Below are positions 1-64,000 of a stretch of 64,000 nt of DNA, one piece after another. This DNA comes from Deltaproteobacteria bacterium (GTDB lineage: Bacteria; Desulfobacterota; Binatia; UBA9968; JAJDTQ01), in assembly GCA_028818755.1 (NCBI GenBank), contig JAPPNF010000025.1, positions 1-64,000 of the forward strand, written 5' to 3'. How positions within the stretch are numbered: the first letter of the stretch is position 1; the number at the start of each line of letters is the position of its first letter. The position numbers and the translations under genes are program-made. The notes under the pieces were generated by a model. That model saw only the letters and a list, made by a program, of their open reading frames with translations, searched no databases and was not told the DNA's origin.

Positions 1-42
1 GCAATGTAAACCATTGGCATAGAGTGCTTTACAAGAGAATAT

Positions 43-2637
43 ATGGTTCCGGCGGAACTTGGCGACCTCTCCAGCTTGAAGGACTTGGTGATCAGCACCA
101 ATGAGCTCACCGGCTCCATACCGCCCGAACTCGGGAAGCTGTCGGCGCTGGAGGGCATGTTCCTTATGCGAAACAACCTCACTGGCCCCATTCCTCCGGA
201 ACTCGGCAATCTCTCGAACCTGGAGACGCTGTGGCTCTTCCGGAACGAACTTTCGGGGACCATCCCCGCCGAACTCGGCAATCTCTCCGCCCTGGAGGAC
301 CTGAACCTGGGCGACAATCAATTCACGGGCTCCATACCACCTGAACTGGGGCAGCTTACGTCACTCGAGGAACTGGGCGCCAGGAGCAACAAGCTCAGCG
401 GCTCCATCCCGCCCGAACTCGGTCGGCTCGCCTCGCTTACCGACCTGTCCTTCAGCAGCAACGACCTCTCGGGCCAGCTCCCGCCCGAACTCGGCAACCT
501 TGCCAGTCTGGAGAGCCTTGAAGTCCACAACAACCCCGATCTCGTGGGCCTGATGCCCAGGACCATGCTGAATCTGCCCCTCGGCTACCTCGACATTTCC
601 GATACGTGGATATGCCCCCACCTCGACGACGAGTTCCAGGGGTGGCTGGACGGCATCCCGCGGGCGTACGGCCTGCAGTGTCCGCCCACCCTGACCGAAC
701 GTTTCGCGCTCTCCGAACTCTACGCCGCGGCCGGGGGGGACTCCTGGAACAGCAACGGCGGCTGGGAAGCCGACTCCCTGGTGAGCAACTGGCACGGCGT
801 GACCGTGAATAGCACGGATACGCTGGTACGGAGGCTCGTGCTCCCCAACAACGGACTGCGCGGATCGCTTGCTTCCGCAATCGGCAACCTGACGAAGCTG
901 GAGACCCTGGACATCGCCAACAACAGCCTCTCAGGAGGGATCCCGGTCGCCGTCACCTCCATGGACGCGCTGGACACGATCCGGATCGCCGGCAACACGG
1001 ACATGGACGGGCCACTTCCCTTCCAGATGTCCGACATGACAGGGCTGAAGGCACTGTACTACGCAGGCACGGGCATGTGTGCGTCGCCATCGAAGACATT
1101 CCGGGCCTGGTTCGATGGGCTTGACCAGGCGGACGGAGCAATCTGCAACAACCCGGAAGCGGTCACTCTGTCGCTGCCGATCGTGTACCTGACGCAGGCC
1201 ATCCAGCGGCCGGCGGGCGATGTTCCGCTCCTTTCCGGCCGGGAGGCGCTGCTGCGGGCGTTCCTGGTAAGTGATCAGACGAACGCCTTCTTCGAGCCCG
1301 AGGTCGTTGCAACCCTCACGAGGGACGGCGAGGAGGTCCACCGCGTGGTCATGCGGACGGAAGACGACCGCCTGAGCACCGCCGCGGACGAGGGCGTCCT
1401 CGGCACCTCGTACAATGCCGTGATACCCGCCGAACACATCGTCGCGGGCACCGAGCTGGTTGTGATGGCCGACCCCGCGGAGACCGTGCCGCGTGCGACC
1501 GGCAGCCGGACGCGTTTCCCCGAAACCGGCACAATGCCACTCAACGTGATCGACGTGCCGCCATTCAAGCTGACGGTGGTGCCGGTGCTCAATGCCGCGA
1601 ACCCCGACTCGTCGATATTCGCGTGGACGGACAGCATCGCCGACGACAGCCCCCAGGTGGGCCTGTTCAGGTATTCGTTCCCGTTCGCGGAGTTCAGCGC
1701 GACGACGCGGGACAGCTACGTCACCTCCCTCGACCTCACCGACGAGGACAACACCTGGCCGTTGGTCCTCGAGTTGGAAGTGGTGTACCAGGCCGACGAG
1801 GCCACGGGCTACTGGTATGCCGTGGCGGACAGCGACGAGGGATACGTGCGCGGGATCGCGCGGCTGAACGGATGGGTGAGCTTCGGGAAGCCGTGGGACA
1901 CCGAACTCGCCCACGAAGTAGGCCACACCCTGGACCTCAAGCACGCGCCCTGTGGCGGCGCCCTCGGGGTCGAACCCGACTTCCCCTATTCGAACGGGAG
2001 CATCGGCATGTGGGGCTACGACTTCCGCGACGGGTCGGTGGTATCCCCGAACAGCCGCCGCGACATCATGGGATACTGCTACGAGAAGGGCTGGCTGAGC
2101 GACTACTACTACGAGAAGGTCATCCGGGTCCGCGAAGAGAAGGAAGGGAGCGGGGCGCGGGCGCTGCTGGCGGGCGCCGGACAGAAGTCGCAGATGCTGG
2201 TGTTGTGGGGCGGCGTCCTCGGAGATGAACTTCGCATCGAGCCAGTGCACTCCATGCATACGACCGCGAAGCTTCCGGACGAGCCCGGGCCCTATCGTCT
2301 GGAGGGAGTCACCGACGAGGGCGGCATCGAGTTTTCCCTGTCCTTCACTCCGGGCGAGGACCAGTACGGCAACAAGTACTTCTTCTTCACCATTCCCATC
2401 GAGGACGACTGGGCGGGCTCGCTGGAGCGGATCGTGCTCACCGGCCCCGAGGGCGAGGTGACGGTGGACGACACCGACCCACGGTCGATCTCGGTCTTCA
2501 CCGACCCTGCCACCGGTCGAATCCGGTCGATCCTGCGGGACTGGGAGGGGCCGCAGGTAGCCGCTATGGGCGCCACCGACCAGCTGCAGGTCGTGACGAC
2601 GCGGGGAATCCGGCAGGCCGTGACCCTGCGGCGTTAG
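43..2637 (+). CDS. Leucine-rich-repeat protein with zincin metallopeptidase domain (5'-truncated?)
   Basis: The N-terminal 200 residues are about seven plant-type 24-residue leucine-rich repeats with the pattern LxxLxxLxLxxNxLxGxIPxELG. A second LRR block with its N-cap (motif GDSWNSNGGW) follows at about residues 230-350. The C-terminal half carries a zincin site, HEVGHTLDLKH, at residues 624-634, followed by APCGG as in M66-like peptidases. I infer a secreted or surface zinc protease with a binding domain. The start is odd: there is no signal peptide or first N-cap, the protein opens inside an LRR, and an in-frame stop at 7-9 closes the frame. The 42 bases before the ATG are AT-rich compared with the gene. 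A 5' truncation or domain loss is likely. The peptidase call rests on the zinc motif; substrate is unknown. Confidence 0.8.
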   Translation: MVPAELGDLSSLKDLVISTNELTGSIPPELGKLSALEGMFLMRNNLTGPIPPELGNLSNLETLWLFRNELSGTIPAELGNLSALEDLNLGDNQFTGSIPPELGQLTSLEELGARSNKLSGSIPPELGRLASLTDLSFSSNDLSGQLPPELGNLASLESLEVHNNPDLVGLMPRTMLNLPLGYLDISDTWICPHLDDEFQGWLDGIPRAYGLQCPPTLTERFALSELYAAAGGDSWNSNGGWEADSLVSNWHGVTVNSTDTLVRRLVLPNNGLRGSLASAIGNLTKLETLDIANNSLSGGIPVAVTSMDALDTIRIAGNTDMDGPLPFQMSDMTGLKALYYAGTGMCASPSKTFRAWFDGLDQADGAICNNPEAVTLSLPIVYLTQAIQRPAGDVPLLSGREALLRAFLVSDQTNAFFEPEVVATLTRDGEEVHRVVMRTEDDRLSTAADEGVLGTSYNAVIPAEHIVAGTELVVMADPAETVPRATGSRTRFPETGTMPLNVIDVPPFKLTVVPVLNAANPDSSIFAWTDSIADDSPQVGLFRYSFPFAEFSATTRDSYVTSLDLTDEDNTWPLVLELEVVYQADEATGYWYAVADSDEGYVRGIARLNGWVSFGKPWDTELAHEVGHTLDLKHAPCGGALGVEPDFPYSNGSIGMWGYDFRDGSVVSPNSRRDIMGYCYEKGWLSDYYYEKVIRVREEKEGSGARALLAGAGQKSQMLVLWGGVLGDELRIEPVHSMHTTAKLPDEPGPYRLEGVTDEGGIEFSLSFTPGEDQYGNKYFFFTIPIEDDWAGSLERIVLTGPEGEVTVDDTDPRSISVFTDPATGRIRSILRDWEGPQVAAMGATDQLQVVTTRGIRQAVTLRR

Positions 2638-2655
2638 ACTGGTACAGGCCCAATC

Positions 2656-3309
2656 ATGCCCACACTCGCCGAAACCCTCGACCGCATCCGCGACGCAGGC
2701 GCAGCCAAGCGGGATCCTGCGGTGACCGCCGTACTCCGGAGCTGCACGGCCGACCTCGCCGCATCCGGCATCATGGACGGCATCGTGAAGGCCGGGGACC
2801 GCGCGCCGCTCTTCGCGCGCCCCAATCTCGAACACAGAACGGTTCGTCTCGCCCGCCTGCTGGCGGACGGCCCTGTGGTCCTCTCCTTCTTTCGCGGACG
2901 GTGGTGACCGTACTGCCGCGCTGAGCAGGCTGCTCTTCAGTCCCTGTACCCGGAGATCCGCGTCCGCGGTGCCGGCCTGGTCACCATTTCGCCCCAGCTT
3001 CACGAATATGCTTCGTCTTGGGCGAGAAAGGACGGCATCGAGTTCGACGTGCTCACCGACCTTGGCAACGGGGTGGCCAGATCCTACGGACTGACGTTCC
3101 GTTTCCCCGAACGGCTCCAGGATGCGTACCGCAACGACCTGCGGATCGACCTGAGTCGCTTCAACGGCGATCCCTCGTGGGAGCTCGCCGTCCCGGCCAC
3201 CTATGTCGTGGGCGGCGACGGGATCGTAGCCTATGCCGACGCCGACCCCGACTACACGCGCAGGCCGGAACCGACGGAACTGCTGCCGGTGCTGGAAGGT
3301 CTGGGCTGA
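2656..3309 (+). CDS. Peroxiredoxin-like selenoprotein (AhpC/TSA family), UGA = Sec at residue 84
   Basis: The ATG at 2656 opens a frame stopped by TGA at 2905-2907, but the same frame continues with clear family sequence to the TAG/TGA at 3307-3309 (217 residues if read through). The interrupted motif reads FFRGRW-(UGA)-PYC; in this peroxiredoxin-like family it is FYRGxWCPYC, so UGA replaces the peroxidatic cysteine of a CxxC-like pair. Downstream sequence (TISPQ, VLTDLGN, PATYVV, LLPVLEGLG) is typical of the family. A 5-bp hairpin with a GGC loop lies 20 bases after the UGA. Prx-like selenoproteins are known in bacteria. It begins 18 bases after the LRR protease gene. Alternatives are a sequencing error or a decaying gene; the uninterrupted frame and conserved residues on both sides argue against them. 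Confidence 0.82.
2921..2940 (+). promoter_or_regulatory. Candidate bacterial SECIS hairpin in prx-like gene
   Basis: GAGCA (2923-2927) pairs with TGCTC (2931-2935) around a GGC loop; flanking CT and AG can extend the stem across a bulge. The loop starts 20 bases after the TGA at 2905-2907 and begins with G. Both properties fit the published bSECIS model (loop about 16-37 bases downstream, G among the first loop bases). The fold was found by eye, not computed. Confidence 0.6.
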
Positions 3310-3328
3310 AGGGATTCCGGGCGGCGTC

Positions 3329-4510
3329 TCAATTCCCCCGTTCGAGGCGCCAGACATCCACATGATCCAGGTCGACGCTATCCCGGCGGATCGTAAGCAG
3401 GTAGTCCGGACCGAACGCCGGAACGACGTGTTCCTCGCGGCGCGGCGGAGCGGGAACACTGCCGAGCAATCTGCCCTCGGTGTCGAACACCTCCCAGCGG
3501 TTGCCCGCCGCCCGCACGACTTCGACCCACAACTTGCCGTCCGGAGCGACGAAGAGGTCCTCGATGAACGGTCTCGCGTCCGGCCGGGCGGGGTTGCGTG
3601 GGTCGCATGACGCGTCGCTGCGGGTCTCTCGCCACTCGTAGTATTCCGCGTTCGCCGCCCTCCACTCGGCGGTGCTGAACGATTCGGCCGGCAGCGGGCG
3701 CTCGATCACCATGAGAACCTCCGCGCCGTCGTTCCGCGTGACGAAGATCCGGTAGGCGCTGTTGAGTGCCGAATACAGCACGCCGCCCGGCCCCGGATGC
3801 TGCAGGAACCGCGGAGCGAACGGAATCGGGAAGAACCTGATGCGATCCTCGAACTCGCACACGATCGCCGGACGACCGATCGGCGGCGCCCGCATCCATG
3901 CCACGGTATCGCCCGTCTCGCCGCGGCTGTCATGACCCACATAGAACCGCTGCAGATCGGGGCCGAGGAGGGCGAACTGGAACACCTCGTCCGGGCCGAC
4001 GCCGTACAGCCGGAGCCAGGCAGGGACGCCGGTGACGCCTGCCCGAGTGGTCCGTTGCCCCAGCCATTCGCCCTCTGCCGACCATTCGCCGATGCGCCCC
4101 AGGTCCGGATCGAAGGTCAGGAGCCGGTCCCCTGCCCACGCCACCGCATTGAGGCTGTTGAATTCGCCCGGGCCTTCACCCTCCCTGCCGAACGTGCGAT
4201 GGTGGGCGCCGTCGAGCCCGAACACTTTTACCTCATGGTTGAGGTCATCGGCCACGAAGAGTTCCTCGTTCGGCCCCAGTGCCAGGCTGCTCACGCGGCC
4301 GAATTCGTCGGGCGATCCCGTGTCGGTAAGGGTCTTCGGTCCGATCGAGACGACGAGTTCGAGGCGGGCCGGAGGAGGATCCGTGTTGGTGACGGGGATA
4401 ACGCCCTCGTAGTTGATGACGAAGTCGGCGGTGGGTGCGTCGTCGCGGGCGCACGCGGCGGCGAGAACGGGCATCGTGAGTGCGAGCCAGCGGAACGAGG
4501 CGTGGCGCAT
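3329..4510 (-). CDS. 6-bladed beta-propeller lipoprotein
   Basis: The protein has a short signal peptide ending in a lipobox-like AAAC, then NHL/propeller blades with the recurring GxGPGEF motif (REGEGPGEF) and blade segments such as [14 protein letters not shown] and [11 protein letters not shown]. The start at 4510 is preferred because a GGAG site lies 6 bases upstream and the signal peptide begins there; a longer frame reaches 4573. The likely location is the periplasm or outer membrane. No catalytic residues are visible and the ligand is unknown. It is divergent from the next propeller gene, with about 170 bases between the two starts, so regulation may be shared. Confidence 0.82.
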
Positions 4511-4683
4511 GCGGGACTCCGTTTCAACAGGCAAGACAAAGCAGCGGGCATTGGCAATGGCAATTCGCACCATGCTCTCGATACCCTTACGTCAATCCGA
4601 ATCGGGCAGTTTCCTGGGGGCCGGAGCGAGACAACGCCGAGAGGATCAACCGGAGTCGTAATGGGCATGAACGGGAGGGACGA

Positions 4684-5985
4684 ATGCACAGGTTTCTGAT
4701 CGCTGGGGCCGCGTTGTACCTTGCGGGCCTGCTCGGCGCGCCCGTCGCCGCCCAGGAGCTGGTCGAGTTGCCCGCGGAAGACCGCTCGCTCGACCCCGCT
4801 TTCGAGGAGGTGTTCCGGGTTGGTGGGATCGACGGGGAGCCCTGGGAGCAGTTCGGAAGGATCCACGATATCGCCTTCGATCGCGCCGGCAATCTGTACC
4901 TGCTCGACTTCGACGGGTTGGAGGTGGTGGTCGTCGACCGTGAGGGCAGCTTCGTGCGGACGATCGGGCGTTCCGGCGACGGTCCCGGCGAGTTCGATTT
5001 CCCGCGGTGGCTGGCGGTCATGGAGGACGGGCGCATCGTCGTGAGCGATGTCCCGCGGCACCGCGCGTTCCAGATCTACAACAGCGACGGCAGCTTCGAC
5101 CGGGGCGTGCGGGTGGGGAATGACCTGCTGGCGGTCGCGGACCGCATCCACGGTGGTCGCGATGGCGTTGTCCTCACGGGAGTCGGGCTGGCACGAATCG
5201 AGGAGACGATACCGGAGGACGAAAGGGACCCTCCCGGAAAGCGCCGTATCCTGCACGCTGCCCTGGACGGCGACGAAGTGGCCCTCGAGACGGTCTTCCA
5301 GGCCTGGAGCCTGCCGCCTGTCGGCGAACTCACGCTCCGCATCGGTGGGCGCGAGATACCCATGGGTGGTGTCACGCCTCCGCCGCGCACCTTCGGTCCA
5401 CCCCTGATCGTCGGCACCCTGCCCGAAGGGGGCTTGGCATTCTCGGATTCGTCGGCGTACGCGATCAAGATCCTGGACGCCAACGGCACGCTCGTCCGCA
5501 TCCTCTCGCGTCCCATGCATCCCGTCCCCGTGACCGACCGGATCGTGGAGGCCGAATTCGAGCGGCGGGTCGAGGAGGCGATCGCGGGATTCGAGGCCAG
5601 GGGGCACGGGAACCGCATGATCCAGAACGCCACTACGGGTGAGACGATGGTGGGATCGCTGGACCTGGACGAGAGAATGCGCGAAGGCGTCCGGTTGTCG
5701 ACACTGGCGCAATTGGAAGCGGTCCCGGTGGCTGACGAGGTCCCGGTGGTGCTGGATCTGCGCACGACCTGGGACGGACGAATCTGGGTGCAGCGGCGCG
5801 GCGAGGACCTCTTCAGCGACGGCCCCATCGATGTACTGAGCCCTGACGGCCGCTACCTGGGTAGCTATCCCGCCGGAACACCCATGCCGATGGCCTTCGG
5901 TCCAAGGGGACTGATGGCGACGCTGCAGACGGATGAACTGGGGATGCAGACGGTGGTCGTAAAGCGGGTGGGCGGGGGGCTGTAG
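4684..5985 (+). CDS. 6-bladed beta-propeller secreted protein
   Basis: A Sec signal peptide is present (hydrophobic core, cleavage near GAPVAAQE), with no lipobox cysteine, so the product is probably free in the periplasm or exported. Propeller blades follow, including [30 protein letters not shown] and [12 protein letters not shown]. The ATG at 4684 has a GGGAGGGA ribosome site just upstream; the frame is open further 5' but that part does not look coding. About 433 residues. It is paralogous to the neighbouring gene at 3329-4510 and to three other propellers in the window. A role in binding or sensing is inferred only. Confidence 0.83.
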
Positions 5986-6100
5986 GGGACGCGGTCACTC
6001 CCCGAGCAGGGATCCGAGCAGAACGCCCCCGAGGCCAGCAGCATACACGGGGGCGCTGCTCTTCGGCCTCATGGGAGCCTTGTCTGACTCACGCTACGTG

Positions 6101-7180
6101 TCAGCGTCGCCGCAACCATTGTGGAATCGTCTGAACCAGGACCTTGGGATAGGGATCGCGAACGAAACTGTAGAGCCGGTGGTGCGCAAATGCTGAAGCA
6201 ACTGCCTCCGATGGGATCGGAGACGACTGTTCGCCCGACCCCGAGTCGAGTACGTAGATATTGAGACGCCCCTCCAGGTCCTCCATTGATGATCCGTGTA
6301 TCGTGGCAACGATCTGTCCGGGTCCTCCACCTGACAAGTGCGAGAGCGTGTTGGCAACGCCAGTTGCTGAGTCTACTCCCATTGACAGGCCACCGCCAGG
6401 ATTTGGCGTCCACGTGACGGGGCTGAATCCGTTGATCGTTACCTCACGAATGAAGTCGCCTTGTGTAGAAAACCAGCGCACGATGCCCAGACGTTCGCTG
6501 GCAATCGCGAGGACATCCCCTCCTGCGCAGTGGACATGGCCCCGTCCATGACTGGAGGCAAAGAAAACTGCGAACCTCTCCAGGCCACGAGGAGGCAGCT
6601 GGCGCGGAAAACCTGGTCCAAACGACCGAATCACCTCGCCCTCCTCTGACAGGATGTAGACCTTGGGTGTGCCATCCGACACCTGGCCCAGCACAACGAG
6701 GCGACCGTCGATAACGCACATGTCGCTGCCGTAGACTGGAACCGGAAAGCTGCGAACGAACTCCAAGCCTTCATCGCCCAGCACGAACTCTGCGATCTTT
6801 CGGGAGGCTGCATCTAAAACGTAAACCTGACCCGCTGGGCTAACGGCCAAACCCGCGGCGGCTCGAAACTCGCCGGGGCCGCCACCCTGACGTCCGGTCG
6901 TGCCGCGAAAGCGCCCGTCCGGCCCAAACCAGGACAGACTGAAGCCCTGATCGTCAAGAATCAGGATGTTCCCATCCCCATCCACCTCGACATCGCGGAT
7001 GTTTCCGAATATCTGGTTCCGGTCTCCTGCAATGACCCCGATCTCCAACAGCAACGTGTCGCGCTGGAACTCTACGGAAACAGGTCCGCGGACGACTGGA
7101 CCGGTTAGTGGATCGCCACTGTTCCAACCCAACAAGTTCCCCAAAAGCAACGGAGCGACGCGAACGATTTGGGGTGTCAT
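6101..7180 (-). CDS. 6-bladed beta-propeller protein with divergent base composition
   Basis: About 359 residues with propeller blades: VEVDGDGNILILDDQG, RQGGGPGEFRAAAG and LAVSPAGQVYVLDAAS. The N-terminus is weakly hydrophobic and has no clear signal peptide or lipobox, unlike the other four propellers here. Its codons are visibly less GC-biased than those of flanking genes. It lies directly past the 3' end of the tRNA array, on the same strand as the tRNAs. Composition and position together suggest horizontal acquisition at a tRNA site, but no integrase is present. The start at 7180 is the first in frame and is uncertain. Confidence 0.7.
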   Translation of the reverse strand: MTPQIVRVAPLLLGNLLGWNSGDPLTGPVVRGPVSVEFQRDTLLLEIGVIAGDRNQIFGNIRDVEVDGDGNILILDDQGFSLSWFGPDGRFRGTTGRQGGGPGEFRAAAGLAVSPAGQVYVLDAASRKIAEFVLGDEGLEFVRSFPVPVYGSDMCVIDGRLVVLGQVSDGTPKVYILSEEGEVIRSFGPGFPRQLPPRGLERFAVFFASSHGRGHVHCAGGDVLAIASERLGIVRWFSTQGDFIREVTINGFSPVTWTPNPGGGLSMGVDSATGVANTLSHLSGGGPGQIVATIHGSSMEDLEGRLNIYVLDSGSGEQSSPIPSEAVASAFAHHRLYSFVRDPYPKVLVQTIPQWLRRR

Positions 7181-7216
7181 ATACGGTTCAAGAGTAGGCT
7201 ACGGTGAGTCCAAGAG

Positions 7217-7330
7217 CGGACGGGGTGGGATGGACCTGCGGACGGCTCCGCCGCTCCTCGGTAGTCTCTGGCGCCCGCGCCTGCCGGCGCGGCCGCCTCC
7301 GGCTCGACACCGTTCGAATCCCCTCCCGTC
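7217..7330. repeat. Structured tRNA-Ser-associated element, copy 1
   Basis: A 114-base unit lies just past the 3' end of tRNA-Ser(GGA). Its first 15 bases (7217-7231) are identical to 7347-7361, the acceptor and T-stem of that tRNA. Its far end (7313-7330) is complementary to the first, giving a roughly 13-bp terminal helix on the plus strand. The core is about 85% identical to copy 2 at 7689-7803. It holds a 7-bp hairpin (7275-7292) with one pair that is C-G here and T-A in copy 2. There is no tRNA T-arm or anticodon arm of its own. Function is unknown. Confidence 0.6.
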
Positions 7331-7346
7331 AGTTCACTGACGTTCA

Positions 7347-7430
7347 CGGACGGGGTGGGATTCGAACCCACGCGGGCTGACGCCCACACGATTTCCAGTC
7401 GTGCGCCTTAAGCCACTCGGCCACCCGTCC
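7347..7430 (-). tRNA. tRNA-Ser(GGA)
   Basis: The minus strand folds as a cloverleaf with acceptor GGACGGG/CCCGTCC, a long class II variable arm, T-loop TTCGAAT and anticodon loop CTGGAAA. CCA is not encoded. It is the last tRNA of the array in the direction of transcription. Confidence 0.92.
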
Positions 7431-7477
7431 TGTCGCGAAGAGCGGGGCCCTCCGACCCCGCTCCTCACGGTTGATAA

Positions 7478-7551
7478 TCGGGGCGCCCGGATTCGAACCG
7501 GGGACCTCTGCGACCCGAACGCAGCGCTCTACCGGACTGAGCCACGCCCCG
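7478..7551 (-). tRNA. tRNA-Pro(CGG)
   Basis: Acceptor CGGGGCG/CGCCCCG, with the C1-G72 pair usual for bacterial proline tRNA; anticodon loop TTCGGGT; discriminator A. Confidence 0.92.
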
Positions 7552-7569
7552 TTGTTGAGATTTGTTGAG

Positions 7570-7654
7570 CGGAGGCGGAGGGACTCGAACCCCCAAGTGC
7601 TCAACGCACGCCGCATTTCGAGTGCGGTGCCTTACCAATTAGGACTACGCCTCC
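7570..7654 (-). tRNA. tRNA-Ser(CGA)
   Basis: Class II tRNA with long variable arm, acceptor GGAGGCG/CGCCTCC, anticodon loop CTCGAAA and discriminator G. Confidence 0.92.
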
Positions 7655-7688
7655 CCAAGGGTCGTCGGAGCGAGTGTGCCGCACTTTG

Positions 7689-7803
7689 AGGGGGAGTGGG
7701 ATGGACCTGCGGGCGGCTTGGGCCGCTCCTCGGTAGTCTCCGGCGTTCGCGCCTCGCGGCGCGACCGCCTCCGGCTCGAACGAGTTCGAACCCCATTCCC
7801 TCC
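7689..7803. repeat. Structured tRNA-Ser-associated element, copy 2
   Basis: A 115-base unit just past the 3' end of tRNA-Ser(GCU). Bases 7692-7702 match 7824-7834, the acceptor/T-stem part of that tRNA, so each copy mimics its own neighbouring tRNA. Plus-strand ends GGGAGTGGG (7692-7700) and CCCATTCCC (7792-7800) pair completely if one G-U is allowed. The inner 7-bp hairpin is at 7747-7764. The core matches copy 1 at 7217-7330. Confidence 0.6.
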
Positions 7804-7819
7804 GATCGCTGACGCTCAG

Positions 7820-7904
7820 CGGAGGGAGTGGGATTCGAACCCACGTGGTCACTGGGACCAACGCCTTAGCAGGGCGCCGCTTTTAGCCGCTCAGCCATCC
7901 CTCC
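7820..7904 (-). tRNA. tRNA-Ser(GCU)
   Basis: Class II tRNA with acceptor GGAGGGA/TCCCTCC, long variable arm, anticodon loop CTGCTAA and discriminator G. Confidence 0.92.
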
Positions 7905-7907
7905 AAG

Positions 7908-7980
7908 TAGCCCCGCCTGGGATCGAACCAGGACTCTTCTGATCCAGAGTCAGACGTGTTGCCAATTACACCACGGGGCT
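7908..7980 (-). tRNA. tRNA-Gln(CUG)
   Basis: Acceptor AGCCCCG/CGGGGCT, anticodon stem TCTGA/TCAGA and loop CTCTGGA, giving anticodon CUG; discriminator A. It sits only three bases from tRNA-Ser(GCU). Confidence 0.9.
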
Positions 7981-8026
7981 ATGTGCCGCCTTCCTCACGG
8001 CCAACCCTGACGTTACGTCAGGCTAG

Positions 8027-8099
8027 AGCCACCGGTCGGACTCGAACCGACGACCCCGTCATTACGAGTGACGTGCTCTACCAGCTGAGCTACGGTGGC
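8027..8099 (-). tRNA. tRNA-Thr(CGU)
   Basis: Acceptor GCCACCG/CGGTGGC, anticodon stem CGTCA/TGACG, loop CTCGTAA and T-loop TTCGAGT. Confidence 0.92.
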
Positions 8100-8160
8100 G
8101 ATGTTTCCGGCGGGCGGCAAGCAGACGGCCCGACGGCCCGCCTCGTCGTCGCCTCGCCAG

Positions 8161-8233
8161 TGGAGCCGAGGGGAGTCGAACCCCTGACCTCAGCGTTGCG
8201 AACGCTGCGCTCTCCCAACTGAGCTACGGCCCC
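8161..8233 (-). tRNA. tRNA-Ala(CGC)
   Basis: Acceptor GGGGCCG/CGGCTCC contains the G3-U70 wobble that identifies alanine tRNAs. Anticodon loop TTCGCAA; discriminator A. Confidence 0.93.
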
Positions 8234-8264
8234 TTGCTCGCGCGGGATTCCCACGGCCTGCCAG

Positions 8265-8338
8265 TGGGCGCGACAGGACTTGAACCTGTGACCTCCACGA
8301 TGTCAACGTGGCACTCTAGCCAGCTGAGCTACGCGCCC
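8265..8338 (-). tRNA. tRNA-Val(GAC)
   Basis: Acceptor GGGCGCG/CGCGCCC, anticodon stem CCACG/CGTGG, loop TTGACAT and T-loop TTCAAGT. Confidence 0.92.
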
Positions 8339-8346
8339 TGCACCAA

Positions 8347-8420
8347 TACGCCCGGGAGGACTCGAACCCCCAACCCCCTGATCCGTAGTCAGGTACTCTA
8401 TCCAATTGAGCTACGGGCGC
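8347..8420 (-). tRNA. tRNA-Arg(ACG)
   Basis: Acceptor GCGCCCG/CGGGCGT (G1-U72 wobble), anticodon stem CCTGA/TCAGG and loop CTACGGA. A34 would need TadA deamination to inosine to read CGN codons. Confidence 0.92.
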
Positions 8421-8447
8421 TCCGCGAGACGAGGCTCGCCGCTGCAG

Positions 8448-8531
8448 TGCCCACGACAGGACTCGAACCTGTACGTCCTTTCGAACACTGGTCCCTCAAA
8501 CCAGCCTGTCTACCAATTCCAGCACGTGGGC
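8448..8531 (-). tRNA. tRNA-Leu(GAG)
   Basis: Class II tRNA with acceptor GCCCACG/CGTGGGC, long variable arm, anticodon loop TTGAGGG and discriminator A. Confidence 0.92.
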
Positions 8532-8621
8532 ATCCCCACCGGTCCGCGGCACGGCCGCCGCCCGCACACTCGGGGAGGCCACCGCGCCACGTTCCCGGCC
8601 TGAACTGCCAGGCCAGGCCAA

Positions 8622-8706
8622 TGCTCGGGGAGGGACTCGAACCCTCACGGGGTTAACCCCCACAGGATCCTGAATCCTGCGCGTCTACCAATTCCGCCAC
8701 CCGAGC
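8622..8706 (-). tRNA. tRNA-Leu(CAG)
   Basis: Class II tRNA with acceptor GCTCGGG/CCCGAGC, long variable arm, anticodon loop TTCAGGA and discriminator A. Confidence 0.92.
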
Positions 8707-8730
8707 CTTTCGGCACATCGATTCGGTGAA

Positions 8731-8803
8731 TGGAGCCGAGGGGAGTCGAACCCCTGACCTCCTGAATGCCATTCAGGCGCTCTCCCAACTGAGCTACGGC
8801 CCC
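8731..8803 (-). tRNA. tRNA-Ala(GGC)
   Basis: Acceptor with G3-U70, anticodon loop ATGGCAT. The acceptor and T-arm are identical to those of tRNA-Ala(CGC) in the same array, so the two probably arose by duplication. Confidence 0.93.
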
Positions 8804-8842
8804 AAACCCGCTCCACGACCCAGATTTTCAAAAAACCACCAG

Positions 8843-8917
8843 CGGGGCTGACGGGACTCGAACCCGCGGCCTCCGGTGTGACAGACCGGCACTCTAACCA
8901 AACTGAGCTACAGCCCC
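8843..8917 (-). tRNA. tRNA-Asp(GUC)
   Basis: Acceptor GGGGCTG/CAGCCCC, anticodon stem CCGGT/ACCGG, loop CTGTCAC and discriminator G. Confidence 0.92.
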
Positions 8918-8954
8918 ATTTTTCCACTGCGGCCGGCAGCCCGCGCCGGCCCAA

Positions 8955-9026
8955 TACCCTCACGGGGAATCGAACCCCGATCTCCACCTTGAAAGAGTGG
9001 TGTCCTAACCGTTAGACGATGAGGGC
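8955..9026 (-). tRNA. tRNA-Glu(UUC)
   Basis: Acceptor GCCCTCA/TGAGGGT (G1-U72), anticodon loop CTTTCAA and the typical glutamate D-arm start TCGTCTAA. Confidence 0.9.
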
Positions 9027-9041
9027 GAACCTCCGTCGCTA

Positions 9042-9115
9042 CAGGCCCGGAGGGACTCGAACCCCCAACCGCCGGTTTTGGAGACCGGTGCTCTACCAAA
9101 TTGAGCTACGGACCT
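9042..9115 (-). tRNA. tRNA-Trp(CCA)
   Basis: Acceptor AGGTCCG/CGGGCCT, anticodon stem CCGGT/ACCGG, loop CTCCAAA and discriminator G. Confidence 0.92.
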
Positions 9116-9126
9116 AGCGCTGTCGA

Positions 9127-9199
9127 TGGCCAGGGGCGGAATCGAACCGCCGACACCGCGATTTTCAGTCGCGTGCTCTACCAACTGAGCTACCTGGCC
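9127..9199 (-). tRNA. tRNA-Phe(GAA)
   Basis: Acceptor GGCCAGG/CCTGGCC, anticodon stem CGCGA/TCGCG, loop CTGAAAA and discriminator A. Confidence 0.93.
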
Positions 9200-9220
9200 G
9201 AAGCCCGACATCGCTCCGAC

Positions 9221-9269
9221 AAAAACCGACCGGACCCTGCCGGCGGGTTCGCCTTGAACCACCGGTCGG
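9221..9269 (-). terminator. Hairpin plus T-run between tRNA-fMet and tRNA-Phe
   Basis: On the minus strand CCGACCGG (9269-9262) pairs with CCGGTCGG (9233-9226) and is followed by TTTTTG. A smaller hairpin, GGTTC/GAACC, sits in the loop. This looks like a rho-independent terminator or attenuator after tRNA-fMet. The rest of the 9200-9358 gap has another 8-bp GC hairpin at 9313-9334 but no gene. Confidence 0.5.
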
Positions 9270-9358
9270 CCTGGCCGATCCAAGTCCCGGTACCCCGGGC
9301 CGCTACGCCAGAAACGCCGCACTGAGGCGGCGTTCCCGGAAGCACTCCGTCGCAATTA

Positions 9359-9432
<74 letters not shown>

Positions 9433-9468
9433 GTGAGATCTTTAAGTTATGGAATCTCGTAATAGGGG

Positions 9469-10470
9469 TCAACGGCGCTGCGCTCCGCGGATCTCCAGCC
9501 GTCTGCAGTACCACGCGATCCAGCGGTTCGAGAAGCCCCACACCTTCGCCCGGCGGGTAATGGTCTCGACTTCGCGGCGTGACATCTTGGTTTCCCGCTT
9601 CAGCACCTTCGGGTTGGCGCGACTGATCGCCAGGGTGCGAACTGCGAAGAGCAGCGGGAGCAGACAGAAGAGCCGCACCCGATGATGCAGGCGGGGGATC
9701 AGGCGGATGTATGCGCGGGCCGCCGCCAGATGGCGATCCGCCTTGCGCACGAGCCGGTCCAGCACCGCCATGGCAGCCTTCCGGTTGGCGGGATCGAAGA
9801 GCTCGCCGGGGCGGATGCGGGGATCCGGCAGGAAAGCGGCCGGAACGTACACCCAGCCGCGATCGCGGTCCTCGTGCAGACCCCTGATGACGTTGACCGT
9901 CTGCAGGGCCAGGCCGAACTCGCGCCCGAGTTCCATCATGCGCGCCCGCTCGCCCCGCAGCCGGAGGCGGAGGGAGAAGAGTTCGGTGAGCAGGTATCCC
10001 ACCCTCCCGGCCACCTCGTGCATGTAGTCGTCGAGATCCGCCTCGTTCTGGAAGACCGATCCCCTCTCGGTCCAGCGTGCCATCCCCGCGCTCGACTCCC
10101 GAACCCGCCTCACGAGGACATCGCGCGCCTCGGGCGCCAGGCTGTCCAGTCCGTCGAGAACGGTGGTGGCGTGCCGCGCGACAAGAGCGTCGGGTGTTGC
10201 CTCGCGCGCTTCCTGGAGTCGTGCGGCGAGAGCAGCCCGGTCACCCCGTCCCTCGAGCACGCTCCGCCATTCCTTCAGCAGGCCGATCTTCTCGTCGTTC
10301 CCGAGTTCCTGGTTGTCCTCCAGATAGTCCGACACGCGGAGAAGGAGGTAGGCGACGGTGATTTCTTCCCGAAGGGGTACGGGAAGCAGGTCGATGCCCA
10401 CCGCGAAGGTGCGGCTCGACTGTACCAGAAGCTCTTGAAGCGTGGCCACGCAAACAAATGTATCCCGCAT
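9469..10470 (-). CDS. Squalene/phytoene synthase family protein
   Basis: About 333 residues of the head-to-head trans-prenyl synthase fold. The first aspartate-rich region reads LLLRVSDYLED and the second NVIRGLHEDRDRGWVYVP; both are characteristic of enzymes condensing two farnesyl or geranylgeranyl diphosphates for squalene, hopanoid or carotenoid synthesis. The start at 10470 gives the usual family N-terminus (LLVQSSRTFAVGIDLLP); the longer frame to 10647 overlaps the divergent pterin dehydratase control region. No other isoprenoid gene is nearby, so whether the product is squalene or phytoene cannot be decided. Confidence 0.85.
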   Translation of the reverse strand: MRDTFVCVATLQELLVQSSRTFAVGIDLLPVPLREEITVAYLLLRVSDYLEDNQELGNDEKIGLLKEWRSVLEGRGDRAALAARLQEAREATPDALVARHATTVLDGLDSLAPEARDVLVRRVRESSAGMARWTERGSVFQNEADLDDYMHEVAGRVGYLLTELFSLRLRLRGERARMMELGREFGLALQTVNVIRGLHEDRDRGWVYVPAAFLPDPRIRPGELFDPANRKAAMAVLDRLVRKADRHLAAARAYIRLIPRLHHRVRLFCLLPLLFAVRTLAISRANPKVLKRETKMSRREVETITRRAKVWGFSNRWIAWYCRRLEIRGAQRR

Positions 10471-10561
10471 CGTGCGACCGTCCAACCATGGCGTTAGGTT
10501 AGTAGTCGAAGTGGGACAGGGGTTGGGGCGTCCAGAGGCCGTGAACCACCCGTGGGGACCG

Positions 10562-10852
10562 ATGGCAGATAAGCTCTCGCGGAGCCAGATCGAGGAATGG
10601 ATCGCCGCGCATTCCAGGTGGAAGTTCAGGGACAACGCGATACGCAAGCACTACATGTTCCCCTCGTTCCGTAGCGCCATCGTGTTCGTCAACCGGGTCG
10701 CGACGATCGCTGACGAGGAAGGTCACCACCCGGATATCCAGATCCGGTACGACCGGGTGTCGCTCCACCTCTGGTCGCATGATGCCGGGGGCGTGACGGA
10801 GCGGGATCTCAAGCTGGCGGAGCGAATCGACTTCGCAACTTCGGCCCGTTAG
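10562..10852 (+). CDS. Pterin-4a-carbinolamine dehydratase
   Basis: A 96-residue protein with the family signature EGHHPDIQIRYDRVSLHLWSH followed by GGVTERDLKLAERID. It dehydrates 4a-hydroxytetrahydrobiopterin to recycle the pterin cofactor of aromatic amino acid hydroxylases and also occurs as a coactivator homologue. The ATG at 10562 gives the normal length. The stop is 12 bases before the TTG of the RND pump, suggesting co-transcription. No phenylalanine hydroxylase is in the window. Confidence 0.9.
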   Translation: MADKLSRSQIEEWIAAHSRWKFRDNAIRKHYMFPSFRSAIVFVNRVATIADEEGHHPDIQIRYDRVSLHLWSHDAGGVTERDLKLAERIDFATSAR

Positions 10853-10864
10853 AGGCGAAACCCC

Positions 10865-13800
10865 TTGGCTGACTCCGGGTCGCGCGCCGGCCAGGTGACG
10901 AGCGCCAACGGTCCGATAGGCTTCATGGCGAGGAATGGCGTCGCCGCCAATGTCCTCATGCTCTTCCTGCTTCTGGCCGGACTCGGGGCCGCGAGCAATC
11001 TGGTTCAGGAGGTCCTCCCCGACTTCTCCCTGGAACGGGTTCAGGTCGTAGTGCCGTACCCGGGGGCCGCTCCGCAGGAAGTGGAAGAGTCCATCGTTCG
11101 CCGGATCGAGGAGGAGATCCGTGCGGTGGACGGGCTGCAGCGCATCGAATCGACGGCTGCCGAAGGGCTCGGGACCGTCGTCGTTGAGTTCAGGTCGGGA
11201 ACCGACATCAATCGCGCCCTGAACGACGTCAAGGCCCAGGTCGACCGCATCCCGAGCTTTCCGGCCGGCGCCGAGCGCCCCGAGGTGCGCGAAATTACGA
11301 GCCGCCAGAGCGTCATCCGGCTCCTTGTGCACGGCGATGTCCCGGAACGCACGCTCAAGGAGCTGGCGTACGGTATCGAGGAGGGGATCTCCTCTCTCCC
11401 GGAAGTCTCCCTGGCCGAGACCAGCGGCGCGAGAATGTACGAGATCTCCATCGAGGTGCCGCTCAGGCACCTCAGGGCCCTCGGAATGACGCTGGACGAT
11501 GTCGCCTTCGCCGTGAGGCAGGGGTCTCTCGAACTGTCCGCCGGCATGGTATCGACCGCCAACGAGGAAGTCCTCATCAGGACGCTGGGACAGAACTACG
11601 ACCAGGCGGACTTCGAGGATATCGTCGTCCTGACGCGATCGGACGGCACGGCGGTTCGGCTGGGCGAAATCGCAACCGTACGGGACGGGTTCGCGGATTC
11701 GGATCTCAGCGTCCGCTACAACGGACAGCCGGCGGTTCGGGTGGACGTGTTTCGCACCTCGGAAGAACAGGTGCTGGATATCGCCCGGGTCGTGAACGAC
11801 TACCTGGAGGCAGAGGTCGTGCCGGCGCTTCCGGAAGGCACCGGAATCGCGATCTGGAAGGACGACTCGGAGGAAGTCGGGGGACGTCTCGGCCTCATGA
11901 TCGAGAACGCGCTGCTGGGGCTGGCGCTGGTGTTCCTCTGTCTGGCGCTCTTCCTGCAGATCCGGCTGGCCGTCTGGGTTGCCGTGGGGTTGGCGGTCGC
12001 GTTCACCGGGACGTTTCTGGTGATGGGACTGCTGGGCATCTCCATCAACATGTTCTCGCTGATGGCGCTCGTCCTTGCGCTGGGCATCGTCGTGGACGAC
12101 GCAATCGTGGTGGGCGAGAGCGTCTTCACCGAGCGGGAACGCGGTGCGCGGGGCGTCACGGCGGCAATCAGGGGTGCGCGCCTCGTCAGTGGCCCGGTCA
12201 TCTTCTCGGTTCTCACCACGATGACGGCGTTCGCGGCGCTGCTGCCGGCGCCGGGACCCCAGGGGAAGCTCGGCCGGAGCATCCCCATCGTGGTCATCGT
12301 GGTCCTCTTCCTCTCGCTGGTCGAGTCGCTGTTGGTGCTGCCGAACCACCTTTCGCACCTCAAGGACGCGACCGGGAACGCGCGCAACCGGCTGACCCGG
12401 CTTCTTCGCAGGGTTCAGCAGGGCACGGATGCCCTCCTCAAGCGGATAACCGACGGCCCGTTGGAGCGAGGCCTGCGGTTCGCGGTCGACCAGCCGCTGG
12501 TCGTGATGGCTTCCGCGACGGCACTGCTCGTCCTCTCCGGCGCCGTCGTGGCCTCGGGAATCGTGCCCAACCAGTTCCTCACGCCCATCGAGGGAGAGGT
12601 CGTCTCCGCCAACGTGGAGATGCCCGCGGGCACGCCTGGCGAACGGACGGCGGAGGTGCTCGGGGAACTCGAAGCCGCGGGGAGGCGGGCGGTCGGACGG
12701 CTGGAGGAAGACCAGGCTCGCGACGGGGGGCCCCTGCTATTCGATGTCGCGGTCACCGTGGGCGAGCCGGCCACGCTCTACGACCCGCTGGCCGGGGACG
12801 AAACCAGGGCGCCACGCGGTCACGTGGGAGCCGTGCAGTTCAAGTTGACGGGGTGGGAGGAACACGACATCGCCGCTTCGACCTTCGAGAGGGTGTGGCG
12901 CGAAGAAGCGGGCACGTTCCCCGGGGCCGAGTCGGTGTCGATTTCCTCGAACCTGCTCGGGCTGGGCCTGCCGGTCCACTTCGAGCTCTCGCATCCGGAC
13001 GCCGAGCGGCTGGCGGTGGTGGCCGACGCGTTCACCGTCGAGGTTGCCGCATTGGACGGCGTCTTCGATGTCCGGAACAACCTCGACAAGGGATACCGGG
13101 AGCTTCAGCTCGAGCTGGAGCCCGAAGCCCGCACGCTGAACCTGACCCTGGACAGCTTCGCCGGACAGGTGCGCTCCGCAGTCTTCGGATCGGAAGCCCT
13201 GAGGGTGCAGCGGGGCCGGGAAGACATGCGGGTGTACGTCCGACTTCCCGAGGACGAGCGCAACTCGCCGGCCGACATCGAACACTACCTCGTGCGAACT
13301 CCGGGCGGTGAGCTGCCCTTGGCCCAGGTGGCATCCGCACGGTTTGCCAGGTCGGCCGCCACCATACATCGGGTCGACGGCCGCCGGGCCGTTACGGTGA
13401 CCGCCGACATCGACCCTCGTCTCACATCCGCTGCTCAGGCCAACCGCAGTGTGGATGACGACCTGCTCCCGCGGCTCATGGACGAGCACCCGGGACTGGA
13501 ATACACCATCGGAGGCCTGCGCAAGGACCAGGAGCACGCGTATACCGTTCTGAGCCGATCGCTGTTCCTGGCGCTGCTCGTCATGTACGCGCTGATGGCG
13601 ATCCCCTTCGGTTCCTACTCGCAGCCGCTCATCGTCATGGCCGCCGTGCCGCTGGGAGCGGTCGGGGCCCTGGCCGGACACATGCTGCTGGGTCTCAGCT
13701 GGGGCCTCTGGTCGCTTTACGGACTGATCGGCGTCTTCGGCGTGGTCGTCAACGACTCGCTGATCATGATCAAGTCCATCAACGATCTGCGAGACTCCGG

Positions 13801-14065
13801 AATGTCACCGCGCGATGCGATCGTCGCCGGCGGCAAGGGCCGCTTTCGCCCCATCCTGCTGACCTCCCTGACGACGTTTCTGGGCGTGTCCCCGATCGTC
13901 TTCGAGAGCAGCACCTACGCGCAGCACCTGGTGCCTCTCGCGACTTCGGTCGGCTTCGGCGTACTGATCGCGACATTCCTCCTGATGGTGGTCGTGCCGG
14001 CGCTCGCGATGCTGAACTACAATGTCGCGGGGTGGATCGGCGAGCGGCGGGCGAGGGGCGCGTAG
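10865..14065 (+). CDS. RND-family efflux transporter permease (AcrB-like)
   Basis: 1066 residues, normal for inner-membrane RND pumps. TM1 is at about residues 25-45 (NVLMLFLLLAGLGAASNL), followed by a porter domain with VVPYPGAAPQEVEESIVRRIE, TM2-6 with the conserved TM4 motif GIVVDDAIVVGE at about 407-418, a second porter domain, and TM8-12 ending near MVVVPALAMLNYN. It exports drugs or lipophilic compounds by proton antiport. The start is a TTG preceded by GAGGCGA. Neither a membrane-fusion protein nor an outer-membrane channel gene adjoins it, so partners lie elsewhere. Confidence 0.92.
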   Translation: MADSGSRAGQVTSANGPIGFMARNGVAANVLMLFLLLAGLGAASNLVQEVLPDFSLERVQVVVPYPGAAPQEVEESIVRRIEEEIRAVDGLQRIESTAAEGLGTVVVEFRSGTDINRALNDVKAQVDRIPSFPAGAERPEVREITSRQSVIRLLVHGDVPERTLKELAYGIEEGISSLPEVSLAETSGARMYEISIEVPLRHLRALGMTLDDVAFAVRQGSLELSAGMVSTANEEVLIRTLGQNYDQADFEDIVVLTRSDGTAVRLGEIATVRDGFADSDLSVRYNGQPAVRVDVFRTSEEQVLDIARVVNDYLEAEVVPALPEGTGIAIWKDDSEEVGGRLGLMIENALLGLALVFLCLALFLQIRLAVWVAVGLAVAFTGTFLVMGLLGISINMFSLMALVLALGIVVDDAIVVGESVFTERERGARGVTAAIRGARLVSGPVIFSVLTTMTAFAALLPAPGPQGKLGRSIPIVVIVVLFLSLVESLLVLPNHLSHLKDATGNARNRLTRLLRRVQQGTDALLKRITDGPLERGLRFAVDQPLVVMASATALLVLSGAVVASGIVPNQFLTPIEGEVVSANVEMPAGTPGERTAEVLGELEAAGRRAVGRLEEDQARDGGPLLFDVAVTVGEPATLYDPLAGDETRAPRGHVGAVQFKLTGWEEHDIAASTFERVWREEAGTFPGAESVSISSNLLGLGLPVHFELSHPDAERLAVVADAFTVEVAALDGVFDVRNNLDKGYRELQLELEPEARTLNLTLDSFAGQVRSAVFGSEALRVQRGREDMRVYVRLPEDERNSPADIEHYLVRTPGGELPLAQVASARFARSAATIHRVDGRRAVTVTADIDPRLTSAAQANRSVDDDLLPRLMDEHPGLEYTIGGLRKDQEHAYTVLSRSLFLALLVMYALMAIPFGSYSQPLIVMAAVPLGAVGALAGHMLLGLSWGLWSLYGLIGVFGVVVNDSLIMIKSINDLRDSGMSPRDAIVAGGKGRFRPILLTSLTTFLGVSPIVFESSTYAQHLVPLATSVGFGVLIATFLLMVVVPALAMLNYNVAGWIGERRARGA

Positions 14066-14084
14066 CCGCGATAGGCGCCTCGTG

Positions 14085-14104
14085 GGGCGTCGTGACGCCC
14101 TTTT
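14085..14104 (+). terminator. Rho-independent terminator after RND pump
   Basis: GGGCGT (14085-14090), loop CGTG, ACGCCC (14095-14100), then TTTT. It lies between the convergent RND gene and the class III aminotransferase gene. Confidence 0.65.
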
Positions 14105-14113
14105 GCCGGACCT

Positions 14114-15463
14114 CTACCCGGGTGCCCCGGCCGCAATCGTGGATACGAGCACCTCGAGCCCCGCTTCGAGCTCCCTCTCGCCGATCGTGGCGGGCGGCGT
14201 CAGCTCGACCACCTCACCGCGGGATCCCGCGGGCAACACGATCAGTCCGCGGTCAAGCGCGCTCTTCGCCACGGCCACGGCGGGGCCCGTGTCGATGTCA
14301 CCCGTTTCCGCCGCAGACCGGGCCTCGGCCGCCCCGTCGGCGGCATCCGTATGCGCAGTCTCCTGCACGCGCAGCTCCACGCCGAGCATGAGCCCCCTTC
14401 CCCGCACCTCCCGCACTGCCTCGCGGCCCGCCAGCTTCGCCGTCAGGTAGTCGAGCGCGAAGGCGCCGAGTCGGCGCGCGCGCGCGGTCAGATCTTCCGC
14501 CCCCAGCGCCGCCAGGAATCCCAACCCCGCGGCGCAACCGAGGGGATGGCCCTGGAAGGTGCTGGTGTGCACAGCCTCGCCCGATGACGACGGCCACGCG
14601 TCCATGACCTCACGGGGTCCAGAGCAGGCCGACAGCGGCATGCCCCCGCCGAGGGCCTTGCCGAGGCACACCAGGTCGGGCACCACCCGGTCATGATCGC
14701 AAGCCAGGAGTTCGCCCGTCCGCCCCATACCGGTGAAGATCTCGTCGGCGATCAACAGGGCGCCTCCCGCGCGCGTGCGTTCCGCCAGCTGGGCAAGGAA
14801 TCGCGAGGGCGGGATGCGCACGCCCGCCCTTCCCTGGATCGGCTCCACGAGCACGGCCCCGACCGGGACCGCCGCGTCGCCGGAAAGCAGGGAGTCGATT
14901 TCCCTCAGCACACCCTCGGCCGCCCCGGCGGACGACGGGAATCGCACGAAGTGCACGTGATCGGCCAGGCGATTCGTAAACGGACGGCGAAAGTGCTCCC
15001 TGTGGGTCGTCGCCAGGGCTCCGAGCGTGAGGCCGTGGTAGCTGCCCTCGAATGCGATGATCCCGTGTCGGCCCGTGGCGAGCTGGGCGGTCTTGAGTGC
15101 GGCCTCCACGGCATCCGATCCGCTGAGACCCAGGACGGTCCGCGTTTCCGGCCAGGGCATCAGCGCGGCCAGCGCCTCGAGGAACTCCACCTTCACCGCC
15201 GGTGGGTGGATGTCGCCCATGCCGTGGACGAGTCGGCGGGCCTGGGCCGCGATCCGCTCGGCGATCAACGGATGGCGGTGCCCGGCCAGGGCCACGCCAA
15301 AGGCGCCGGTGAAGTCCAGGTACGTGTTGCCGGCGGCGTCCCGGACGGTTGCGCCCTCGGCGTCGGTCCAGAAAGGCGGCGGGGGCCGCAGGAAAGTGAC
15401 GTCTCTGGACTCGACCCCGCTCAGGCGCTCGGCCAGTTCCCGGTTTGCCGAGTCAGTGGGCAA
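14114..15463 (-). CDS. Class III PLP-dependent aminotransferase
   Basis: 449 residues of the ornithine/GABA aminotransferase fold: GLSGSDAVEAALKTA for phosphate binding, FEGSYHGLTLGAL, the DEIFTGMGRTG motif and PLP lysine in CLGKALGGGMPLSA. It transfers an amino group from an omega- or alpha-amino acid to a keto acid; the substrate cannot be assigned. The start appears to be TTG at 15463 and overlaps the antiporter stop by 11 bases, placing it last in the ligA operon-like run. The segment near residues 395-415 (rich in A, D, E) looks like an insertion. Confidence 0.88.
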   Translation of the reverse strand: MPTDSANRELAERLSGVESRDVTFLRPPPPFWTDAEGATVRDAAGNTYLDFTGAFGVALAGHRHPLIAERIAAQARRLVHGMGDIHPPAVKVEFLEALAALMPWPETRTVLGLSGSDAVEAALKTAQLATGRHGIIAFEGSYHGLTLGALATTHREHFRRPFTNRLADHVHFVRFPSSAGAAEGVLREIDSLLSGDAAVPVGAVLVEPIQGRAGVRIPPSRFLAQLAERTRAGGALLIADEIFTGMGRTGELLACDHDRVVPDLVCLGKALGGGMPLSACSGPREVMDAWPSSSGEAVHTSTFQGHPLGCAAGLGFLAALGAEDLTARARRLGAFALDYLTAKLAGREAVREVRGRGLMLGVELRVQETAHTDAADGAAEARSAAETGDIDTGPAVAVAKSALDRGLIVLPAGSRGEVVELTPPATIGERELEAGLEVLVSTIAAGAPG

Positions 15464-16424
15464 GGCCGATCCAGACCATGCACCCGCCGTAGGCTACGAG
15501 GAGCAGCAGCCCCTCCGAGCGCCGTACCATGCGGGCGCTGGCCGCTACGGGCCACACAAGCAGCGACAACAGGAGCACCGCGGGAAGCTCCGTGGTGAGG
15601 ACCGTGCCCTCGATCTCGAAGCCCTGGACGAGTGCGGAGCCCCCCATGACCGCCGTCAGATTGAAGATGTTCGACCCGATGATGTTCCCCACCGCGACAT
15701 CCGCGTGCTTCCGGGCGGCGGCCACCAGCGAAGTCACCAGTTCCGGCAGCGAGGTCCCGATGGCAATCACGGTGGCCCCGATCACCATCTCGCTGGCGCC
15801 CAACGAGTCGACCAGGTAGGTCGCGCCAGTGATGATCGCCCGCCCCCCCAGCGCCAGGCCGATGGCTCCGGCCGCCACCAGACCCAGGTTGCCGATGCGG
15901 CTTGTCGCGTGTTCCTGGTGATCCCCGTCGCGTGCAAGACCGACCTCGTCCAGGATCTCCGCGGCGTCCTCCTCGGTCGACACGAAGGTGATCGCCAGGT
16001 ACACGGTCAGCAGCACGAGCAGCACCACGCCGTCGCCCCGGCTGACGCCGCCGTCCATCACGAACGGGAAGATCATGACCGTGATCAGGATCATGATCGG
16101 TACTTCGCGCGCGATCACGCGATCGGCCACCGCAACGGGCCGCAGGAGCGCGGTCGCGCCCAGGATGAGGCCGATGTTGGCAAGATTCGAGCCCAGGACG
16201 TTGCCCGCGGCCAGATTCCCCGCACCGTCGATGGCCGCCTGAATGCACACCACCAGTTCGGGCGCGGACGTGCCGAGCGACACGAGTGTGAGACCGACCA
16301 CGACCGGGCTGACGCCCATTTCCGATGCGATGCGCACGGAGCCGCGGACCAGCCATTCGGCACCGAAGTAGAGAGCGCCGAAGCCGCCGGTGAGGAACAG
16401 GAGATTCGCGATCAGCTCGCTCAA
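15453..16424 (-). CDS. Calcium/sodium antiporter, YrbG-like (CaCA family)
   Basis: 323 residues with ten predicted membrane segments and both inverted alpha repeats: GTSAPELVVCIQAAIDG with GNVLGSNLANIGLILG, and GTSLPELVTSLVAAARK with GNIIGSNIFNLTAVMG. These line the ion-binding site. It exchanges Ca2+ for Na+ or H+ across the inner membrane. The TTG start at 16424 overlaps the stop of the PHP-domain gene, so translation is probably coupled. Confidence 0.9.
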   Translation of the reverse strand: MSELIANLLFLTGGFGALYFGAEWLVRGSVRIASEMGVSPVVVGLTLVSLGTSAPELVVCIQAAIDGAGNLAAGNVLGSNLANIGLILGATALLRPVAVADRVIAREVPIMILITVMIFPFVMDGGVSRGDGVVLLVLLTVYLAITFVSTEEDAAEILDEVGLARDGDHQEHATSRIGNLGLVAAGAIGLALGGRAIITGATYLVDSLGASEMVIGATVIAIGTSLPELVTSLVAAARKHADVAVGNIIGSNIFNLTAVMGGSALVQGFEIEGTVLTTELPAVLLLSLLVWPVAASARMVRRSEGLLLLVAYGGCMVWIGLAH

Positions 16425-18202
16425 TCACGCCTCCGGCCAAGCCACTGTCTAAACGCGCGAAGCTTTCGCGTGTTCGCGATCTCAGCTGCTTGCAACCATC
16501 CCCTCCGAGCCTGGTCGATTCCGTACCGCATGTTGTCCAGCCGCGCCACCGAGTGCGCATCGGAATTTACAACGACTCTAACGCCCAACTCACGGCACAG
16601 CCAAAGTCCGCAGTGGTTGAGGTCGAGGCGTCGCGGACTCCCGTTGACCTCGACGGCGACATCGAGGTCGCGGGCAGCCTCGAGCACGGCCGTCAGATCC
16701 AGAGGGTACGGATTGCGCCGTCCGAGCTTCCTTCCCGTCAGGTGGCAGACCACGTCGACCAGCGGGTTTTCCATCGCCCTGATGATGCGGTCCGTCATCC
16801 GGCTCCGGGACATGGCGAAGGCGGAATGGACGGAAACGAGCACGATGTCCAGGGTCGCGAGCGTCTCGTCGTCGAGGTCGAGGGTGCCATCGGGAAGAAT
16901 GTCCACCTCGCAACCCCGCAGGATGGCGATATCGGCGAAGTCGCGCTGCACGCGCGCGATCTCGGCCGCCTGCGCCCGGAGTGCGGCCGCATCCAGGCCG
17001 GGGACGACACCGGTGGACGGCGAATGGTCGGTCACGGCGATGTAGCTGTATCCGCGCGCTGCGGCGGCCTCGACCATGGTTTGCAGGTTCGCGGCACCGT
17101 CGCTCCAGGTCGTGTGCAGGTGAAGATCACCGTGAATGTCGTCCAGCGTGACGAGCGACGGGACGCCGCGCTCCGCCCGCTCGATGGTGGTGCCGTCTTC
17201 CCGCAGTTCAGGGGGAATCCACGGGAGGCGAAGCCGTTCGTAGATGGCCGTCTCGCCGGAAGCGGGGCCGGTGTCGGTTGCCGTGCCGCCGGTGCCGCCG
17301 GGCCCGCCGGTGTCTGCGGCGCCGACGATTCCCGTGGGCGTGATCTCCAGGCGGTAGCTGCGTGCCCGGGCAGCCAGCGCGCCGAGGTACGCGGGCGGCC
17401 CGGTGAGGTGGTGGGCGATGGGACCCATGAGTTCGCGCGGCACGGCAACCAGCCTGATGGGCACGTCGTCCACCTCGACCGGGACCGGATTGTCGCCCCT
17501 GTTCCCATCCACTCGCGCACCCGGACATTCGCAAGCCAGGTCCCACAAGGCCCCGGACGACTCCGCGCACACGATATCGGTTGTCGCCACGATCTCGACA
17601 CGCCGCCGGATGTCGCCGGCGATGCTGAAATCGACACCGTTCCCACGCAGGACATCGGTCAGCCGCGCCACGGCCCTGTCCGCCTCCGACAGGAGTGACT
17701 TGCCGCGCAGCGCGCGTCGTGCCTCGAGGCTGCGCCGGATGTGGCTCGCCACCGAGGGCCCGAAGCCGTCCAGCCCATGGATCCACCGGCCGTCGAGCGC
17801 GGCTTCCAGCCTCTCGACCGACTCCACGCCTGCGTCCCGGAGCGTCCGGGCCCGCGTGGCGCCGACGCCGTCGACGCGCATCAAGTCGAGAATCCCCCGC
17901 GGGATCCGGGTCCTGTAGTCCTCCAGACGCCTCGCCGAGCCCGTCCGGACGAGTTCACCCAGGAACCCCGCCAGGCCCTTCCCGATCCCGGGCACCCGGG
18001 TCAGGTCCGTTCCGGACAGGATGATTTCTGCCAGTGAATGGTGGAAGCGGCGAATCACGGTGGCCGCGCGCCGATAGTGGGCAACCCGGTGCGAGTCACC
18101 CCCGTCCAGCACAATCAGGTCCGCAAGCTCGGCGACCCGCCGCCCGAGTTCGCTGTTGCCCGGCGGCTCGTTGCCGGCTTCCACACCGCGCGTTTGGCCC
18201 AC
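16421..18202 (-). CDS. PolX-like PHP-domain protein with degenerate polymerase site
   Basis: 593 residues with PolX architecture: N-terminal helix-hairpin-helix 8-kDa-like region (VPGIGKGLAGFL, VDGVGATRARTL), a family X palm, and a C-terminal PHP phosphoesterase domain from about residue 350 (GDLHLHTTWSDG, AVTDHSPS, GCEVDI, VNSDAH). PHP metal ligands are present. In the palm the usual GDIDLL stretch reads ATTDIV, so the first catalytic aspartate is a threonine, and the later DLR motif reads IRL. I infer loss of nucleotide transfer with the PHP activity (3'-5' exonuclease or AP-site processing in PolX) retained. GTG start, 6 bases after ligA. Function in DNA repair is likely from family and context. 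Confidence 0.82.
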   Translation of the reverse strand: MGQTRGVEAGNEPPGNSELGRRVAELADLIVLDGGDSHRVAHYRRAATVIRRFHHSLAEIILSGTDLTRVPGIGKGLAGFLGELVRTGSARRLEDYRTRIPRGILDLMRVDGVGATRARTLRDAGVESVERLEAALDGRWIHGLDGFGPSVASHIRRSLEARRALRGKSLLSEADRAVARLTDVLRGNGVDFSIAGDIRRRVEIVATTDIVCAESSGALWDLACECPGARVDGNRGDNPVPVEVDDVPIRLVAVPRELMGPIAHHLTGPPAYLGALAARARSYRLEITPTGIVGAADTGGPGGTGGTATDTGPASGETAIYERLRLPWIPPELREDGTTIERAERGVPSLVTLDDIHGDLHLHTTWSDGAANLQTMVEAAAARGYSYIAVTDHSPSTGVVPGLDAAALRAQAAEIARVQRDFADIAILRGCEVDILPDGTLDLDDETLATLDIVLVSVHSAFAMSRSRMTDRIIRAMENPLVDVVCHLTGRKLGRRNPYPLDLTAVLEAARDLDVAVEVNGSPRRLDLNHCGLWLCRELGVRVVVNSDAHSVARLDNMRYGIDQARRGWLQAAEIANTRKLRAFRQWLGRRRD

Positions 18203-18208
18203 GGGCTG

Positions 18209-20398
<2,190 letters not shown>

Positions 20399-20426
20399 TC
20401 ACCGTTCACCCACAGGAGGTTCCCGG

Positions 20427-22052
20427 ATGCAGTTCTCACGTGGCCCAATTCGTCATTTCGCCGTCGCGCTGGCCGCCACGGTGGCCATCCCCGCCGCGCT
20501 CTCCGCGCAGATGCAGCCCACCACTCCGCGCGGCGCCGACGAGGGGGACGGCCCCCACGAGCGGCTGATCCTGCGCGGCGCCACGATCATCGACGGCACC
20601 GGGGCCCCGCCCATGGGTCCCGTGGATATCGTGATCGAGGGCGACAGGATATCCCAAATCCAGACCGTTGGATATCCCGGGGTCCCCATCAACGAGGACC
20701 GGCGCCCCGGCGACGCCACCCGGGAGATCGACATGACCGGCATGTTCATCATGCCCGGCTTCGTGGACATGCATGCGCACACCGGCGGCGCGGGGAAGGC
20801 TCCCCAGCCCGAATACACCTACAAGCTGTGGATGGGACACGGCATCACGACCTCACGCGGCGTCGGCCACGGACCCATGATGTGGGCGCTGCAGGAGAAG
20901 GCCGCCGCAGCCCGCAACGAGATCGTCGCCCCGCGCATGTTCACCTACGCGCGGCCCGGCGAAGCGTGGGACAACGGCCCCGTCGACTCGCCCGAGAAGG
21001 CGCGCGAGTGGGTGCGCTGGGCCGCCGAGGTCGACGTCGAAGGCGCGAAGATCGACGGCCTCAAGCTCGGCGCGATGGACCCCGACATCATGGCCGCGGT
21101 GATCGACGAGGCGAAGAAGTTCGGGCTCGGCACCGTCGCCCACCTCGGTCAGATGGGCGTGGTGCGCATGACCGCGCTCGACGCCGCCGAGGTCGGCCTC
21201 GACATGATGACCCACTACTACGGCCTCATGGAGTCGATGCTCACCGACTACAGCGTCCAGGACTGGCCGCTCGACTACAACTACCAGGACGAGCAGCACC
21301 GCTTCGGCAACGTCGGCCGCCTCTGGCACCAGGCCGCCGAGCCGGGATCCGAGCAGTGGAACGACCTCATCGACCGGTTCCTGGAGCTCGACTTCGGTCT
21401 CGACCCCACCATGACCATCTACGAGGCCAGCCGCGACGTGATGCGCTCCCGCGAGGCCGACTTCCACGAAGAGTACACGCTGCCCAGCCAGTGGGACTTC
21501 TACCAGCCGTCGCGCATCGCCCACGGCTCCTACTGGTTCTACTGGACCAGCGAGGACGAGTACCACTGGAAGCGCTTCTTCAACAAGTGGATGCACTTCC
21601 TCAACGACTACAAGAACGCGGGCGGGCGAGTCACGACCGGCTCCGACTCGGGCTTCATCTACAAGCTCTACGGCTTCGACTACATCCGTGAGCTCGAACT
21701 GCTCCGTGAGGCCGGCTTCCATCCCGTCGAGGTGATCCGCTCCGCGACCCTCTTCGGCGCCGAGGAGCTCCACGATCCCAAGGGCACCGACATCGACTTC
21801 GGCATCCTGCGGCCGGGCCTCAAGGCCGACATGGTCGTCGTGGACGAGAACCCGCTCCAGAACCTCAAGGTCCTCTACGGCAACGGCGCCGTGAAGCTCA
21901 ACGACGAGACCGGCGAGGTCGAGCGCGTGGGCGCCATCAAGTACACGATCAAGGACGGCATCGTCTACGACGCGCAGCAGCTGCTGGCCGACGTGCGCGA
22001 GATGGTCCGCAAGGCCAAGGAGGAACGGGCGGTCTCCGACGGAGGCAGCTGA
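20427..22052 (+). CDS. Secreted amidohydrolase family protein
   Basis: 541 residues. A signal peptide ends near AALSAQM. The metal-dependent amidohydrolase fold follows, with N-terminal beta-sandwich (LRGATIIDGTGAPPMGPVDIVIEGDRI split by GD), metal motif GFVDMHAHTGG, later HLGQ and TTGSDSG aspartate, and the C-terminal GLKADMVVVDENPL. An AGGAGG site precedes the ATG at 20427. Related periplasmic enzymes hydrolyse dipeptides or imides, but substrate cannot be read from sequence. It is divergent from ligA across about 110 bases. Confidence 0.87.
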   Translation: MQFSRGPIRHFAVALAATVAIPAALSAQMQPTTPRGADEGDGPHERLILRGATIIDGTGAPPMGPVDIVIEGDRISQIQTVGYPGVPINEDRRPGDATREIDMTGMFIMPGFVDMHAHTGGAGKAPQPEYTYKLWMGHGITTSRGVGHGPMMWALQEKAAAARNEIVAPRMFTYARPGEAWDNGPVDSPEKAREWVRWAAEVDVEGAKIDGLKLGAMDPDIMAAVIDEAKKFGLGTVAHLGQMGVVRMTALDAAEVGLDMMTHYYGLMESMLTDYSVQDWPLDYNYQDEQHRFGNVGRLWHQAAEPGSEQWNDLIDRFLELDFGLDPTMTIYEASRDVMRSREADFHEEYTLPSQWDFYQPSRIAHGSYWFYWTSEDEYHWKRFFNKWMHFLNDYKNAGGRVTTGSDSGFIYKLYGFDYIRELELLREAGFHPVEVIRSATLFGAEELHDPKGTDIDFGILRPGLKADMVVVDENPLQNLKVLYGNGAVKLNDETGEVERVGAIKYTIKDGIVYDAQQLLADVREMVRKAKEERAVSDGGS

Positions 22053-22110
22053 CCGGCCAGTGGGGGCGACCCCGGTGTAGCCGAGCTTTCCGGGTCCAGG
22101 GTCTTCTGAG

Positions 22111-22989
22111 ATGAAGAGCGGCCAGGGTGGTCCGTCGGGGCGGATCATCCTGGCCGACAACCTTCCCGTGCTGCGGGCGATGGAGGGGGGGAGCGTCCAG
22201 CTCATCTACGTGGATCCGCCCTTCAATACCGGCCGGGCGCAGGCACGAACGCGCATCCGCGTCGAGCGCGACGAGGATGGTGACCGCACCGGCTTCCAGG
22301 GCGCCCGCTACCGCACCACGATTCTGGATCGCAGCAGCTACGACGACCGCCACCCTGACTACCTCGCCTTTCTCGAACCGCGGCTGACGGAGGCGCACAG
22401 GGTGCTGGCGCCCACGGGGTCGTTCTTCCTTCACATCGACTACCGCGAAGCGCACTACTGCAAGATTCTGCTCGACGAGATCTTCGGGCGCGCTTCGTTC
22501 ATGAACGAGATCATCTGGGCGTACGACTACGGTGCGCGTTCGAAGCGCAAGTGGCCCGCCAAGCACGACACGATCTTCTGGTACGCGAGGGATCCAGGCG
22601 CGTACACCTTCAACTTCGACGAGATGGACCGGATTCCGTACATGGCGCCGGGGCTGGTCGGCAGGGAGAAGGCCGCGCGCGGCAAGACGCCCACCGACGT
22701 GTGGTGGCACACGATCGTGAGTCCGACCGGCGGCGAGAAGACGGGGTATCCCACGCAGAAGCCGCTGGGGGTGCTGGAACGCATTGTAAAGGTGCACTCG
22801 AATGTGGGGGACACCGTGCTCGACTTCTTCGCGGGAAGCGGGACGACGGGCGAGGCTGCGGCGCGCCATGGCAGACACTACATTCTTGTCGACTCGAACC
22901 CGGAAGCGGCGCGGGTGATGGCGGAGAGGCTGGGCGGGTTCGGGGCCGAGTGCGTGGGATTCAGGAGACAGGCTGCAGACCGTGCATGA
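22111..22989 (+). CDS. Orphan DNA methyltransferase (beta-class, DPPF motif)
   Basis: 292 residues with catalytic motif IV VDPPFNTG (residues 34-41) before SAM-binding motif I DFFAGSGTTGEA (about 238-249), the order of beta-class N6-adenine or N4-cytosine methyltransferases. Also visible are LIYVDPPF, FLHIDYREAHYCK and the PTQKPLGVLERIV segment that precedes motif I. No restriction enzyme or specificity gene adjoins it, so it is probably a regulatory or orphan enzyme. It overlaps the following DUF4328 gene by 8 bases. Confidence 0.87.
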   Translation: MKSGQGGPSGRIILADNLPVLRAMEGGSVQLIYVDPPFNTGRAQARTRIRVERDEDGDRTGFQGARYRTTILDRSSYDDRHPDYLAFLEPRLTEAHRVLAPTGSFFLHIDYREAHYCKILLDEIFGRASFMNEIIWAYDYGARSKRKWPAKHDTIFWYARDPGAYTFNFDEMDRIPYMAPGLVGREKAARGKTPTDVWWHTIVSPTGGEKTGYPTQKPLGVLERIVKVHSNVGDTVLDFFAGSGTTGEAAARHGRHYILVDSNPEAARVMAERLGGFGAECVGFRRQAADRA

Positions 22990-23698
22990 TTCACAAGACG
23001 ATCGCACGCCGGCGGCGCCGTCCGCAGTTTTCCGCAACCCCACCAGCCGGGCGAACCAGGCCAGGGGATTCCTGTGCGTCAGCGTATTCGCCGCACTCTA
23101 CGGGATCCAACACCATGCCCGCGCCTATCGATCGTTTCCCGAAACCGGAGAGTCGTTGACGTCACCGGAACTCTGGGGCTTCCGCTTCCTTCTGGGGCTG
23201 GCCGCACTGACCACGGCCGTTGCCGTTTCCAGGTGGATCCATCGGGCCAACAGCAATGCCCGGGCGCTCGGCGCCAGGGGGATGGCGTTCACTCCGGGGG
23301 GTGCGGTCGGGTGGTACTTCGTCCCCATTGCGAACCTCTGGAAGCCCTACCAGGCGATGCGAGAGATCTGGAAGGCCAGCGCTGGTCCGCTCGGTTGGCA
23401 GCGGCGGTCGGTATCGGCGCTTCTGCCGTGTTGGTGGCTTCTGGCGATTGTGGGGCCGTCGACGGCGGGTTGGGTGACCTGGGCGGCCGGGAAGGGCATG
23501 GACGGGATCGACGAGAATGCTGCCGAACACATGGGCGAGGCGGTATCGCTGGGCGTCCTGATTCCAGCGAGTGTCCTTCTGGTCATGATCATAAGCCGGG
23601 TGCACAACATGCAGATGACGCACTACAGGAGACAGCGCTCGGCCGGAACTCTGTCGCGGACGGGTTCGCTTTCCGGACGGGTGCCGGACCAGGGCTGA
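22982..23698 (+). CDS. DUF4328 membrane protein
   Basis: 238 residues with about four membrane segments and the DUF4328 core: SRWIHRANSNARALGARG, FTPGGAVGWYFVPIANLWKP and YQAMREIWKAS. Family function is unknown. The ATG overlaps the methyltransferase end by 8 bases, so the two are co-translated. The N-terminal 40 residues are polar and cytoplasmic. Confidence 0.83.
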   Translation: MHDSQDDRTPAAPSAVFRNPTSRANQARGFLCVSVFAALYGIQHHARAYRSFPETGESLTSPELWGFRFLLGLAALTTAVAVSRWIHRANSNARALGARGMAFTPGGAVGWYFVPIANLWKPYQAMREIWKASAGPLGWQRRSVSALLPCWWLLAIVGPSTAGWVTWAAGKGMDGIDENAAEHMGEAVSLGVLIPASVLLVMIISRVHNMQMTHYRRQRSAGTLSRTGSLSGRVPDQG

Positions 23699-23731
23699 CC
23701 GCCGCTCGGCGTTCGCGCAGCGGCGCCAGGT

Positions 23732-24061
23732 TCAGCTTCGCTCGTGCTGTTCCAACTCCACCGCCGTCCCGTAGCACATCAGTTCGGCCGCGCCCCTGCT
23801 GACCTCGGCAGACTGAAAGCGGATGGCCAGAATCGCGTTCGCACCCAGTGCCTCCGCTTCCGCGACCATTCTGTCCACCGCCTGCTCCCGCACTTCCGCC
23901 AGCAGCTTGGTGTATTCGTACACCTCCCCACCGGCCAGATTCCGCAGGCTGGCGATGAGGTCGCGGCCGATGTGCCGCACGCGCACGGAACTGCCCCTCA
24001 CCATGCCCAGTGTGCGCACTACGCGATGCCCGGTCACCGCCTCGGTCGTCGCCAATATCAT
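23732..24061 (-). CDS. YbjQ/UPF0145 heavy-metal-binding-domain protein
   Basis: 109 residues with the UPF0145 pattern: TTEAVTGHRVVRTLGMVRG, EVREQAVDRMVAEAEALGANAI and a C-terminal YGTAVEL. The family forms small pentameric rings of unknown role. The ATG at 24061 overlaps the anti-sigma gene stop by 4 bases (ATGA), making it the third gene of a sigma-factor operon. Confidence 0.85.
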   Translation of the reverse strand: MILATTEAVTGHRVVRTLGMVRGSSVRVRHIGRDLIASLRNLAGGEVYEYTKLLAEVREQAVDRMVAEAEALGANAILAIRFQSAEVSRGAAELMCYGTAVELEQHERS

Positions 24062-24492
24062 CGTTGCACGTGACGGTAGGGGTCCGTTCCGTATTCCCTG
24101 TAGCGATCCCAGATCACATTGGCGAGCAGCACCAGTATCCCGATGACGATGGCACCGGTCGCGAGTTTGACAACAATCGCCGAAGGCGACCTGACGAAGG
24201 TCCAGACGCCGTAGCCGAGCCAGGCGATGAATCCGGCCAGCGCGAGCACCCATCCCACCGGTTGCGTGATCCGGTTTCTGATCCGATCCCACACCGAGTC
24301 GTCGTCAGGGGCGGCGAAAGACAGATCCTGGAGATCCTGTTTCATGGAGCGGAAGATCGCAAACTCACGTTGCAGCTCGCTCGACCCCGCCAGCCGTCCC
24401 TCGATACGCGCCCGCTCCTCGGGCGTGACCTCGCCATCGAGGAAACGCATGAGTTCTTCATGGCTCACTTCGTTGGACAGGTTTGCGTTCAT
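24058..24492 (-). CDS. Probable anti-sigma factor (single-pass membrane protein)
   Basis: About 144 residues. The N-terminal anti-sigma-like helix region reads HEELMRFLDGEVTPEERARIE; it lacks the HxxxCxxC zinc motif of ZAS proteins. Two hydrophobic segments follow (VGWVLALAGFIAWLGYGVW and KLATGAIVIGILVLLANV). It lies directly downstream of an ECF sigma gene and presumably holds that sigma factor at the membrane. The start at 24492 (MNANLSNEV) is chosen; frames open to 24519 and 24579 are possible but overlap poorly placed ribosome sites or the sigma gene. Confidence 0.75.
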   Translation of the reverse strand: MNANLSNEVSHEELMRFLDGEVTPEERARIEGRLAGSSELQREFAIFRSMKQDLQDLSFAAPDDDSVWDRIRNRITQPVGWVLALAGFIAWLGYGVWTFVRSPSAIVVKLATGAIVIGILVLLANVIWDRYREYGTDPYRHVQR

Positions 24493-24544
24493 GGGCTCGT
24501 CCGCCTCCGGAGCGACCATGTCCTCCGGTGTTCCATGGTCATGT

Positions 24545-25147
24545 TCACGGGTAATCGGCCCGTGACTCCCGCAGCACATCCGCCAGCGCCCGCCGCGCGT
24601 GGAAGAGCCGGCTGGCCACCGTTCCTTCCGGAATGTTCAATATCCCGGCGATCTCACCGTAGCGAAACCCTTCAATTTCCTTCAATACGATTATCTCGCG
24701 GTGATCTTCACTCAGCTGCTCCAGTCCCGACCAGAGCAGCTCCTTTGCAGCCTTCCTTTCGCGCACACGTTCGGGTCCCGACTCCGGGTCGGCCGGCTTC
24801 ATCTCCAGCCTCTCGTCGAGCGCTTCCAGCTGGAATCGGACCTTGCGGCTGCGAAGCGCGTCCCTGCATTGATTCCTCAGGATCTGAAAGAACCACGGCG
24901 CGAACGATCTCTTCAGGTCGAAGCGGGGGAGCGACTTCCACGCCTTTACGAACGCGTCCTGCAACGCGTCCCTCGCATCGTCCGGGTTACCCATCATCCC
25001 CAGAGCCACGCGCAGTCCGGGCCTTTCGTACGCCCTCACGATCGGTTCGAAGAAGCGAGCGTTGCCCGCCTGGCACTTTCGCAGAAGTTCCCGTTCCAGG
25101 TCAGGGAGCAAGCTTCCTCCATGTCGGATTCCGGTGCACGTAAGCAT
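24545..25147 (-). CDS. ECF RNA polymerase sigma factor
   Basis: About 200 residues with sigma-70 region 2 (DDARDALQDAFVKAWKSLPRFD, FAPWFFQILRNQCRDALR) and region 4 (LSEDHREIIVLKEIEGFRYGEIAGIL, then EGTVASRLFHARRAL). It directs RNA polymerase to a small stress regulon, probably including its own operon. Start at 25147 is the most compact; the frame extends to 25210. It is followed by its probable anti-sigma factor and a YbjQ protein. Confidence 0.9.
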   Translation of the reverse strand: MLTCTGIRHGGSLLPDLERELLRKCQAGNARFFEPIVRAYERPGLRVALGMMGNPDDARDALQDAFVKAWKSLPRFDLKRSFAPWFFQILRNQCRDALRSRKVRFQLEALDERLEMKPADPESGPERVRERKAAKELLWSGLEQLSEDHREIIVLKEIEGFRYGEIAGILNIPEGTVASRLFHARRALADVLRESRADYP

Positions 25148-25275
25148 ATACGCCAATCTGGATCGTAACATTCTAATCGTGAGGGCGGCGAGTTGCCGGG
25201 GGACTGGCAAGCGTCGGCCCCGTAGCCCAGATTGGCCGTGTCCCGAAACTCAACTTGTACACACGGACAGCCCCA

Positions 25276-26904
25276 ATGGAACCCGAATGTACCCGGCGCG
25301 GTCGCGCCATCGTCGTGATCACGCTCGCGTTGTCCCTCTTCGCGATTGCGGAGACCCGGACCGAGGCGCAGGAAGTGGAGTACCCGGCCGGCTTCGACGA
25401 GGAAGCCACGTACTACGCCGAGGCGCTGGGGCCGCTGACCCGACCGATCACGACCAATTCGGCGCGCGCGCAGCAGTTCTTCGATCAGGGCGTGCAGATG
25501 ATGTACGCATTCACGCCGCTGCGGGCTGCCCGGTCGTTCCGTCAGGCACAGCGGGAAGATCCCGACTGCGCGATGTGCTATTGGGGCGAGGCGTGGGCCT
25601 GGGGACCCTACCTCAACGGACCCATGGGGCCCGACGACGCGCCGCGCGCGCATGAGAACATCCAGAAGGCGAAGTACCTCGCCGAAGACCACGCCAACGA
25701 CGTCGAGAAGGCGCTGATCGACGCCATGGCGGTCCGCTACGCGCCCGAGCACGACAACGACGAGCGAAGGATGCTGGATTCCGTGTACTCGCGGGCGATG
25801 GCCGACGTGTATGAACGGTTTCCACACGACCTCGACGTGGGCACCCTCTACGGCGAATCCCTCATGCTGCTGGAACCGCGGCGCGGGCGCTGGAACATCG
25901 AGAAGCCCGCGGTCGTGAAGATCCACAAGATCCTCGAGGCCGTTCTGGCCATGGACATCGCACACCCGGGTGCGTGCCATCTCTACGTGCACGCCACCGA
26001 GCCCACGATCAAGCCGGAAAAAGCGGAGGCGTGCGCGGACTACCTCGGCGCCTCGATCCCGGGAGCCAGCCACATTCAGCACATGCCGTCCCACACCTAC
26101 AACCGGATCGGGCGCTGGGGCGACGCGGTGCGTTCCAACCTCGCCGCCTGGCACTCCGACCAGCGCGCCGAAGAGGACATCGCGTGGGCCATCTACCCGT
26201 CGCACAACCTGCACATGCTCCTCTTCGCCGCATCCATGGACGGCCAGGGAGCGGTCGCCATGCAGGCTGCGCGGGACTACGGCAAGATCGTGCCGGGAGG
26301 CGCGTTCTACGAGGCGATGACCATGCTTCGCTTCGGTCGCTTCGACGAGATCCTGGAGCTGGACGATCCTCCCACCGGAGGGATCCAGCGCGGCTTCTGG
26401 GACTTCGCGCGCGGCTACGCCTACCTGCGCAACGATGAGTCCGAACGCGCGTCGGTCTACCTGGAGAGGGTGCGGCGAGCGGCGGAAATGACTCCCGACG
26501 GCGAGCGCTTCCGGGGTCATTCGGCCGCGGACCTGCTGGGTGTGGTCTCGGGCATTCTGGAAGGCGAGATCCTGCGCCAGGAGGGAGAGACCGACAGGGC
26601 CATCGAGGTGCTGGATGCCGCGATCGAACGCGAGGACGGACTGCGCTACGACGAGCCCGAGCCGCTGAACTTCTCGGCGCGCCACTGGCTCGGAGACCTG
26701 TTGCTGGAGCTGGAGCGGTATCCGGAGGCGGAACGCGTGTTCCGCGCCGCGCTGGAGGACCACCCCATGAACGGCTGGTCCCTTTTCGGGCTGGAAGCGG
26801 CGCTACGCGCGCAGGGCCAGTACTCGGAGGCGGAACGAGTGCACAAACTGTTCCAGTCGGCGTGGGCCAGATCGGACACCTGGATCACGGGACCCATCTT
26901 CTAG
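25276..26904 (+). CDS. Secreted tetratricopeptide-repeat protein
   Basis: 542 residues. A signal peptide (AIVVITLALSLFAIA) is cut near TEAQE. Degenerate TPRs follow: QFFDQGVQMMYAFTPLRAARSF with the conserved CAMCYWGEAWAWGPYLN, and C-terminal repeats such as LGDLLLELERYPEAERVF. The conserved HLYVHATEP and HMPSHTYNRIGRW segments are typical of a widespread exported TPR family with no assigned function. Divergent from the sigma operon across about 130 bases. Confidence 0.8.
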   Translation: MEPECTRRGRAIVVITLALSLFAIAETRTEAQEVEYPAGFDEEATYYAEALGPLTRPITTNSARAQQFFDQGVQMMYAFTPLRAARSFRQAQREDPDCAMCYWGEAWAWGPYLNGPMGPDDAPRAHENIQKAKYLAEDHANDVEKALIDAMAVRYAPEHDNDERRMLDSVYSRAMADVYERFPHDLDVGTLYGESLMLLEPRRGRWNIEKPAVVKIHKILEAVLAMDIAHPGACHLYVHATEPTIKPEKAEACADYLGASIPGASHIQHMPSHTYNRIGRWGDAVRSNLAAWHSDQRAEEDIAWAIYPSHNLHMLLFAASMDGQGAVAMQAARDYGKIVPGGAFYEAMTMLRFGRFDEILELDDPPTGGIQRGFWDFARGYAYLRNDESERASVYLERVRRAAEMTPDGERFRGHSAADLLGVVSGILEGEILRQEGETDRAIEVLDAAIEREDGLRYDEPEPLNFSARHWLGDLLLELERYPEAERVFRAALEDHPMNGWSLFGLEAALRAQGQYSEAERVHKLFQSAWARSDTWITGPIF

Positions 26905-26978
26905 GCTGCGCTCGTAACTAACGGCTCCACAACATTTTAAGCGAGCTGGGGCCCTGTTCCACCGTACGGGGAATCCAC

Positions 26979-27007
26979 TTGACTCGTGCCGCGCCCTCCG
27001 GTAGCTT
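26979..27007 (+). promoter_or_regulatory. Possible promoter of the suf operon
   Basis: TTGACT at 26979-26984 and TAGCTT at 27002-27007 with a 17-base spacer. The -35 is good and the -10 weak, as expected if an activator or repressor acts here. Transcription would begin just before the AT-rich site at 27020-27045. Confidence 0.35.
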
Positions 27008-27019
27008 TCGGTCCCCAAT

Positions 27020-27045
27020 CAATAATCATTCTTATTACTGATAAC
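27020..27045 (+). promoter_or_regulatory. AT-rich operator-like site upstream of sufC
   Basis: The stretch AATAATCATTCTTATTACTG with following ATAAC stands out in GC-rich DNA. AATAA and TTATT form an inverted repeat about a 6-base centre. It lies 12-37 bases before sufC, where iron- or Fe-S-responsive regulators (Fur, IscR, SufR, RirA) bind in other bacteria. Which regulator binds is not decidable by eye. Confidence 0.45.
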
Positions 27046-27056
27046 GGAGTTCCTGG

Positions 27057-27830
27057 ATGGACGACGCACCGGTTCTTAACGTGGCCGGCCTGAGGGCCAA
27101 GGTCGCGGACGAGGATCTCGAGATTCTGAAGGGGGTGGACCTCTCCATCAAGCCGGGAGAAATCCACGCGATCATGGGTCCGAACGGATCCGGCAAGAGT
27201 ACGCTTGCCAAGGTGATCGCCGGGCATCCGGCCTATGAGGCCACCGGCGGATCGGTGTACTTCGGCGGCGAGGATCTGCTCGATATGGAGCCCGATGAAC
27301 GCGCCCAGGCCGGCGTGTTCATGGCGTTCCAGTACCCCGTCGAGATTCCCGGGGTGTCCATCGCCAACTTCCTGCGGACCGCCCTCCGGGCCCGGCTGGA
27401 GGACGACGAAGAGCTGGACCTCTTCGACTTCCAGGAGCTGCTCATGGACCGGATGGAGCTGCTGGAAATGGACCCCTCGTTCGCGCAGCGACCCGTGAAC
27501 GACGGTTTCAGCGGCGGCGAGAAGAAGCGCAACGAGATTCTGCAGATGGCGGTCCTGAAGCCGTCTCTGGCCGTGATGGACGAGACGGACTCGGGCCTGG
27601 ACATCGACGCGCTCAAGATCGTCGCCAACGGGGTCAACACCCTGAAACGGGAAAGCCCGGGCAAATCCGTGCTGCTGATTACGCACTACCAGCGCATCCT
27701 GAACCATATCACCCCCGATGTGGTACACGTCATGGTGGACGGCAGGATCGTGGAATCGGGCGGCCCGGAGGTTGCGCTGGAGTTGGAGGCAAGTGGCTAC
27801 GAGGAGTACCGGAAGGCCCACGCGGCCTGA
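27057..27830 (+). CDS. sufC: Fe-S cluster assembly ATPase SufC
   Basis: 257 residues of ABC ATPase: Walker [11 protein letters not shown]-loop [11 protein letters not shown], the signature [11 protein letters not shown], Walker [15 protein letters not shown] and switch histidine in LLITHYQR. SufC powers the cytosolic SufBCD scaffold that builds Fe-S clusters. It is the first gene of the operon, with GGAG just before the ATG and the candidate operator upstream. Confidence 0.96.
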
Positions 27831-27863
27831 TCGCGGCGGCTTATGAGCCGCAAGGAGGGATAG

Positions 27864-29279
27864 ATGCCTGGCAACGAAGTCATCCAGGGACTTGGGCTGG
27901 ACGACTACAAGTATGGTTTTGTTACGGATTCGGAGCCGGTCTTCCGCACGCGGCCCGGGCTCGATGCCGAAATCGTAAAGCAGATTTCCGCACGCAAGGA
28001 CGAACCCGAATGGATGCTCAAGCGCCGCCTGAAGGCGCTTCGCATCTACGAATCGAAGCCCATGCCGAAGTGGGGCGGCGACTTGTCCGAGCTCGAGGAC
28101 ACCCTGCGCCAGACGTACTTCTACGTGAAGCCGCAGGAGCAGATGGAGCGGTCGTGGGACGACGTTCCCGACAACATCAAGGAGACCTTCGAGCGCCTGG
28201 GCATCCCCGAGGCGGAGCGGAAGATCCTGGCCGGCGTCGGAGCCCAGTACGACTCCGAGATGGTGTACCACTCGCTGAAGGAGGAGTGGGAAGCCAAGGG
28301 CGTCATCTTCGACTCGATCGAAGACGGACTGAAGAACCACCCCGAACTGTTCAGGAAGCACTTCGGGACGGTGATTCCGGCCGCCGACAACAAGTTCGCG
28401 GCGCTCAACTCCGCAGTGTGGTCCGGCGGGTCCTTCGTGTACATTCCGCCCGGCGTCGAACTGGAAACCCCGCTGCAGGCGTACTTCCGGGTCAACCAGG
28501 AGCGGCTGGGGCAGTTCGAGCGGACGCTCATCATCGCGGGCGAGGGATCACGCGCGCACTACATCGAGGGATGTACCGCGCCGGTATACTCGACCGACTC
28601 CTTCCACTCGGGCGTGATCGAGATCGTTGTCAATCGTGATGCCTATTTCCGCTACACGACGATCCAGAACTGGTCGAACAACATGTACAACCTGGTGACC
28701 CAGCGCGCGCTGGTGCACCAGGGTGCGCACATGGAATGGCTCGACGGCAACCTCGGGTCGAAGCTGACCATGAAGTACCCGTCCTGCTACCTGATGGGCG
28801 AAGGCGCACACGGCGAGATTCTCTCGATCGCGTATGCCGGGGACGGACAGCACCAGGACACGGGCGGCAAGGTGATCCACGTGGCACCGCACACGTCATC
28901 GAGCATCGTGTCGAAGTCGATCTCGAAGGGCACCGGACGTTCCTCGTACCGCGGGCTGTGCAAGGTGTACGACGGAGCCGCGAACGCCAGATCGAACGTG
29001 GAGTGCGACGCGCTCCTCATCAACGAGACGTCCCGTACGGACACCTTCCCCTACATCGAGATCGACGAGAAGTCGGCGACGGTGGGTCACGAGGCCACGG
29101 TGTCGAAGATCGGTGACGAGCAACTCTTCTACCTGATGAGCCGCGGAATGGACGAGGCCGAGGCCATGGCGCTGATCGTGCGCGGCTTTATCGAGCCCAT
29201 CGCGAAAGAGCTTCCGCTCGAATACGCGGTCGAGCTCAATCGGCTGATCGAGATGGAAATGGAAGGGAGCGTCGGGTGA
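27864..29279 (+). CDS. sufB: Fe-S cluster assembly scaffold SufB
   Basis: 471 residues, normal length. Typical SufB sequence includes [33 protein letters not shown], the core [18 protein letters not shown] with its cysteine, and the C-terminal [18 protein letters not shown]. It forms the SufBC2D scaffold on which the cluster is assembled. An AAGGAGGGA site precedes the ATG. Confidence 0.96.
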
Positions 29280-30619
29280 GCCAGGCCGCCGCCGTGCGCA
29301 AACCGTCGCGCCCCGGCATCGGTCGGGCCGCCGTGGCCGAGGCGGGAGCCACGGACCCGCCCTGGCTCAGGGCCCGGCGCGACGAAGCGTGGGCCACCTA
29401 CCAGGCCACGCCGATGCCAACGACGCGCTCCGAGGAATGGCGGTACACGGACCTGTCGCGCAAGCTGCAGCTGGACGAACTCGTCGTCGCGCACGGGGAC
29501 CATGGGCCGGGGGCCGGGGCCGTTCTGCCCGACGCACTGCGCCGCACGATGGAGCAGGATCGGGACAGCGCCGGGCGCATCGTGGATATCGACGGCAAGG
29601 TCGTCTCAGTGGAGCTGGACGAGTCGCTCGCCCGTCAGGGTGTCGTTCTGGCGTCGCTGAGAGACGCGGCCCGCCGGGACGACGGTGACATCCGGAGACT
29701 TCTCGCCACCAGGGCTGTCCCGGCCTCGGACGGCAAGTTCCCCGCGCTCAACGCCGCGCTGTGGAACGACGGCGTGTACTTGCGGATTCCCCGCGGAGTC
29801 CGCGTCGAGCGTCCCGTGCGGCTCAGCCGCTGGGTGTCGCGCCCAGGCAGCGCCACCTTCACGCGCATCCTCATCGTTGCGGAAGAAACGAGTCAGCTCT
29901 CGTTCGTCGACGAGATCCTGTCTCCCGACTTTGAAACAACGACACTCGTCAACACCGCCGTCGAACTCTTTTCCTACGGTGGCGCGCAGATCCAGTACGT
30001 TTCGCTCCAGCGCCTGGGGCGCGGCGGCTTCTATCTGGCCAACCAGCGCACCCTCGCCGAGAGGGACTCCACGCTGGACACGCTCAATGTCGCGCTCGGC
30101 GGATCGGTCGGACGCGTCGATCTCAATGCAAGCCTCCTGGGCCCCGGGGCCCACAGCGACATGCTCGGCCTCTATTTCGGAGACGTCGACCAGCACTTCG
30201 ACTTCAACACCAGCCAGGATCACATGTCGCCCAACGCACACAGTGACCTGCTGTACAAGGGAGCACTCGACGGTTCGGCCCGCGGGATCTTCCGTGGCAT
30301 CATTCGCGTCCATGAGGGCGCCCAGGGCACCGACGCATACCAGACCAACCGGAATCTGATCCTCTCCAACGACGCGATCGCGACGTCGTTGCCGAATCTG
30401 GAGATCGAGGCCGACGATGTTCGCTGTTCCCACGGCGCCACGGTCGGCCAACTCGACGCCGAAGCGTTATTCTATCTGATGAGCCGCGGGCTGACGCGGG
30501 GGAAGGCCGAGCGGCTGGTTGTCCTGGGCTTCCTCGGCGAGGTCCTGTCACGGTTGCCCATGGGCGGTGTGGTGGAGAAGGTGACGAATGCGATTGTGGC
30601 GAAACTCCGAGGTGTCTAG
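29276..30619 (+). CDS. sufD: Fe-S cluster assembly protein SufD
   Basis: 447 residues. The N-terminal helical region has [15 protein letters not shown]; the beta-helix core has [17 protein letters not shown] and the C-terminal [27 protein letters not shown] with the conserved cysteine and histidine of SufD. The GTG start at 29276 overlaps the sufB stop by 4 bases, so the pair is translationally coupled. Confidence 0.95.
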
Positions 30620-30950
30620 GTCGCGGGCCGCCGGCCCGCAGTCGTCCCGCTTGCGCGTGGCGTCAGCCGACGAAATACCGCCGGACACGCTCAGGGCCGT
30701 GGCAACCGATGTCGGTCCCGTCGTACTGGTCAATCTGGACGGTGACATCTACGCGCTCGAAGATCGATGCTCCCACCAGGACTATCCGTTGTCTGCGGGC
30801 GAGCTGGAGGACGGCGAAGTGGAATGTGCCTTTCACGGCGCACGATTCGACGTATGCACCGGCCACGCCACGCAGCTGCCAGCGGTGGTTCCGGTGCGAA
30901 CCTTTCCAGTGGAAGTGCAGGGTGGCGAGGTCTTCATACGGTTGGACTGA
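30588..30950 (+). CDS. Rieske [2Fe-2S] ferredoxin-like protein in suf operon
   Basis: About 120 residues with the Rieske ligand pair: CSHQDYPLSAGEL and CAFHGARFDVCTG (CxH and CxxH). It resembles the small Rieske ferredoxins of dioxygenases and the NirD-like proteins found in suf operons of many bacteria, and is likely an electron carrier or a client of the machinery. The ATG at 30588 overlaps sufD by 32 bases; a later non-ATG start is possible because the first 20 residues are not conserved-looking. Confidence 0.88.
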   Translation: MRLWRNSEVSRSRAAGPQSSRLRVASADEIPPDTLRAVATDVGPVVLVNLDGDIYALEDRCSHQDYPLSAGELEDGEVECAFHGARFDVCTGHATQLPAVVPVRTFPVEVQGGEVFIRLD

Positions 30951-30971
30951 CCGTCCGGCTGCTCCACGCGG

Positions 30972-32234
30972 ATGAGCCCGCCGGTGAGTGCCGCAACGGT
31001 TTCGCGACTCGACGTTGCCAGGGTCCGTGAGGACTTTCCCATCCTCGACCAGACGGTCGACGGACGGCCCCTCGTGTATCTGGACAGTGCCGCGTCGTCG
31101 CAGAAGCCTCTTCAGGTCATCGACGCGATCCGCACGTACTACCTGCGGGATCACGCCAACGTCCACCGCGGCGTGCACGAACTCGCGCGCCGGGCGACAG
31201 AGGCGTACGAGGAGAGTCGTGCTCGGATCGCCCGGTGGATCAACGCCGCCGACACCCACGAGATCGTCTGGACGCGCGGAACGAGCGAGGCGCTCAACCT
31301 GGTCGCGTTCTCGATCGGACAGGCACGGATCGGACACGGCGACGAGATCATCGTTTCGGCCATGGAGCACCACTCGAACCTCGTGCCCTGGCAACTGCTG
31401 GCGGAGCGCAACGGTGCGAAACTGCGTTTCGTCGAGCTGACCGACGCCGGCCGCCTGGATCTGGACCGGCTTCGCGACTTGCTCGGCGCCCGCACGAGGG
31501 TCGTGGCGCTGCCGCACGTTTCCAACGCGCTGGGCACCATCAATCCGGTGCGGGAAATCGGGAGACTCGTGCGCGGCAGGAGCGACGCCGTCTTCGTCCT
31601 GGATGGTGCACAGGGCGCTCCCCACCTGAGTGTCGACGTGCAGTCCCTGGGATGCGATTTCTACGCTTTCTCGGGACATAAGATGTGCGGCCCGACGGGG
31701 ATGGGAGCGTTGTGGGGGAAGAGGACGCTGCTCGAGGAGATGCCGCCGTACCAGGGAGGCGGCGAGATGATCGAACACGTCTACCGGGATCACAGCACGT
31801 GGGCCGAGGTGCCGCACAAGTTCGAGGCGGGCACACCCAACATCGCCGGCGCGGTGGGGATGGCCGCCGCCGCCGACTACCTGGACGGCGTGGACCGCGC
31901 CGCCATTCATGAGCATGAACAGTCGCTCACGCGCCACGCAATCAGTCTCCTGGCCGACGTCGAGGGACTGCGCATCTTCGGACCCGGCGTCCTGGAAGAG
32001 CGGGCCGGGGTGGTGCCGTTCGTGATCGACGGAACCTCGGCTCAGGACGTCGCCACCATTCTGGACGCCCAGGGCATCGCGGTGCGCGCGGGTCACCATT
32101 GCGCCCAGCTGGTGGTGGACCGCTTCCGCGTGTCGGCAACCACGCGGGCATCGTTTTACCTCTACAACACTGTCGAAGAAGTGGAGCAGCTCGCCGAGGG
32201 CGTCCGAACTGCCCGAAACGTCCTCCTCGGCTGA
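30972..32234 (+). CDS. sufS: Cysteine desulfurase SufS
   Basis: 420 residues of class V aminotransferase, group II desulfurase: VYLDSAASSQKP, HANVHRGVHELARRAT, PLP lysine in FSGHKMCGPTGMG and the active-site cysteine loop RAGHHCAQLVVDRF. It takes sulfur from cysteine and feeds SufBCD. It closes the suf operon; no sufE or sufU, the usual sulfur relay partner, follows. Confidence 0.95.
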   Translation: MSPPVSAATVSRLDVARVREDFPILDQTVDGRPLVYLDSAASSQKPLQVIDAIRTYYLRDHANVHRGVHELARRATEAYEESRARIARWINAADTHEIVWTRGTSEALNLVAFSIGQARIGHGDEIIVSAMEHHSNLVPWQLLAERNGAKLRFVELTDAGRLDLDRLRDLLGARTRVVALPHVSNALGTINPVREIGRLVRGRSDAVFVLDGAQGAPHLSVDVQSLGCDFYAFSGHKMCGPTGMGALWGKRTLLEEMPPYQGGGEMIEHVYRDHSTWAEVPHKFEAGTPNIAGAVGMAAAADYLDGVDRAAIHEHEQSLTRHAISLLADVEGLRIFGPGVLEERAGVVPFVIDGTSAQDVATILDAQGIAVRAGHHCAQLVVDRFRVSATTRASFYLYNTVEEVEQLAEGVRTARNVLLG

Positions 32235-32324
32235 TCTGCTACCTTAGGATTGAGTTGTCGAGCGACGTGCGATGACGCGGGCGCCCGGCACGCACAAGAC
32301 ATCGGACAGAAAGGACCCGCCGCC

Positions 32325-32942
32325 TTGTTTACGCGACTGAATATCAGCAGGTGGTGCCTGGTGGCACCCGCGGCCATGCTCCTTGCGACGGCCTGTGGGG
32401 ACCGGGCGGAAGAAGCGCCGACACCGGACCCATTCATCTCGACGGACAATCCCCGCGACGAACTGACCGAAGCCGACTACGGCGATCTGGATCCGTCCCA
32501 GGTCGGCCTCAACACGCCGTGGGGACGCAACATCGTGTCGAAGGACGCCCCCGAACGGGACCCCGCGACGCTTACCAACGTGAGTACCCAAAGCTCGGAC
32601 GGCTATGACCGCGCGATTTTCGCCTTCGATTCGCACATCCCCGGCTTCCGGCTGGCCCTGGGGACGGAAGCAGGTGGCGGCTGCGACGGCACCGGCGAGG
32701 CGATCGAGGCGCCCGCCCACCTCGCGGTGGAACTCACGGGCGCCCGTGCAAATCGGGACGGCAGCGCCACAGTGACGGATCCGACCCGCGCACTGGACTT
32801 CCCCGCGATGACGGCGGCGATGCAGACCTGCGACGAAGGCGACAGTGTGCGGTGGATTCTGGGCACGACCGGCGAGATCGAATACCGGATCATGGAAACC
32901 CTGGGCGAGCCGCGCCTCGTCGTGGACCTGCGGCACCCCTAG
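32325..32942 (+). CDS. AMIN-like-domain lipoprotein
   Basis: About 205 residues. Signal peptide with lipobox LATACGD, then an acidic linker and a domain with YDRAIFAFDSHIPGFRLAL, CDGTGEAIEAP and HLAVELTGARA, the pattern of actinobacterial AMIN-like lipoproteins. Such domains may contact the cell wall. I prefer the TTG at 32325 because the signal peptide begins there and AAAGGA lies upstream; the open frame reaches 32250. Probably separately transcribed from suf. Confidence 0.65.
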   Translation: MFTRLNISRWCLVAPAAMLLATACGDRAEEAPTPDPFISTDNPRDELTEADYGDLDPSQVGLNTPWGRNIVSKDAPERDPATLTNVSTQSSDGYDRAIFAFDSHIPGFRLALGTEAGGGCDGTGEAIEAPAHLAVELTGARANRDGSATVTDPTRALDFPAMTAAMQTCDEGDSVRWILGTTGEIEYRIMETLGEPRLVVDLRHP

Positions 32943-32987
32943 TTCCGGCGCGTTGCGCGCATTTGCGGGGCTTCATTATCCTGCAAT

Positions 32988-34280
32988 ATGAGACTTGCCA
33001 GTTTCGTCCCGGTGATCGTGATCGGTGTATGCGTCGCCGCATCCTGTTCCGACGACGATTCCGGCGCGGTGACGCCGCCCACTCCCGTCGACACGACGAC
33101 CATCAGACCAACCGGGACCGGAGCGCTCTGCGAGGCCGGCAAGGCGCGGGACTATCCCTGTTCCCATATCGACCTCGTGTCACGGCTCCGGAAGGACGAG
33201 ATCGCCGCGGAGGAAGGACTCGTCAACGACATCTGGGGATGGCACGACCGCTTCACCCGGACCGAGTGGGCACTGGTCGGCCATTCGGGCGGCACCTCCT
33301 TCGTCAACCTCAAGGACCCGGAATTCCCGGTCTACGTCGGCATTCTGCCCCTGACGGCAGGCGCGACCAAAAGCACCTGGCGCGATATCAAGGTGTACCG
33401 GGATCATGCGTTCATCGTCGCAGACGGTGCGGGTGCACACGGGATGCAGATCTTCGATCTGACCGAATTGCGCTCGGTGACCGAACCGCCCGTGACCTTT
33501 GCGGCCACCGCTACATACGACAGAATCCACAGCGCCCACAACATCGTGATCAACGAGGAGACCGGGTTCGCCTACTCCGTCGGTGGGAATGGCGGCGGGG
33601 ACACGTGCGGGGGCGGCCTCCACATGATCGACATCCGCGTTCCCACCGACCCGCAATTCGAAGGGTGTTTTGCCGACACCAACACGGGCATCCAGGGGAC
33701 CGGCTATACGCATGACGCGATGTGCATCGTGTACCGCGGTCCCGACACGGAGCATCGCGGGCGCGAAGTCTGCTTCGGGTCGAATGAGACGGGTCTCAGC
33801 ATTGCCGACGTGACGGACAAGCAGGAGCCCTTCGCGCTGGCGTCGGTGTCCTATCCCGCGGCGGCCTATTCCCACCAGGGATGGATTGACGATGCTCACG
33901 AGTACTTCTACATGAACGACGAGTTCGACGAGTTTGCGTCGCAGGGTGCAACCCGGACGCTCGTCTGGGATGTTCAGGATCTCGACGATCCCATCATCGT
34001 GAAGGAGTTCCTGAGCGACACCCAGGCCACGGACCACAACCTGTATGTCGTCGGCGATCTGATGTACCAGTCCAACTACAGAGTCGGCCTCCGGATACTG
34101 GATATCTCCGATCGCGAAAGCCCGAGCGAGATCGCTTTCTTCGACACCGAGCCCAACGGCGGGGACGTTGCCGGAACAAACGGGTCGTGGTCGAACTACC
34201 CGTTCTTCGTCAGTGGGCTGATCGCCGTCACCTCGATGGACGAGGGCGTCTTTTTCGTCCGACGGACCGGCGGAAGTTGA
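32988..34280 (+). CDS. Choice-of-anchor-B family LVIVD-repeat lipoprotein
   Basis: 430 residues. Lipobox VAASCSDD, then the choice-of-anchor-B pattern: YPCSHIDLVSRL, NDIWGWHD, GTSFVNLKDPEFPVYVG, TWRDIKVYRDHAFIV, HGMQIFDLTELR, SAHNIVINEETGFAY, SHQGWIDDAHEYFY and a final LRILDISDR. It is a secreted beta-propeller-like surface protein of unknown ligand. It overlaps the next gene by 4 bases. Confidence 0.85.
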   Translation: MRLASFVPVIVIGVCVAASCSDDDSGAVTPPTPVDTTTIRPTGTGALCEAGKARDYPCSHIDLVSRLRKDEIAAEEGLVNDIWGWHDRFTRTEWALVGHSGGTSFVNLKDPEFPVYVGILPLTAGATKSTWRDIKVYRDHAFIVADGAGAHGMQIFDLTELRSVTEPPVTFAATATYDRIHSAHNIVINEETGFAYSVGGNGGGDTCGGGLHMIDIRVPTDPQFEGCFADTNTGIQGTGYTHDAMCIVYRGPDTEHRGREVCFGSNETGLSIADVTDKQEPFALASVSYPAAAYSHQGWIDDAHEYFYMNDEFDEFASQGATRTLVWDVQDLDDPIIVKEFLSDTQATDHNLYVVGDLMYQSNYRVGLRILDISDRESPSEIAFFDTEPNGGDVAGTNGSWSNYPFFVSGLIAVTSMDEGVFFVRRTGGS

Positions 34281-35881
34281 ACCACGGGAGATTCCTGCCG
34301 GTTGGAGCCGCGCTCCTCGCCGTGCTCGCCGCCTGTACGCCCGACCGTCCGCAGGCGGATCTGCGCCTGACCGGTGGTTCCATGCTCGACGGGACCGGCG
34401 GCGATGCCGTGAACGCGGACATCGCGGTGACGGGAGACCGCATCGTGTTCGTGGGCGATGCGAGCGCAGATGGACCGCCGGCGTCGGACACGCTCGACGT
34501 GAGCGGCCTGGTCGTGACCCCGGGATTCATCGACATGCACTCCCATGCCGAACTGGGTTCCGACCACGGGCGGGACGCGCGGGCGTTCCTCTTTCAGGGG
34601 ATCACCAGCGTCGCGCTTGGGCTGGACGGGGGTGGCATTGCGGAGGTTGCGGCACAGCTGGCCGCCTGGGAGGAGGACGGGATCGGCGTGAACGCGTTCC
34701 TTTTCGTGGGGCACAACTCGGTGCGGGCGTGGGTGATGGGGATGGAGGACCGCGTACCGACCGCCGAGGAACTCGACGAGATGCGCGCTCTGGTTCGCCA
34801 GGGAATGGAGGAGGGCGCCTTCGGCCTTTCCTCGGGGCTCTTCTATCTGCCGGGGAACTACGCCGAAACCGAAGAAGTGATCGAGCTGAACCGGGTCGCG
34901 GCCGAGTACGAGGGCGCCATCTACGACACGCACGACCGGGACCTGGGCGCGGCGTATCCCCCCTTCGGCTACCTCGAGTCGATCGCAGAAGGGATTCGGA
35001 TCGGTGAAGAGGTGGGCACGAAGGTCATCTTCAGCCATTTCAACGCGCAGGGCGCGCACAACTACGGACGGGCCCACGAGGGCGCCGCGCTTATTGAAGC
35101 CGCACGGGCACGGGGCGTCGAGGTCGCAGGCGCCCATCATTCGTACACCGCCACGCAGTCCAATCTGCGCTCCTATACGATCCCGGGCTGGGCGGCCGTC
35201 GGCGGCGACACGGCCATGGTGCGCCGGTTCGACGATCCCGACACGGTCGCCGTCATCGACCGGCAGACGCGCGAGATGCTGGCGATCCGCGGCGGTGCCG
35301 AGCGGCTGCTCTTCGCCGACCAGCGCCCCGATCTGAACGGGAAGACCCTGCAGGATGTCGCGGACGAATTGGGGATGGACGCGCCCGCCACCGCACGGCA
35401 CATACTGCGGGAGGGGAACGCCGCGGTCATGAACCTCGGGCTGTACGACGTCGAGAACGTGCGCTACCTGGCCCAACTCGACTGGATGATGACGTGCACG
35501 GACGGACGCGACCCGGGCCCGACCCGTCCGATCACGCATCCCCGCGCGTTCGGATCGTTCACGAAGAAGATCCGCGACCTCGTGCTGGACGAGCGCCTGG
35601 TCACGCTGCCCCACACGGTCCGCTCGATGACGGGCCTCGCGGCTGACTTTCTCGGCTGGACCGACCGCGGCTACTTGCGCGAGGGATACGCAGCCGACAT
35701 CACGGTCCTGGACCTGAACGCCGTCGACGACATGGCGACCTACGAGAACCCCCACCAGTACTCTCGCGGGACCGTCCATGTACTCGTGAACGGGACGTTC
35801 GCCGTCCGCGACGGCGAGGCCACCATGGCGCTTCCGGGACGCGCGCTGGTGCGGGGCGGCAAGCCGTTCGATGGCGGGTAG
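34277..35881 (+). CDS. N-acyl-D-amino-acid deacylase-type amidohydrolase (lipoprotein)
   Basis: 534 residues. Signal peptide with lipobox VLAACTPD, metal motif GFIDMHSHAELG, ALGLDGGG, SSGLFYLPGNYA, TKVIFSHFNAQG, AHHSYTA and C-terminal FLGWTDRGYLREGYAADITVLD (D-aminoacylase family). The family removes acyl groups from N-acyl-D-amino acids. The start is a TTG at 34277 overlapping the preceding stop (TTGA). The upstream extension is not coding-like. Export to the periplasm suggests scavenging of modified D-amino acids from wall or environment. Confidence 0.85.
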   Translation: MNHGRFLPVGAALLAVLAACTPDRPQADLRLTGGSMLDGTGGDAVNADIAVTGDRIVFVGDASADGPPASDTLDVSGLVVTPGFIDMHSHAELGSDHGRDARAFLFQGITSVALGLDGGGIAEVAAQLAAWEEDGIGVNAFLFVGHNSVRAWVMGMEDRVPTAEELDEMRALVRQGMEEGAFGLSSGLFYLPGNYAETEEVIELNRVAAEYEGAIYDTHDRDLGAAYPPFGYLESIAEGIRIGEEVGTKVIFSHFNAQGAHNYGRAHEGAALIEAARARGVEVAGAHHSYTATQSNLRSYTIPGWAAVGGDTAMVRRFDDPDTVAVIDRQTREMLAIRGGAERLLFADQRPDLNGKTLQDVADELGMDAPATARHILREGNAAVMNLGLYDVENVRYLAQLDWMMTCTDGRDPGPTRPITHPRAFGSFTKKIRDLVLDERLVTLPHTVRSMTGLAADFLGWTDRGYLREGYAADITVLDLNAVDDMATYENPHQYSRGTVHVLVNGTFAVRDGEATMALPGRALVRGGKPFDGG

Positions 35882-36677
35882 CGGCGGCGGGCACCGGGGT
35901 CGCGAAGTCATCGCGAGCCACGCCGGACGCCTTCTCACCCTCACGCTCAACCGCCCCCATCGCCTCAACGCGGTGAGCATGCCGCTCTATGAACAGCTGA
36001 TCGAGGGCCTGGACTCCGCGGCGGCCGACCCGGAAGTGCGCTGCGTGATCCTGACAGGCACGGGTCGCGCCTTCTCGGCCGGAGCCGACCTCAAGGAGCA
36101 TCGCGACACGCCGCCGTCCCCGGAGGAACGGGCGCGCTACATCCGGGCCGGACAGCATGCAAACCACCTGATCCAGACGATCGGCACTCCGGTCGTCGCA
36201 GCCGTGAACGGGCACGCAATCGGTGCGGGGCTCGAGATCGCGCTCTCCGCGGACCTTGCCATCGTGGCCGACGACGCCAGGCTGCGGCTCCCCGAAGTCG
36301 CGCTCGGCACCTTCGTGGGCGGCGGTGCCGTGTATACCCTCGCCCAGAGGGTGGGTGTGCTCAAGGCCCGCGAGATCGTCTACATGGGCGACTTCTTCTC
36401 AGGCGCCGACGCAGCCGCGCTGGGTGTCGTGAACCGCGCCGTGCCAGCGGAGGATGTGCTGCCTGTCGCCACGCGCTGGGCGGAGCGGCTCGCCCGACGG
36501 GCGCCGATCCCCCTGGCTGCAGCCAAGCGGCTGATGGGCGCCGCGCCGGAGATTACTCGCGAAGAGGCGCTTGGGCGCGAACGTGAAGTTCTCGAAGTCA
36601 TCTTCGATACCGAAGACTGGGCCGAGGGGCTGGCCGCTTTCCATGCGGGCCGGAGACCCGAATTCAAGGGAAGATGA
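35871..36677 (+). CDS. Enoyl-CoA hydratase/isomerase family protein
   Basis: 268 residues of crotonase fold: LTLNRPHRLNAVSMPL, oxyanion-hole segments GRAFSAGADLKEH and NGHAIGAGLEIALSADL, then RLRLPEVALGTFVGGG. It hydrates enoyl-CoA in fatty or organic acid breakdown. The ATG overlaps the deacylase stop by 11 bases and the ADP-forming synthetase follows at once, so it belongs to one operon. Confidence 0.88.
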   Translation: MAGSGGGHRGREVIASHAGRLLTLTLNRPHRLNAVSMPLYEQLIEGLDSAAADPEVRCVILTGTGRAFSAGADLKEHRDTPPSPEERARYIRAGQHANHLIQTIGTPVVAAVNGHAIGAGLEIALSADLAIVADDARLRLPEVALGTFVGGGAVYTLAQRVGVLKAREIVYMGDFFSGADAAALGVVNRAVPAEDVLPVATRWAERLARRAPIPLAAAKRLMGAAPEITREEALGREREVLEVIFDTEDWAEGLAAFHAGRRPEFKGR

Positions 36678-36719
36678 CGCTCGCCCGCATCTTCCAATGA
36701 CGCTGGCGCGCATCTTCGA
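36674..36719 (+). repeat. 23-bp tandem duplication at gene start
   Basis: 36674-36696 and 36697-36719 are the same 23-base unit with three mismatches, each starting ATGACGCT. The second copy encodes the real N-terminus MTLARIFE of the acyl-CoA synthetase; the first overlaps the hydratase stop as ATGA but is in another frame. Confidence 0.85.
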
Positions 36720-38925
36720 GCCGCGCTCGATCGTGGTCGTGGGTGCCAGCACCGATCCCGGGAAGCGCGGGCACCAGATCCTGCGCGCGCTGGGTGAATC
36801 GGGCTACGCGGGCGCAGTCCACGCGGTAAACCCGGCGGGCGGCAAGCTGATGGGGCACACGCTGCTGCGCTCGCTGGAGGAACTGCCGGCAGGGGTCGAT
36901 CTCGCGGTCCTGTGCACCCCGGCCGCGACCGCGCCCGGACTGGTTCGTGCCTGCGGTAAAAGGGGTGTGGGCGGGGCGGTGGTGCTGGCCGTGGGGTTCG
37001 GCGAGTCGGGCGCCGCAGGTACTCGCCTGGAGGCCGAGTTGGGGGCGGCCGGGCGCGACAGCGGTGTCCGAGTGATCGGTCCAAACACGTCGGGACTCCT
37101 GAACTTGCTCCGTGGGGTCAACCTGATCGGGGCGCGGGGGATGCGGCCGGGTGGAATCGCCCTGCTCGTTCAATCGGGGAACATCGCGCTGGGTCTCATG
37201 AACGAGATCACTCGGCGCACCGCGCTCGGGATCTCCATCTGCTGCGGTCTCGGAAACGAGGTCGACGTCGGGTTCGGGGAAGTGCTCGAGTTCCTCGGGG
37301 GGCATGACGAAACGACCGGTGTGATCGCCCACGTCGAGGGTTGCAAGGACGGCCGCGCCCTGCTGAATGCCGCCGCGACGGTGACGCGCCACAAGCCGGT
37401 GGTCGTCGTCAAGTCGGGCCGCACGGGCGCCGGGGCGGAGGCGGCGGTCTCCCATACCGGAGCCGTAGCCGGGCCCTACGACCGTCTCCGTGCCGGCCTG
37501 GCGCAGGCTGGCGTGGTCGAGGTGGTGCGCACCGACGAGTTGTCCCATATCGCCGAGACCCTGGTTTCACAGTTGCCCGGTCCGGCAGGCGGCGGGATTG
37601 CCATCCTTTCGGACGGCGGCGGCCAGAATACACTCGCGGTCGACTACCTCGTCGAAATGGGAGCGCCCCTGGCCGAACTCGAAGAACGCACCATGTCCGC
37701 GCTGAGAACCCACCTCGGACCGGCCGCCGCCGTACGGAATCCGGTGGATGTGGCGGGAGCCGCGGACACGGATCCCGGCGTCTTCCCGCGCGCAATGAAG
37801 GCGCTGGCCGCCGACCCGGCGGTGGGCGTCGTGCTGGTGGTAGGGCTCTTCGGCGGGTACGGAATCCGCTTTTCCGAGGGGCTTGCGGACATCGAGACCG
37901 CCGCTGCGGACGACATGGCGGCGACGATGCGCGCGGCAGGCAAGGGACTGGTCGTGCAGTCCCTCTACACGGCGATGGAAAGCAAGCCGCTGGATGCGCT
38001 GCGCCAGACGGGCGTCCCGGTGATCGAGTCCCTCGAAGTCGCGTGCCGCGCGGTTGCGGAGTTACAGCGCCGGGGGAACCGGCGGGCAGACCGGGACGAC
38101 TGGCGGGCCCACGGCGGCGACCGTCAGGACTCCGCCGACCCATTCACGGTCACTCTGTCGGCAACAGCCAAACCCTTATCCATAGCTTCCACCCGTCATC
38201 GTGCGATCATCGCCGCGCGTTCAGACGGGCGGACCACCCTGACGGAACTCGAGGCCCGGGAGGTCCTGGGTGACTGCGGGCTCGCCCTCGAACCGGCCGA
38301 AGTCATCCGATCCGGGGTGGAAGCGGCGGAAAAGGCAGTTCGAGCCCCCCACAACGTCGCGCTCAAGCTCCTCTCCAGGCACATCACCCACAAGTCGGAC
38401 GCGCGAGGCGTCGTCCTCGACATCCGCACCCCGGAAGATGCCCGCATCGCCTTCGAGAGCATCGTCGCGAATGCGCGCAGCTACGCACGTGCGCGTGGTC
38501 TTCCCGTGGAGCGGTACACGGCGCTGGCGTCGCCCATGCTGCCCAAGCCGATTGCCGAGTTCCTGATCGGCGCCTACCGCGACCCCCAGCTGGGTCCCGT
38601 CCTTACCATCGGCGCCGGCGGGATCTGGGTCGAGGTCTTTCGCGACGTCGCGCACCGAGTGCTGCCCGCCGACGATTCGGAGATCGCGTCGATGCTCTCC
38701 GAGCTGAAGGCGCACGTCCTGCTCACCGGCACGCGAGGCCAGGCTTCCGTGCGCACCGGACCCATCATGGCCGCGGCGAGCGCCGTCGCGCAAAGCCTGC
38801 TCAAATGGCAGGACATCGCCGAAGCCGAGGTCAACCCGCTCTTCGTCTACGAAGACCGCGTGGTCCCGGTCGACGCGCGGGTGGTACTGACGAAGGAGCG
38901 GGGCGCCGCGGGTTTGCCCGAATAG
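36697..38925 (+). CDS. ADP-forming acyl-CoA synthetase (acetate-CoA ligase family)
   Basis: 742 residues. CoA-binding Rossmann domain (SIVVVGASTDPGKRGHQIL), succinyl-CoA-ligase-like domains (LLVQSGNIALGLMN, VKSGRTGAGAEAAVSHTGA) and a C-terminal ATP-grasp domain (VALKLLSRHITHKSDARGVV, TIGAGGIWVEVFRDV). It makes acyl-CoA from an organic acid and ATP, or ATP from acyl-CoA. The ATG at 36697 gives the usual N-terminus; see the duplicated start. Residues 505-535, between the two halves, look like a linker. Confidence 0.88.
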   Translation: MTLARIFEPRSIVVVGASTDPGKRGHQILRALGESGYAGAVHAVNPAGGKLMGHTLLRSLEELPAGVDLAVLCTPAATAPGLVRACGKRGVGGAVVLAVGFGESGAAGTRLEAELGAAGRDSGVRVIGPNTSGLLNLLRGVNLIGARGMRPGGIALLVQSGNIALGLMNEITRRTALGISICCGLGNEVDVGFGEVLEFLGGHDETTGVIAHVEGCKDGRALLNAAATVTRHKPVVVVKSGRTGAGAEAAVSHTGAVAGPYDRLRAGLAQAGVVEVVRTDELSHIAETLVSQLPGPAGGGIAILSDGGGQNTLAVDYLVEMGAPLAELEERTMSALRTHLGPAAAVRNPVDVAGAADTDPGVFPRAMKALAADPAVGVVLVVGLFGGYGIRFSEGLADIETAAADDMAATMRAAGKGLVVQSLYTAMESKPLDALRQTGVPVIESLEVACRAVAELQRRGNRRADRDDWRAHGGDRQDSADPFTVTLSATAKPLSIASTRHRAIIAARSDGRTTLTELEAREVLGDCGLALEPAEVIRSGVEAAEKAVRAPHNVALKLLSRHITHKSDARGVVLDIRTPEDARIAFESIVANARSYARARGLPVERYTALASPMLPKPIAEFLIGAYRDPQLGPVLTIGAGGIWVEVFRDVAHRVLPADDSEIASMLSELKAHVLLTGTRGQASVRTGPIMAAASAVAQSLLKWQDIAEAEVNPLFVYEDRVVPVDARVVLTKERGAAGLPE

Positions 38926-38965
38926 CAGCGGAGCGTTCGCGACGCGCCAACAACAGCCCGGGACG

Positions 38966-40228
38966 CTACGGCTGCAGCACCACCTTGACCGCGTTGCTGC
39001 GGCGATGATCGTAGGCGGCGCGCAGCGCGTCGCGGTATTGGGCCAGTGGGAAGACGTGGGTGACCAGGCCGTCCAGCGTCGCCTTGCGCGTGGCCAGGTC
39101 CGCGGCCATGCGCTCCAGCGTCACCTCGAACGTGTGCAGCCGGCGTCCGTTCCACTCCTCGGCGCCGTACCCGACGTAGCCCTGGACCCGGAGCTCCTTC
39201 GCCCACAGGAACGTCAGATCCAGCTTGCGCAACTGGCCCGCACACCCGAGTAGCACAATGCGCCCGCTCGCCGACGCGTACCGGAGCGACTGCATCATGC
39301 TCGACCGGGATCCCACGCAGTCGAACACCAGGGGAAAGCCGCCGCCCGCATAGACCTCGTCCCCCACAACCGGCATGTACGCGCTTGCCCCGGTGTCGAT
39401 CAGCGCCTGGCGCGCCTCGTCGCCGGGCGTGACCACTTCGTCGGCGCCCAGCGCCCTGGCCAGCGCCACCTCGTGCGGCCGCTTCGCCTGCGCGACGAGG
39501 TGGCCGGAATAGCCCAGGGTGCGCAGCGCCCAGATGGCCGCGAACGCGATCGTGCCGCTCCCGATCACCAGGACCGGGCCGCGCGCCCGCAGTCCTCCGC
39601 CCTGCAACACCGCGTGCACCCCGATCGAGAAGGGTTCGGCGAGCACGGCGACCCGGTCGGGCACGTCGTCAGGCACTGGGAAGACCTGACGCCTGTGCGC
39701 GATCAGCTGCTCGCCCCAGCCACCGGGCAGGTCGCGATGATACCCGATGGTCAGCCCGGGAGCCAGGCCGTCCGGGGTCACCTGCAGGGGTCCTTCGTCC
39801 CCCGACTGCTCGCAGGTGGAGTGACGACCCACCGCGCACGACGGACACCAGGAGTCCTCCTCCCAGCCACGGGCCTGGCAGTGAAGCATGGGGTCCACGA
39901 CAACGCGCTGGCCCACCTCCACATGCGAGACTCCCGGCCCCACCTCCGCCACGCGTCCCAGGATCTCGTGCCCGAGTACCGCGGGGAAGGACCCGAAGGG
40001 CTCCATCGCCGGACTGGACTTGAAGGAAATGTTCCCCAGATCGCTGCCGCAGATCCCGCACAGCTGGACATCGATCCGGACCCAGTCGTCACCCGGCACT
40101 TCCGGCACCGGCCGATCCGTCAGACGTACGCCCGATGGGGCGCCGTAGACGAAGGCATCGCTGAGCCGGCCCAGGCTCCGTGCAAGGATGAACCCGGGGA
40201 TCGTTACCTTGAATTCGACGCCTTGCAT
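38966..40228 (-). CDS. Zinc-binding alcohol dehydrogenase family protein
   Basis: About 420 residues of MDR type. Catalytic zinc site in CGICGSDLGN and GHEILGRVAEVGPG; structural cysteines in the longer than usual segment CQARGWEEDSWCPSCAVG; Rossmann GSGTIAFAAIWALRTLGYSG. It oxidises an alcohol or related substrate with NAD(P). The start at 40228 (MQGVEFKVTIPG) fits the divergent promoter region with the thiolase gene. Convergent with the acyl-CoA synthetase. Confidence 0.87.
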   Translation of the reverse strand: MQGVEFKVTIPGFILARSLGRLSDAFVYGAPSGVRLTDRPVPEVPGDDWVRIDVQLCGICGSDLGNISFKSSPAMEPFGSFPAVLGHEILGRVAEVGPGVSHVEVGQRVVVDPMLHCQARGWEEDSWCPSCAVGRHSTCEQSGDEGPLQVTPDGLAPGLTIGYHRDLPGGWGEQLIAHRRQVFPVPDDVPDRVAVLAEPFSIGVHAVLQGGGLRARGPVLVIGSGTIAFAAIWALRTLGYSGHLVAQAKRPHEVALARALGADEVVTPGDEARQALIDTGASAYMPVVGDEVYAGGGFPLVFDCVGSRSSMMQSLRYASASGRIVLLGCAGQLRKLDLTFLWAKELRVQGYVGYGAEEWNGRRLHTFEVTLERMAADLATRKATLDGLVTHVFPLAQYRDALRAAYDHRRSNAVKVVLQP

Positions 40229-40335
40229 CGGTGTGTCCGTGGGGCGAAGGATCTGTCCGGCGTCACACGGTCGGCACCGCGAGTGCGCCACTATAGGAAG
40301 GTGGTAAAGTAAACGGACGTGGGTCGAGGTCACCA

Positions 40336-41610
40336 ATGAAGACTGCCATCATCTCCGGCTGCCGCACGCCCTTCGCCAGGGCCGGCACCCATTTCGCACG
40401 CATGTCGGCAATCGAACTGGGGCGCCACGCGGTGACCGAACTCCTGGCTCGCACCCCGGTTCCGCCGGACCTTGTGGACCAGCTGATCTACGGGACGGTC
40501 GTCCACGATGCGCAGGCGCCCAACATCGCGCGCGAGGTTGGTCTGGCCACGCTGCCGAAGGATGTTCCGGCCACGACCGTGTCGCGGGCGTGCGCGTCGG
40601 CCAACCAGGCGATCAGCGACGGTGTGAACCTGATCGAGGCGGGCGTGGCCGACGTGGTCGTCGCCGGTGGAGCCGAGTGCCTGTCGCGGATCCCCATCCT
40701 GGCGTCCGACCGCCTCGCCAGAACGCTGGTGGCAGCCTCCAGGGCAAGGAGCCTCGGTGCACGACTGCGCGCCTTCACCGCGATTCGCCCGCGCGATCTC
40801 GTCCCGGTGGCTCCCGCGATCGCCGAGTATTCGACCGGCGAGACCATGGGCGCGGCCGCCGAGCGCATGGCCAAGGAGAACGGGATCGCGCGCGAGGACC
40901 AGGACCGGTGGGCGCTGGGGTCGCACCGCAAGGCGCACGCCGGCACCGAGGACGGGCGGCTCACCGCAGAAATCGCCCCGGTCTACGTCCCCCCGCGCTA
41001 CGGGGACATCGTGGAACGCGACAACGGCATCCGGCCGGACACGTCGATGGAGGCGCTGTCCGGACTCCGCCCCGTGTTCGACCGCCGATTCGGGTCCGTG
41101 ACCGCGGGCAGTTCGTCGCCGCTGACCGACGGGGGGTCGGCGGTGCTGCTGATGTCGCCGGCACGCGCGCGCGAGTTGCAGCTGGAACCGCTGGGGTACG
41201 TCCGCAGCTACGCGTTCACAGCCCTCGATCCGGGCGCGCAGCTGCTTCAGGGACCTGCCTACGCCGCTCCGATCGCGCTCGAGCGGGCCGGGATCACAAT
41301 GGCGGACATCGACCTGCTGGAGATGCACGAGGCCTTCGCCGCCCAGGTGCTGTCAAACCTGCAGGCGTGGGACTCCGACACCTTCGGCCGCGACGCACTC
41401 GGCCGCTCAGGCAGACTGGGCCATCCCGACCCGGAAGCGATCAACGTGATGGGGGGCTCCATCGCGATTGGTCACCCCTTCGGCGCGACGGGCGGGCGCC
41501 TGACCGTCACGCTCCTCAACGAACTGCGGCGGCGGGACGGCCAGTTCGGCATGGTGACCGTGTGCGCGGCAGGCGGAATGGGCTTCGCGATGGTCCTGGA
41601 GCGGGCCTAG
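40336..41610 (+). CDS. Thiolase family protein (acetyl-CoA acyltransferase)
   Basis: 424 residues. Active-site cysteine in SRACASANQAI, HEAFAAQVLSN, GGSIAIGHPFGATGGR and the second cysteine in VCAAGGMGFAMV. It cleaves 3-ketoacyl-CoA in beta-oxidation; length and sequence are nearest to FadI-like degradative thiolases. With the hydratase and synthetase it suggests fatty or aromatic acid catabolism. It converges on the small membrane protein gene, with 4 bases of overlap. Confidence 0.9.
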   Translation: MKTAIISGCRTPFARAGTHFARMSAIELGRHAVTELLARTPVPPDLVDQLIYGTVVHDAQAPNIAREVGLATLPKDVPATTVSRACASANQAISDGVNLIEAGVADVVVAGGAECLSRIPILASDRLARTLVAASRARSLGARLRAFTAIRPRDLVPVAPAIAEYSTGETMGAAAERMAKENGIAREDQDRWALGSHRKAHAGTEDGRLTAEIAPVYVPPRYGDIVERDNGIRPDTSMEALSGLRPVFDRRFGSVTAGSSSPLTDGGSAVLLMSPARARELQLEPLGYVRSYAFTALDPGAQLLQGPAYAAPIALERAGITMADIDLLEMHEAFAAQVLSNLQAWDSDTFGRDALGRSGRLGHPDPEAINVMGGSIAIGHPFGATGGRLTVTLLNELRRRDGQFGMVTVCAAGGMGFAMVLERA

Positions 41611-42098
41611 CCCCGGCCCAGGCGAGGCTCGATACGGCTGGCCAACCTCTGCGGAAAGCGGGACCCCACGTAGATCTGCTTGCGGCTCCGCAGCACGACG
41701 CGGACGGCCCTGTTGCCCCGTATGGTCCACGCCGTCTTGCCGCCCGTGGGGCGAATTCCCCACCCCCCGAACTCGCGGAGCGGGCTGTACGTGACCGGCT
41801 CGGCGGACTCCATGTCCCGGTACGCGATCCGCTTGCGCACAAAGTGGAGCGGCCCGAAGGCGATGAACAGCTGGTCGGCGCGGACCTCGACATCGAGGCA
41901 CAGGAAGAGCGCGCTCATCAGGAGGGGAAAGAACAGCACGGCACCCAGGGTCAGGACCAGCGCCGTCGTCGACATGGGGTCGCGACCGGCTGCGTAGATC
42001 GTCGCACCGGCCACCGCCAGGCACGCCCCCCAGATGAGGACCCACACCCAGGCCGGAGCCCAGGTCCGCTCACGGTACACTCCATGTTCACGCCTCAT
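41607..42098 (-). CDS. Small membrane protein, PH-domain-like
   Basis: 163 residues with two membrane segments (VWVLIWGACLAVAGATIYAA and a second, ALVLTLGAVLFFPLLMSALF) followed by a beta-rich region with FGPLHFVRKRIAYRDMES and VLRSRKQIYVGSRFP, resembling bacterial PH domains. Function is unknown. The start overlaps the FAD subunit stop by 11 bases, so it is last in the molybdenum hydroxylase operon. Confidence 0.6.
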   Translation of the reverse strand: MRREHGVYRERTWAPAWVWVLIWGACLAVAGATIYAAGRDPMSTTALVLTLGAVLFFPLLMSALFLCLDVEVRADQLFIAFGPLHFVRKRIAYRDMESAEPVTYSPLREFGGWGIRPTGGKTAWTIRGNRAVRVVLRSRKQIYVGSRFPQRLASRIEPRLGRG

Positions 42099-43119
42099 AC
42101 ACGCTCAGCTCCTCCAAGGCCCGCCGAACGTACACGGGCACCATCGCCCGCCGCCATTCGGCATCCACAATCAGGTTGTCCAGGGGCCGGCACTGCGCGT
42201 GTGCCCGCTCCGCCAACGCGTCGATCGTAGCGCCGTCGAGCCGGCCCCCGACCGCCAACTCCGACCACCCCGCCAGCACCCGCGGACGCGCGCCCAGGGC
42301 GGACACGACGCCGGTCAGCCGATTCACGGTCCCCGTTTCTCCGAAATCGCCCGCGACCGCCACCGAAAGCAGGGGGAAGTCGATCGAATTGCGCTGGCGC
42401 AGTTTTCTGTAGGCACTGCGACGGCCGCGCGCAATCGGAATGGTGATCCCCGTCACGACTTCGTCGGGAGCCCGGCGGGTGTTCCAGATGCCATCGGTCA
42501 CGAAGAAGTCTGAAGCGTCCATGGCCCTTTCGCCGTGCGGCCCTGCCAGGGTGAGGCTGGCGCCAAGCGCGATGAGATTGGGTGGCGTATCCGCCGAATG
42601 GGCGGCCACGCACTTCTTGCCCACTCCGGTTACGTGGCAGATGGTCCCGTCCTTCTTCAGGCAGTATCCAAGGGCACTTCGCCAGAACTGCGTCTGGTTG
42701 TAGTAGGTGCACCGCGTGTCGAGGCAGACATTGCCGCCGATCGTGCCCATGTTGCGCAGTTGGGGACCGGCCACCAGGCCGGCCGCGTTCGCCAGACCGG
42801 CGAAGTGATGTCGGACGAGAGGATTGGCGGCGACATCGGCCAGGGTCTCGAGCGCGCCGATGTGCAACGCCGTCCCCGTCCCCGGGGCGTGGCTGCCCGT
42901 CCCGGCATCCGGTCCTTCCACAACCTCGATCCCGCGCATGGCGCCGATGCCCTTCAGCGACACCACATGCGCCGGCGTGAAGAGCCGGTGCTTCATGTTG
43001 GGCATGAGGTCGGTGCCGCCCGCGATGGGCATGGCGTCCGCGCCGAACCGGGTCAGCAGGGCGACAGCTTCACGGACCGTGCGGGGCCGGTGGTAGCGGA
43101 AGGGCGGAAGGCGAAGCAC
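42088..43119 (-). CDS. Molybdenum hydroxylase FAD subunit, HcrB-type with extra Fe-S insert
   Basis: 343 residues. FAD-binding segment PIAGGTDLMPNMKH, then TIGGNVCLDTRCTYYNQ, ALGYCLKKDGTICHVTG and KKCVAAHSADTPP. This cysteine-rich insert matches the [4Fe-4S] segment seen in the beta subunit of 4-hydroxybenzoyl-CoA reductase and absent from ordinary xanthine dehydrogenases. GTG start at 43119 (VLRLPPFRYHRPRTV). Electrons would pass from the molybdenum centre through 2Fe-2S clusters, FAD and this cluster. It lies 17 bases after the large subunit. Confidence 0.88.
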   Translation of the reverse strand: MLRLPPFRYHRPRTVREAVALLTRFGADAMPIAGGTDLMPNMKHRLFTPAHVVSLKGIGAMRGIEVVEGPDAGTGSHAPGTGTALHIGALETLADVAANPLVRHHFAGLANAAGLVAGPQLRNMGTIGGNVCLDTRCTYYNQTQFWRSALGYCLKKDGTICHVTGVGKKCVAAHSADTPPNLIALGASLTLAGPHGERAMDASDFFVTDGIWNTRRAPDEVVTGITIPIARGRRSAYRKLRQRNSIDFPLLSVAVAGDFGETGTVNRLTGVVSALGARPRVLAGWSELAVGGRLDGATIDALAERAHAQCRPLDNLIVDAEWRRAMVPVYVRRALEELSVYEA

Positions 43120-43136
43120 CGTCGGCGGCCTGCGTG

Positions 43137-46100
43137 CTACCCCTGAGGCGCGAGCGGCCGCGCGACCATGATCCCGTCCTGGCCGTCGAACCGCTGGATC
43201 CGCTCGGCCAGCGTCTCTTCGCTGATCTGCACGTGCGAGCCCACGAGGGGCGCGTGGAGGAGCCGCAGTTCGCCATCCTGCCAGAGGGCGATCCCCGTGT
43301 GCGCAATGTCCAGCCCGGGGACCGTGCTCGTGGCGGCGATGATGTCGCCGTCCCGGATCAGGTGAGCCTTCGCGGCAATCTCCTCCTGGGGTATGTAGTA
43401 GCGCTCGGTCGCGCTGATACGCTTCTCCGCACGGACGACTTCGGCCAGGACATCCGGATCGGCGAGCTGCCGGTATGCGTCCGGGTGCGTGGACATGAAG
43501 TCGATAGCCGATGTGTCCGCCACGCCGCCGAGCTCCCGTGACAGAGCGGTGACCAACCCTGCCGTCTCGTTGTCGGTGATCCACTCGCTGAAGTAGTGGA
43601 GGCGGCTGGGATACCCGTCCAGCGCTCCGCCGCGGTAGCGGATCCGCGTGAGTTCGTCCCGGTACGCGGTCCTGAAATCGCCGTCTGCCGTGCCGCTCCA
43701 TGCCAGCCGCGCGAGTACAAGGGCGGTTTCGACGAAGGTCACGCAGTCGAGCGCCTCCAGGTTGACGACGAGCCGCTCGGGTCCGGGGACCTCCAGGGTG
43801 TGCGGCTCATAGGCCGTCCCGACGAAGCGCTCGCCGATGCGCGCAAGGAGATCGCCGAAGCGCGGGAACGTATCGGGCTGCTGCGGGACGGCCCACTCGT
43901 AGTGATCGCGCGCGATCTCCCAGTCACGGCCCGTGTTGGCGACGGCGCGGTCCTCGCACCCCGCCACACCGAGGACGGCCAGAAGCCCCAACCCCGCGGA
44001 CCGCAGCGCGCGCCAGACGCGGGGCGGCGAGAATGGCAACGAGTCCATGCGCACGCCTACCGCATCATGGATCGCGTTGGCAATGGCGGGAATGGACGGG
44101 TGCAGGGGCCCTTCACCGGCCTCCTTGGCCCCGTACGGCCCCTCGGGATCGATCGACTCGACGATCAGCGACTCCAGTTCCGGCGTATCCACGCTCGTCG
44201 GGATCCGGTAGTCCAGCAGCGAGGGCGCATTGTGCAAACCCGCGCGCCCCTGGTCCTCCGACTTGAAGATCTGTTCCTCCATCAGCGCCTCGGCGAAGCC
44301 CATGTATGCCGAGCCTTCCATCTGCCCGGCGACCAGGACCGGATTCAGCGCCCGTCCGCAGTCGTGCGCAATCCAGATCCTGGCGACCGTCACGAACCCC
44401 GTCTCCACGTCCACCTCCACTTCGGCCACGTGCGCGGTGAACGAGAACGCGGGAGAAGCGCCGATCGTCGCACCCCTGTAGTCCCCATGCACATCCTTGG
44501 GCGTGTTGTACGACCCCGTCGCGCCCAGGGTGCCGACCGCGGACTCTGCCAGGTTGAAGGCGTCCCGCACCGGCATGCTCGTGCCCGTATCGCCGGCCCG
44601 CACCGCCAGCCCTCCGGCCAGCAGCACTTCGCGCGGCTTCACGCCCCACTCGGCCGCGACCGCCTCCTGCACCTGCGCCTTGAGCTTCCGCGCCGCGTCG
44701 ATGCACGCGTTGCCCAGCATGAAGGTGACCCTCGACGAGTACGCGCCCAGGTCGACCGGTGTGAAGTCGGTGTCGCCCGCCAGCACCCGGACATGGTCCA
44801 GCGGCACCCCCAGCTCCTCGGCCACGATGTACGCGACCATGGAGTCGACGCCCTGGCCGATTTCGGAGGCGCCCGAGAAGACCGCCACCCGCCCCGATCG
44901 GTCCACCTGCAGCTGGATCCCCGACTGCGGCATGTCGTTGGGGTAGATCGGGTAGTTGGTGCCCGTGATGTAGGTCGATCCCGCCACGCCCACCCCGCGC
45001 CCGAACGGCAGACGGCGATGCTTCCGCTTCCAGTCGCTCGCGCGCTCCACCTCGTCCAGGCACTCCAGGAAGCCGTTCGACGTGATCCGCAGATCGTTCA
45101 CCGTGCGCGTGTTCGCGCCGATGAAGTTGCGCCTGCGCAGTTCGATCGGGTCGATCTCGAGCCGCTCGGCGATCCGGTCGAGCTGAACCTCGAACGCAAA
45201 CCGCGGCTGCACCGAACCGTGACCCCGCTTCGGCCCGCACGCCGGCTTGTTCGTGTACGCACGCGTGGAGTGGAAGCGGTAGGCGGGCATCCGGTACGGC
45301 GCCGTCAGGAGCTGCCCGGCGTAGTAGGTCGTGACGAGCCCGAAGGACGCGTAGGCGCCGCCGTCCATGACGATCTCGGCGTCGACCGAGGTGAGCGTTC
45401 CGTCGCGCGCGGCCCCGGTCCGGTACCGCATGTGGAACGGATGCCGCCCACGATGCGAGTAGAAGACCTCTTCGCGCGTGTACAGGATCTTGACCGGCCG
45501 ACCCGTCATCATCGACAGCTTCGCCACGCAGAATTCCAGGTCGAATGGCTCCGACTTGCCGCCGAAGGCACCGCCGACCGGGGGCTGAATGACCCGCACC
45601 TGCGCCGGATCCACGTCCAGGACCCGGGCCAGTTCCCGGTGGAGGTAGTGGGGAACCTGTGTCGCGGACCACACGGTGAGTTTGCCGTTCCCCTCGGCGA
45701 GCCCGATCGCGCAGTGGGGTTCGATGGGCGTGTGAGTCGTCCCTTCGAAGAAGTAGTCGCCCTCCACGACAACATGCGAGTCGCCAAGCCCGGCCTCCAC
45801 GGCGCCGAACTCGAGGCTCACGACCTTGGTCACGTTGCCGTTCCGCCCCGGCTTGCGCGGCTCGTGGATGTACGGGCCCGAGTCGGCGGCGATCGCTTCG
45901 TGCGGGTCGAGGTACGCGGGGAGCTCCTCGTACGCCACGTCGATCAGGTCCAGCGCCGCGATCGCCGTGTCCTCGTCCACCGCCGCCACCGCCGCCACGC
46001 CGTCGCCGATGTAGCGCACCCGGTCCACGCACAGGGGATACTCGTCCGGTGTCCACGGGATGATGCCGTACCGCGTCGGCATGTCCCGGCCGGTCACCAC

Positions 46101-46361
46101 CGCGTGGACACCCTCCAGCGCTTCGGCGCGCGACGTGTCGATCGCCAGGATGCGCGCGTGCGGATGGGGACTCCTGAGGATCTTCCCGTGCAGCATCCCG
46201 GGCAGCCGGATGTCGTCGGTGTAGCGCGCCCTGCCGGTCGCCTTCGCCAGGCCGTCGACCTTGCGCATGGGGCGGCCGATGGTGGAAAGGGCCTCGCCGG
46301 GCCGGTCCACCTCGCGTGCGTCCCGACCGGTGGGACGCCCGGCGACGTCACGCCGGCTCAC
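43137..46361 (-). CDS. Molybdenum hydroxylase large subunit fused to a DUF1460 lipoprotein domain
   Basis: 1074 residues in one uninterrupted frame. Residues 1-785 are a molybdopterin-binding subunit: GRARYTDDIRLPGMLHGKIL, GGAFGGKSEPFDLEFC, GPKRGHGSVQPRFAFE, EIGQGVDSMVAYIVAEE and the catalytic glutamate in GAKEAGEGPLHPSIPAIANA. Without a stop the frame runs into a lipoprotein-type signal (LGLLAVLGVAGCED) and a DUF1460 domain with its cysteine in LEALDCVTFVET (about residue 873) and GLDIAHTGIALW. DUF1460 proteins are wall-amidase-like and exported. Internal starts exist: ATG at 44048 (residue 772) would give a 303-residue lipoprotein. GTG start at 46361 overlaps the small subunit stop. Confidence 0.85.
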   Translation of the reverse strand: MSRRDVAGRPTGRDAREVDRPGEALSTIGRPMRKVDGLAKATGRARYTDDIRLPGMLHGKILRSPHPHARILAIDTSRAEALEGVHAVVTGRDMPTRYGIIPWTPDEYPLCVDRVRYIGDGVAAVAAVDEDTAIAALDLIDVAYEELPAYLDPHEAIAADSGPYIHEPRKPGRNGNVTKVVSLEFGAVEAGLGDSHVVVEGDYFFEGTTHTPIEPHCAIGLAEGNGKLTVWSATQVPHYLHRELARVLDVDPAQVRVIQPPVGGAFGGKSEPFDLEFCVAKLSMMTGRPVKILYTREEVFYSHRGRHPFHMRYRTGAARDGTLTSVDAEIVMDGGAYASFGLVTTYYAGQLLTAPYRMPAYRFHSTRAYTNKPACGPKRGHGSVQPRFAFEVQLDRIAERLEIDPIELRRRNFIGANTRTVNDLRITSNGFLECLDEVERASDWKRKHRRLPFGRGVGVAGSTYITGTNYPIYPNDMPQSGIQLQVDRSGRVAVFSGASEIGQGVDSMVAYIVAEELGVPLDHVRVLAGDTDFTPVDLGAYSSRVTFMLGNACIDAARKLKAQVQEAVAAEWGVKPREVLLAGGLAVRAGDTGTSMPVRDAFNLAESAVGTLGATGSYNTPKDVHGDYRGATIGASPAFSFTAHVAEVEVDVETGFVTVARIWIAHDCGRALNPVLVAGQMEGSAYMGFAEALMEEQIFKSEDQGRAGLHNAPSLLDYRIPTSVDTPELESLIVESIDPEGPYGAKEAGEGPLHPSIPAIANAIHDAVGVRMDSLPFSPPRVWRALRSAGLGLLAVLGVAGCEDRAVANTGRDWEIARDHYEWAVPQQPDTFPRFGDLLARIGERFVGTAYEPHTLEVPGPERLVVNLEALDCVTFVETALVLARLAWSGTADGDFRTAYRDELTRIRYRGGALDGYPSRLHYFSEWITDNETAGLVTALSRELGGVADTSAIDFMSTHPDAYRQLADPDVLAEVVRAEKRISATERYYIPQEEIAAKAHLIRDGDIIAATSTVPGLDIAHTGIALWQDGELRLLHAPLVGSHVQISEETLAERIQRFDGQDGIMVARPLAPQG

Positions 46362-46891
46362 GCGCCCACCCTCTCCACGGGAGTCGCCCGCGGCGCCGGC
46401 TCGTCCGGCTCGGGCCCCCGCACTTCCCCGCCCAGCCGGGTCGCCGCGGCCTCCACGGCGTCGTAGATCTTCGCGTAACCGGTGCAGCGGCAGAGGTTGC
46501 CCGCCAGCGCGGCCCGGATCTCCTCGCGCGTCGGCGCCGGGTTGTGATCGAGCAGCGCCACCGAACTGCACAGGATCCCAGGCGTGCAGAAGCCGCACTG
46601 CGCGGCGCCGTTGAGGTCGAATTCGTCCTGAACCGGGTGCGGCTCGGTCCCTTCGGCAAGCCCCTCGACGGTGCGCACCTCGCGCCCCTCCGCCTCCCGG
46701 ACTGGCGTGATGCACGACAGGATGGCCCGGCCGTCCACGATCACAGTACAGGCGCCGCAGTCCCCCTTGTCGCAACCCTGCTTGGACCCGGTCAGACCCA
46801 GTCCATAGCGCAGCGTCTCCAGCAGGGTGTAGTGCGCGGGCACCCCGCAAACGCGCTCGTCTCCGTTCACCCGCAGGCGGACAACTTCCAT
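46358..46891 (-). CDS. Molybdenum hydroxylase [2Fe-2S] small subunit
   Basis: 177 residues. Plant-type 2Fe-2S domain GSKQGCDKGDCGACTVIVDG and helical domain with the second cluster CGFCTPGILCSSVALL and NLCRCTGYAKIYDAV. It carries electrons from molybdenum to FAD. The start at 46891 has GGAGGT 6 bases upstream. First gene of the operon small-large-FAD; the C-terminal 25 residues are a proline- and glutamate-rich extension. Confidence 0.93.
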   Translation of the reverse strand: MEVVRLRVNGDERVCGVPAHYTLLETLRYGLGLTGSKQGCDKGDCGACTVIVDGRAILSCITPVREAEGREVRTVEGLAEGTEPHPVQDEFDLNGAAQCGFCTPGILCSSVALLDHNPAPTREEIRAALAGNLCRCTGYAKIYDAVEAAATRLGGEVRGPEPDEPAPRATPVERVGA

Positions 46892-46909
46892 CGGGGACCT
46901 CCTTCGGCC

Positions 46910-46917
46910 TATAATAT
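46910..46917. promoter_or_regulatory. Divergent -10 region between small subunit gene and bacilliredoxin gene
   Basis: TATAAT reads on the plus strand at 46910-46915 and TATTAT on the minus strand at 46917-46912. They lie about 20 bases before the small subunit start and 60 before the bacilliredoxin start. No clear -35 is seen on the plus side. Confidence 0.35.
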
Positions 46918-46971
46918 CGGTTACAAGCGCCCGTACAGCCAACGAGCCCAGTGACAGGACCCAGTACGAAA

Positions 46972-47388
46972 ATGCCCTACCCAGAGATGATGGTCGCCCC
47001 GATGCGGCACGAACTGGTTCAGATCGGTTTCCAGGAACTCCGCAGCGCGGAGCAGGTCAACCAGGCGATGGACGCCATGGAAGGCACCGTGCTCGTGGCG
47101 GTCAATTCCGTGTGTGGCTGCGCCGCCGGGATCTTTCGCCCGGCAGTGATGCTGGCCCTCCAGGGAGACAAGCAGCCGGACCACAAGGTCACGGTCTTCG
47201 CCGGACAGGATCTGGATGCCACCGCGGAAGCCCGCAAGCAGCTCATCGGCTACCCGCCGTCCTCCCCCTCGATCGCGCTGCTGAAGGACGGAGACGTCGT
47301 GTTCATGCTCGAGCGCTTCCAGATCGAGGGACGGTCAGCCCCCGCGATCGCCGACGACCTGCAGGCCGCCTTCGCCGAGCACTGCTAG
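46972..47388 (+). CDS. Bacilliredoxin (BrxA/BrxB, YphP/YqiW family)
   Basis: About 138 residues with the family CGC motif in VNSVCGCAAGIFRPAV, then VTVFAGQDLDATAEAR and GYPPSSPSIALLKDG. In Firmicutes it removes bacillithiol from proteins; outside them it is thought to act as a disulfide reductase. The ATG at 46972 matches the family N-terminus (MPYPEMMVAPMRHELVQIG); a GTG at 46951 is possible. Confidence 0.92.
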   Translation: MPYPEMMVAPMRHELVQIGFQELRSAEQVNQAMDAMEGTVLVAVNSVCGCAAGIFRPAVMLALQGDKQPDHKVTVFAGQDLDATAEARKQLIGYPPSSPSIALLKDGDVVFMLERFQIEGRSAPAIADDLQAAFAEHC

Positions 47389-47391
47389 CCG

Positions 47392-47796
47392 CTAGTCTCC
47401 TTCGCTGCGGCTCGCGAGCCAACCGTCCATGGAGTACCGGCCGCCGCCGTGCGTGAAGAAGAACAGCCACGTGAAGCAGTAGAAGGCGGCAAGCTCGCCG
47501 CGGTTCATGATCGGCCAGAAGCCCATCGGCACGTGCACCATGAAGTACGCGACCGCCATCTGACCGGAGGCGATGAAGGCCACCGGCCTCGTGAACAGGC
47601 CCAGCATCAGCAGCAGGCCGCCGAAGAACTCGATGACCCCGGCGGCTCCGCGGAGGCTCATCAGGCTCTCCACGGGTTCCGAGCCCAGCACCCCGAACAG
47701 CTTCTGGGCTCCGTGCTGCGCGAAGAGGAAGCCGGCTACCACGCGCAGCGCGTTGTAAGCGAACTCCTTGAGTCCCGCATGCTCCGTCTTGAACAT
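47392..47796 (-). CDS. DoxX family membrane protein
   Basis: 134 residues, four membrane segments. DoxX pattern ALRVVAGFLFAQHGAQKLFG, GVIEFFGGLLLMLGLFTRPVAFI and AYFMVHVPMGFWPIMNRGE. Some homologues act with thiosulfate:quinone oxidoreductase or in oxidative stress complexes, most are unassigned. Convergent with the bacilliredoxin gene, with 3 bases between stops. Confidence 0.88.
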   Translation of the reverse strand: MFKTEHAGLKEFAYNALRVVAGFLFAQHGAQKLFGVLGSEPVESLMSLRGAAGVIEFFGGLLLMLGLFTRPVAFIASGQMAVAYFMVHVPMGFWPIMNRGELAAFYCFTWLFFFTHGGGRYSMDGWLASRSEGD

Positions 47797-47930
47797 TGAC
47801 TGATCGCCTCCTGGTGGCGGTGGGTCGTAGGTACGGACAGCGAACGCGGACAGCGTAACCGCGCGAGGCTCCGGGTGAAAGATCCCGGAAGCACGGGGAG
47901 TGCACCGCCGGGGCGCAGCGCGTGCCCGTG

Positions 47931-48671
47931 CTACTGCCCGGAATCCAGGCGTGCGCGATCCCGCCGCCGGAGGCGCCGCCGTTCCCGCTTCTCCCTGCGC
48001 CGCCTGCGCCGGGCCTCACGTCCGCTCTCACCCGGGTACCGATACTCGATGTCGACCGAGCTGAGCACCGCGAAGCCGTCGATCCGTACCACCGGCATGT
48101 CCCCCGTCGCCAGCAGCGACCGCATCTCCTGGTGTTCAAAGCTGCCCAGAATCGCCGAACCCGAGCACTCGACGTGCAGGCCCGGAGGCACGATGACCTC
48201 CACCGACCCCATTACCGCGGTCACCGTGAAGACCGTCTCGCCGGGACCCAGGAGGGCTTCCCGCAGATCGAGTTCCATCGACCCCATGACCGCAACCAGG
48301 GTGTTGCGCCGGGCGGGTATCCAGGCCCCGCTGCGGTTGGTCTCGCCAAAGATGGCCACGGCGCGATCGGCGGGCCGGATTCGCCCCGCCGGCAGATCCG
48401 CCGCAATCCGGGGGAGCGTCGCGAGTTCGTCCCCCCGAGCCGCCTGCGAGCCGCGCCCGCCCGCTCGCAGTCCCTCGATCGCCGTCCCCAGTTCGGGGAT
48501 GGTGCCCGCCTTCTGCGCCAGGGTCACGCGCCGCTCGAATTCCTCGATGGACACGATATCCTGCGCGAAGCTCTCGCTGAGGATGTCGATCACCTTCTCC
48601 CGGGCTTCGTCCACCGAAATGGGCCGCTCCGTTCCCGCCACCGGCCCGCCCGGCGACTCCGGCTTCTTCAT
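47931..48671 (-). CDS. DUF1707 / LiaF-like domain protein
   Basis: 246 residues. The N-terminal DUF1707-like region (ISVDEAREKVIDILSESFAQD, then IEEFERRVTLAQKA) is followed by a LiaF-like beta-helical domain (AVAIFGETNRSGAW, TLVAVMGSMELDLREALL, TAVMGSVEVIVPPGLHV) and a very basic tail rich in arginine. LiaF-type proteins modulate cell-envelope stress signalling. The ATG overlaps the channel gene stop by 4 bases. Confidence 0.82.
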   Translation of the reverse strand: MKKPESPGGPVAGTERPISVDEAREKVIDILSESFAQDIVSIEEFERRVTLAQKAGTIPELGTAIEGLRAGGRGSQAARGDELATLPRIAADLPAGRIRPADRAVAIFGETNRSGAWIPARRNTLVAVMGSMELDLREALLGPGETVFTVTAVMGSVEVIVPPGLHVECSGSAILGSFEHQEMRSLLATGDMPVVRIDGFAVLSSVDIEYRYPGESGREARRRRRREKRERRRLRRRDRARLDSGQ

Positions 48672-49540
48672 TCCGTCCCCACGTCCACTACCGTCCCTCC
48701 GCATCCCTTGCAGAACTGCGCGTCGTAGTCGTGTCCGCCGCTGTGGCAGTCCGAGCACACCCGGTCCCGCACCCTCGGCGACCCCTGCATCTTCCTGGCC
48801 ATATGCGCCGCCTGCGCCATTTCCACGCTTACGATCCCCGTGGGCACGGCGATCAACCCATACCCCATCAGCATGATGATCGCCGCCAGGAACTTCCCCA
48901 CGGCCGTCACCGGCGTAATGTCGCCGAACCCCACGGTGGTGAGCGTGACCACGGCCCAGTACACCGACTGGGGGATCGACGTGAAGCCGGCGGTCGATCC
49001 CTCTATCAGATACATGAACGAGCCCAGGATCACAACCAGGGTAAGCACCGAGATCAGGAAGACGATGATCCGGTAGCGGCTTGCCGCCAGCGCCCGCCCC
49101 AGTGTCCTGGCTTCGCCCATGTAGCGCACCAGCTTGAGCACCCGGAACACCCGCAGCACCCGCAGCACCCGGATGATGAGCAGGAAGCCCCCGTCCAGCA
49201 GGAGCAGGCTGAGGTAGGTCGGGATGATCGCGAGCAGATCGATGATGCCAAAGAAACTCAGCGCGTACCGCCGCTTCGACCGCACGGCGGCCAGTCTCGC
49301 CGCGTATTCGATCGTGAAGAGGATCGTGAAAACCCACTCCAGGACGCGCAGCAGGAAACCATGCTCCTCCACGACCGTTTCCACCGAATCCAGCATGACC
49401 ACGACGACGCTGGACAGGATCGTGAGGATCAGCACGACGTCGAACGCCGTCGCCGCCCCGTTCTGGTCCGATTCGAAGAGGACGTCGTAGAGCCGCCCCC
49501 GCCACGGCGGACCGTTGATGGGGCGGTTGCTCTGACTCAT
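48668..49540 (-). CDS. Voltage-gated potassium channel with C-terminal zinc ribbon
   Basis: 290 residues with S1-S6: S4 is an arginine ladder ([18 protein letters not shown]), the pore loop reads [10 protein letters not shown] (potassium selectivity filter) and S6 is [20 protein letters not shown]. The last 40 residues hold two CxxC-type pairs ([17 protein letters not shown]), a rubredoxin-like zinc ribbon that could sense metal or redox state. The start overlaps the msrA stop by 4 bases. Confidence 0.9.
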
Positions 49541-50217
49541 CCGCGGTCGGGATCCGGCTCGGGGATGCCGCTCGGACAGGAGATGCCGGTGCCTCCGAGG
49601 CCGCAGTATCCGCCCGGGTTCTTCGCCAGGTACTGCTGGTGGTACTCCTCGGCGTAGTAGAACTCGGGAGCATCCGCGATCTCGGTCGTGATCGCACCGA
49701 ATCCCGCGCCGGAAAGCTCGGCCTGGAAGAGGTCCCGGGACGCCTCGGCCTGGTGGCGCTGATGATCACCCACCGTGTACACCGCCGAACGGTACTGTGT
49801 GCCCACGTCCGCGCCCTGCCGCATGCCCTGTGTCGGGTCATGGCCCTCCCAGAACGCCGCCAGTAGCGTGCGGTAGTCGACCGCATCCGGATCGAAGACG
49901 ACGAGCACCGCCTCCGCATGCCCGGTGCCGCCCGTGCACACCTCCCGGTAGGTCGGGTTCGGCGTCAGTCCGCCCTGATAGCCGACCGCTGTCGAATACA
50001 CGCCACGCAGCTCCCAGAACTGCCGCTCCGCTCCCCAGAAGCAGCCCATCGCGAAGTACGCCTGCTGGAATCCCGATGGGAACGGCGGCTTGATCCGGTT
50101 GCCGTTCACATGGTGCACTTCGGGTACGGACAACGGTTCGTCGCGACCCGCAAGCGCGTCGCCCGGAGCCGGCATGCGAGCTTTCCGAGAACCTATAAAC
50201 ATTTGACGGAAATCCAT
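49537..50217 (-). CDS. msrA: Peptide methionine sulfoxide reductase MsrA
   Basis: About 226 residues of the longer E. coli type: N-terminal [14 protein letters not shown], catalytic [52 protein letters not shown] and resolving-cysteine tail [14 protein letters not shown]. It repairs oxidised methionine. Start at 50217 (ATG) with a second at 50202. The catalytic residue is cysteine here, not selenocysteine. First gene of a three-gene overlapping operon. Confidence 0.94.
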
Positions 50218-50239
50218 TGCCCAAACAAGGTAATAGGTT

Positions 50240-51412
50240 GTGAACTGGACGCTCAATCCCGACGCGGCCCCGCCCATGCCCTACCCGGCCGCGCTACAAA
50301 GGATCATCGGCGGCGACGCCCATCGCGAGGCCCGCGCCGAGATCTCGGCCTGGCCGGGGTATGCCCCTACCCCCCTTCGAAACGCGCGGGCGCTGGCGTC
50401 AAGTCTCGGAGTCGAGTCCGTGTGGGTGAAGGATGAGAGCGGCCGTTTCGGCCTGGGCAGCTTCAAGGCGCTGGGCGGGGCGTACGGAATCCGGCGGGTG
50501 ATGGAGGCTCGAGCGAGGCGCGCGGCTTCCTCCGCCGGGAACCGTGGCGAGGGCCGTCCGGCCACCCAGACCGTCACCTGCGCTTCCGACGGGAACCACG
50601 GGCGCGCCGTCGCGTGGGGCGCGCGCATGTTCGGTTGCGACGCCGTCGTGTACCTGCCCGTGCACGTTACGGAGGTCCGCGCCGGCGCGATCCGGTCGTT
50701 CGGCGCCCGGGTCGTCCGGGTGGACGGCGAGTACGACGACGCGGTCGCCCAGGCGGCACGCGACGCCGCGCGGAACGGGTGGACCGTGATCTCGGACACC
50801 TCGTATCCGGGGTATATGGAGATTCCGCGTCATGTCATGGTGGGATATACGATCATGGCTAATGAGGCATTGGATGCATTACTGCCCATGGCGGATATGC
50901 ATCGGAATATGTTTGGTCATCCCACCCATGTCTTCATCCAGGGTGGGGTCGGCGGGTTGGCGGCCGCGGCGATCGGGCACGCATGGGAGCGTCTGGGCGC
51001 GGATCGTCCCGTGGCGGTGATCGTCGAGCCGGACGCCGCCGACGGCCTCCTTCAGAGTGCGCTCGCGGGGAAGCCGAGCGCGAGCCGCGGCGACCTGCAC
51101 ACGATCATGGCGGGGCTGAGCTGCCGGGAGATCTCGCCGCTCGCGTGGGAGATCGTCGGCAAGGGGGCCCACGCGTTCATGACCGTGCCGGAAGACGGAA
51201 TCGCGCCGCTCATGCGCGCCGCCGCACGGGGCGAACTGGGGGAGCCGTTCGAGGGCGGGGAGTCGGGGGTGGCGGGGCTGCTGGGCCTGATCGAGGTCGC
51301 GCGGGATGAGGAGCGGCGCCGGGCGATCGGGCTCGATGAGGGCTCGCGCGTTCTCGTGTTTAACACCGAGGGCGCGACCGACCCGGAACTGTACGCGCGG
51401 ATCGTGGATTGA
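50240..51412 (+). CDS. Diaminopropionate ammonia-lyase-like PLP enzyme
   Basis: 390 residues, fold type II. PLP lysine in [14 protein letters not shown], phosphate and substrate loops [35 protein letters not shown] and [17 protein letters not shown]; the motif [13 protein letters not shown] is typical of this family. It breaks 2,3-diaminopropionate (or D-serine in some members) to pyruvate and ammonia. GTG start at 50240, 22 bases from the divergent msrA start, so the two promoters must overlap coding DNA. Confidence 0.88.
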
Positions 51413-51567
51413 GGGCGGGCTGGGATGGGGTGGCGGGACGTGACGGGCGCCGGGCAGCTGGCGACGCGCCCGGGTTTCCCCGGCCAAGCGGCCCGGATAC
51501 CTTTCCGACCGTTCGCCCGACAACTCGCAGAGGGGGCGACGCCCATCGTCAGGACGAGGTGTCCACC

Positions 51568-52035
51568 ATGAAACAACAACCCTTCTATACCGCACGCGCC
51601 AGCGTCGCCAAGGTGGACGGCATCCATCGGCGCGCGACCCTGGAAGACGGCACCGAGGTCGACTTCGGCGTTCACGGGCCGATCAAGGCCCACTACCGCC
51701 TCAATGAGGAGCCCGACCGTCCCCTGCCGGTCGATTATCTCGTCGCGGCGGCGGCCGGCTGACTGCTCGGGACGCTCAACGGCGCACTGGAGGTGCGCGG
51801 GATCCCGATGGCCAACGACGCGATCAGCGTGCGGGCCGAAGGCGTCAACGAAGTGGTGGACAGGATGGTGGTGCTCACCAAGATCCATGCACACTACACG
51901 ATCCGGCTGCCCGCGGGCGCCGCGCGCGACAAGGTGGACCGCGCGCTGGACACGCATGTTGCGAAGTGCCCGACGGCTCGCAGTCTGGAGGCCGCGGTCG
52001 AGGTGAGCTGGTCGGCGGATGTAACGGAGGCGTAG
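51568..52035 (+). CDS. OsmC-family selenoprotein, UGA = Sec at residue 65
   Basis: The ATG at 51568 starts a frame with in-frame TGA at 51760-51762 and continues to TAG at 52033-52035 (155 residues). The interrupted helix reads VDYLVAAAAG-(UGA)-LLGTLNGALEVRG; in OsmC/YhfA proteins this is the catalytic cysteine of the ASCL motif. The second conserved cysteine is intact in THVAKCPTARSLEAAVEV, giving a Sec-Cys pair for thiol-peroxide or disulfide chemistry. A perfect 6-bp hairpin follows at 51782-51798. OsmC-like selenoproteins have been described from marine metagenomes. The half after UGA has an internal ATG but no ribosome site and lacks the first half of the fold. Confidence 0.85.
51782..51798 (+). 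promoter_or_regulatory. Candidate bacterial SECIS hairpin in osmC-like gene
   Basis: GCGCAC (51782-51787) pairs with GTGCGC (51793-51798) around loop TGGAG. The loop begins 25 bases after the TGA and has G as second base. Distance, stem length and loop fit the bSECIS model better than the hairpin in the Prx gene. Confidence 0.65.
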
Positions 52036-52039
52036 GCGG
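52006..52039 (+). repeat. Direct repeat, copy 1 (end of osmC gene)
   Basis: 34 bases spanning the last codons and stop of the OsmC gene. They match 53406-53439 with two mismatches, exactly 1400 bases apart. The two copies bracket the beta-propeller gene between them. Confidence 0.85.
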
Positions 52040-52086
52040 CGAACGCCCTGGTGCGTTGTCGCACCCGCGAACCGGGACCCGCCGGA

Positions 52087-53307
52087 TCAGGTGCCCGGCG
52101 CGAACCGAACCCGGGCCACCCGCTGCACGCCGAGCGAGTCCGTGGTGACACCGTAGAGCATCGAATCCGTGGCCCAGGGGGTCGGGTATTTCTGGATACG
52201 GCGGGGCCACCGGTAGCGGGCGACGAGTTCCGTACCGGCCCAGACATCGGCCTCGCGGGTTTCGTCCCCGTCGGCGGCTGACTTTTCGACCCACAGCCGA
52301 CCGGCGGCGTCGAAGAACATGCCTTCGAGCGGCGGCTTGCGGTCCGGAATCCCGAACGGATGATCGTCGAGGTCGGAGTTGTCGAGATCGCGCTGGATTC
52401 TGGACTCCGCGGTAGTCCGTTCGTCCGGGCTCAACACCGGCCCCTCGAACGACGGACCCTCGACCAGCGAAGCGGTCCCGTCCGGATGGTGATAGTTGAT
52501 CGAGTATGCCGACGTAATGGCCTCCGCCCAGGCGCCCCCATCGGCGTGCGCGTGGATCCAGGTCGGGCCAAACCAATGGTGGAGGTAGCTGATGCCGCGG
52601 ATACTGCGACCCTCCAATTCGCGCTCGAATTCGGTCGTGGCCTGACCCGTGTACTGGCGCTCTCCGTCGCCGAGGAGGACGGTGTCCACCGCGCCGTCGG
52701 GGTTCACAAGGAGGCGGGCAGTGAGGCCGCGGAACCGCGCGGTCAGGTTCGTGGCGTCCCGACTCGTCACCGGCCCGACATTGACCAGGTTGCCGTCCGC
52801 GTCGAAGGTGAAGGGATCGCGCGAGCCGATGCCCGGTTGGAGGGTTCTCATGCCTCTCAGGTATTCGGCGCTCGCCGATTCCAGCGCGAACACGCTGTAA
52901 CGGGAGCCCTCGCGCACCCACAGTTCGCCGTCCGGCCCGATGGCCAGACAACAGATGTCGGAGAGTTCGCCTGGGCCCTCGCCATACCCCCCGGCTCGGA
53001 ACGCGAAGCGGCCGTCGAATTCGAAGACGCGGATTTCGCTGGTCCGTGCGTCAGCTACGATTATTCGGCCCTGCGCGTCTTCGGCAATCGACGCGATCCT
53101 GGTGAACAGGTACGGGTCGTCGCCGTCCATCTCGCCGATTTCGAGATCGATCGAGCCCTCGAAGGTGGGGACTTCGGGAAAGACGCGGGCGGGTTGTTCG
53201 TCCTCGGCGCAGCCGAGAGCCAGAAGGGCCAGTGCGGCGACGGCGGGTGCCGCCACGGTTGAACGATGGGCGGCCCGCGGCCGATCGAATGCCGCTAGTG
53301 TGTCCAC
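52087..53307 (-). CDS. 6-bladed beta-propeller lipoprotein
   Basis: About 406 residues. Signal peptide with lipobox LLALGCAED, then propeller blades: IASIAEDAQGRIIVADART, GGYGEGPGELSDICCLAIG, GPDGELWVREG and MFFDAAGRLWVEKS. GTG start at 53307 places the signal peptide normally; the frame is open to a TTG at 53343. The gene is flanked by the 34-base direct repeat of the osmC end, hinting that it was inserted or duplicated as a cassette. Confidence 0.82.
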   Translation of the reverse strand: MDTLAAFDRPRAAHRSTVAAPAVAALALLALGCAEDEQPARVFPEVPTFEGSIDLEIGEMDGDDPYLFTRIASIAEDAQGRIIVADARTSEIRVFEFDGRFAFRAGGYGEGPGELSDICCLAIGPDGELWVREGSRYSVFALESASAEYLRGMRTLQPGIGSRDPFTFDADGNLVNVGPVTSRDATNLTARFRGLTARLLVNPDGAVDTVLLGDGERQYTGQATTEFERELEGRSIRGISYLHHWFGPTWIHAHADGGAWAEAITSAYSINYHHPDGTASLVEGPSFEGPVLSPDERTTAESRIQRDLDNSDLDDHPFGIPDRKPPLEGMFFDAAGRLWVEKSAADGDETREADVWAGTELVARYRWPRRIQKYPTPWATDSMLYGVTTDSLGVQRVARVRFAPGT

Positions 53308-53405
53308 GTGTTGTTGCTCCCAGCTTCGGTATGTGGTGATCAACCTCCCACATACACAATCGTAGCGCTTCGGGTCAGCCAGTGAAGGTACCCGGATGCC
53401 ACCTC

Positions 53406-53439
53406 AGCTGGTCGGCGGACGTAACGGAGGGGTAGGCGG
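53406..53439 (+). repeat. Direct repeat, copy 2 (orphan osmC end)
   Basis: Second copy of the osmC terminal codons and stop, here not attached to any OsmC frame. It lies between the propeller gene start and the stop of the HEAT-repeat gene. Confidence 0.85.
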
Positions 53440-53440
53440 G

Positions 53441-56140
53441 TTACCGGGATGCCGCCGGAACCGGTCTCTCCAACGACGGTCTCGGGCGCTCACGCATCAC
53501 TTCGAGGAGGAACTCGATGGCCTGCTCGGATCCCGTGCGGCCAATCCAGTAGACGGCCCTGGTACGCACTCCGGGATCGGCTTCCGCCCGAGCCATTTCG
53601 ATCATCTTGCCGACCACCGCCTCCGCGCTTTCCCCGTTGGACTGGGTCCTGCGGTAGAGGGCGTAGAAGATCCGCTCCTTCATTTGGGACGCTTCCATCT
53701 GCGCGTACGATCGGCCGACACGTTCCAGGTCGACCGAGGGTCCCCGGGACCAGGCCTCAAGCGCTGATTGACGGGAATCGGAGTCCTTCTCCTGGTCCAT
53801 CGCCAGTTCGAACAACCAGTTCGTGACGGCTTCCTCCCCCGCCTCCGCGCGCCAGCCGAGCACCATGAGAAGCACCGTTTCGAGCTCCTGGGATCCGGTC
53901 GTCCCATGGAGTTCAATCAAACTCTCGGTCGACACATCGCCCCTTTGGCCAAGCGCCTGGAGGACGGCGTTGCGGAGATCAACCGGCTGCGAACCGTCCC
54001 GGGCGAAAGCCAGCAGCGCACGGCGTGCCGCCGCCTGATCGCTGCGCATCAGCGCCCAGATGGCTCCGATACGCACGTCCCCGTCGTCGGACTCCGTGAG
54101 CAAGTCGGCCAGTGCCCTGACCGCAGTGGTCGTATTGAAGCTCGCCAGCGCCAGAACCGCCGCTTCCCGCGTGTCCGCTTCCGGATGATTCGCGGCAATG
54201 TCCACCAACTCCCGTTGGGCAGCTACCGTGCGTTGTGCGGCCAACAATGTGACCGCCTGTTGCCGCAGTCTCCGCGAGCATTCATCGTGGCGCTCCAGCA
54301 CACTGCGAATGAGCGGCAGCCGGTCGGTTTCCAGGCTCAACAGTGCCGTCAAGGCTGCCTGCTGCACGGAAGTATCCTCACAGTGCGCGGGAACCTGTTG
54401 TCCCGAAAACGTCGCCGACACCCCGGGCAGCACGAGGAGGTCCGCTTCGATTCGCGGCACGTCGGCTGGCGCCTCGTCGATTAGCACTGGGTCGACTCGC
54501 AACGCATAGGTGGCGGCAGCCAGCGAATCCGCCCGCGACGACAGAACCGCCGCGAATTCCTGGTCCACCACCTCAGCCTCCTGCACTATCGTTCGGGCCA
54601 CCGAGTCCGCTTGCGCCAACCGCGTCCCGAGTACCTGGAGCACCGGCAAGCGCGGACGCGTCGGCGCTGGCGGAGGCACTGCCTGAACCGTGTCTGGTTG
54701 CGGCGGTTCCCCGGCGATCGCGGCCCGGTAAGCGCGCGCGGCCGCCTCCCGAGCCGCCTCCTCGGCCGCCAACGCCGCCCGGTATACAGACGCCGCCGAG
54801 TCCTCACGCGCCTCCTTTGCGGCCAGAGCCGCCCGGTATGCCCGCGCCGCCGAGTCCTTCGCCGTCTCCTGAGCCGCCAGTGCCGCCCGGTACACCGTCG
54901 CCGCCGAGTCCTGCCGCGCTTCGAATACTGCTAGGGCCGCCCGGTACGCCGCTGCCGCCGAGTCCTGCCCCACCCTCTGGGCCTCCAGCGCGGCCCGGTA
55001 AGCGGCCGACGCCGAATCCTGCGCTGCCTGCCGCCCTTCCAGCGCTGCCAGATACACGGCCGTCGCCGAATCCCGGCCGGCGTTCTGAACCGACAAAGCC
55101 GCATCGTACACTCTCTGGGCCGAGTCCGGCGGTATCCGACGTTGCGACAGGGCTCTCTCATATACCTGACGCGCCCTTTCCGCCTGCGTGCGATGCGCAC
55201 CCAACGCTCTTTGGTAGGCCCGCTGCGCCGAGTCCACCTCCCTTTGCTGCAGGTAGAGCGCTCTCTGGTAGGATCGCTGAGCCGAATCCGCGCGCGACCG
55301 CTGCCTGGCCAACGTTCTCTGATACGACCGCTGTGCCGAGTCCGCCCAGGAGCGCTGCCTGCTCGCCGCCCGCTGGAACGACCGCTGGGCCGAATCCGCC
55401 CGCGACCGCTGCTCATAAAGGGCCCTCTGATAAGCCCGGTGCACGGAATCCGCCCGCGAGCGTTCCGTTGCCAACACCCTCTGGTAGGTCCGGTGGGCCG
55501 AATCCGCCCGCGACCGCTGCGACGTCAGTGCCTCCTGAAACACGCGCTGCGCCGAGTCCTGCCGCTCCCGTTGCGAAGCCAGCGCCCTCTGATAGGCCCG
55601 CTGCGCCGACTCCTGCCGCGCGCGCAACGAGGCCAGCGTCACGGCGGGCGTGTCGGCTTGCAACACCGCTTCCGCCTGACGAAACGCCTCCTCGGCCGCT
55701 CGGGGATCGCCGCGCTCCGCGAGTTGGCGGAGAATCCGAATCCGGAGATCACGCCATTCGTGGTAGAGGCGGCCCGGCGGGACATGGCCGCGCGAAGACA
55801 CGAAGTAGCCGTCCTTCGCCTCGGCATAGACCGACAACGTCTCCAGAAGGACCAGGGCTTCGTCCAGATTGCCCTGCCGATAGCGCGCAAACGCCTCCCA
55901 GTAGTAGGAGTCAGCGACGTATCGCGGGTGGGCGAAACTGTCGCGAAGCTCGGCGAAGAGCCTTGCAGCTTCTTCAAATTCTTCGCTATTGATCGCGCGG
56001 CGCGCCTGGAGGAACGCCTCCTCCTCCATCTGTCGCTCAGCCTGGGCGGACAGGCGTCCGCCCGGTGAACCGGATACCGGACCGGCGACCATCAAGAGTA
56101 CCGAACCGACGGTGACGAGGCTCTTCGTACGGGTTGTCAT
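53441..56140 (-). CDS. Secreted protein with seventeen 18-residue helical repeats and HEAT-like repeats
   Basis: 899 residues. Signal peptide ending near GRLSAQAE, an N-terminal TPR-like region (AFARYRQGNLDEALVLLETL), then 17 perfectly phased 18-residue repeats of the form DSAQRxYQRALxxQRxRA, and a C-terminal half of HEAT-like repeats (TREAAVLALASFNTTTAVRAL, RIGAIWALMRSDQAAARRAL). Start at 56140 has GGAGG 7 bases upstream. It ends an operon with an ECF sigma factor and its anti-sigma factor, so it may be an envelope scaffold under their control. No catalytic motif seen. Confidence 0.78.
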   Translation of the reverse strand: MTTRTKSLVTVGSVLLMVAGPVSGSPGGRLSAQAERQMEEEAFLQARRAINSEEFEEAARLFAELRDSFAHPRYVADSYYWEAFARYRQGNLDEALVLLETLSVYAEAKDGYFVSSRGHVPPGRLYHEWRDLRIRILRQLAERGDPRAAEEAFRQAEAVLQADTPAVTLASLRARQESAQRAYQRALASQRERQDSAQRVFQEALTSQRSRADSAHRTYQRVLATERSRADSVHRAYQRALYEQRSRADSAQRSFQRAASRQRSWADSAQRSYQRTLARQRSRADSAQRSYQRALYLQQREVDSAQRAYQRALGAHRTQAERARQVYERALSQRRIPPDSAQRVYDAALSVQNAGRDSATAVYLAALEGRQAAQDSASAAYRAALEAQRVGQDSAAAAYRAALAVFEARQDSAATVYRAALAAQETAKDSAARAYRAALAAKEAREDSAASVYRAALAAEEAAREAAARAYRAAIAGEPPQPDTVQAVPPPAPTRPRLPVLQVLGTRLAQADSVARTIVQEAEVVDQEFAAVLSSRADSLAAATYALRVDPVLIDEAPADVPRIEADLLVLPGVSATFSGQQVPAHCEDTSVQQAALTALLSLETDRLPLIRSVLERHDECSRRLRQQAVTLLAAQRTVAAQRELVDIAANHPEADTREAAVLALASFNTTTAVRALADLLTESDDGDVRIGAIWALMRSDQAAARRALLAFARDGSQPVDLRNAVLQALGQRGDVSTESLIELHGTTGSQELETVLLMVLGWRAEAGEEAVTNWLFELAMDQEKDSDSRQSALEAWSRGPSVDLERVGRSYAQMEASQMKERIFYALYRRTQSNGESAEAVVGKMIEMARAEADPGVRTRAVYWIGRTGSEQAIEFLLEVMRERPRPSLERPVPAASR
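54695..55612 (-). repeat. 17 x 54-bp tandem coding repeat
   Basis: 918 bases = 17 units of 18 codons without any phase slip. Early units are rich in R and Q (DSAQRSYQRTLARQRSRA); later ones in A and E (DSAARAYRAALAAKEARE). Eighteen residues equal five turns of an alpha helix, so the same face recurs. Confidence 0.88.
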
Positions 56141-56194
56141 CTGTATTCCTCCATCAGCCATGCGCTCCCGCTCTTTCGTCGCAAGCGCCTGGAA

Positions 56195-57295
56195 TCACAT
56201 TTCTCCTGTAGTACTCGCTGCTCTCAGGCGGGTCAGGGTGCCCTTCCACTCCATGCTTTCGAGCGCCAACTGCCGTTCGAAGTCGGGCGCGCCGGGCCCC
56301 AGCCGCGAGATCTGCAGCAGCACCAGCTCCAGGTCCTCAAGCAACGCCCTTTCAAGAGGGGAGCGTGGCGCTTGCATGTCCAGAAACATGCGGGTATCGC
56401 CGAGCAGTTCACGGGCCCATCGGGCCAGATCCTGCTGTGAGGTCGGCGTGCCCTGATCGATCCGGAACGCGGTGAGCAGCGTCGCGGCCCGGTCCAGGTG
56501 GCGTGTGGTTTCGTAGTAGGCCGCGGGCTGGACGAGCCTGGCGAAGGCGGCGGGTGGGCCGGCGAGGGCTTCGGCTGTGTTGGCGAGCCCGGCGGGCGTC
56601 GTGGCACGGGCGGTGGACACACCGAGTTGCGCGGCGGGCGTCTCTTGCGTGGCGTTCGAGGCCACGCGTCCGGGCGTCTCGGCCTCCGCGCGCTCCCGCC
56701 CCATAGCCGATTCCGCAGTCGCCGCATCCGCGACCACGGCAGCGGGTGCGGATTCGCGCGGGTCCGCGGGTGGCTCGGTCTCCAGTTCGGCGAGCGTTGC
56801 AGGCTCGACCGGTGCCGCAGGTTCGACCGTCCCTGGTACGTTCGGCCCCGGTGGCGCGACGGCGGCAGGACCGGCTGACGGTCCGTCCGTCACCCCTGCC
56901 CCAGGGCCCTCGTAGCTACGGCCCAGCATCAACCCCAACACCAGCGAGGCAGCCGCCGCCAGTCCCGCCGCCCATCCCGAACTGATCCGCTTCCCAGTCC
57001 ACCGGGCCGGAAGGCGCGCGGTATCCGCGGTTGGCTCGGCCGGTATCGCCGGAGCCGGCGCGTGGTCTGCCGCCAGCTTCGCCGCCGCCGGGACCACCGA
57101 TGGTCCGGGGGGCCACGCCGCCTCGATCCTCTCCCACATTTCCTCGCGGGGTGCCGGGGGCGGTGCGTTGTACGCGTCCGCATCCATCCGCGCGCTGACG
57201 TCCGGCCACATCGCGTCGGAGGGCGTCGGGGGCGGCGCGTGGTAGGACGCGCCCTCGCGATGGAGGAAGGCTGCGAAGCGGTCGCGGTCGTTCAT
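56195..57295 (-). CDS. Probable transmembrane anti-sigma factor
   Basis: About 366 residues. Two N-terminal copies of a motif (HAPPPTPSDAMWPDVSARM and NAPPPAPREEMWERIEAAW) precede a single membrane helix (GWAAGLAAAASLVLGLMLG), an alanine- and proline-rich linker and a C-terminal helical periplasmic domain. The ATG at 57295 overlaps the sigma gene stop (ATGA), as in sigma/anti-sigma pairs. No zinc-binding motif is present. Confidence 0.72.
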   Translation of the reverse strand: MNDRDRFAAFLHREGASYHAPPPTPSDAMWPDVSARMDADAYNAPPPAPREEMWERIEAAWPPGPSVVPAAAKLAADHAPAPAIPAEPTADTARLPARWTGKRISSGWAAGLAAAASLVLGLMLGRSYEGPGAGVTDGPSAGPAAVAPPGPNVPGTVEPAAPVEPATLAELETEPPADPRESAPAAVVADAATAESAMGRERAEAETPGRVASNATQETPAAQLGVSTARATTPAGLANTAEALAGPPAAFARLVQPAAYYETTRHLDRAATLLTAFRIDQGTPTSQQDLARWARELLGDTRMFLDMQAPRSPLERALLEDLELVLLQISRLGPGAPDFERQLALESMEWKGTLTRLRAASTTGEM

Positions 57296-57954
57296 GACGC
57301 CCACTCCCCGGCGTGCACGGCCAGCTGCTCCCGCAACCGGGCGCGCGCCCGAAAGAGCTGCGACTTGGAGGTGCCGGTCTGAATGCCGAGTATCTGTCCG
57401 ATTTCGGCGTGGGTGTAGCCCTCGAGATCGTGCAGGATGAAGACGGCGCGATAGCCGTCCGGCAGATTGTCGATGGCCTGGTGCAGGTCGGCGCGGACGT
57501 CGGGCTCCAGCCGGGGGCTCGGCGAAGCGCCCCGCAACTGATCGTCCAGTTCGGTTTCGCGGGTCCGAATGCGCTTCACCTTGCGCAGTCCGTTCAACGA
57601 CACGCTGGTCGCAACCGTGGATATCCAGGTCCCGAAGGCCGCCTCGCCGCGGAAAGTGTCGATCTTGGTGAATGCGCGCACGAACGTCTCCTGCGTGAAG
57701 TCCTGAGCGAGGTCGTACTCGCCCGCGAACCGGTAGCAGATGCGGAAGACGCGGTCGACGTGCATGTCGTACAGCGACCGCGCGACCCTGTGATCCCCGT
57801 TCTTGAACCGCTGTATGAGTTGCGCTTCCGTCACCGAGCCGAGTCTCCGGTCGCGCGCCGGCGTGCCCGTTCCCGATTCTCCCTTTCCCGATTCGTGGAC
57901 ACCGGCGCGGTGCCGATGGGTTGCGTGCCGTGCCGGGGGGCGGGTGGGGTTCAT
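57292..57954 (-). CDS. ECF RNA polymerase sigma factor
   Basis: About 220 residues. Region 2 (YDLAQDFTQETFVRAFTKID, FGTWISTVATSVSLNGLRK) and region 4 (LPDGYRAVFILHDLEGYTHAE, then GTSKSQLFRARARLREQL). ATG at 57954 overlaps the upstream aminotransferase stop by 4 bases. The first 45 residues are low-complexity and basic; a GTG nearer region 2 could be the true start. Confidence 0.9.
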   Translation of the reverse strand: MNPTRPPARHATHRHRAGVHESGKGESGTGTPARDRRLGSVTEAQLIQRFKNGDHRVARSLYDMHVDRVFRICYRFAGEYDLAQDFTQETFVRAFTKIDTFRGEAAFGTWISTVATSVSLNGLRKVKRIRTRETELDDQLRGASPSPRLEPDVRADLHQAIDNLPDGYRAVFILHDLEGYTHAEIGQILGIQTGTSKSQLFRARARLREQLAVHAGEWAS

Positions 57955-58877
57955 TGCGCCTCCTCCACCACCACCGTTCCGGACGCCGCCGTCAGTTCCC
58001 CGTACAGCGTGCCGAGGCGCTCGGTCAACGGCCCCGGAACGCCCTCGCCGATTGTCCGCCCGTCGATCTCGGTCACGCTCGCCAGCTCGCCCATCGTGCC
58101 GGTACAGAACGCCTCGTCCGCGCGGTACGCTTCGGTCAGCGAGAGGTCGGCGACGCGGGTGGGGATGTCGTGCTCGCCGCAAAGATCGAGAACGGTCGCG
58201 CGCGTGATCCCCTCGGGGCAGGCGACGGTGCGACTGGTCATCACGACGCCGTCGGACACGAAGAAGAGGTGGGTCGCATTCGTCTCGGCGATGAACCCCC
58301 GCCGGTCCAGCATGACGGCATCGTCTGCGCCCGCCGCGTTGGCCTCGATCTTCGCCAGGATCGACTGGAGCAGGTTGGCGTGGTGAATCTTCGGGTCCAG
58401 CGTGTCCGGATCGAATCGCCGCACGGAACTCGTGATGAGGCGCAGGCCCGACCGGTCGTACACGGGAGACTTGTGCTCGGCGACCACGATCAGGGTGGGC
58501 CCGGCCTGGTTGAGCCGCGGGTCCATTCCGCTCGTGACCTTGATCCCGCGCGTCAGCGTGAGCCGAATGTGCACGCCGTCGCGCATGCGGTTCGCGGCCA
58601 GGGTCCGCCGTATCTCCTCGATGATCTCGTCGTCCGACGGTATCACCTCGAAGGCGAGCGCGAGTGCCGACGAGCGCAGGCGCGCGAGGTGCTCGCGGAG
58701 CTTGAAGATCCTTCCGTCGTACAACCGAAGTCCCTCCCAGACCGCGTCGCCCCCCTGCACGACCGAGTCGAACGGGCTGATACCCGCCCGGTCGCGGTGT
58801 TGGAGCTCGCCGTTGATGTTCACGAGAATGTCCCGGTTGCGCTCGTCGAAAGTCTGGAGCATCGGAAGGTCTCCCAT
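57951..58877 (-). CDS. Branched-chain aminotransferase-like protein (class IV)
   Basis: 308 residues of PLP fold type IV: ILVNINGELQHRDRAGIS, GGDAVWEGLRLYDGRIFKL, PLP lysine in LDPKIHHANLLQSILAK, LDRRGFIAETNATHLFFV and CPEGITRATVLDLC. It is closest to IlvE or D-amino acid aminotransferase types, which cannot be separated here. Start at 58877, with ATG at 58862 also possible. It heads an operon with a sigma and anti-sigma factor. Confidence 0.88.
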   Translation of the reverse strand: MGDLPMLQTFDERNRDILVNINGELQHRDRAGISPFDSVVQGGDAVWEGLRLYDGRIFKLREHLARLRSSALALAFEVIPSDDEIIEEIRRTLAANRMRDGVHIRLTLTRGIKVTSGMDPRLNQAGPTLIVVAEHKSPVYDRSGLRLITSSVRRFDPDTLDPKIHHANLLQSILAKIEANAAGADDAVMLDRRGFIAETNATHLFFVSDGVVMTSRTVACPEGITRATVLDLCGEHDIPTRVADLSLTEAYRADEAFCTGTMGELASVTEIDGRTIGEGVPGPLTERLGTLYGELTAASGTVVVEEAQ

Positions 58878-59069
58878 CCTCTTCAGTGACACGACCGGGA
58901 CCCGCGATGGTTGTGTGTCACGGGTTTGCCCGTCGGCGCGGACATCCCGCCTATGGTCGAGCTTCCCGAATCCCTGGCGCAACCCCTCGCGTTGCGGGCG
59001 TCCCGGGCGCCCGACATGATTCATCTGTGGTCCCATCCGACAACCCCCGTCCATATGAGGGTCCGAATC

Positions 59070-59651
59070 ATGAAACGCATCCCCTTGCCTTCCCTGCTGA
59101 CCGTGCTCATGCTCGCGTCCTGCACGCAGACAGGCGACAACGCCGTCGCGGACGCTGCGTCGGATCCGGCCGATGCCACAGCCGGGGCGACCGAAACGAT
59201 GGCCAGTCAGGCCCCACACATGCCCACCGACGCCGAGCGCGAGGCCATCCTGGCTGCAGTGCAGGGCATCTTCGACGCGTTGGCCGCGGGTGACGGCGAG
59301 ATCCTCCGCGAGATCATGCATCCGGATGTGCTGATGCACTCGGTGGAGCGGGCGGACGACGGCACGCGATCCAGTTCCACCTCGACGCGGGATCAGCTGA
59401 TCGCGCGGCTGGAGGGCGGCGAGGAGGTCCTCATCGAGCGCATGTGGGATCCGGAGGTACGCGTCAGCGGCGATCTGGCCATGGTCTGGACGCCGTACGA
59501 CTTCTACGTGGGGGACGACCTGAGCCACTGCGGCGCCGATGCGTTGCTGCTCACCCGGAACGAGGACGAGTCGTGGACGATCGTCGCACTGTCGTGGACC
59601 CGGCTCCAGCCGCCCGAGTGTGAGTTGCACCCCGACGGTCCGCCCGCCTGA
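59070..59651 (+). CDS. SnoaL/DUF4440-like lipoprotein
   Basis: 193 residues. Signal peptide with lipobox MLASCTQT, an alanine-rich linker and an NTF2-like domain: REAILAAVQGIFDALAAGDG, IMHPDVLMHSVE, VRVSGDLAMVWTPYDFYV and DALLLTRNEDESWTIVALSW. These small pockets bind or hydrolyse small molecules; no specific role can be given. Between 58878 and 59069 no other gene is seen. Confidence 0.78.
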   Translation: MKRIPLPSLLTVLMLASCTQTGDNAVADAASDPADATAGATETMASQAPHMPTDAEREAILAAVQGIFDALAAGDGEILREIMHPDVLMHSVERADDGTRSSSTSTRDQLIARLEGGEEVLIERMWDPEVRVSGDLAMVWTPYDFYVGDDLSHCGADALLLTRNEDESWTIVALSWTRLQPPECELHPDGPPA

Positions 59652-59696
59652 GGCAGCCGCCGTTCAAGTCCGTCGGCTGAGGGCCGCGGACGGGCC

Positions 59697-60929
59697 CTAC
59701 ATGCCCTGCGGTTGCAGCGAAACCAGCCGGATCACGCGAACGGTCGGTATGCCCACCTCGTCCGCCTCGACGTAGGCCATGAGTCCGTTTGGTCCGAAGG
59801 CGCTCGGGATCCTGACTCCGTTGGCGGGCAGCGTTCCCACGTAGCCCCCTTCCGGGGTCACGATGTCGATGGGTCCGGGTTCGACGCCATCCGCCCCGGT
59901 TCGCTCGACCCAGATTCGATCCTCCCAGTCCACGGCCATGTTGGCGATGACTGGGACCTCGTCCGCGAACCGCAGCTCGTCTACACTCTCCCGCTCGATG
60001 CGGAAAATGCCCACGTTGCTCGGAACTTCGCGGGCGCGATAGCGGTCCCGCGCGGCTTCCTTCATGGCTTCGGTGACCGCGAGGGGCGCGACCGGGCGCT
60101 CTACGGTGCCGACCACGCTGCCATCACGCGCGACCAGTTTGACCCGGTATCCGATCGAGTCGACCACCGCAAGGCGGCCGTCGGAGGTCACGTCGAAGTG
60201 AAGGCGCGGCTCGAAGGAGCGGCCCGCGGACATCCTGGAAACGCCATCGGAGGAGGAGGAGCGCCTGGCATTCCTCCTCTCATCCTCTGGATCGGGCAGC
60301 TCCCAGGCGGTGTAGAGGACTTCCGGCTTGCCGTGCTCGATGGGGAAGATTTCGATGGGTCGGCCGGGGGGCTCCAGTTGCTCCAAGCCTTCGCGAAACC
60401 TCTCGATATCGAACCGGAAGACGGTCGACACCAGACTTCCGTCGGGCAATGCCCTGGCATTCCAGATCGGGCTACCGGTCGCAACGCTCATCGGCATCCT
60501 GCGCAGCTGTTCCCCGTCGGAGCCGAGGACATCAATACCGCGCACGCTACCAACCACGTACCCGCCGTCTCGATATACGTGGAGCGTAAAAGGCGACTGC
60601 AATTCCCCGGGTCCCTCGCCCGATCCTCCCACAAAGCGCACAAAGGTCCCGTTCGGGTCCAACACCACGATTCGGTCCTCCTGCCTATCGAGAATGTGCG
60701 CGTTGCCCGCACCGTCGAATGCAACGCCCGCGATCGAACCGAAGCTCTCCCAGTCCTCCCCCATGTACGCGCCGACCGTGTAGACGTGCTCGGTCGCCGC
60801 GGCCAGCATGACGTCCGGGCCCTCCAGGGTGCCGGGTGGACCACCGTCGCCGGGACCGGGCGCCGAGTCGCCGCACCCGAGGGCGGCAGCCGCTGCTGTC
60901 GTGATCAGGATCGGGGCTTTCGTCCGCAC
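59697..60929 (-). CDS. 6-bladed beta-propeller lipoprotein
   Basis: 410 residues. Lipobox AAALGCGD and a glycine-proline linker, then blades SIAGVAFDGAGNAHILDRQ, GGSGEGPGELQSPFTL, FDVTSDGRLAVVDS and NMAVDWEDRIWVERTG. GTG start at 60929 with GAGGAG 7 bases upstream. Nearest in layout to the propellers at 4684 and 52087. Confidence 0.83.
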   Translation of the reverse strand: MRTKAPILITTAAAAALGCGDSAPGPGDGGPPGTLEGPDVMLAAATEHVYTVGAYMGEDWESFGSIAGVAFDGAGNAHILDRQEDRIVVLDPNGTFVRFVGGSGEGPGELQSPFTLHVYRDGGYVVGSVRGIDVLGSDGEQLRRMPMSVATGSPIWNARALPDGSLVSTVFRFDIERFREGLEQLEPPGRPIEIFPIEHGKPEVLYTAWELPDPEDERRNARRSSSSDGVSRMSAGRSFEPRLHFDVTSDGRLAVVDSIGYRVKLVARDGSVVGTVERPVAPLAVTEAMKEAARDRYRAREVPSNVGIFRIERESVDELRFADEVPVIANMAVDWEDRIWVERTGADGVEPGPIDIVTPEGGYVGTLPANGVRIPSAFGPNGLMAYVEADEVGIPTVRVIRLVSLQPQGM

Positions 60930-61082
60930 AGTAGTCTCCTCTGCGGAGGGATCGGATAGTCACCCAAAAACTAATCTTTTCGTTTATCGGTGTCACGTCG
61001 GCACGCGGGTCTCTGGCCCGCCTCCTGGCCGACCGGTACATTCGCCCCATTCCACACACCGCCCGTCAAGCCAGGAGGGCCC

Positions 61083-62360
61083 ATGGATCGCCCGCCCGAC
61101 CTCCCCCGCCGCCGCTTCCTGCACCTGGCCGGCACGACCGTGGGCCTCGCCGCCACGTCCGCCTGCGCATCCGCCGCCCGGTCGAACGGCCCAGGCGCCC
61201 GCGGCGCCTCAGGCATCAGCGGCCCAGGTGTCCCATTGACGGTCGACCGCACCTACAAGCCCACCCGCTTCGACCCGTGGATCGAACTCGACCGCGCGGC
61301 CTGGGCCCACAACGTCCGCGAGGCCGCGCGGCTGGCAGGCGGGCGGCCGATCCTCGCCGTCGTGAAGAACAACGCGTACGGCCTGGGCGACCGCGCGGTC
61401 GGGCCGATGCTTGCCGGCATGTCCCAGGTGGGCGGCCTCGCTGCCGTGCGCGTCGAAGAGGCTCTTGCCATGCGCGAAGAGGGCGTCACGAAGCCGATCG
61501 TGGTCATGGCCGAGGGGTCCGAGGATGAGATCGAGGAGATGGTGAGGCACGACGTACTGCCGTCGGTCTGGCTGGACGACGCCCCGGGGCGCCTGCGCAA
61601 CGTATCCAGGCGGCTGGGCAGGCCCGTTCCCGTCCAGCTCTTCATCGACACGGGGATGAACCGCGAGGGCATGCCCTACACACGCGCCCGGTCGTGGATA
61701 GAGGAACTCGTCCAAAGCCAGCACGTCGACGTGAACGGCACCTACACCATGTTCACCCACGACCTGGACTTCGACCGGGAGCAGCACGCTCGCTTCGAAG
61801 AGCTGCTGGGCTGGGCCCGCGGGAAGAACCTGCCCCTCGGCACCCTCCACGCCGCCCCCACCTATGAGCTCTTCCACCTGCCCGAGGCGCACTACGACAT
61901 GGTGCGGCCCGGCAATGCCCTGTTCGGGAATCCCCCCGGCGAGGAGGCCAGGGAAATGGCCGACCTCAGGCCCGTGTTCAGCCTGAAGACGCGGGTCGTG
62001 CGGGTCGAGCACCTCGAGCCGGGCGACAGCGCGGGCTTCAACCGCACGTTCATGCCCGACCGTGCCACCTGGGTCGCGCTTCTGCCGATCGGGCGTACCG
62101 ACGGGTATCCATCACAGGCGAACGGGACCTGCGAAGTGCTGATCAACGGTCGTGTGTACCCGGTCGCGGGCGGGGTCAACTCCGCCCACACCATCCTCGA
62201 CATCGGTCCGGACAAGACCGTCGAGGTGGGCGATGTGGCCACGCTCATCGGGCCGGACCACCCGGCCGTGCTACCCCACACCGTGGCCGAGCGCACGGAA
62301 CTCGGCTTCCTGCGGATCATCCAGAGCATGAACCCGCGGCTTCCTAGACGGGTGGTGTAG
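61083..62360 (+). CDS. Tat-exported alanine racemase homologue with Tyr-to-Phe change
   Basis: 425 residues. Twin-arginine signal (RRRFLHLAGTTVGLAATSAC) followed by the alanine racemase barrel: IELDRAAWAHNVREA, PLP lysine in LAVVKNNAYGLG, FIDTGMNREGMPY, MVRPGNALFGNPP and the C-terminal LLPIGRTDGYPSQ. In alanine racemases the second catalytic base is the first tyrosine of SYGATY; here the matching segment is GFNRTF, phenylalanine. The enzyme may lack two-base racemisation. Periplasmic location and possible lipid anchor (SAC) are inferred. ATG at 61083 has GGAGGG upstream. Confidence 0.83.
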   Translation: MDRPPDLPRRRFLHLAGTTVGLAATSACASAARSNGPGARGASGISGPGVPLTVDRTYKPTRFDPWIELDRAAWAHNVREAARLAGGRPILAVVKNNAYGLGDRAVGPMLAGMSQVGGLAAVRVEEALAMREEGVTKPIVVMAEGSEDEIEEMVRHDVLPSVWLDDAPGRLRNVSRRLGRPVPVQLFIDTGMNREGMPYTRARSWIEELVQSQHVDVNGTYTMFTHDLDFDREQHARFEELLGWARGKNLPLGTLHAAPTYELFHLPEAHYDMVRPGNALFGNPPGEEAREMADLRPVFSLKTRVVRVEHLEPGDSAGFNRTFMPDRATWVALLPIGRTDGYPSQANGTCEVLINGRVYPVAGGVNSAHTILDIGPDKTVEVGDVATLIGPDHPAVLPHTVAERTELGFLRIIQSMNPRLPRRVV

Positions 62361-62438
62361 CGGCGGGTCCACACGAGAAGAGACTTGACCATAGGCGAGC
62401 TGTCGACAGAACGCATAGCGACGCACAAGGAGGCATCG

Positions 62439-64000
62439 ATGCCAACTACCCATTTCCGTCCAACCTGCGTCCGCGGTCTCCGGGGTCGTGCGTTTGTTTT
62501 CGCTCGGCGCGCGCGCCTCGCTGCCCTACTCGGCTTGCTGGTCATTCCGGCCGACGCCTCCGCACAAATCCAGCAGCACCTCGACCTCCGTGTCCCCATG
62601 CGCGACGGCGTCGAGCTGTCCGCCAACCTCTGGCTTCCGAACGGCTCCGGGCCCCACCCAACGGTCCTCGTGCGAACGCCCTACATCAAGGCCAACGAGC
62701 GGTACCCGCAACTCGGGAAGCAGTACGCAGAGCGGGGCTACGCCTTCATCGTCCAGGACGCGCGCGGACGCGGGGACTCGGACGGGAGTTTCGACTTCTT
62801 CTTCGCCGATGGGGAGGACGGATACGACACGATCGAATGGATCGCGCGCCAGCCCTGGTCGAACGGACGGGTCGGCATGGTCGGCGGCTCCTACCTGGCG
62901 ACGGTGCAGTGGCTGGCAGCCCGCGAGGGCGCGCGAAATCTGGTCTGCATGATCCCCCAGGCGCCGGGCGGAGACTACTTCGACGAGCTTCCCTACATCG
63001 GGGGCGCCTGGCTGATGAAGTGGTCGCTGGACTGGATCAACGGCACCTCCGGAAGGACGGCTCAGGGGCCCGTCATGGGAGTCACCGACTGGGACGCAGT
63101 GTACGCCCACCGTCCACTCATCACCATGGACGACGCGATGGGGCGCGACATGCCCCTCTACAACGACTTTCTGAATCACCCCACCAGGGACGCCTACTGG
63201 GATCGGATCCTCTTTGAGGACGAAGACTTCGCGGGGATCGACCTGCCCATCCTCGTCTTCACCGGTTGGTTCGACGCCGATCAGCCGGGCACCATGCGCT
63301 ACTGGGAGGGAATGCGGGACCACTCGCCAGGAGCTGACAAGCAGCACATCATCATCGGCCCCTGGGACCACGGGCAAGCCATCAGCGGCGGCGCGCTGAG
63401 CCTGGGCGAATTCCGCTTTACGCCAGAGTCCGTCGTGGACGTGCAGGCCACCCACATGGACTTCTTCGATTACTGCCTAGGAGGCAAGCGATCGACTGCC
63501 GACCTGCCCACAGCGCGCGTGTACCTCACGGGCTCGAACGAGTGGCGGGAGTTCGACGCGTATCCCCCCGCCGAGATGGAGCCGCAGAGCCTTTATCTGT
63601 CGAGCCGCGGCGGAGCGAACTCGCTGGCCGGGGACGGACGCCTGGCCTGGGGCCCACCCGGAGAAGAGCCACCGGACCAGTATACCTACGATCCGCAGAA
63701 TCCGGTGCCGTCAGACATCGGCGGGGCCGCCCAGGGAATCGACCAGCGGCCGATCGAAAGACGCCACGACGTCCTCGTCTACACGAGCGACGTACTCGAT
63801 TCTCCCGTCGAAATCATCGGAGCGGTGGAAGCAATCATCCATGCCGCTACCGACGGGCTCGACACGGACTTCACGGCAAAGCTCGTGGATGTCCAACCGG
63901 ACGGCCGCGCCCTCAAGCTCGGCTGGTGGGACGCCGCCGCGATTCGCGCCCGCTACCGGAACGGCTTCGAAGCGGAGGAGCTGCTGACCCCGGGGCAGGA
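62439..64000 (+). CDS. CocE/NonD family hydrolase (3' end outside window)
   Basis: At least 520 residues; the frame is open at the window edge. Signal peptide (cleavage near ADASAQIQ), then the X-Pro dipeptidyl-peptidase/cocaine-esterase alpha/beta hydrolase: LRVPMRDGVELSANLWLP, FIVQDARGRGDSDG, nucleophile serine in GMVGGSYLATVQW, the aspartate in TGWFDADQPG and histidine in IGPWDHGQ. The C-terminal jelly roll begins near residue 400. It cleaves esters or X-Pro peptides outside the cytoplasm. AAGGAGG lies 6 bases before the ATG. Confidence 0.9.
   Translation, partial: MPTTHFRPTCVRGLRGRAFVFARRARLAALLGLLVIPADASAQIQQHLDLRVPMRDGVELSANLWLPNGSGPHPTVLVRTPYIKANERYPQLGKQYAERGYAFIVQDARGRGDSDGSFDFFFADGEDGYDTIEWIARQPWSNGRVGMVGGSYLATVQWLAAREGARNLVCMIPQAPGGDYFDELPYIGGAWLMKWSLDWINGTSGRTAQGPVMGVTDWDAVYAHRPLITMDDAMGRDMPLYNDFLNHPTRDAYWDRILFEDEDFAGIDLPILVFTGWFDADQPGTMRYWEGMRDHSPGADKQHIIIGPWDHGQAISGGALSLGEFRFTPESVVDVQATHMDFFDYCLGGKRSTADLPTARVYLTGSNEWREFDAYPPAEMEPQSLYLSSRGGANSLAGDGRLAWGPPGEEPPDQYTYDPQNPVPSDIGGAAQGIDQRPIERRHDVLVYTSDVLDSPVEIIGAVEAIIHAATDGLDTDFTAKLVDVQPDGRALKLGWWDAAAIRARYRNGFEAEELLTPGQ

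Follow-up and report, generated by a model that had tools for sequence, protein, structure and literature searches.

Does a gene that is cut in two by an in-frame TGA encode two fragments, or one protein in which the codon is read as selenocysteine (Sec)? The question is raised by a peroxiredoxin-like (Prx-like) gene in a 64,000-nucleotide stretch of DNA (hereafter the window; contig C134, positions 1-64000) from a Binatia-like metagenome-assembled genome (MAG), the host MAG. A single frame runs from the ATG at 2656 to a terminator TGA at 3307-3309, contains neither TAA nor TAG and has one internal stop, within VVLSFFRGRW-U84-PYC87-RAEQ (Table 1). This is the frame that a first-pass annotation had described, and reading through 2656-3309 confirmed it. 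A plain ORF call also reproduced the split which that annotation had foreseen, into a stub of 83 aa (2656-2907) and a tail of 86 aa (3049-3309). In a rough scan of the whole window, five TGA-split frames looked coding-like on both sides, and only the Prx gene is not accounted for by an overlapping or adjacent gene.

Table 1. Coordinates of the Prx-like gene and its elements in the window
Feature	Position	Strand	Basis
Prx-like (UxxC) selenoprotein gene, 217 aa if UGA is read as Sec	2656..3309	+	Frame, AhpC-TSA match, TGA in four Gemmatimonadota homologues
In-frame TGA, Sec84, opening residue of UxxC (U-P-Y-C)	2905..2907	+	Frame and homologue codon alignment
TGC, Cys87, closing residue of UxxC	2914..2916	+	Aligned with peroxiredoxins' peroxidatic Cys
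Putative bacterial SECIS apical hairpin GAGCA-GGC-TGCTC	2923..2935	+	5-bp stem, GGC triloop 2928-2930, 20 nt past UGA

When the TGA is read through, the protein matches Pfam AhpC-TSA (PF00578) over residues 47-193 with 87.9 bits (cut-off 26) and Redoxin with 58.9 bits, both alignments running across the TGA. Against NCBIfam there were nine matches with an E of 0.1 or better, all weak and all well short of their own cut-offs.

Homologues were sought at two distances. A protein search of 58 genomes (the host MAG and its relatives) found the gene in six of them: the window and five from other families of the same class. All five of these homologues (38-49% identical) have exactly one internal TGA, at the codon identical to the window's. 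A scan of named bacterial genomes confirmed 579 loci, and among the best 80 of these, codon 84 is TGC or TGT in 71, in agreement with the earlier statement that the family has cysteine here, and TGA in nine (four Gemmatimonadota, two Binatia, two Desulfoluna and one Geobacter); the nine of 80 is not a frequency, because it refers to the best 80 of 579 loci and one of the two search patterns demands Cys. The closest four among these 80 loci are all from Gemmatimonadota MAGs (L047-L050; 58-66% identical), namely isolate Ww581 (66%), Ca. Palauibacter rhopaloidicola (61%), Ca. P. denitrificans (59%) and isolate jk18x1bzbins.77 (58%), and in all four the window's TGA codon is also TGA. All evidence on the Prx selenoprotein comes from MAGs.

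In an 88-row tree, the window gene groups with the four Gemmatimonadota genes in a single clade (SH-aLRT 100), nearest to L047. Four switches between Sec and Cys are needed on this tree, at least three of them forced by well-supported branches, with the reservation that it is a “quick” tree with two long branches. L030 (from the host MAG's class) and L062 (a named Candidatus Binatia) have identical rows in it, so that the host MAG's class is probably Binatia. A separate alignment, A2, has 41 rows, made up of the window plus 40 loci hand-picked from the 80 for spread. None of the 41 pattern matches that were checked for relatives in viral contigs was one. No conserved neighbourhood was found between the window and the flanks of L048-L050, which have only the Prx gene in common with it, unless one counts a doubtful ORF that matches weakly; L047 lies on a short contig.

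The sequence on both flanks of the TGA is under purifying selection. In all ten pairs among the five Gemmatimonadota genes (the window's and L047-L050), dN is below dS on either side of the TGA (Nei-Gojobori). For example, dS/dN between the window and L047 is 1.54/0.36 upstream and 1.73/0.25 downstream.

These results bear directly on explanations that do not involve selenocysteine. If a Cys-type gene had lately been broken by a change from TGC/TGT to TGA, only the 83-aa stub would be translated; that would suit the commoner Cys state (71 of the best 80 of 579 loci) and the weakness of the window's own hairpin (see below), but the four closest genomes share the TGA codon at saturated synonymous distance (dS 1.2-1.7), downstream dN is well below dS although a decaying tail would not stay conserved, and the stub lacks most of the fold. 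An error of sequencing or assembly at 2905-2907 is conceivable in a MAG contig whose duplicate partner leaves the Prx gene uncovered, yet the identical TGA occurs in independent assemblies of four related organisms, and the base change would have to fall exactly on the redox residue. Given the relatives' TGA and dN below dS on both sides, we therefore regard a nonsense mutation as very unlikely and an error as more improbable still. Nor do we see more than a minute chance that the UGA yields a different residue, i.e., Trp by suppression or under a reassigned code: UGA readthrough does occur in bacteria, but among the best 80 of 579 loci the relatives have Cys rather than Trp, the window's tRNA array includes an ordinary tRNA-Trp with anticodon CCA, the Prx gene's own terminator is TGA, and TGA ends many ORFs in Palauibacter-type stretches.

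Selenocysteine insertion in bacteria is associated with a hairpin (bSECIS) downstream of the UGA, and the first-pass annotation had pointed to one with its loop at 2928-2930. It is present as claimed, with GAGCA (2923-2927) and TGCTC (2931-2935) enclosing the loop, which starts 20 nt past the TGA. The limits given for bSECIS elements in the available portion of PMC13188914 are a loop of 3-9 nt, a stem of at least 4 bp, a G among the first two bases of the loop, a distance of 16-37 nt from the UGA and an MFE of -7.5 kcal/mol or lower. The window's hairpin lies within the loop, stem, G and distance limits (GGC triloop, 5-bp stem, 20 nt). Against the energy limit, as that portion of the paper states it, the constrained values are -5.6 kcal/mol for the window's hairpin, -7.3 for L047 (borderline, p 0.12) and -14.7 to -16.1 for L048-L050 (8-bp stems, p 0.005 or less).

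Folding, which had been proposed as a check, gave a divided answer: the hairpin is there, but significance is not reached when it is tested by itself. Its synonymous-randomisation p is 0.14, and while the free MFE of a 45-nt segment is -9.2 kcal/mol with the hairpin included, folds of 41-71 nt in the window region were no better than shuffles. We therefore rejected thermodynamic folding of this region by itself as proof, and support for the window hairpin is comparative rather than drawn from its own sequence.

That comparison used one fixed hairpin definition for 88 family members. A score of at least 5 was reached by 15/15 TGA genes versus 9/73 Cys genes, and synonymous randomisation gave p ≤0.05 in 4/15 versus 1/73 (median p 0.07 versus 0.51); the TGA genes are kin to each other (e.g., L030/L062), so rank tests of TGA versus Cys genes overstate independence. 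Codons +6 to +10 are GAG CAG GYT GCT CTY across the five Gemmatimonadota genes. Sixty four-fold columns share a codon family across the five genes, five of them with an invariant third base. The only one of the 60 columns with T throughout is codon +9, a GCT in each of the five genes; GCT makes up 5.8% of the 1712 Ala codons in long ORFs of the window. In all five Gemmatimonadota, the stem-loop is maintained by codons ending in T, which are uncommon in these genes. In Desulfoluna genes of the same larger clade the loop offset is likewise 20, but the pair that closes the loop is U-A instead of A-U.

The first-pass annotation had also looked to the genome for selA, selB, selC and selD. All four are in the host MAG, with selA (identified by eye), selB and selD together on contig C9 and tRNA-Sec on C21 (73.1 bits). 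On C9 (locus L027, ~56.7-62 kb), selA-selB-selD are consecutive on one strand, and selD has its own in-frame TGA. Five further host-MAG loci with AhpC-TSA matches (L001, L002, L006, L007 and L008) each have one in-frame TGA at a redox motif (TPGU, TGGU, GUYNC, WUGKC and TUPPF); counting the window's gene, six of the ten PF00578 matches in the host MAG have one TGA, making it a selenoprotein-rich bin.

However, this machinery belongs to a different organism, so we rejected the host MAG's sel operon as proof. The window's SufB is 45-47% identical to SufB of all eight same-genus genomes searched and 46% identical to the host MAG's second, genus-like SufB on contig C116, but 89% identical to that of the Ww581 genome (G058) and 81% to those of the other three Gemmatimonadota. 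SufC and SufD agree, with 78% and 69% identity to G058 versus 56% and 35% to the host MAG's own proteins, and the host MAG's SelB is 65% identical to that of a same-order relative and 35% to Palauibacter SelB. Judged by these identities, the window contig is foreign to the host MAG: it is Palauibacter-like Gemmatimonadota DNA mis-binned in a Binatia-like MAG, and its source organism is a sponge-symbiont-like bacterium. The host MAG lists 5.57% contamination. Base composition and tetranucleotides were uninformative as a test of contig origin, with GC at 0.65-0.70 for window, host and Palauibacter-type stretches, and tetranucleotide correlations of the window at 0.71-0.72 for L027/L028 of the host and at 0.67-0.73 for loci of the Palauibacter type.

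Another contig of the same MAG, C141 (80000-94414 compared), is identical to window positions 7476-21631 (100% over 14,156 bases). It parts from the window at 7476, just past a tRNA-Pro gene, keeping a variant tRNA-Ser, so positions 1-7475, including the Prx gene, are without this cross-check; for them, the Prx clade itself points to a Gemmatimonadota origin. The junction lies at a tRNA array in which 17 genes occupy 2.1 kb (7347-9432, minus strand) and would reflect either duplicated assembly or a strain junction. Elsewhere in the window, 43-2637 encodes a protein with leucine-rich repeats that weakly matches metallopeptidase M66, and 3329-4573 (-), 4480-5985 (+) and 6101-7180 (-) have weak matches to 6-bladed beta-propeller/NHL families, the first two overlapping on opposite strands, so that one start is probably wrong. 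Another small thiol protein, of the disulphide isomerase family (PF06491, 197 bits, CGC motif), is encoded at 46951-47388.

The relevant machinery is that of the four Gemmatimonadota relatives. In their genomes, selA, selB, selD and tRNA-Sec each exceed the curated cut-off in 4/4 (selB as a partial match in G058), and each selD has its own in-frame TGA. In G059 and G061, selB and tRNA-Sec are ~5.3 kb apart on a single contig, and proteins neighbouring this region are common to G059, G060 and G061; this linkage and the common neighbours argue against random contamination in these three. The window's own (unbinned) organism would then be expected to have sel genes as well. We lean towards the view that Palauibacter-type Gemmatimonadota inherit Sec decoding as a trait, and that their Prx-like selenoproteins are a clade particular to the lineage, in which the redox pair has shifted to a thioredoxin-like UxxC on a peroxiredoxin scaffold.

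The TGA in relatives, the clade, the sel sets, selection on both sides and the hairpin in all five genes together make the gene a selenoprotein gene; almost certainly, the UGA at 2905-2907 places selenocysteine in the active site of this thioredoxin-fold redox enzyme. The central claim of the first-pass annotation, that a Prx-like selenoprotein has Sec in place of the family's Cys, has therefore held, given TGA in the four nearest relatives and Sec machinery in 4/4 of their genomes. A further part of it, that Sec lies at the peroxidatic cysteine, has not.

The AlphaFold2 model (pLDDT 96.7, pTM 0.92) has ~40 helical residues ahead of a peroxiredoxin-like part, which begins at about residue 42, and U84 directly precedes the helix of residues 85-103. 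Its top structural matches, at Z of about 21, are M. tuberculosis AhpE (Z 21.7, rmsd 1.4, 151 aligned) and BCP proteins, and ResA is among its Foldseek matches. In profile alignments to the chains 2ywn, 5epf and 2cx3, the FyRGgWCPYC of the family overlies FyPaafTqvC-type motifs of peroxiredoxins, with position 84 on Thr (Ser in 2cx3) and position 87 on what we take to be the peroxidatic Cys of a PxxxTxxC motif. R80-x-x-x-U84-x-x-C87 occupies the place of this motif with Thr and Pro absent, which sets the protein apart from classical (Sec-)peroxiredoxins, and U84-P-Y-C87 is a UxxC. When aligned to ResA (4nmu), the family motif lies over WCKPC, with Sec84 on the first Cys of CxxC. The alignments to both kinds of chain therefore position the selenium as in a thioredoxin-type couple and not as in Sec-peroxiredoxins (TxxU).

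Alternatively, the selenoprotein may be a genuine peroxidase whose peroxidatic residue is Sec. Since Sec attacks peroxides strongly as a nucleophile and the fold is closest to the AhpE/BCP peroxiredoxins, this deserves more consideration than the explanations without Sec. We nevertheless consider it unlikely, as both the peroxiredoxin and the ResA alignments place Sec84 elsewhere, and the known Sec-peroxiredoxins are TxxU in the parts of PMC13188914 and PMC1088965 at hand.

The explanation in which we have high confidence is a soluble Prx-like oxidoreductase with a UxxC couple, encoded on a mis-binned Palauibacter-like contig, in which UGA 84 is translated as Sec via SelB and Sec-tRNA, aided by the hairpin just downstream. 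The Sec84/Cys87 couple would sit where the active-site helix begins. Most likely, the selenolate of Sec84 would attack a disulfide or a peroxide, Cys87 would resolve the intermediate as a selenenyl-sulfide, and a thioredoxin-type donor would re-reduce the couple. The most likely action of the enzyme would be thiol:disulfide exchange started by Sec, or else the reduction of peroxides, in which Cys87 would close the selenenyl-sulfide.

Prx-like UxxC selenoproteins are already known as a kind, and the window gene is a real selenoprotein of that kind. Table 1 of PMC13188914, in the portion available, lists Prx-like thiol:disulfide oxidoreductase as a bacterial selenoprotein family (PF00578, UxxC/UxxU, representative WP_010940744.1). 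The same kind appears in excerpts of PMC1088965 as “Prx-like protein, UXXC”, with 22 sequences in the Sargasso Sea set, and in those of PMC2398784 as “Prx-like 1”, with 225 in GOS. In the portions of the literature examined, we found no description of the Gemmatimonadota Prx-like clade with its sel sets: “Gemmatimon-”/“Gemmatimonad-” is absent from the available main texts of PMC13188914, PMC2398784, PMC12013277, PMC5029168 and PMC9312934, and in the available text of the Palauibacter order paper (PMC10469786), selenium is unmentioned and “selen” occurs once, inside an author name. SelA/SelB are reported in sponge-symbiont bins of various phyla (PMC5649159, in part). The findings add to this kind a clade of Sec-containing Prx-like proteins, together with full selA/selB/selC/selD sets in Palauibacter-type Gemmatimonadota. 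The case also illustrates that ordinary annotation splits such selenoprotein genes, and that “genome has selB” can hold for the wrong organism within a MAG.

Compared with known systems, the protein shares superfamily and fold with Sec-containing peroxiredoxin (PrxU, TxxU; NCBIfam NF040737), but its Sec is three residues earlier, at the Thr position, and its score is 12.4 bits where the cut-off is 270. The SelL-related redox proteins (NF040769) are thioredoxin-fold Prx-like selenoprotein kin, to which the protein scores 23.3 bits (cut-off 120). The peroxiredoxin-like family protein cd02970 of the same Table 1 (PMC13188914, as available) is Prx-like AhpC/TSA by name, but has UxxS where the window's protein has UxxC. 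The closest likeness, by domain and motif, is to the Prx-like UxxC family as described in the sources seen in part, with a common AhpC/TSA domain and UxxC replacing TxxU; its Geobacter, Desulfoluna and Binatia members here carry FYRGxWUPYC. Within that family, the Gemmatimonadota proteins form their own clade, with FFRGRWUPYCR(A/E)EQ and a hairpin loop at offset 20 (GGC/GGT), whereas the Binatia loop is at 16 (AGTT).

Follow-up and report, generated by a model that had tools for sequence, protein, structure and literature searches.

An OsmC gene with an in-frame UGA

The window analysed here, a stretch of 64,000 nucleotides, carries a gene of the OsmC family whose reading frame is crossed by a TGA codon. 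The features of this locus are as follows.

51556-51559, plus strand: GAGG, a plausible ribosome-binding site by position only, 8 nt 5' of the ATG
51568-52035, plus strand: predicted OsmC-family selenoprotein gene, with ATG start, TAG stop (52033-52035), 155 residues and UGA as Sec codon 65
51760-51762, plus strand: in-frame TGA (predicted Sec65) at the site of the first catalytic Cys of OsmC, placed by alignment and homologues
51782-51798, plus strand: putative SECIS hairpin, stem 51782-51787 / 51793-51798, loop UGGAG 51788-51792
51967-51969, plus strand: Cys134 codon (within KCP), for the second redox residue, which does not vary in the alignments

The read-through product matches the OsmC profile PF02566 with 53.3 bits (cut-off 27.5; E = 3.9e-14) over residues 50-148. 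Aligned to Thermus OsmC (PDB 1ukk), U65 falls on the first catalytic cysteine and C134 on the second, which confirms both assignments made in an initial sequence-only reading of this DNA; Cys134 is invariant across the family alignments. Val55 is aligned to the canonical OsmC/Ohr Glu of 1ukk, ten residues before the cysteine, and Asp56, at -9 relative to Sec65, is likewise invariant. An AlphaFold2 model with 27 family sequences as input reached a mean pLDDT of 86, and its top Foldseek matches in the PDB were E. coli OsmC (1qwi; 9e-8), Thermus OsmC (1ukk), and 1ml8. The high rmsd of these matches at full coverage may reflect the comparison of single chains of a swapped dimer. Hence, by profile, fold, and both redox positions, the protein is a member of the OsmC superfamily (PF02566).

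A diaminopropionate ammonia-lyase gene (50240-51412, plus strand) lies directly 5' of the OsmC gene on the same strand. We found no neighbouring gene that is conserved alongside OsmC in the relatives; the largest neighbour cluster, a sensor-kinase family, comprises 11 loci and is mostly non-adjacent to the OsmC gene. Elsewhere in the window, 17 tRNA genes, no two of which share an anticodon, are clustered within 2.1 kb of one strand (7347-9432, minus). There are weak matches to a 6-bladed beta-propeller (PF17170) at 3329-4573 and 52087-53343 (both minus), and NHL-like matches at 4480-5985 (plus), 6101-7180 (minus), and 59697-60929 (minus), several such matches within one 64 kb stretch. An AhpC/TSA protein (PF00578; 2656-3309, plus) has a TGA at 2905-2907 within the motif GRW-U-PYC; Prx-like UxxC selenoproteins are a known kind. 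This second predicted selenoprotein gene had been recognised in the sequence-only reading, and was taken there to make error unlikely in both cases, an argument that is reasonable but not decisive.

Conservation of the UGA among relatives

To find relatives, we searched two phylum draws, 395 genomes of Desulfobacterota (the phylum of the MAG that contains the window) and 396 of Acidobacteriota, at E < 1e-10 with the site covered. These draws yielded 66 further relatives, 26-61% identical, and all 66 have a single in-frame TGA. Besides the window gene, the Desulfobacterota draw gave 35 relatives, each with exactly one internal stop, a TGA, and the Acidobacteriota draw gave 31, all with one TGA, five of which are 55-61% identical to the window protein. 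The TGA codon position was identical in the fetched loci that were read out.

A species-wide scan, with one genome per species and 84,980 species in total, returned 80 loci: 74 with UGA, five with TGC (Cys), and one unparsed. Of the two scan patterns, one included Cys and the second was neutral, so the count of 74 versus 5 is not biased toward the Sec form. The record titles include Acidobacteria (Blastocatellia, Terriglobia), Deltaproteobacteria/Desulfobacterales, Methylomirabilota, Actinobacteria/Thermoleophilia, and Nitrospiraceae. Two OsmC selenoproteins (L058 and L059) are nearly identical although their records are titled Acidobacteria and Opitutaceae, respectively, most likely owing to a mis-binned contig. 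Plasmids held no match.

If the gene were decaying, the UGA would be a true stop and only a 64-residue N-terminal piece would be made. UGA does act as an ordinary stop nearby, for example at the end of the upstream diaminopropionate ammonia-lyase gene. However, the reading frame stays open through the 3' half, which is almost as well conserved as the 5' half (versus the five nearest orthologues, the N half is 62-70% identical and the C half 48-60%), and the TGA in 66 of 66 homologues and the invariant Cys134 both argue against decay. Relatives with a broken 3' half, which the sequence-only reading had named as grounds for abandoning its proposal, were looked for and none was found. We consider decay to be very improbable.

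A hairpin downstream of the UGA

The window hairpin, GCGCAC-UGGAG-GUGCGC, has a folding energy of -9.7 kcal/mol. It had been placed 25 bases downstream of the TGA; this holds for the loop, which begins ~26 nt after the UGA, but not for the stem, which starts 20 nt after it. The hairpin conforms to the description of a bacterial SECIS, i.e., a hairpin 16-37 nt after the UGA with a G early in the loop. By itself, it is not significantly stable compared with dinucleotide shuffles (z = +0.70; the DNA is 67% GC), and synonymous shuffling of the gene equals it in 114 of 2000 cases (5.7%). The window hairpin alone is weak evidence, and it is the family comparison that lifts it above chance.

For this comparison, we folded sliding windows of codon-aligned genes to a consensus. 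In the Desulfobacterota type (84 genes), a 7-bp stem with a 6-nt loop lies just after the UGA at -10.98 kcal/mol, and the consensus energy is zero or near zero in nearly all other sliding windows of this alignment. In the window/Acidobacteriota type (28 genes), the sole consensus structure is GCGCAC-UGGAR-GUGCGC at -10.93 kcal/mol. We preferred sliding windows on the real alignment to a consensus-fold null that redraws the codons of each sequence, which is unfair to relatedness and was set aside. Consensus folding also supersedes the family-wide mean folding-energy z versus synonymous shuffles, which was only -0.91. The bSECIS rules (PMC13188914) are satisfied by 107 of 113 distinct Sec genes versus 17.6% of synonymous shuffles, a null that does not preserve relatedness.

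In the 84-gene set, stem codons are frozen (Ala GCC in 78 of 84 and 75 of 82 genes, Leu CTG in 68 of 80), whereas conserved Ala outside the stem is GCC in just 33-57%. The outer stem pair of Desulfobacterota-type genes alternates between C-G (58) and U-A (14). In the window type, pair 24/32 occurs as 12 A-U, 15 G-C, and 1 G-U, and pair 23/33 changes from C-G to U-A. These counts come from related sequences, and a phylogeny-controlled, tree-based test of pair 24/32 comprises 1-3 independent pairs only and has no power; the covariation is supportive, not formal proof. In the Desulfobacterota type the loop starts ~19-20 nt after the UGA, whereas the Acidobacteriota/window type has its loop start at ~26 nt, so the hairpin has shifted relative to a fixed Sec codon.

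Sec machinery and the origin of the contig

SelB, scored above the curated cut-off, is present in 40 of 43 Sec-form genomes of a first set and 24 of 27 of a second (64 of 70), compared with one of five Cys-form genomes; the Fisher p value of 0.0008 is nominal, given the relatedness of the genomes and the draft state of many of them.

The MAG itself contains SelB and tRNA-Sec. However, the window LigA is only ~46% identical to the LigA of every genome in the MAG's genus, whereas a second LigA, on MAG contig C1, is 85.5% identical to a genus member. Judging from this divergence, the contig that carries the window is contamination in the MAG. SelB of the MAG matches its genus at 90-100% identity and, given the foreign LigA of the window, belongs to the MAG's main organism. 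Neither the SelB nor the tRNA-Sec of the MAG can therefore be credited to the window organism, and we withdrew this machinery as support for the window gene. Contamination also accounts for the lack of OsmC orthologues in 34 other genomes of the MAG's own order.

As to where the contig came from, the window LigA is nearest to some Acidobacteriota (up to 58%), and the window OsmC groups with Acidobacteriota in the tree with support of 100/99. Within the phyla compared, an origin in Acidobacteriota is probable only. No rRNA for placing the contig (C134) is found on its remaining 38 kb. Another contig of the MAG, C141, is an apparent reverse copy of most of C134: the two are identical over the 3.3 kb compared, and their LigA and OsmC positions are collinear. 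They appear to be redundant contaminant contigs within the MAG.

A UGA decoded as another residue, through a Trp or Gly code or through read-through without selenium, would be compatible with the sequence of a single organism, but is hardly credible here: UGA serves as a stop on the same contig, the homologous OsmC residue is Cys, neither Trp nor Gly, and both the SECIS hairpin and the association with SelB speak for selenium. Insertion of Sec in the window organism is almost certain.

Cysteine forms and the direction of change

A maximum-likelihood tree, whose rooting depends on long outgroup branches, places all five Cys forms in one clade (100/100) nested in Acidobacteriota Sec forms. The fork of this clade with L160 is weak (86/48), and the wider group has support of 94/94. 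None of the five Cys forms retains the full 7-pair stem, one pair being lost in each, whereas the stem is intact in 26 of the 30 Sec forms that share their type. These patterns fit a single replacement of Sec by Cys. A SelB-poor Cys clade that is nested inside the Sec forms, and whose members each lack one stem pair, offers a testable case of such a replacement. The central claim of the sequence-only reading, Sec at the first OsmC cysteine, is strongly supported by the conserved UGA and SECIS, flanking conservation, the nested Cys clade, and the co-occurrence of SelB.

Relation to the described OsmC-like selenoproteins

OsmC-like selenoproteins with a UxxT motif were reported in 2005 (Zhang and others, PMC1088965), and an inventory from 2026 that covers 119 prokaryotic families and subfamilies has a single OsmC entry, UxxT (PMC13188914). 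The window gene might be one more member of this described family and nothing new: it has the same fold, with Sec in place of the same Cys, and a weak match (30.4 bits) to NF041052, the NCBIfam model of the UxxT family. That score is nevertheless far under the cut-off of 95, and relatives of the window protein score 28.7, 18.6, or have no match, whereas NF041052-type OsmC genes in the MAG reach 186 and 132 bits. The redox motif is U-x-x-G-T (ULLGT in the window protein; relatives have U[ML]xGT) rather than UxxT, and in the tree very long branches separate the UxxGT group from the NF041052-type group. We therefore regard membership in the described family as improbable. The models of OsmC/Ohr peroxidase subfamilies do not claim the window protein either (TIGR03562, 19.7 bits, cut-off 85.8; TIGR03563, 22.3 bits, cut-off 166.15).

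The MAG has three further OsmC genes. Two of them (L002 on contig C2 and L005 on the minus strand of C124) belong to the NF041052 family and carry a single TGA in frame where the first Cys would be (GFULLTQ and GFUMLSQ, respectively), and the third, in L001, has a Cys at that site.

Taken as a whole, the sequence comparisons indicate that the window gene very probably encodes a selenoprotein of a distinct, mostly-Sec OsmC subfamily, an assessment that excludes the substrate. The fuller reading is, on balance, probable: an unrecognised OsmC subfamily with Sec by descent across at least five phyla, a derived Cys in one Terriglobia clade, and a SECIS in two registers. The UxxGT branch is absent from the 2026 inventory; RefSeq and subscription papers were outside our search, and we claim no absolute priority. 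OsmC selenoproteins as a kind have been known since 2005, and by the tests made the UxxGT branch is outside the described family.

Most selenoprotein families have few Sec members amid many Cys members (PMC1794560), and deep-Sep retains candidates with a known Sec homologue or Cys homologues (PMC12013277). Prediction tools that lean on Cys homologues could miss an almost all-Sec OsmC branch, and standard gene callers would truncate the window OsmC at residue 64. This little-noticed branch of OsmC is present in at least five bacterial phyla, with predicted Sec in nearly all of its members.

Proposed mechanism

We built a mechanism on the computed frame, family, fold, and redox positions and on the computed conservation of the UGA and SECIS. 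SelB with Sec-tRNA would bind the hairpin at 51782-51798, and the UGA at 51760 would be decoded as Sec65. The product would be an OsmC-type protein, a swapped dimer by homology, in which the selenolate of Sec65 would attack a peroxide-type substrate. Cys134 would then resolve Sec65 as a selenenyl-sulfide, to be recycled by a cellular dithiol system. Sec65 and Cys134 are likely to be a redox pair, through which the protein would act as a selenol peroxidase or reductase. OsmC/Ohr proteins are reductases of organic peroxides in which an intramolecular disulfide forms, and lipoylated proteins serve to recycle them (PMC8945050). An organic hydroperoxide as substrate is an evenly balanced proposal for the window protein, and a lipoyl-type reductant, by analogy, is a tentative one. 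Since the canonical Glu is replaced by Val55, peroxidase activity is not assured.

The protein could instead be a selenoprotein of this same OsmC branch with a function other than peroxide reduction, e.g., per- or polysulfide or other thiol redox chemistry, as a YhfA-like protein. In favour of this, the catalytic Glu is missing, as it is from YhfA, a protein of unknown role (PMC8945050), and by record title many hosts belong to lineages known to be anaerobic. On the other hand, both redox positions are kept as in OsmC/Ohr peroxidases, and selenium is often employed in peroxide chemistry. We hold a non-peroxide function to be a real possibility, if the less favoured one.

Comparison with known systems

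One close known system is the NF041052 family of OsmC-like selenoproteins, which shares the OsmC domain, Sec for the first catalytic Cys, and a bacterial SECIS downstream. It has UxxT where the window branch has UxxGT, and profile scores set the latter apart as a separate subfamily. With the OsmC/Ohr organic hydroperoxide reductases (TIGR03562, TIGR03561; PDB 1qwi, 1n2f), the window branch shares the fold and two redox positions, but differs from them in having Sec for the peroxidatic Cys, Val for the Glu at -10, and scores below the cut-offs. The YhfA family (COG1765) has the same fold as the window protein and, like it, no canonical Glu (PMC8945050 for YhfA); unlike YhfA, the window branch is a Sec form with a conserved G-V-H-G motif and the invariant Asp56. 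Lastly, GrdA and FdhA (PMC1794560), although unrelated proteins, resemble the window branch in that the Sec form is dominant and the Cys form rare.
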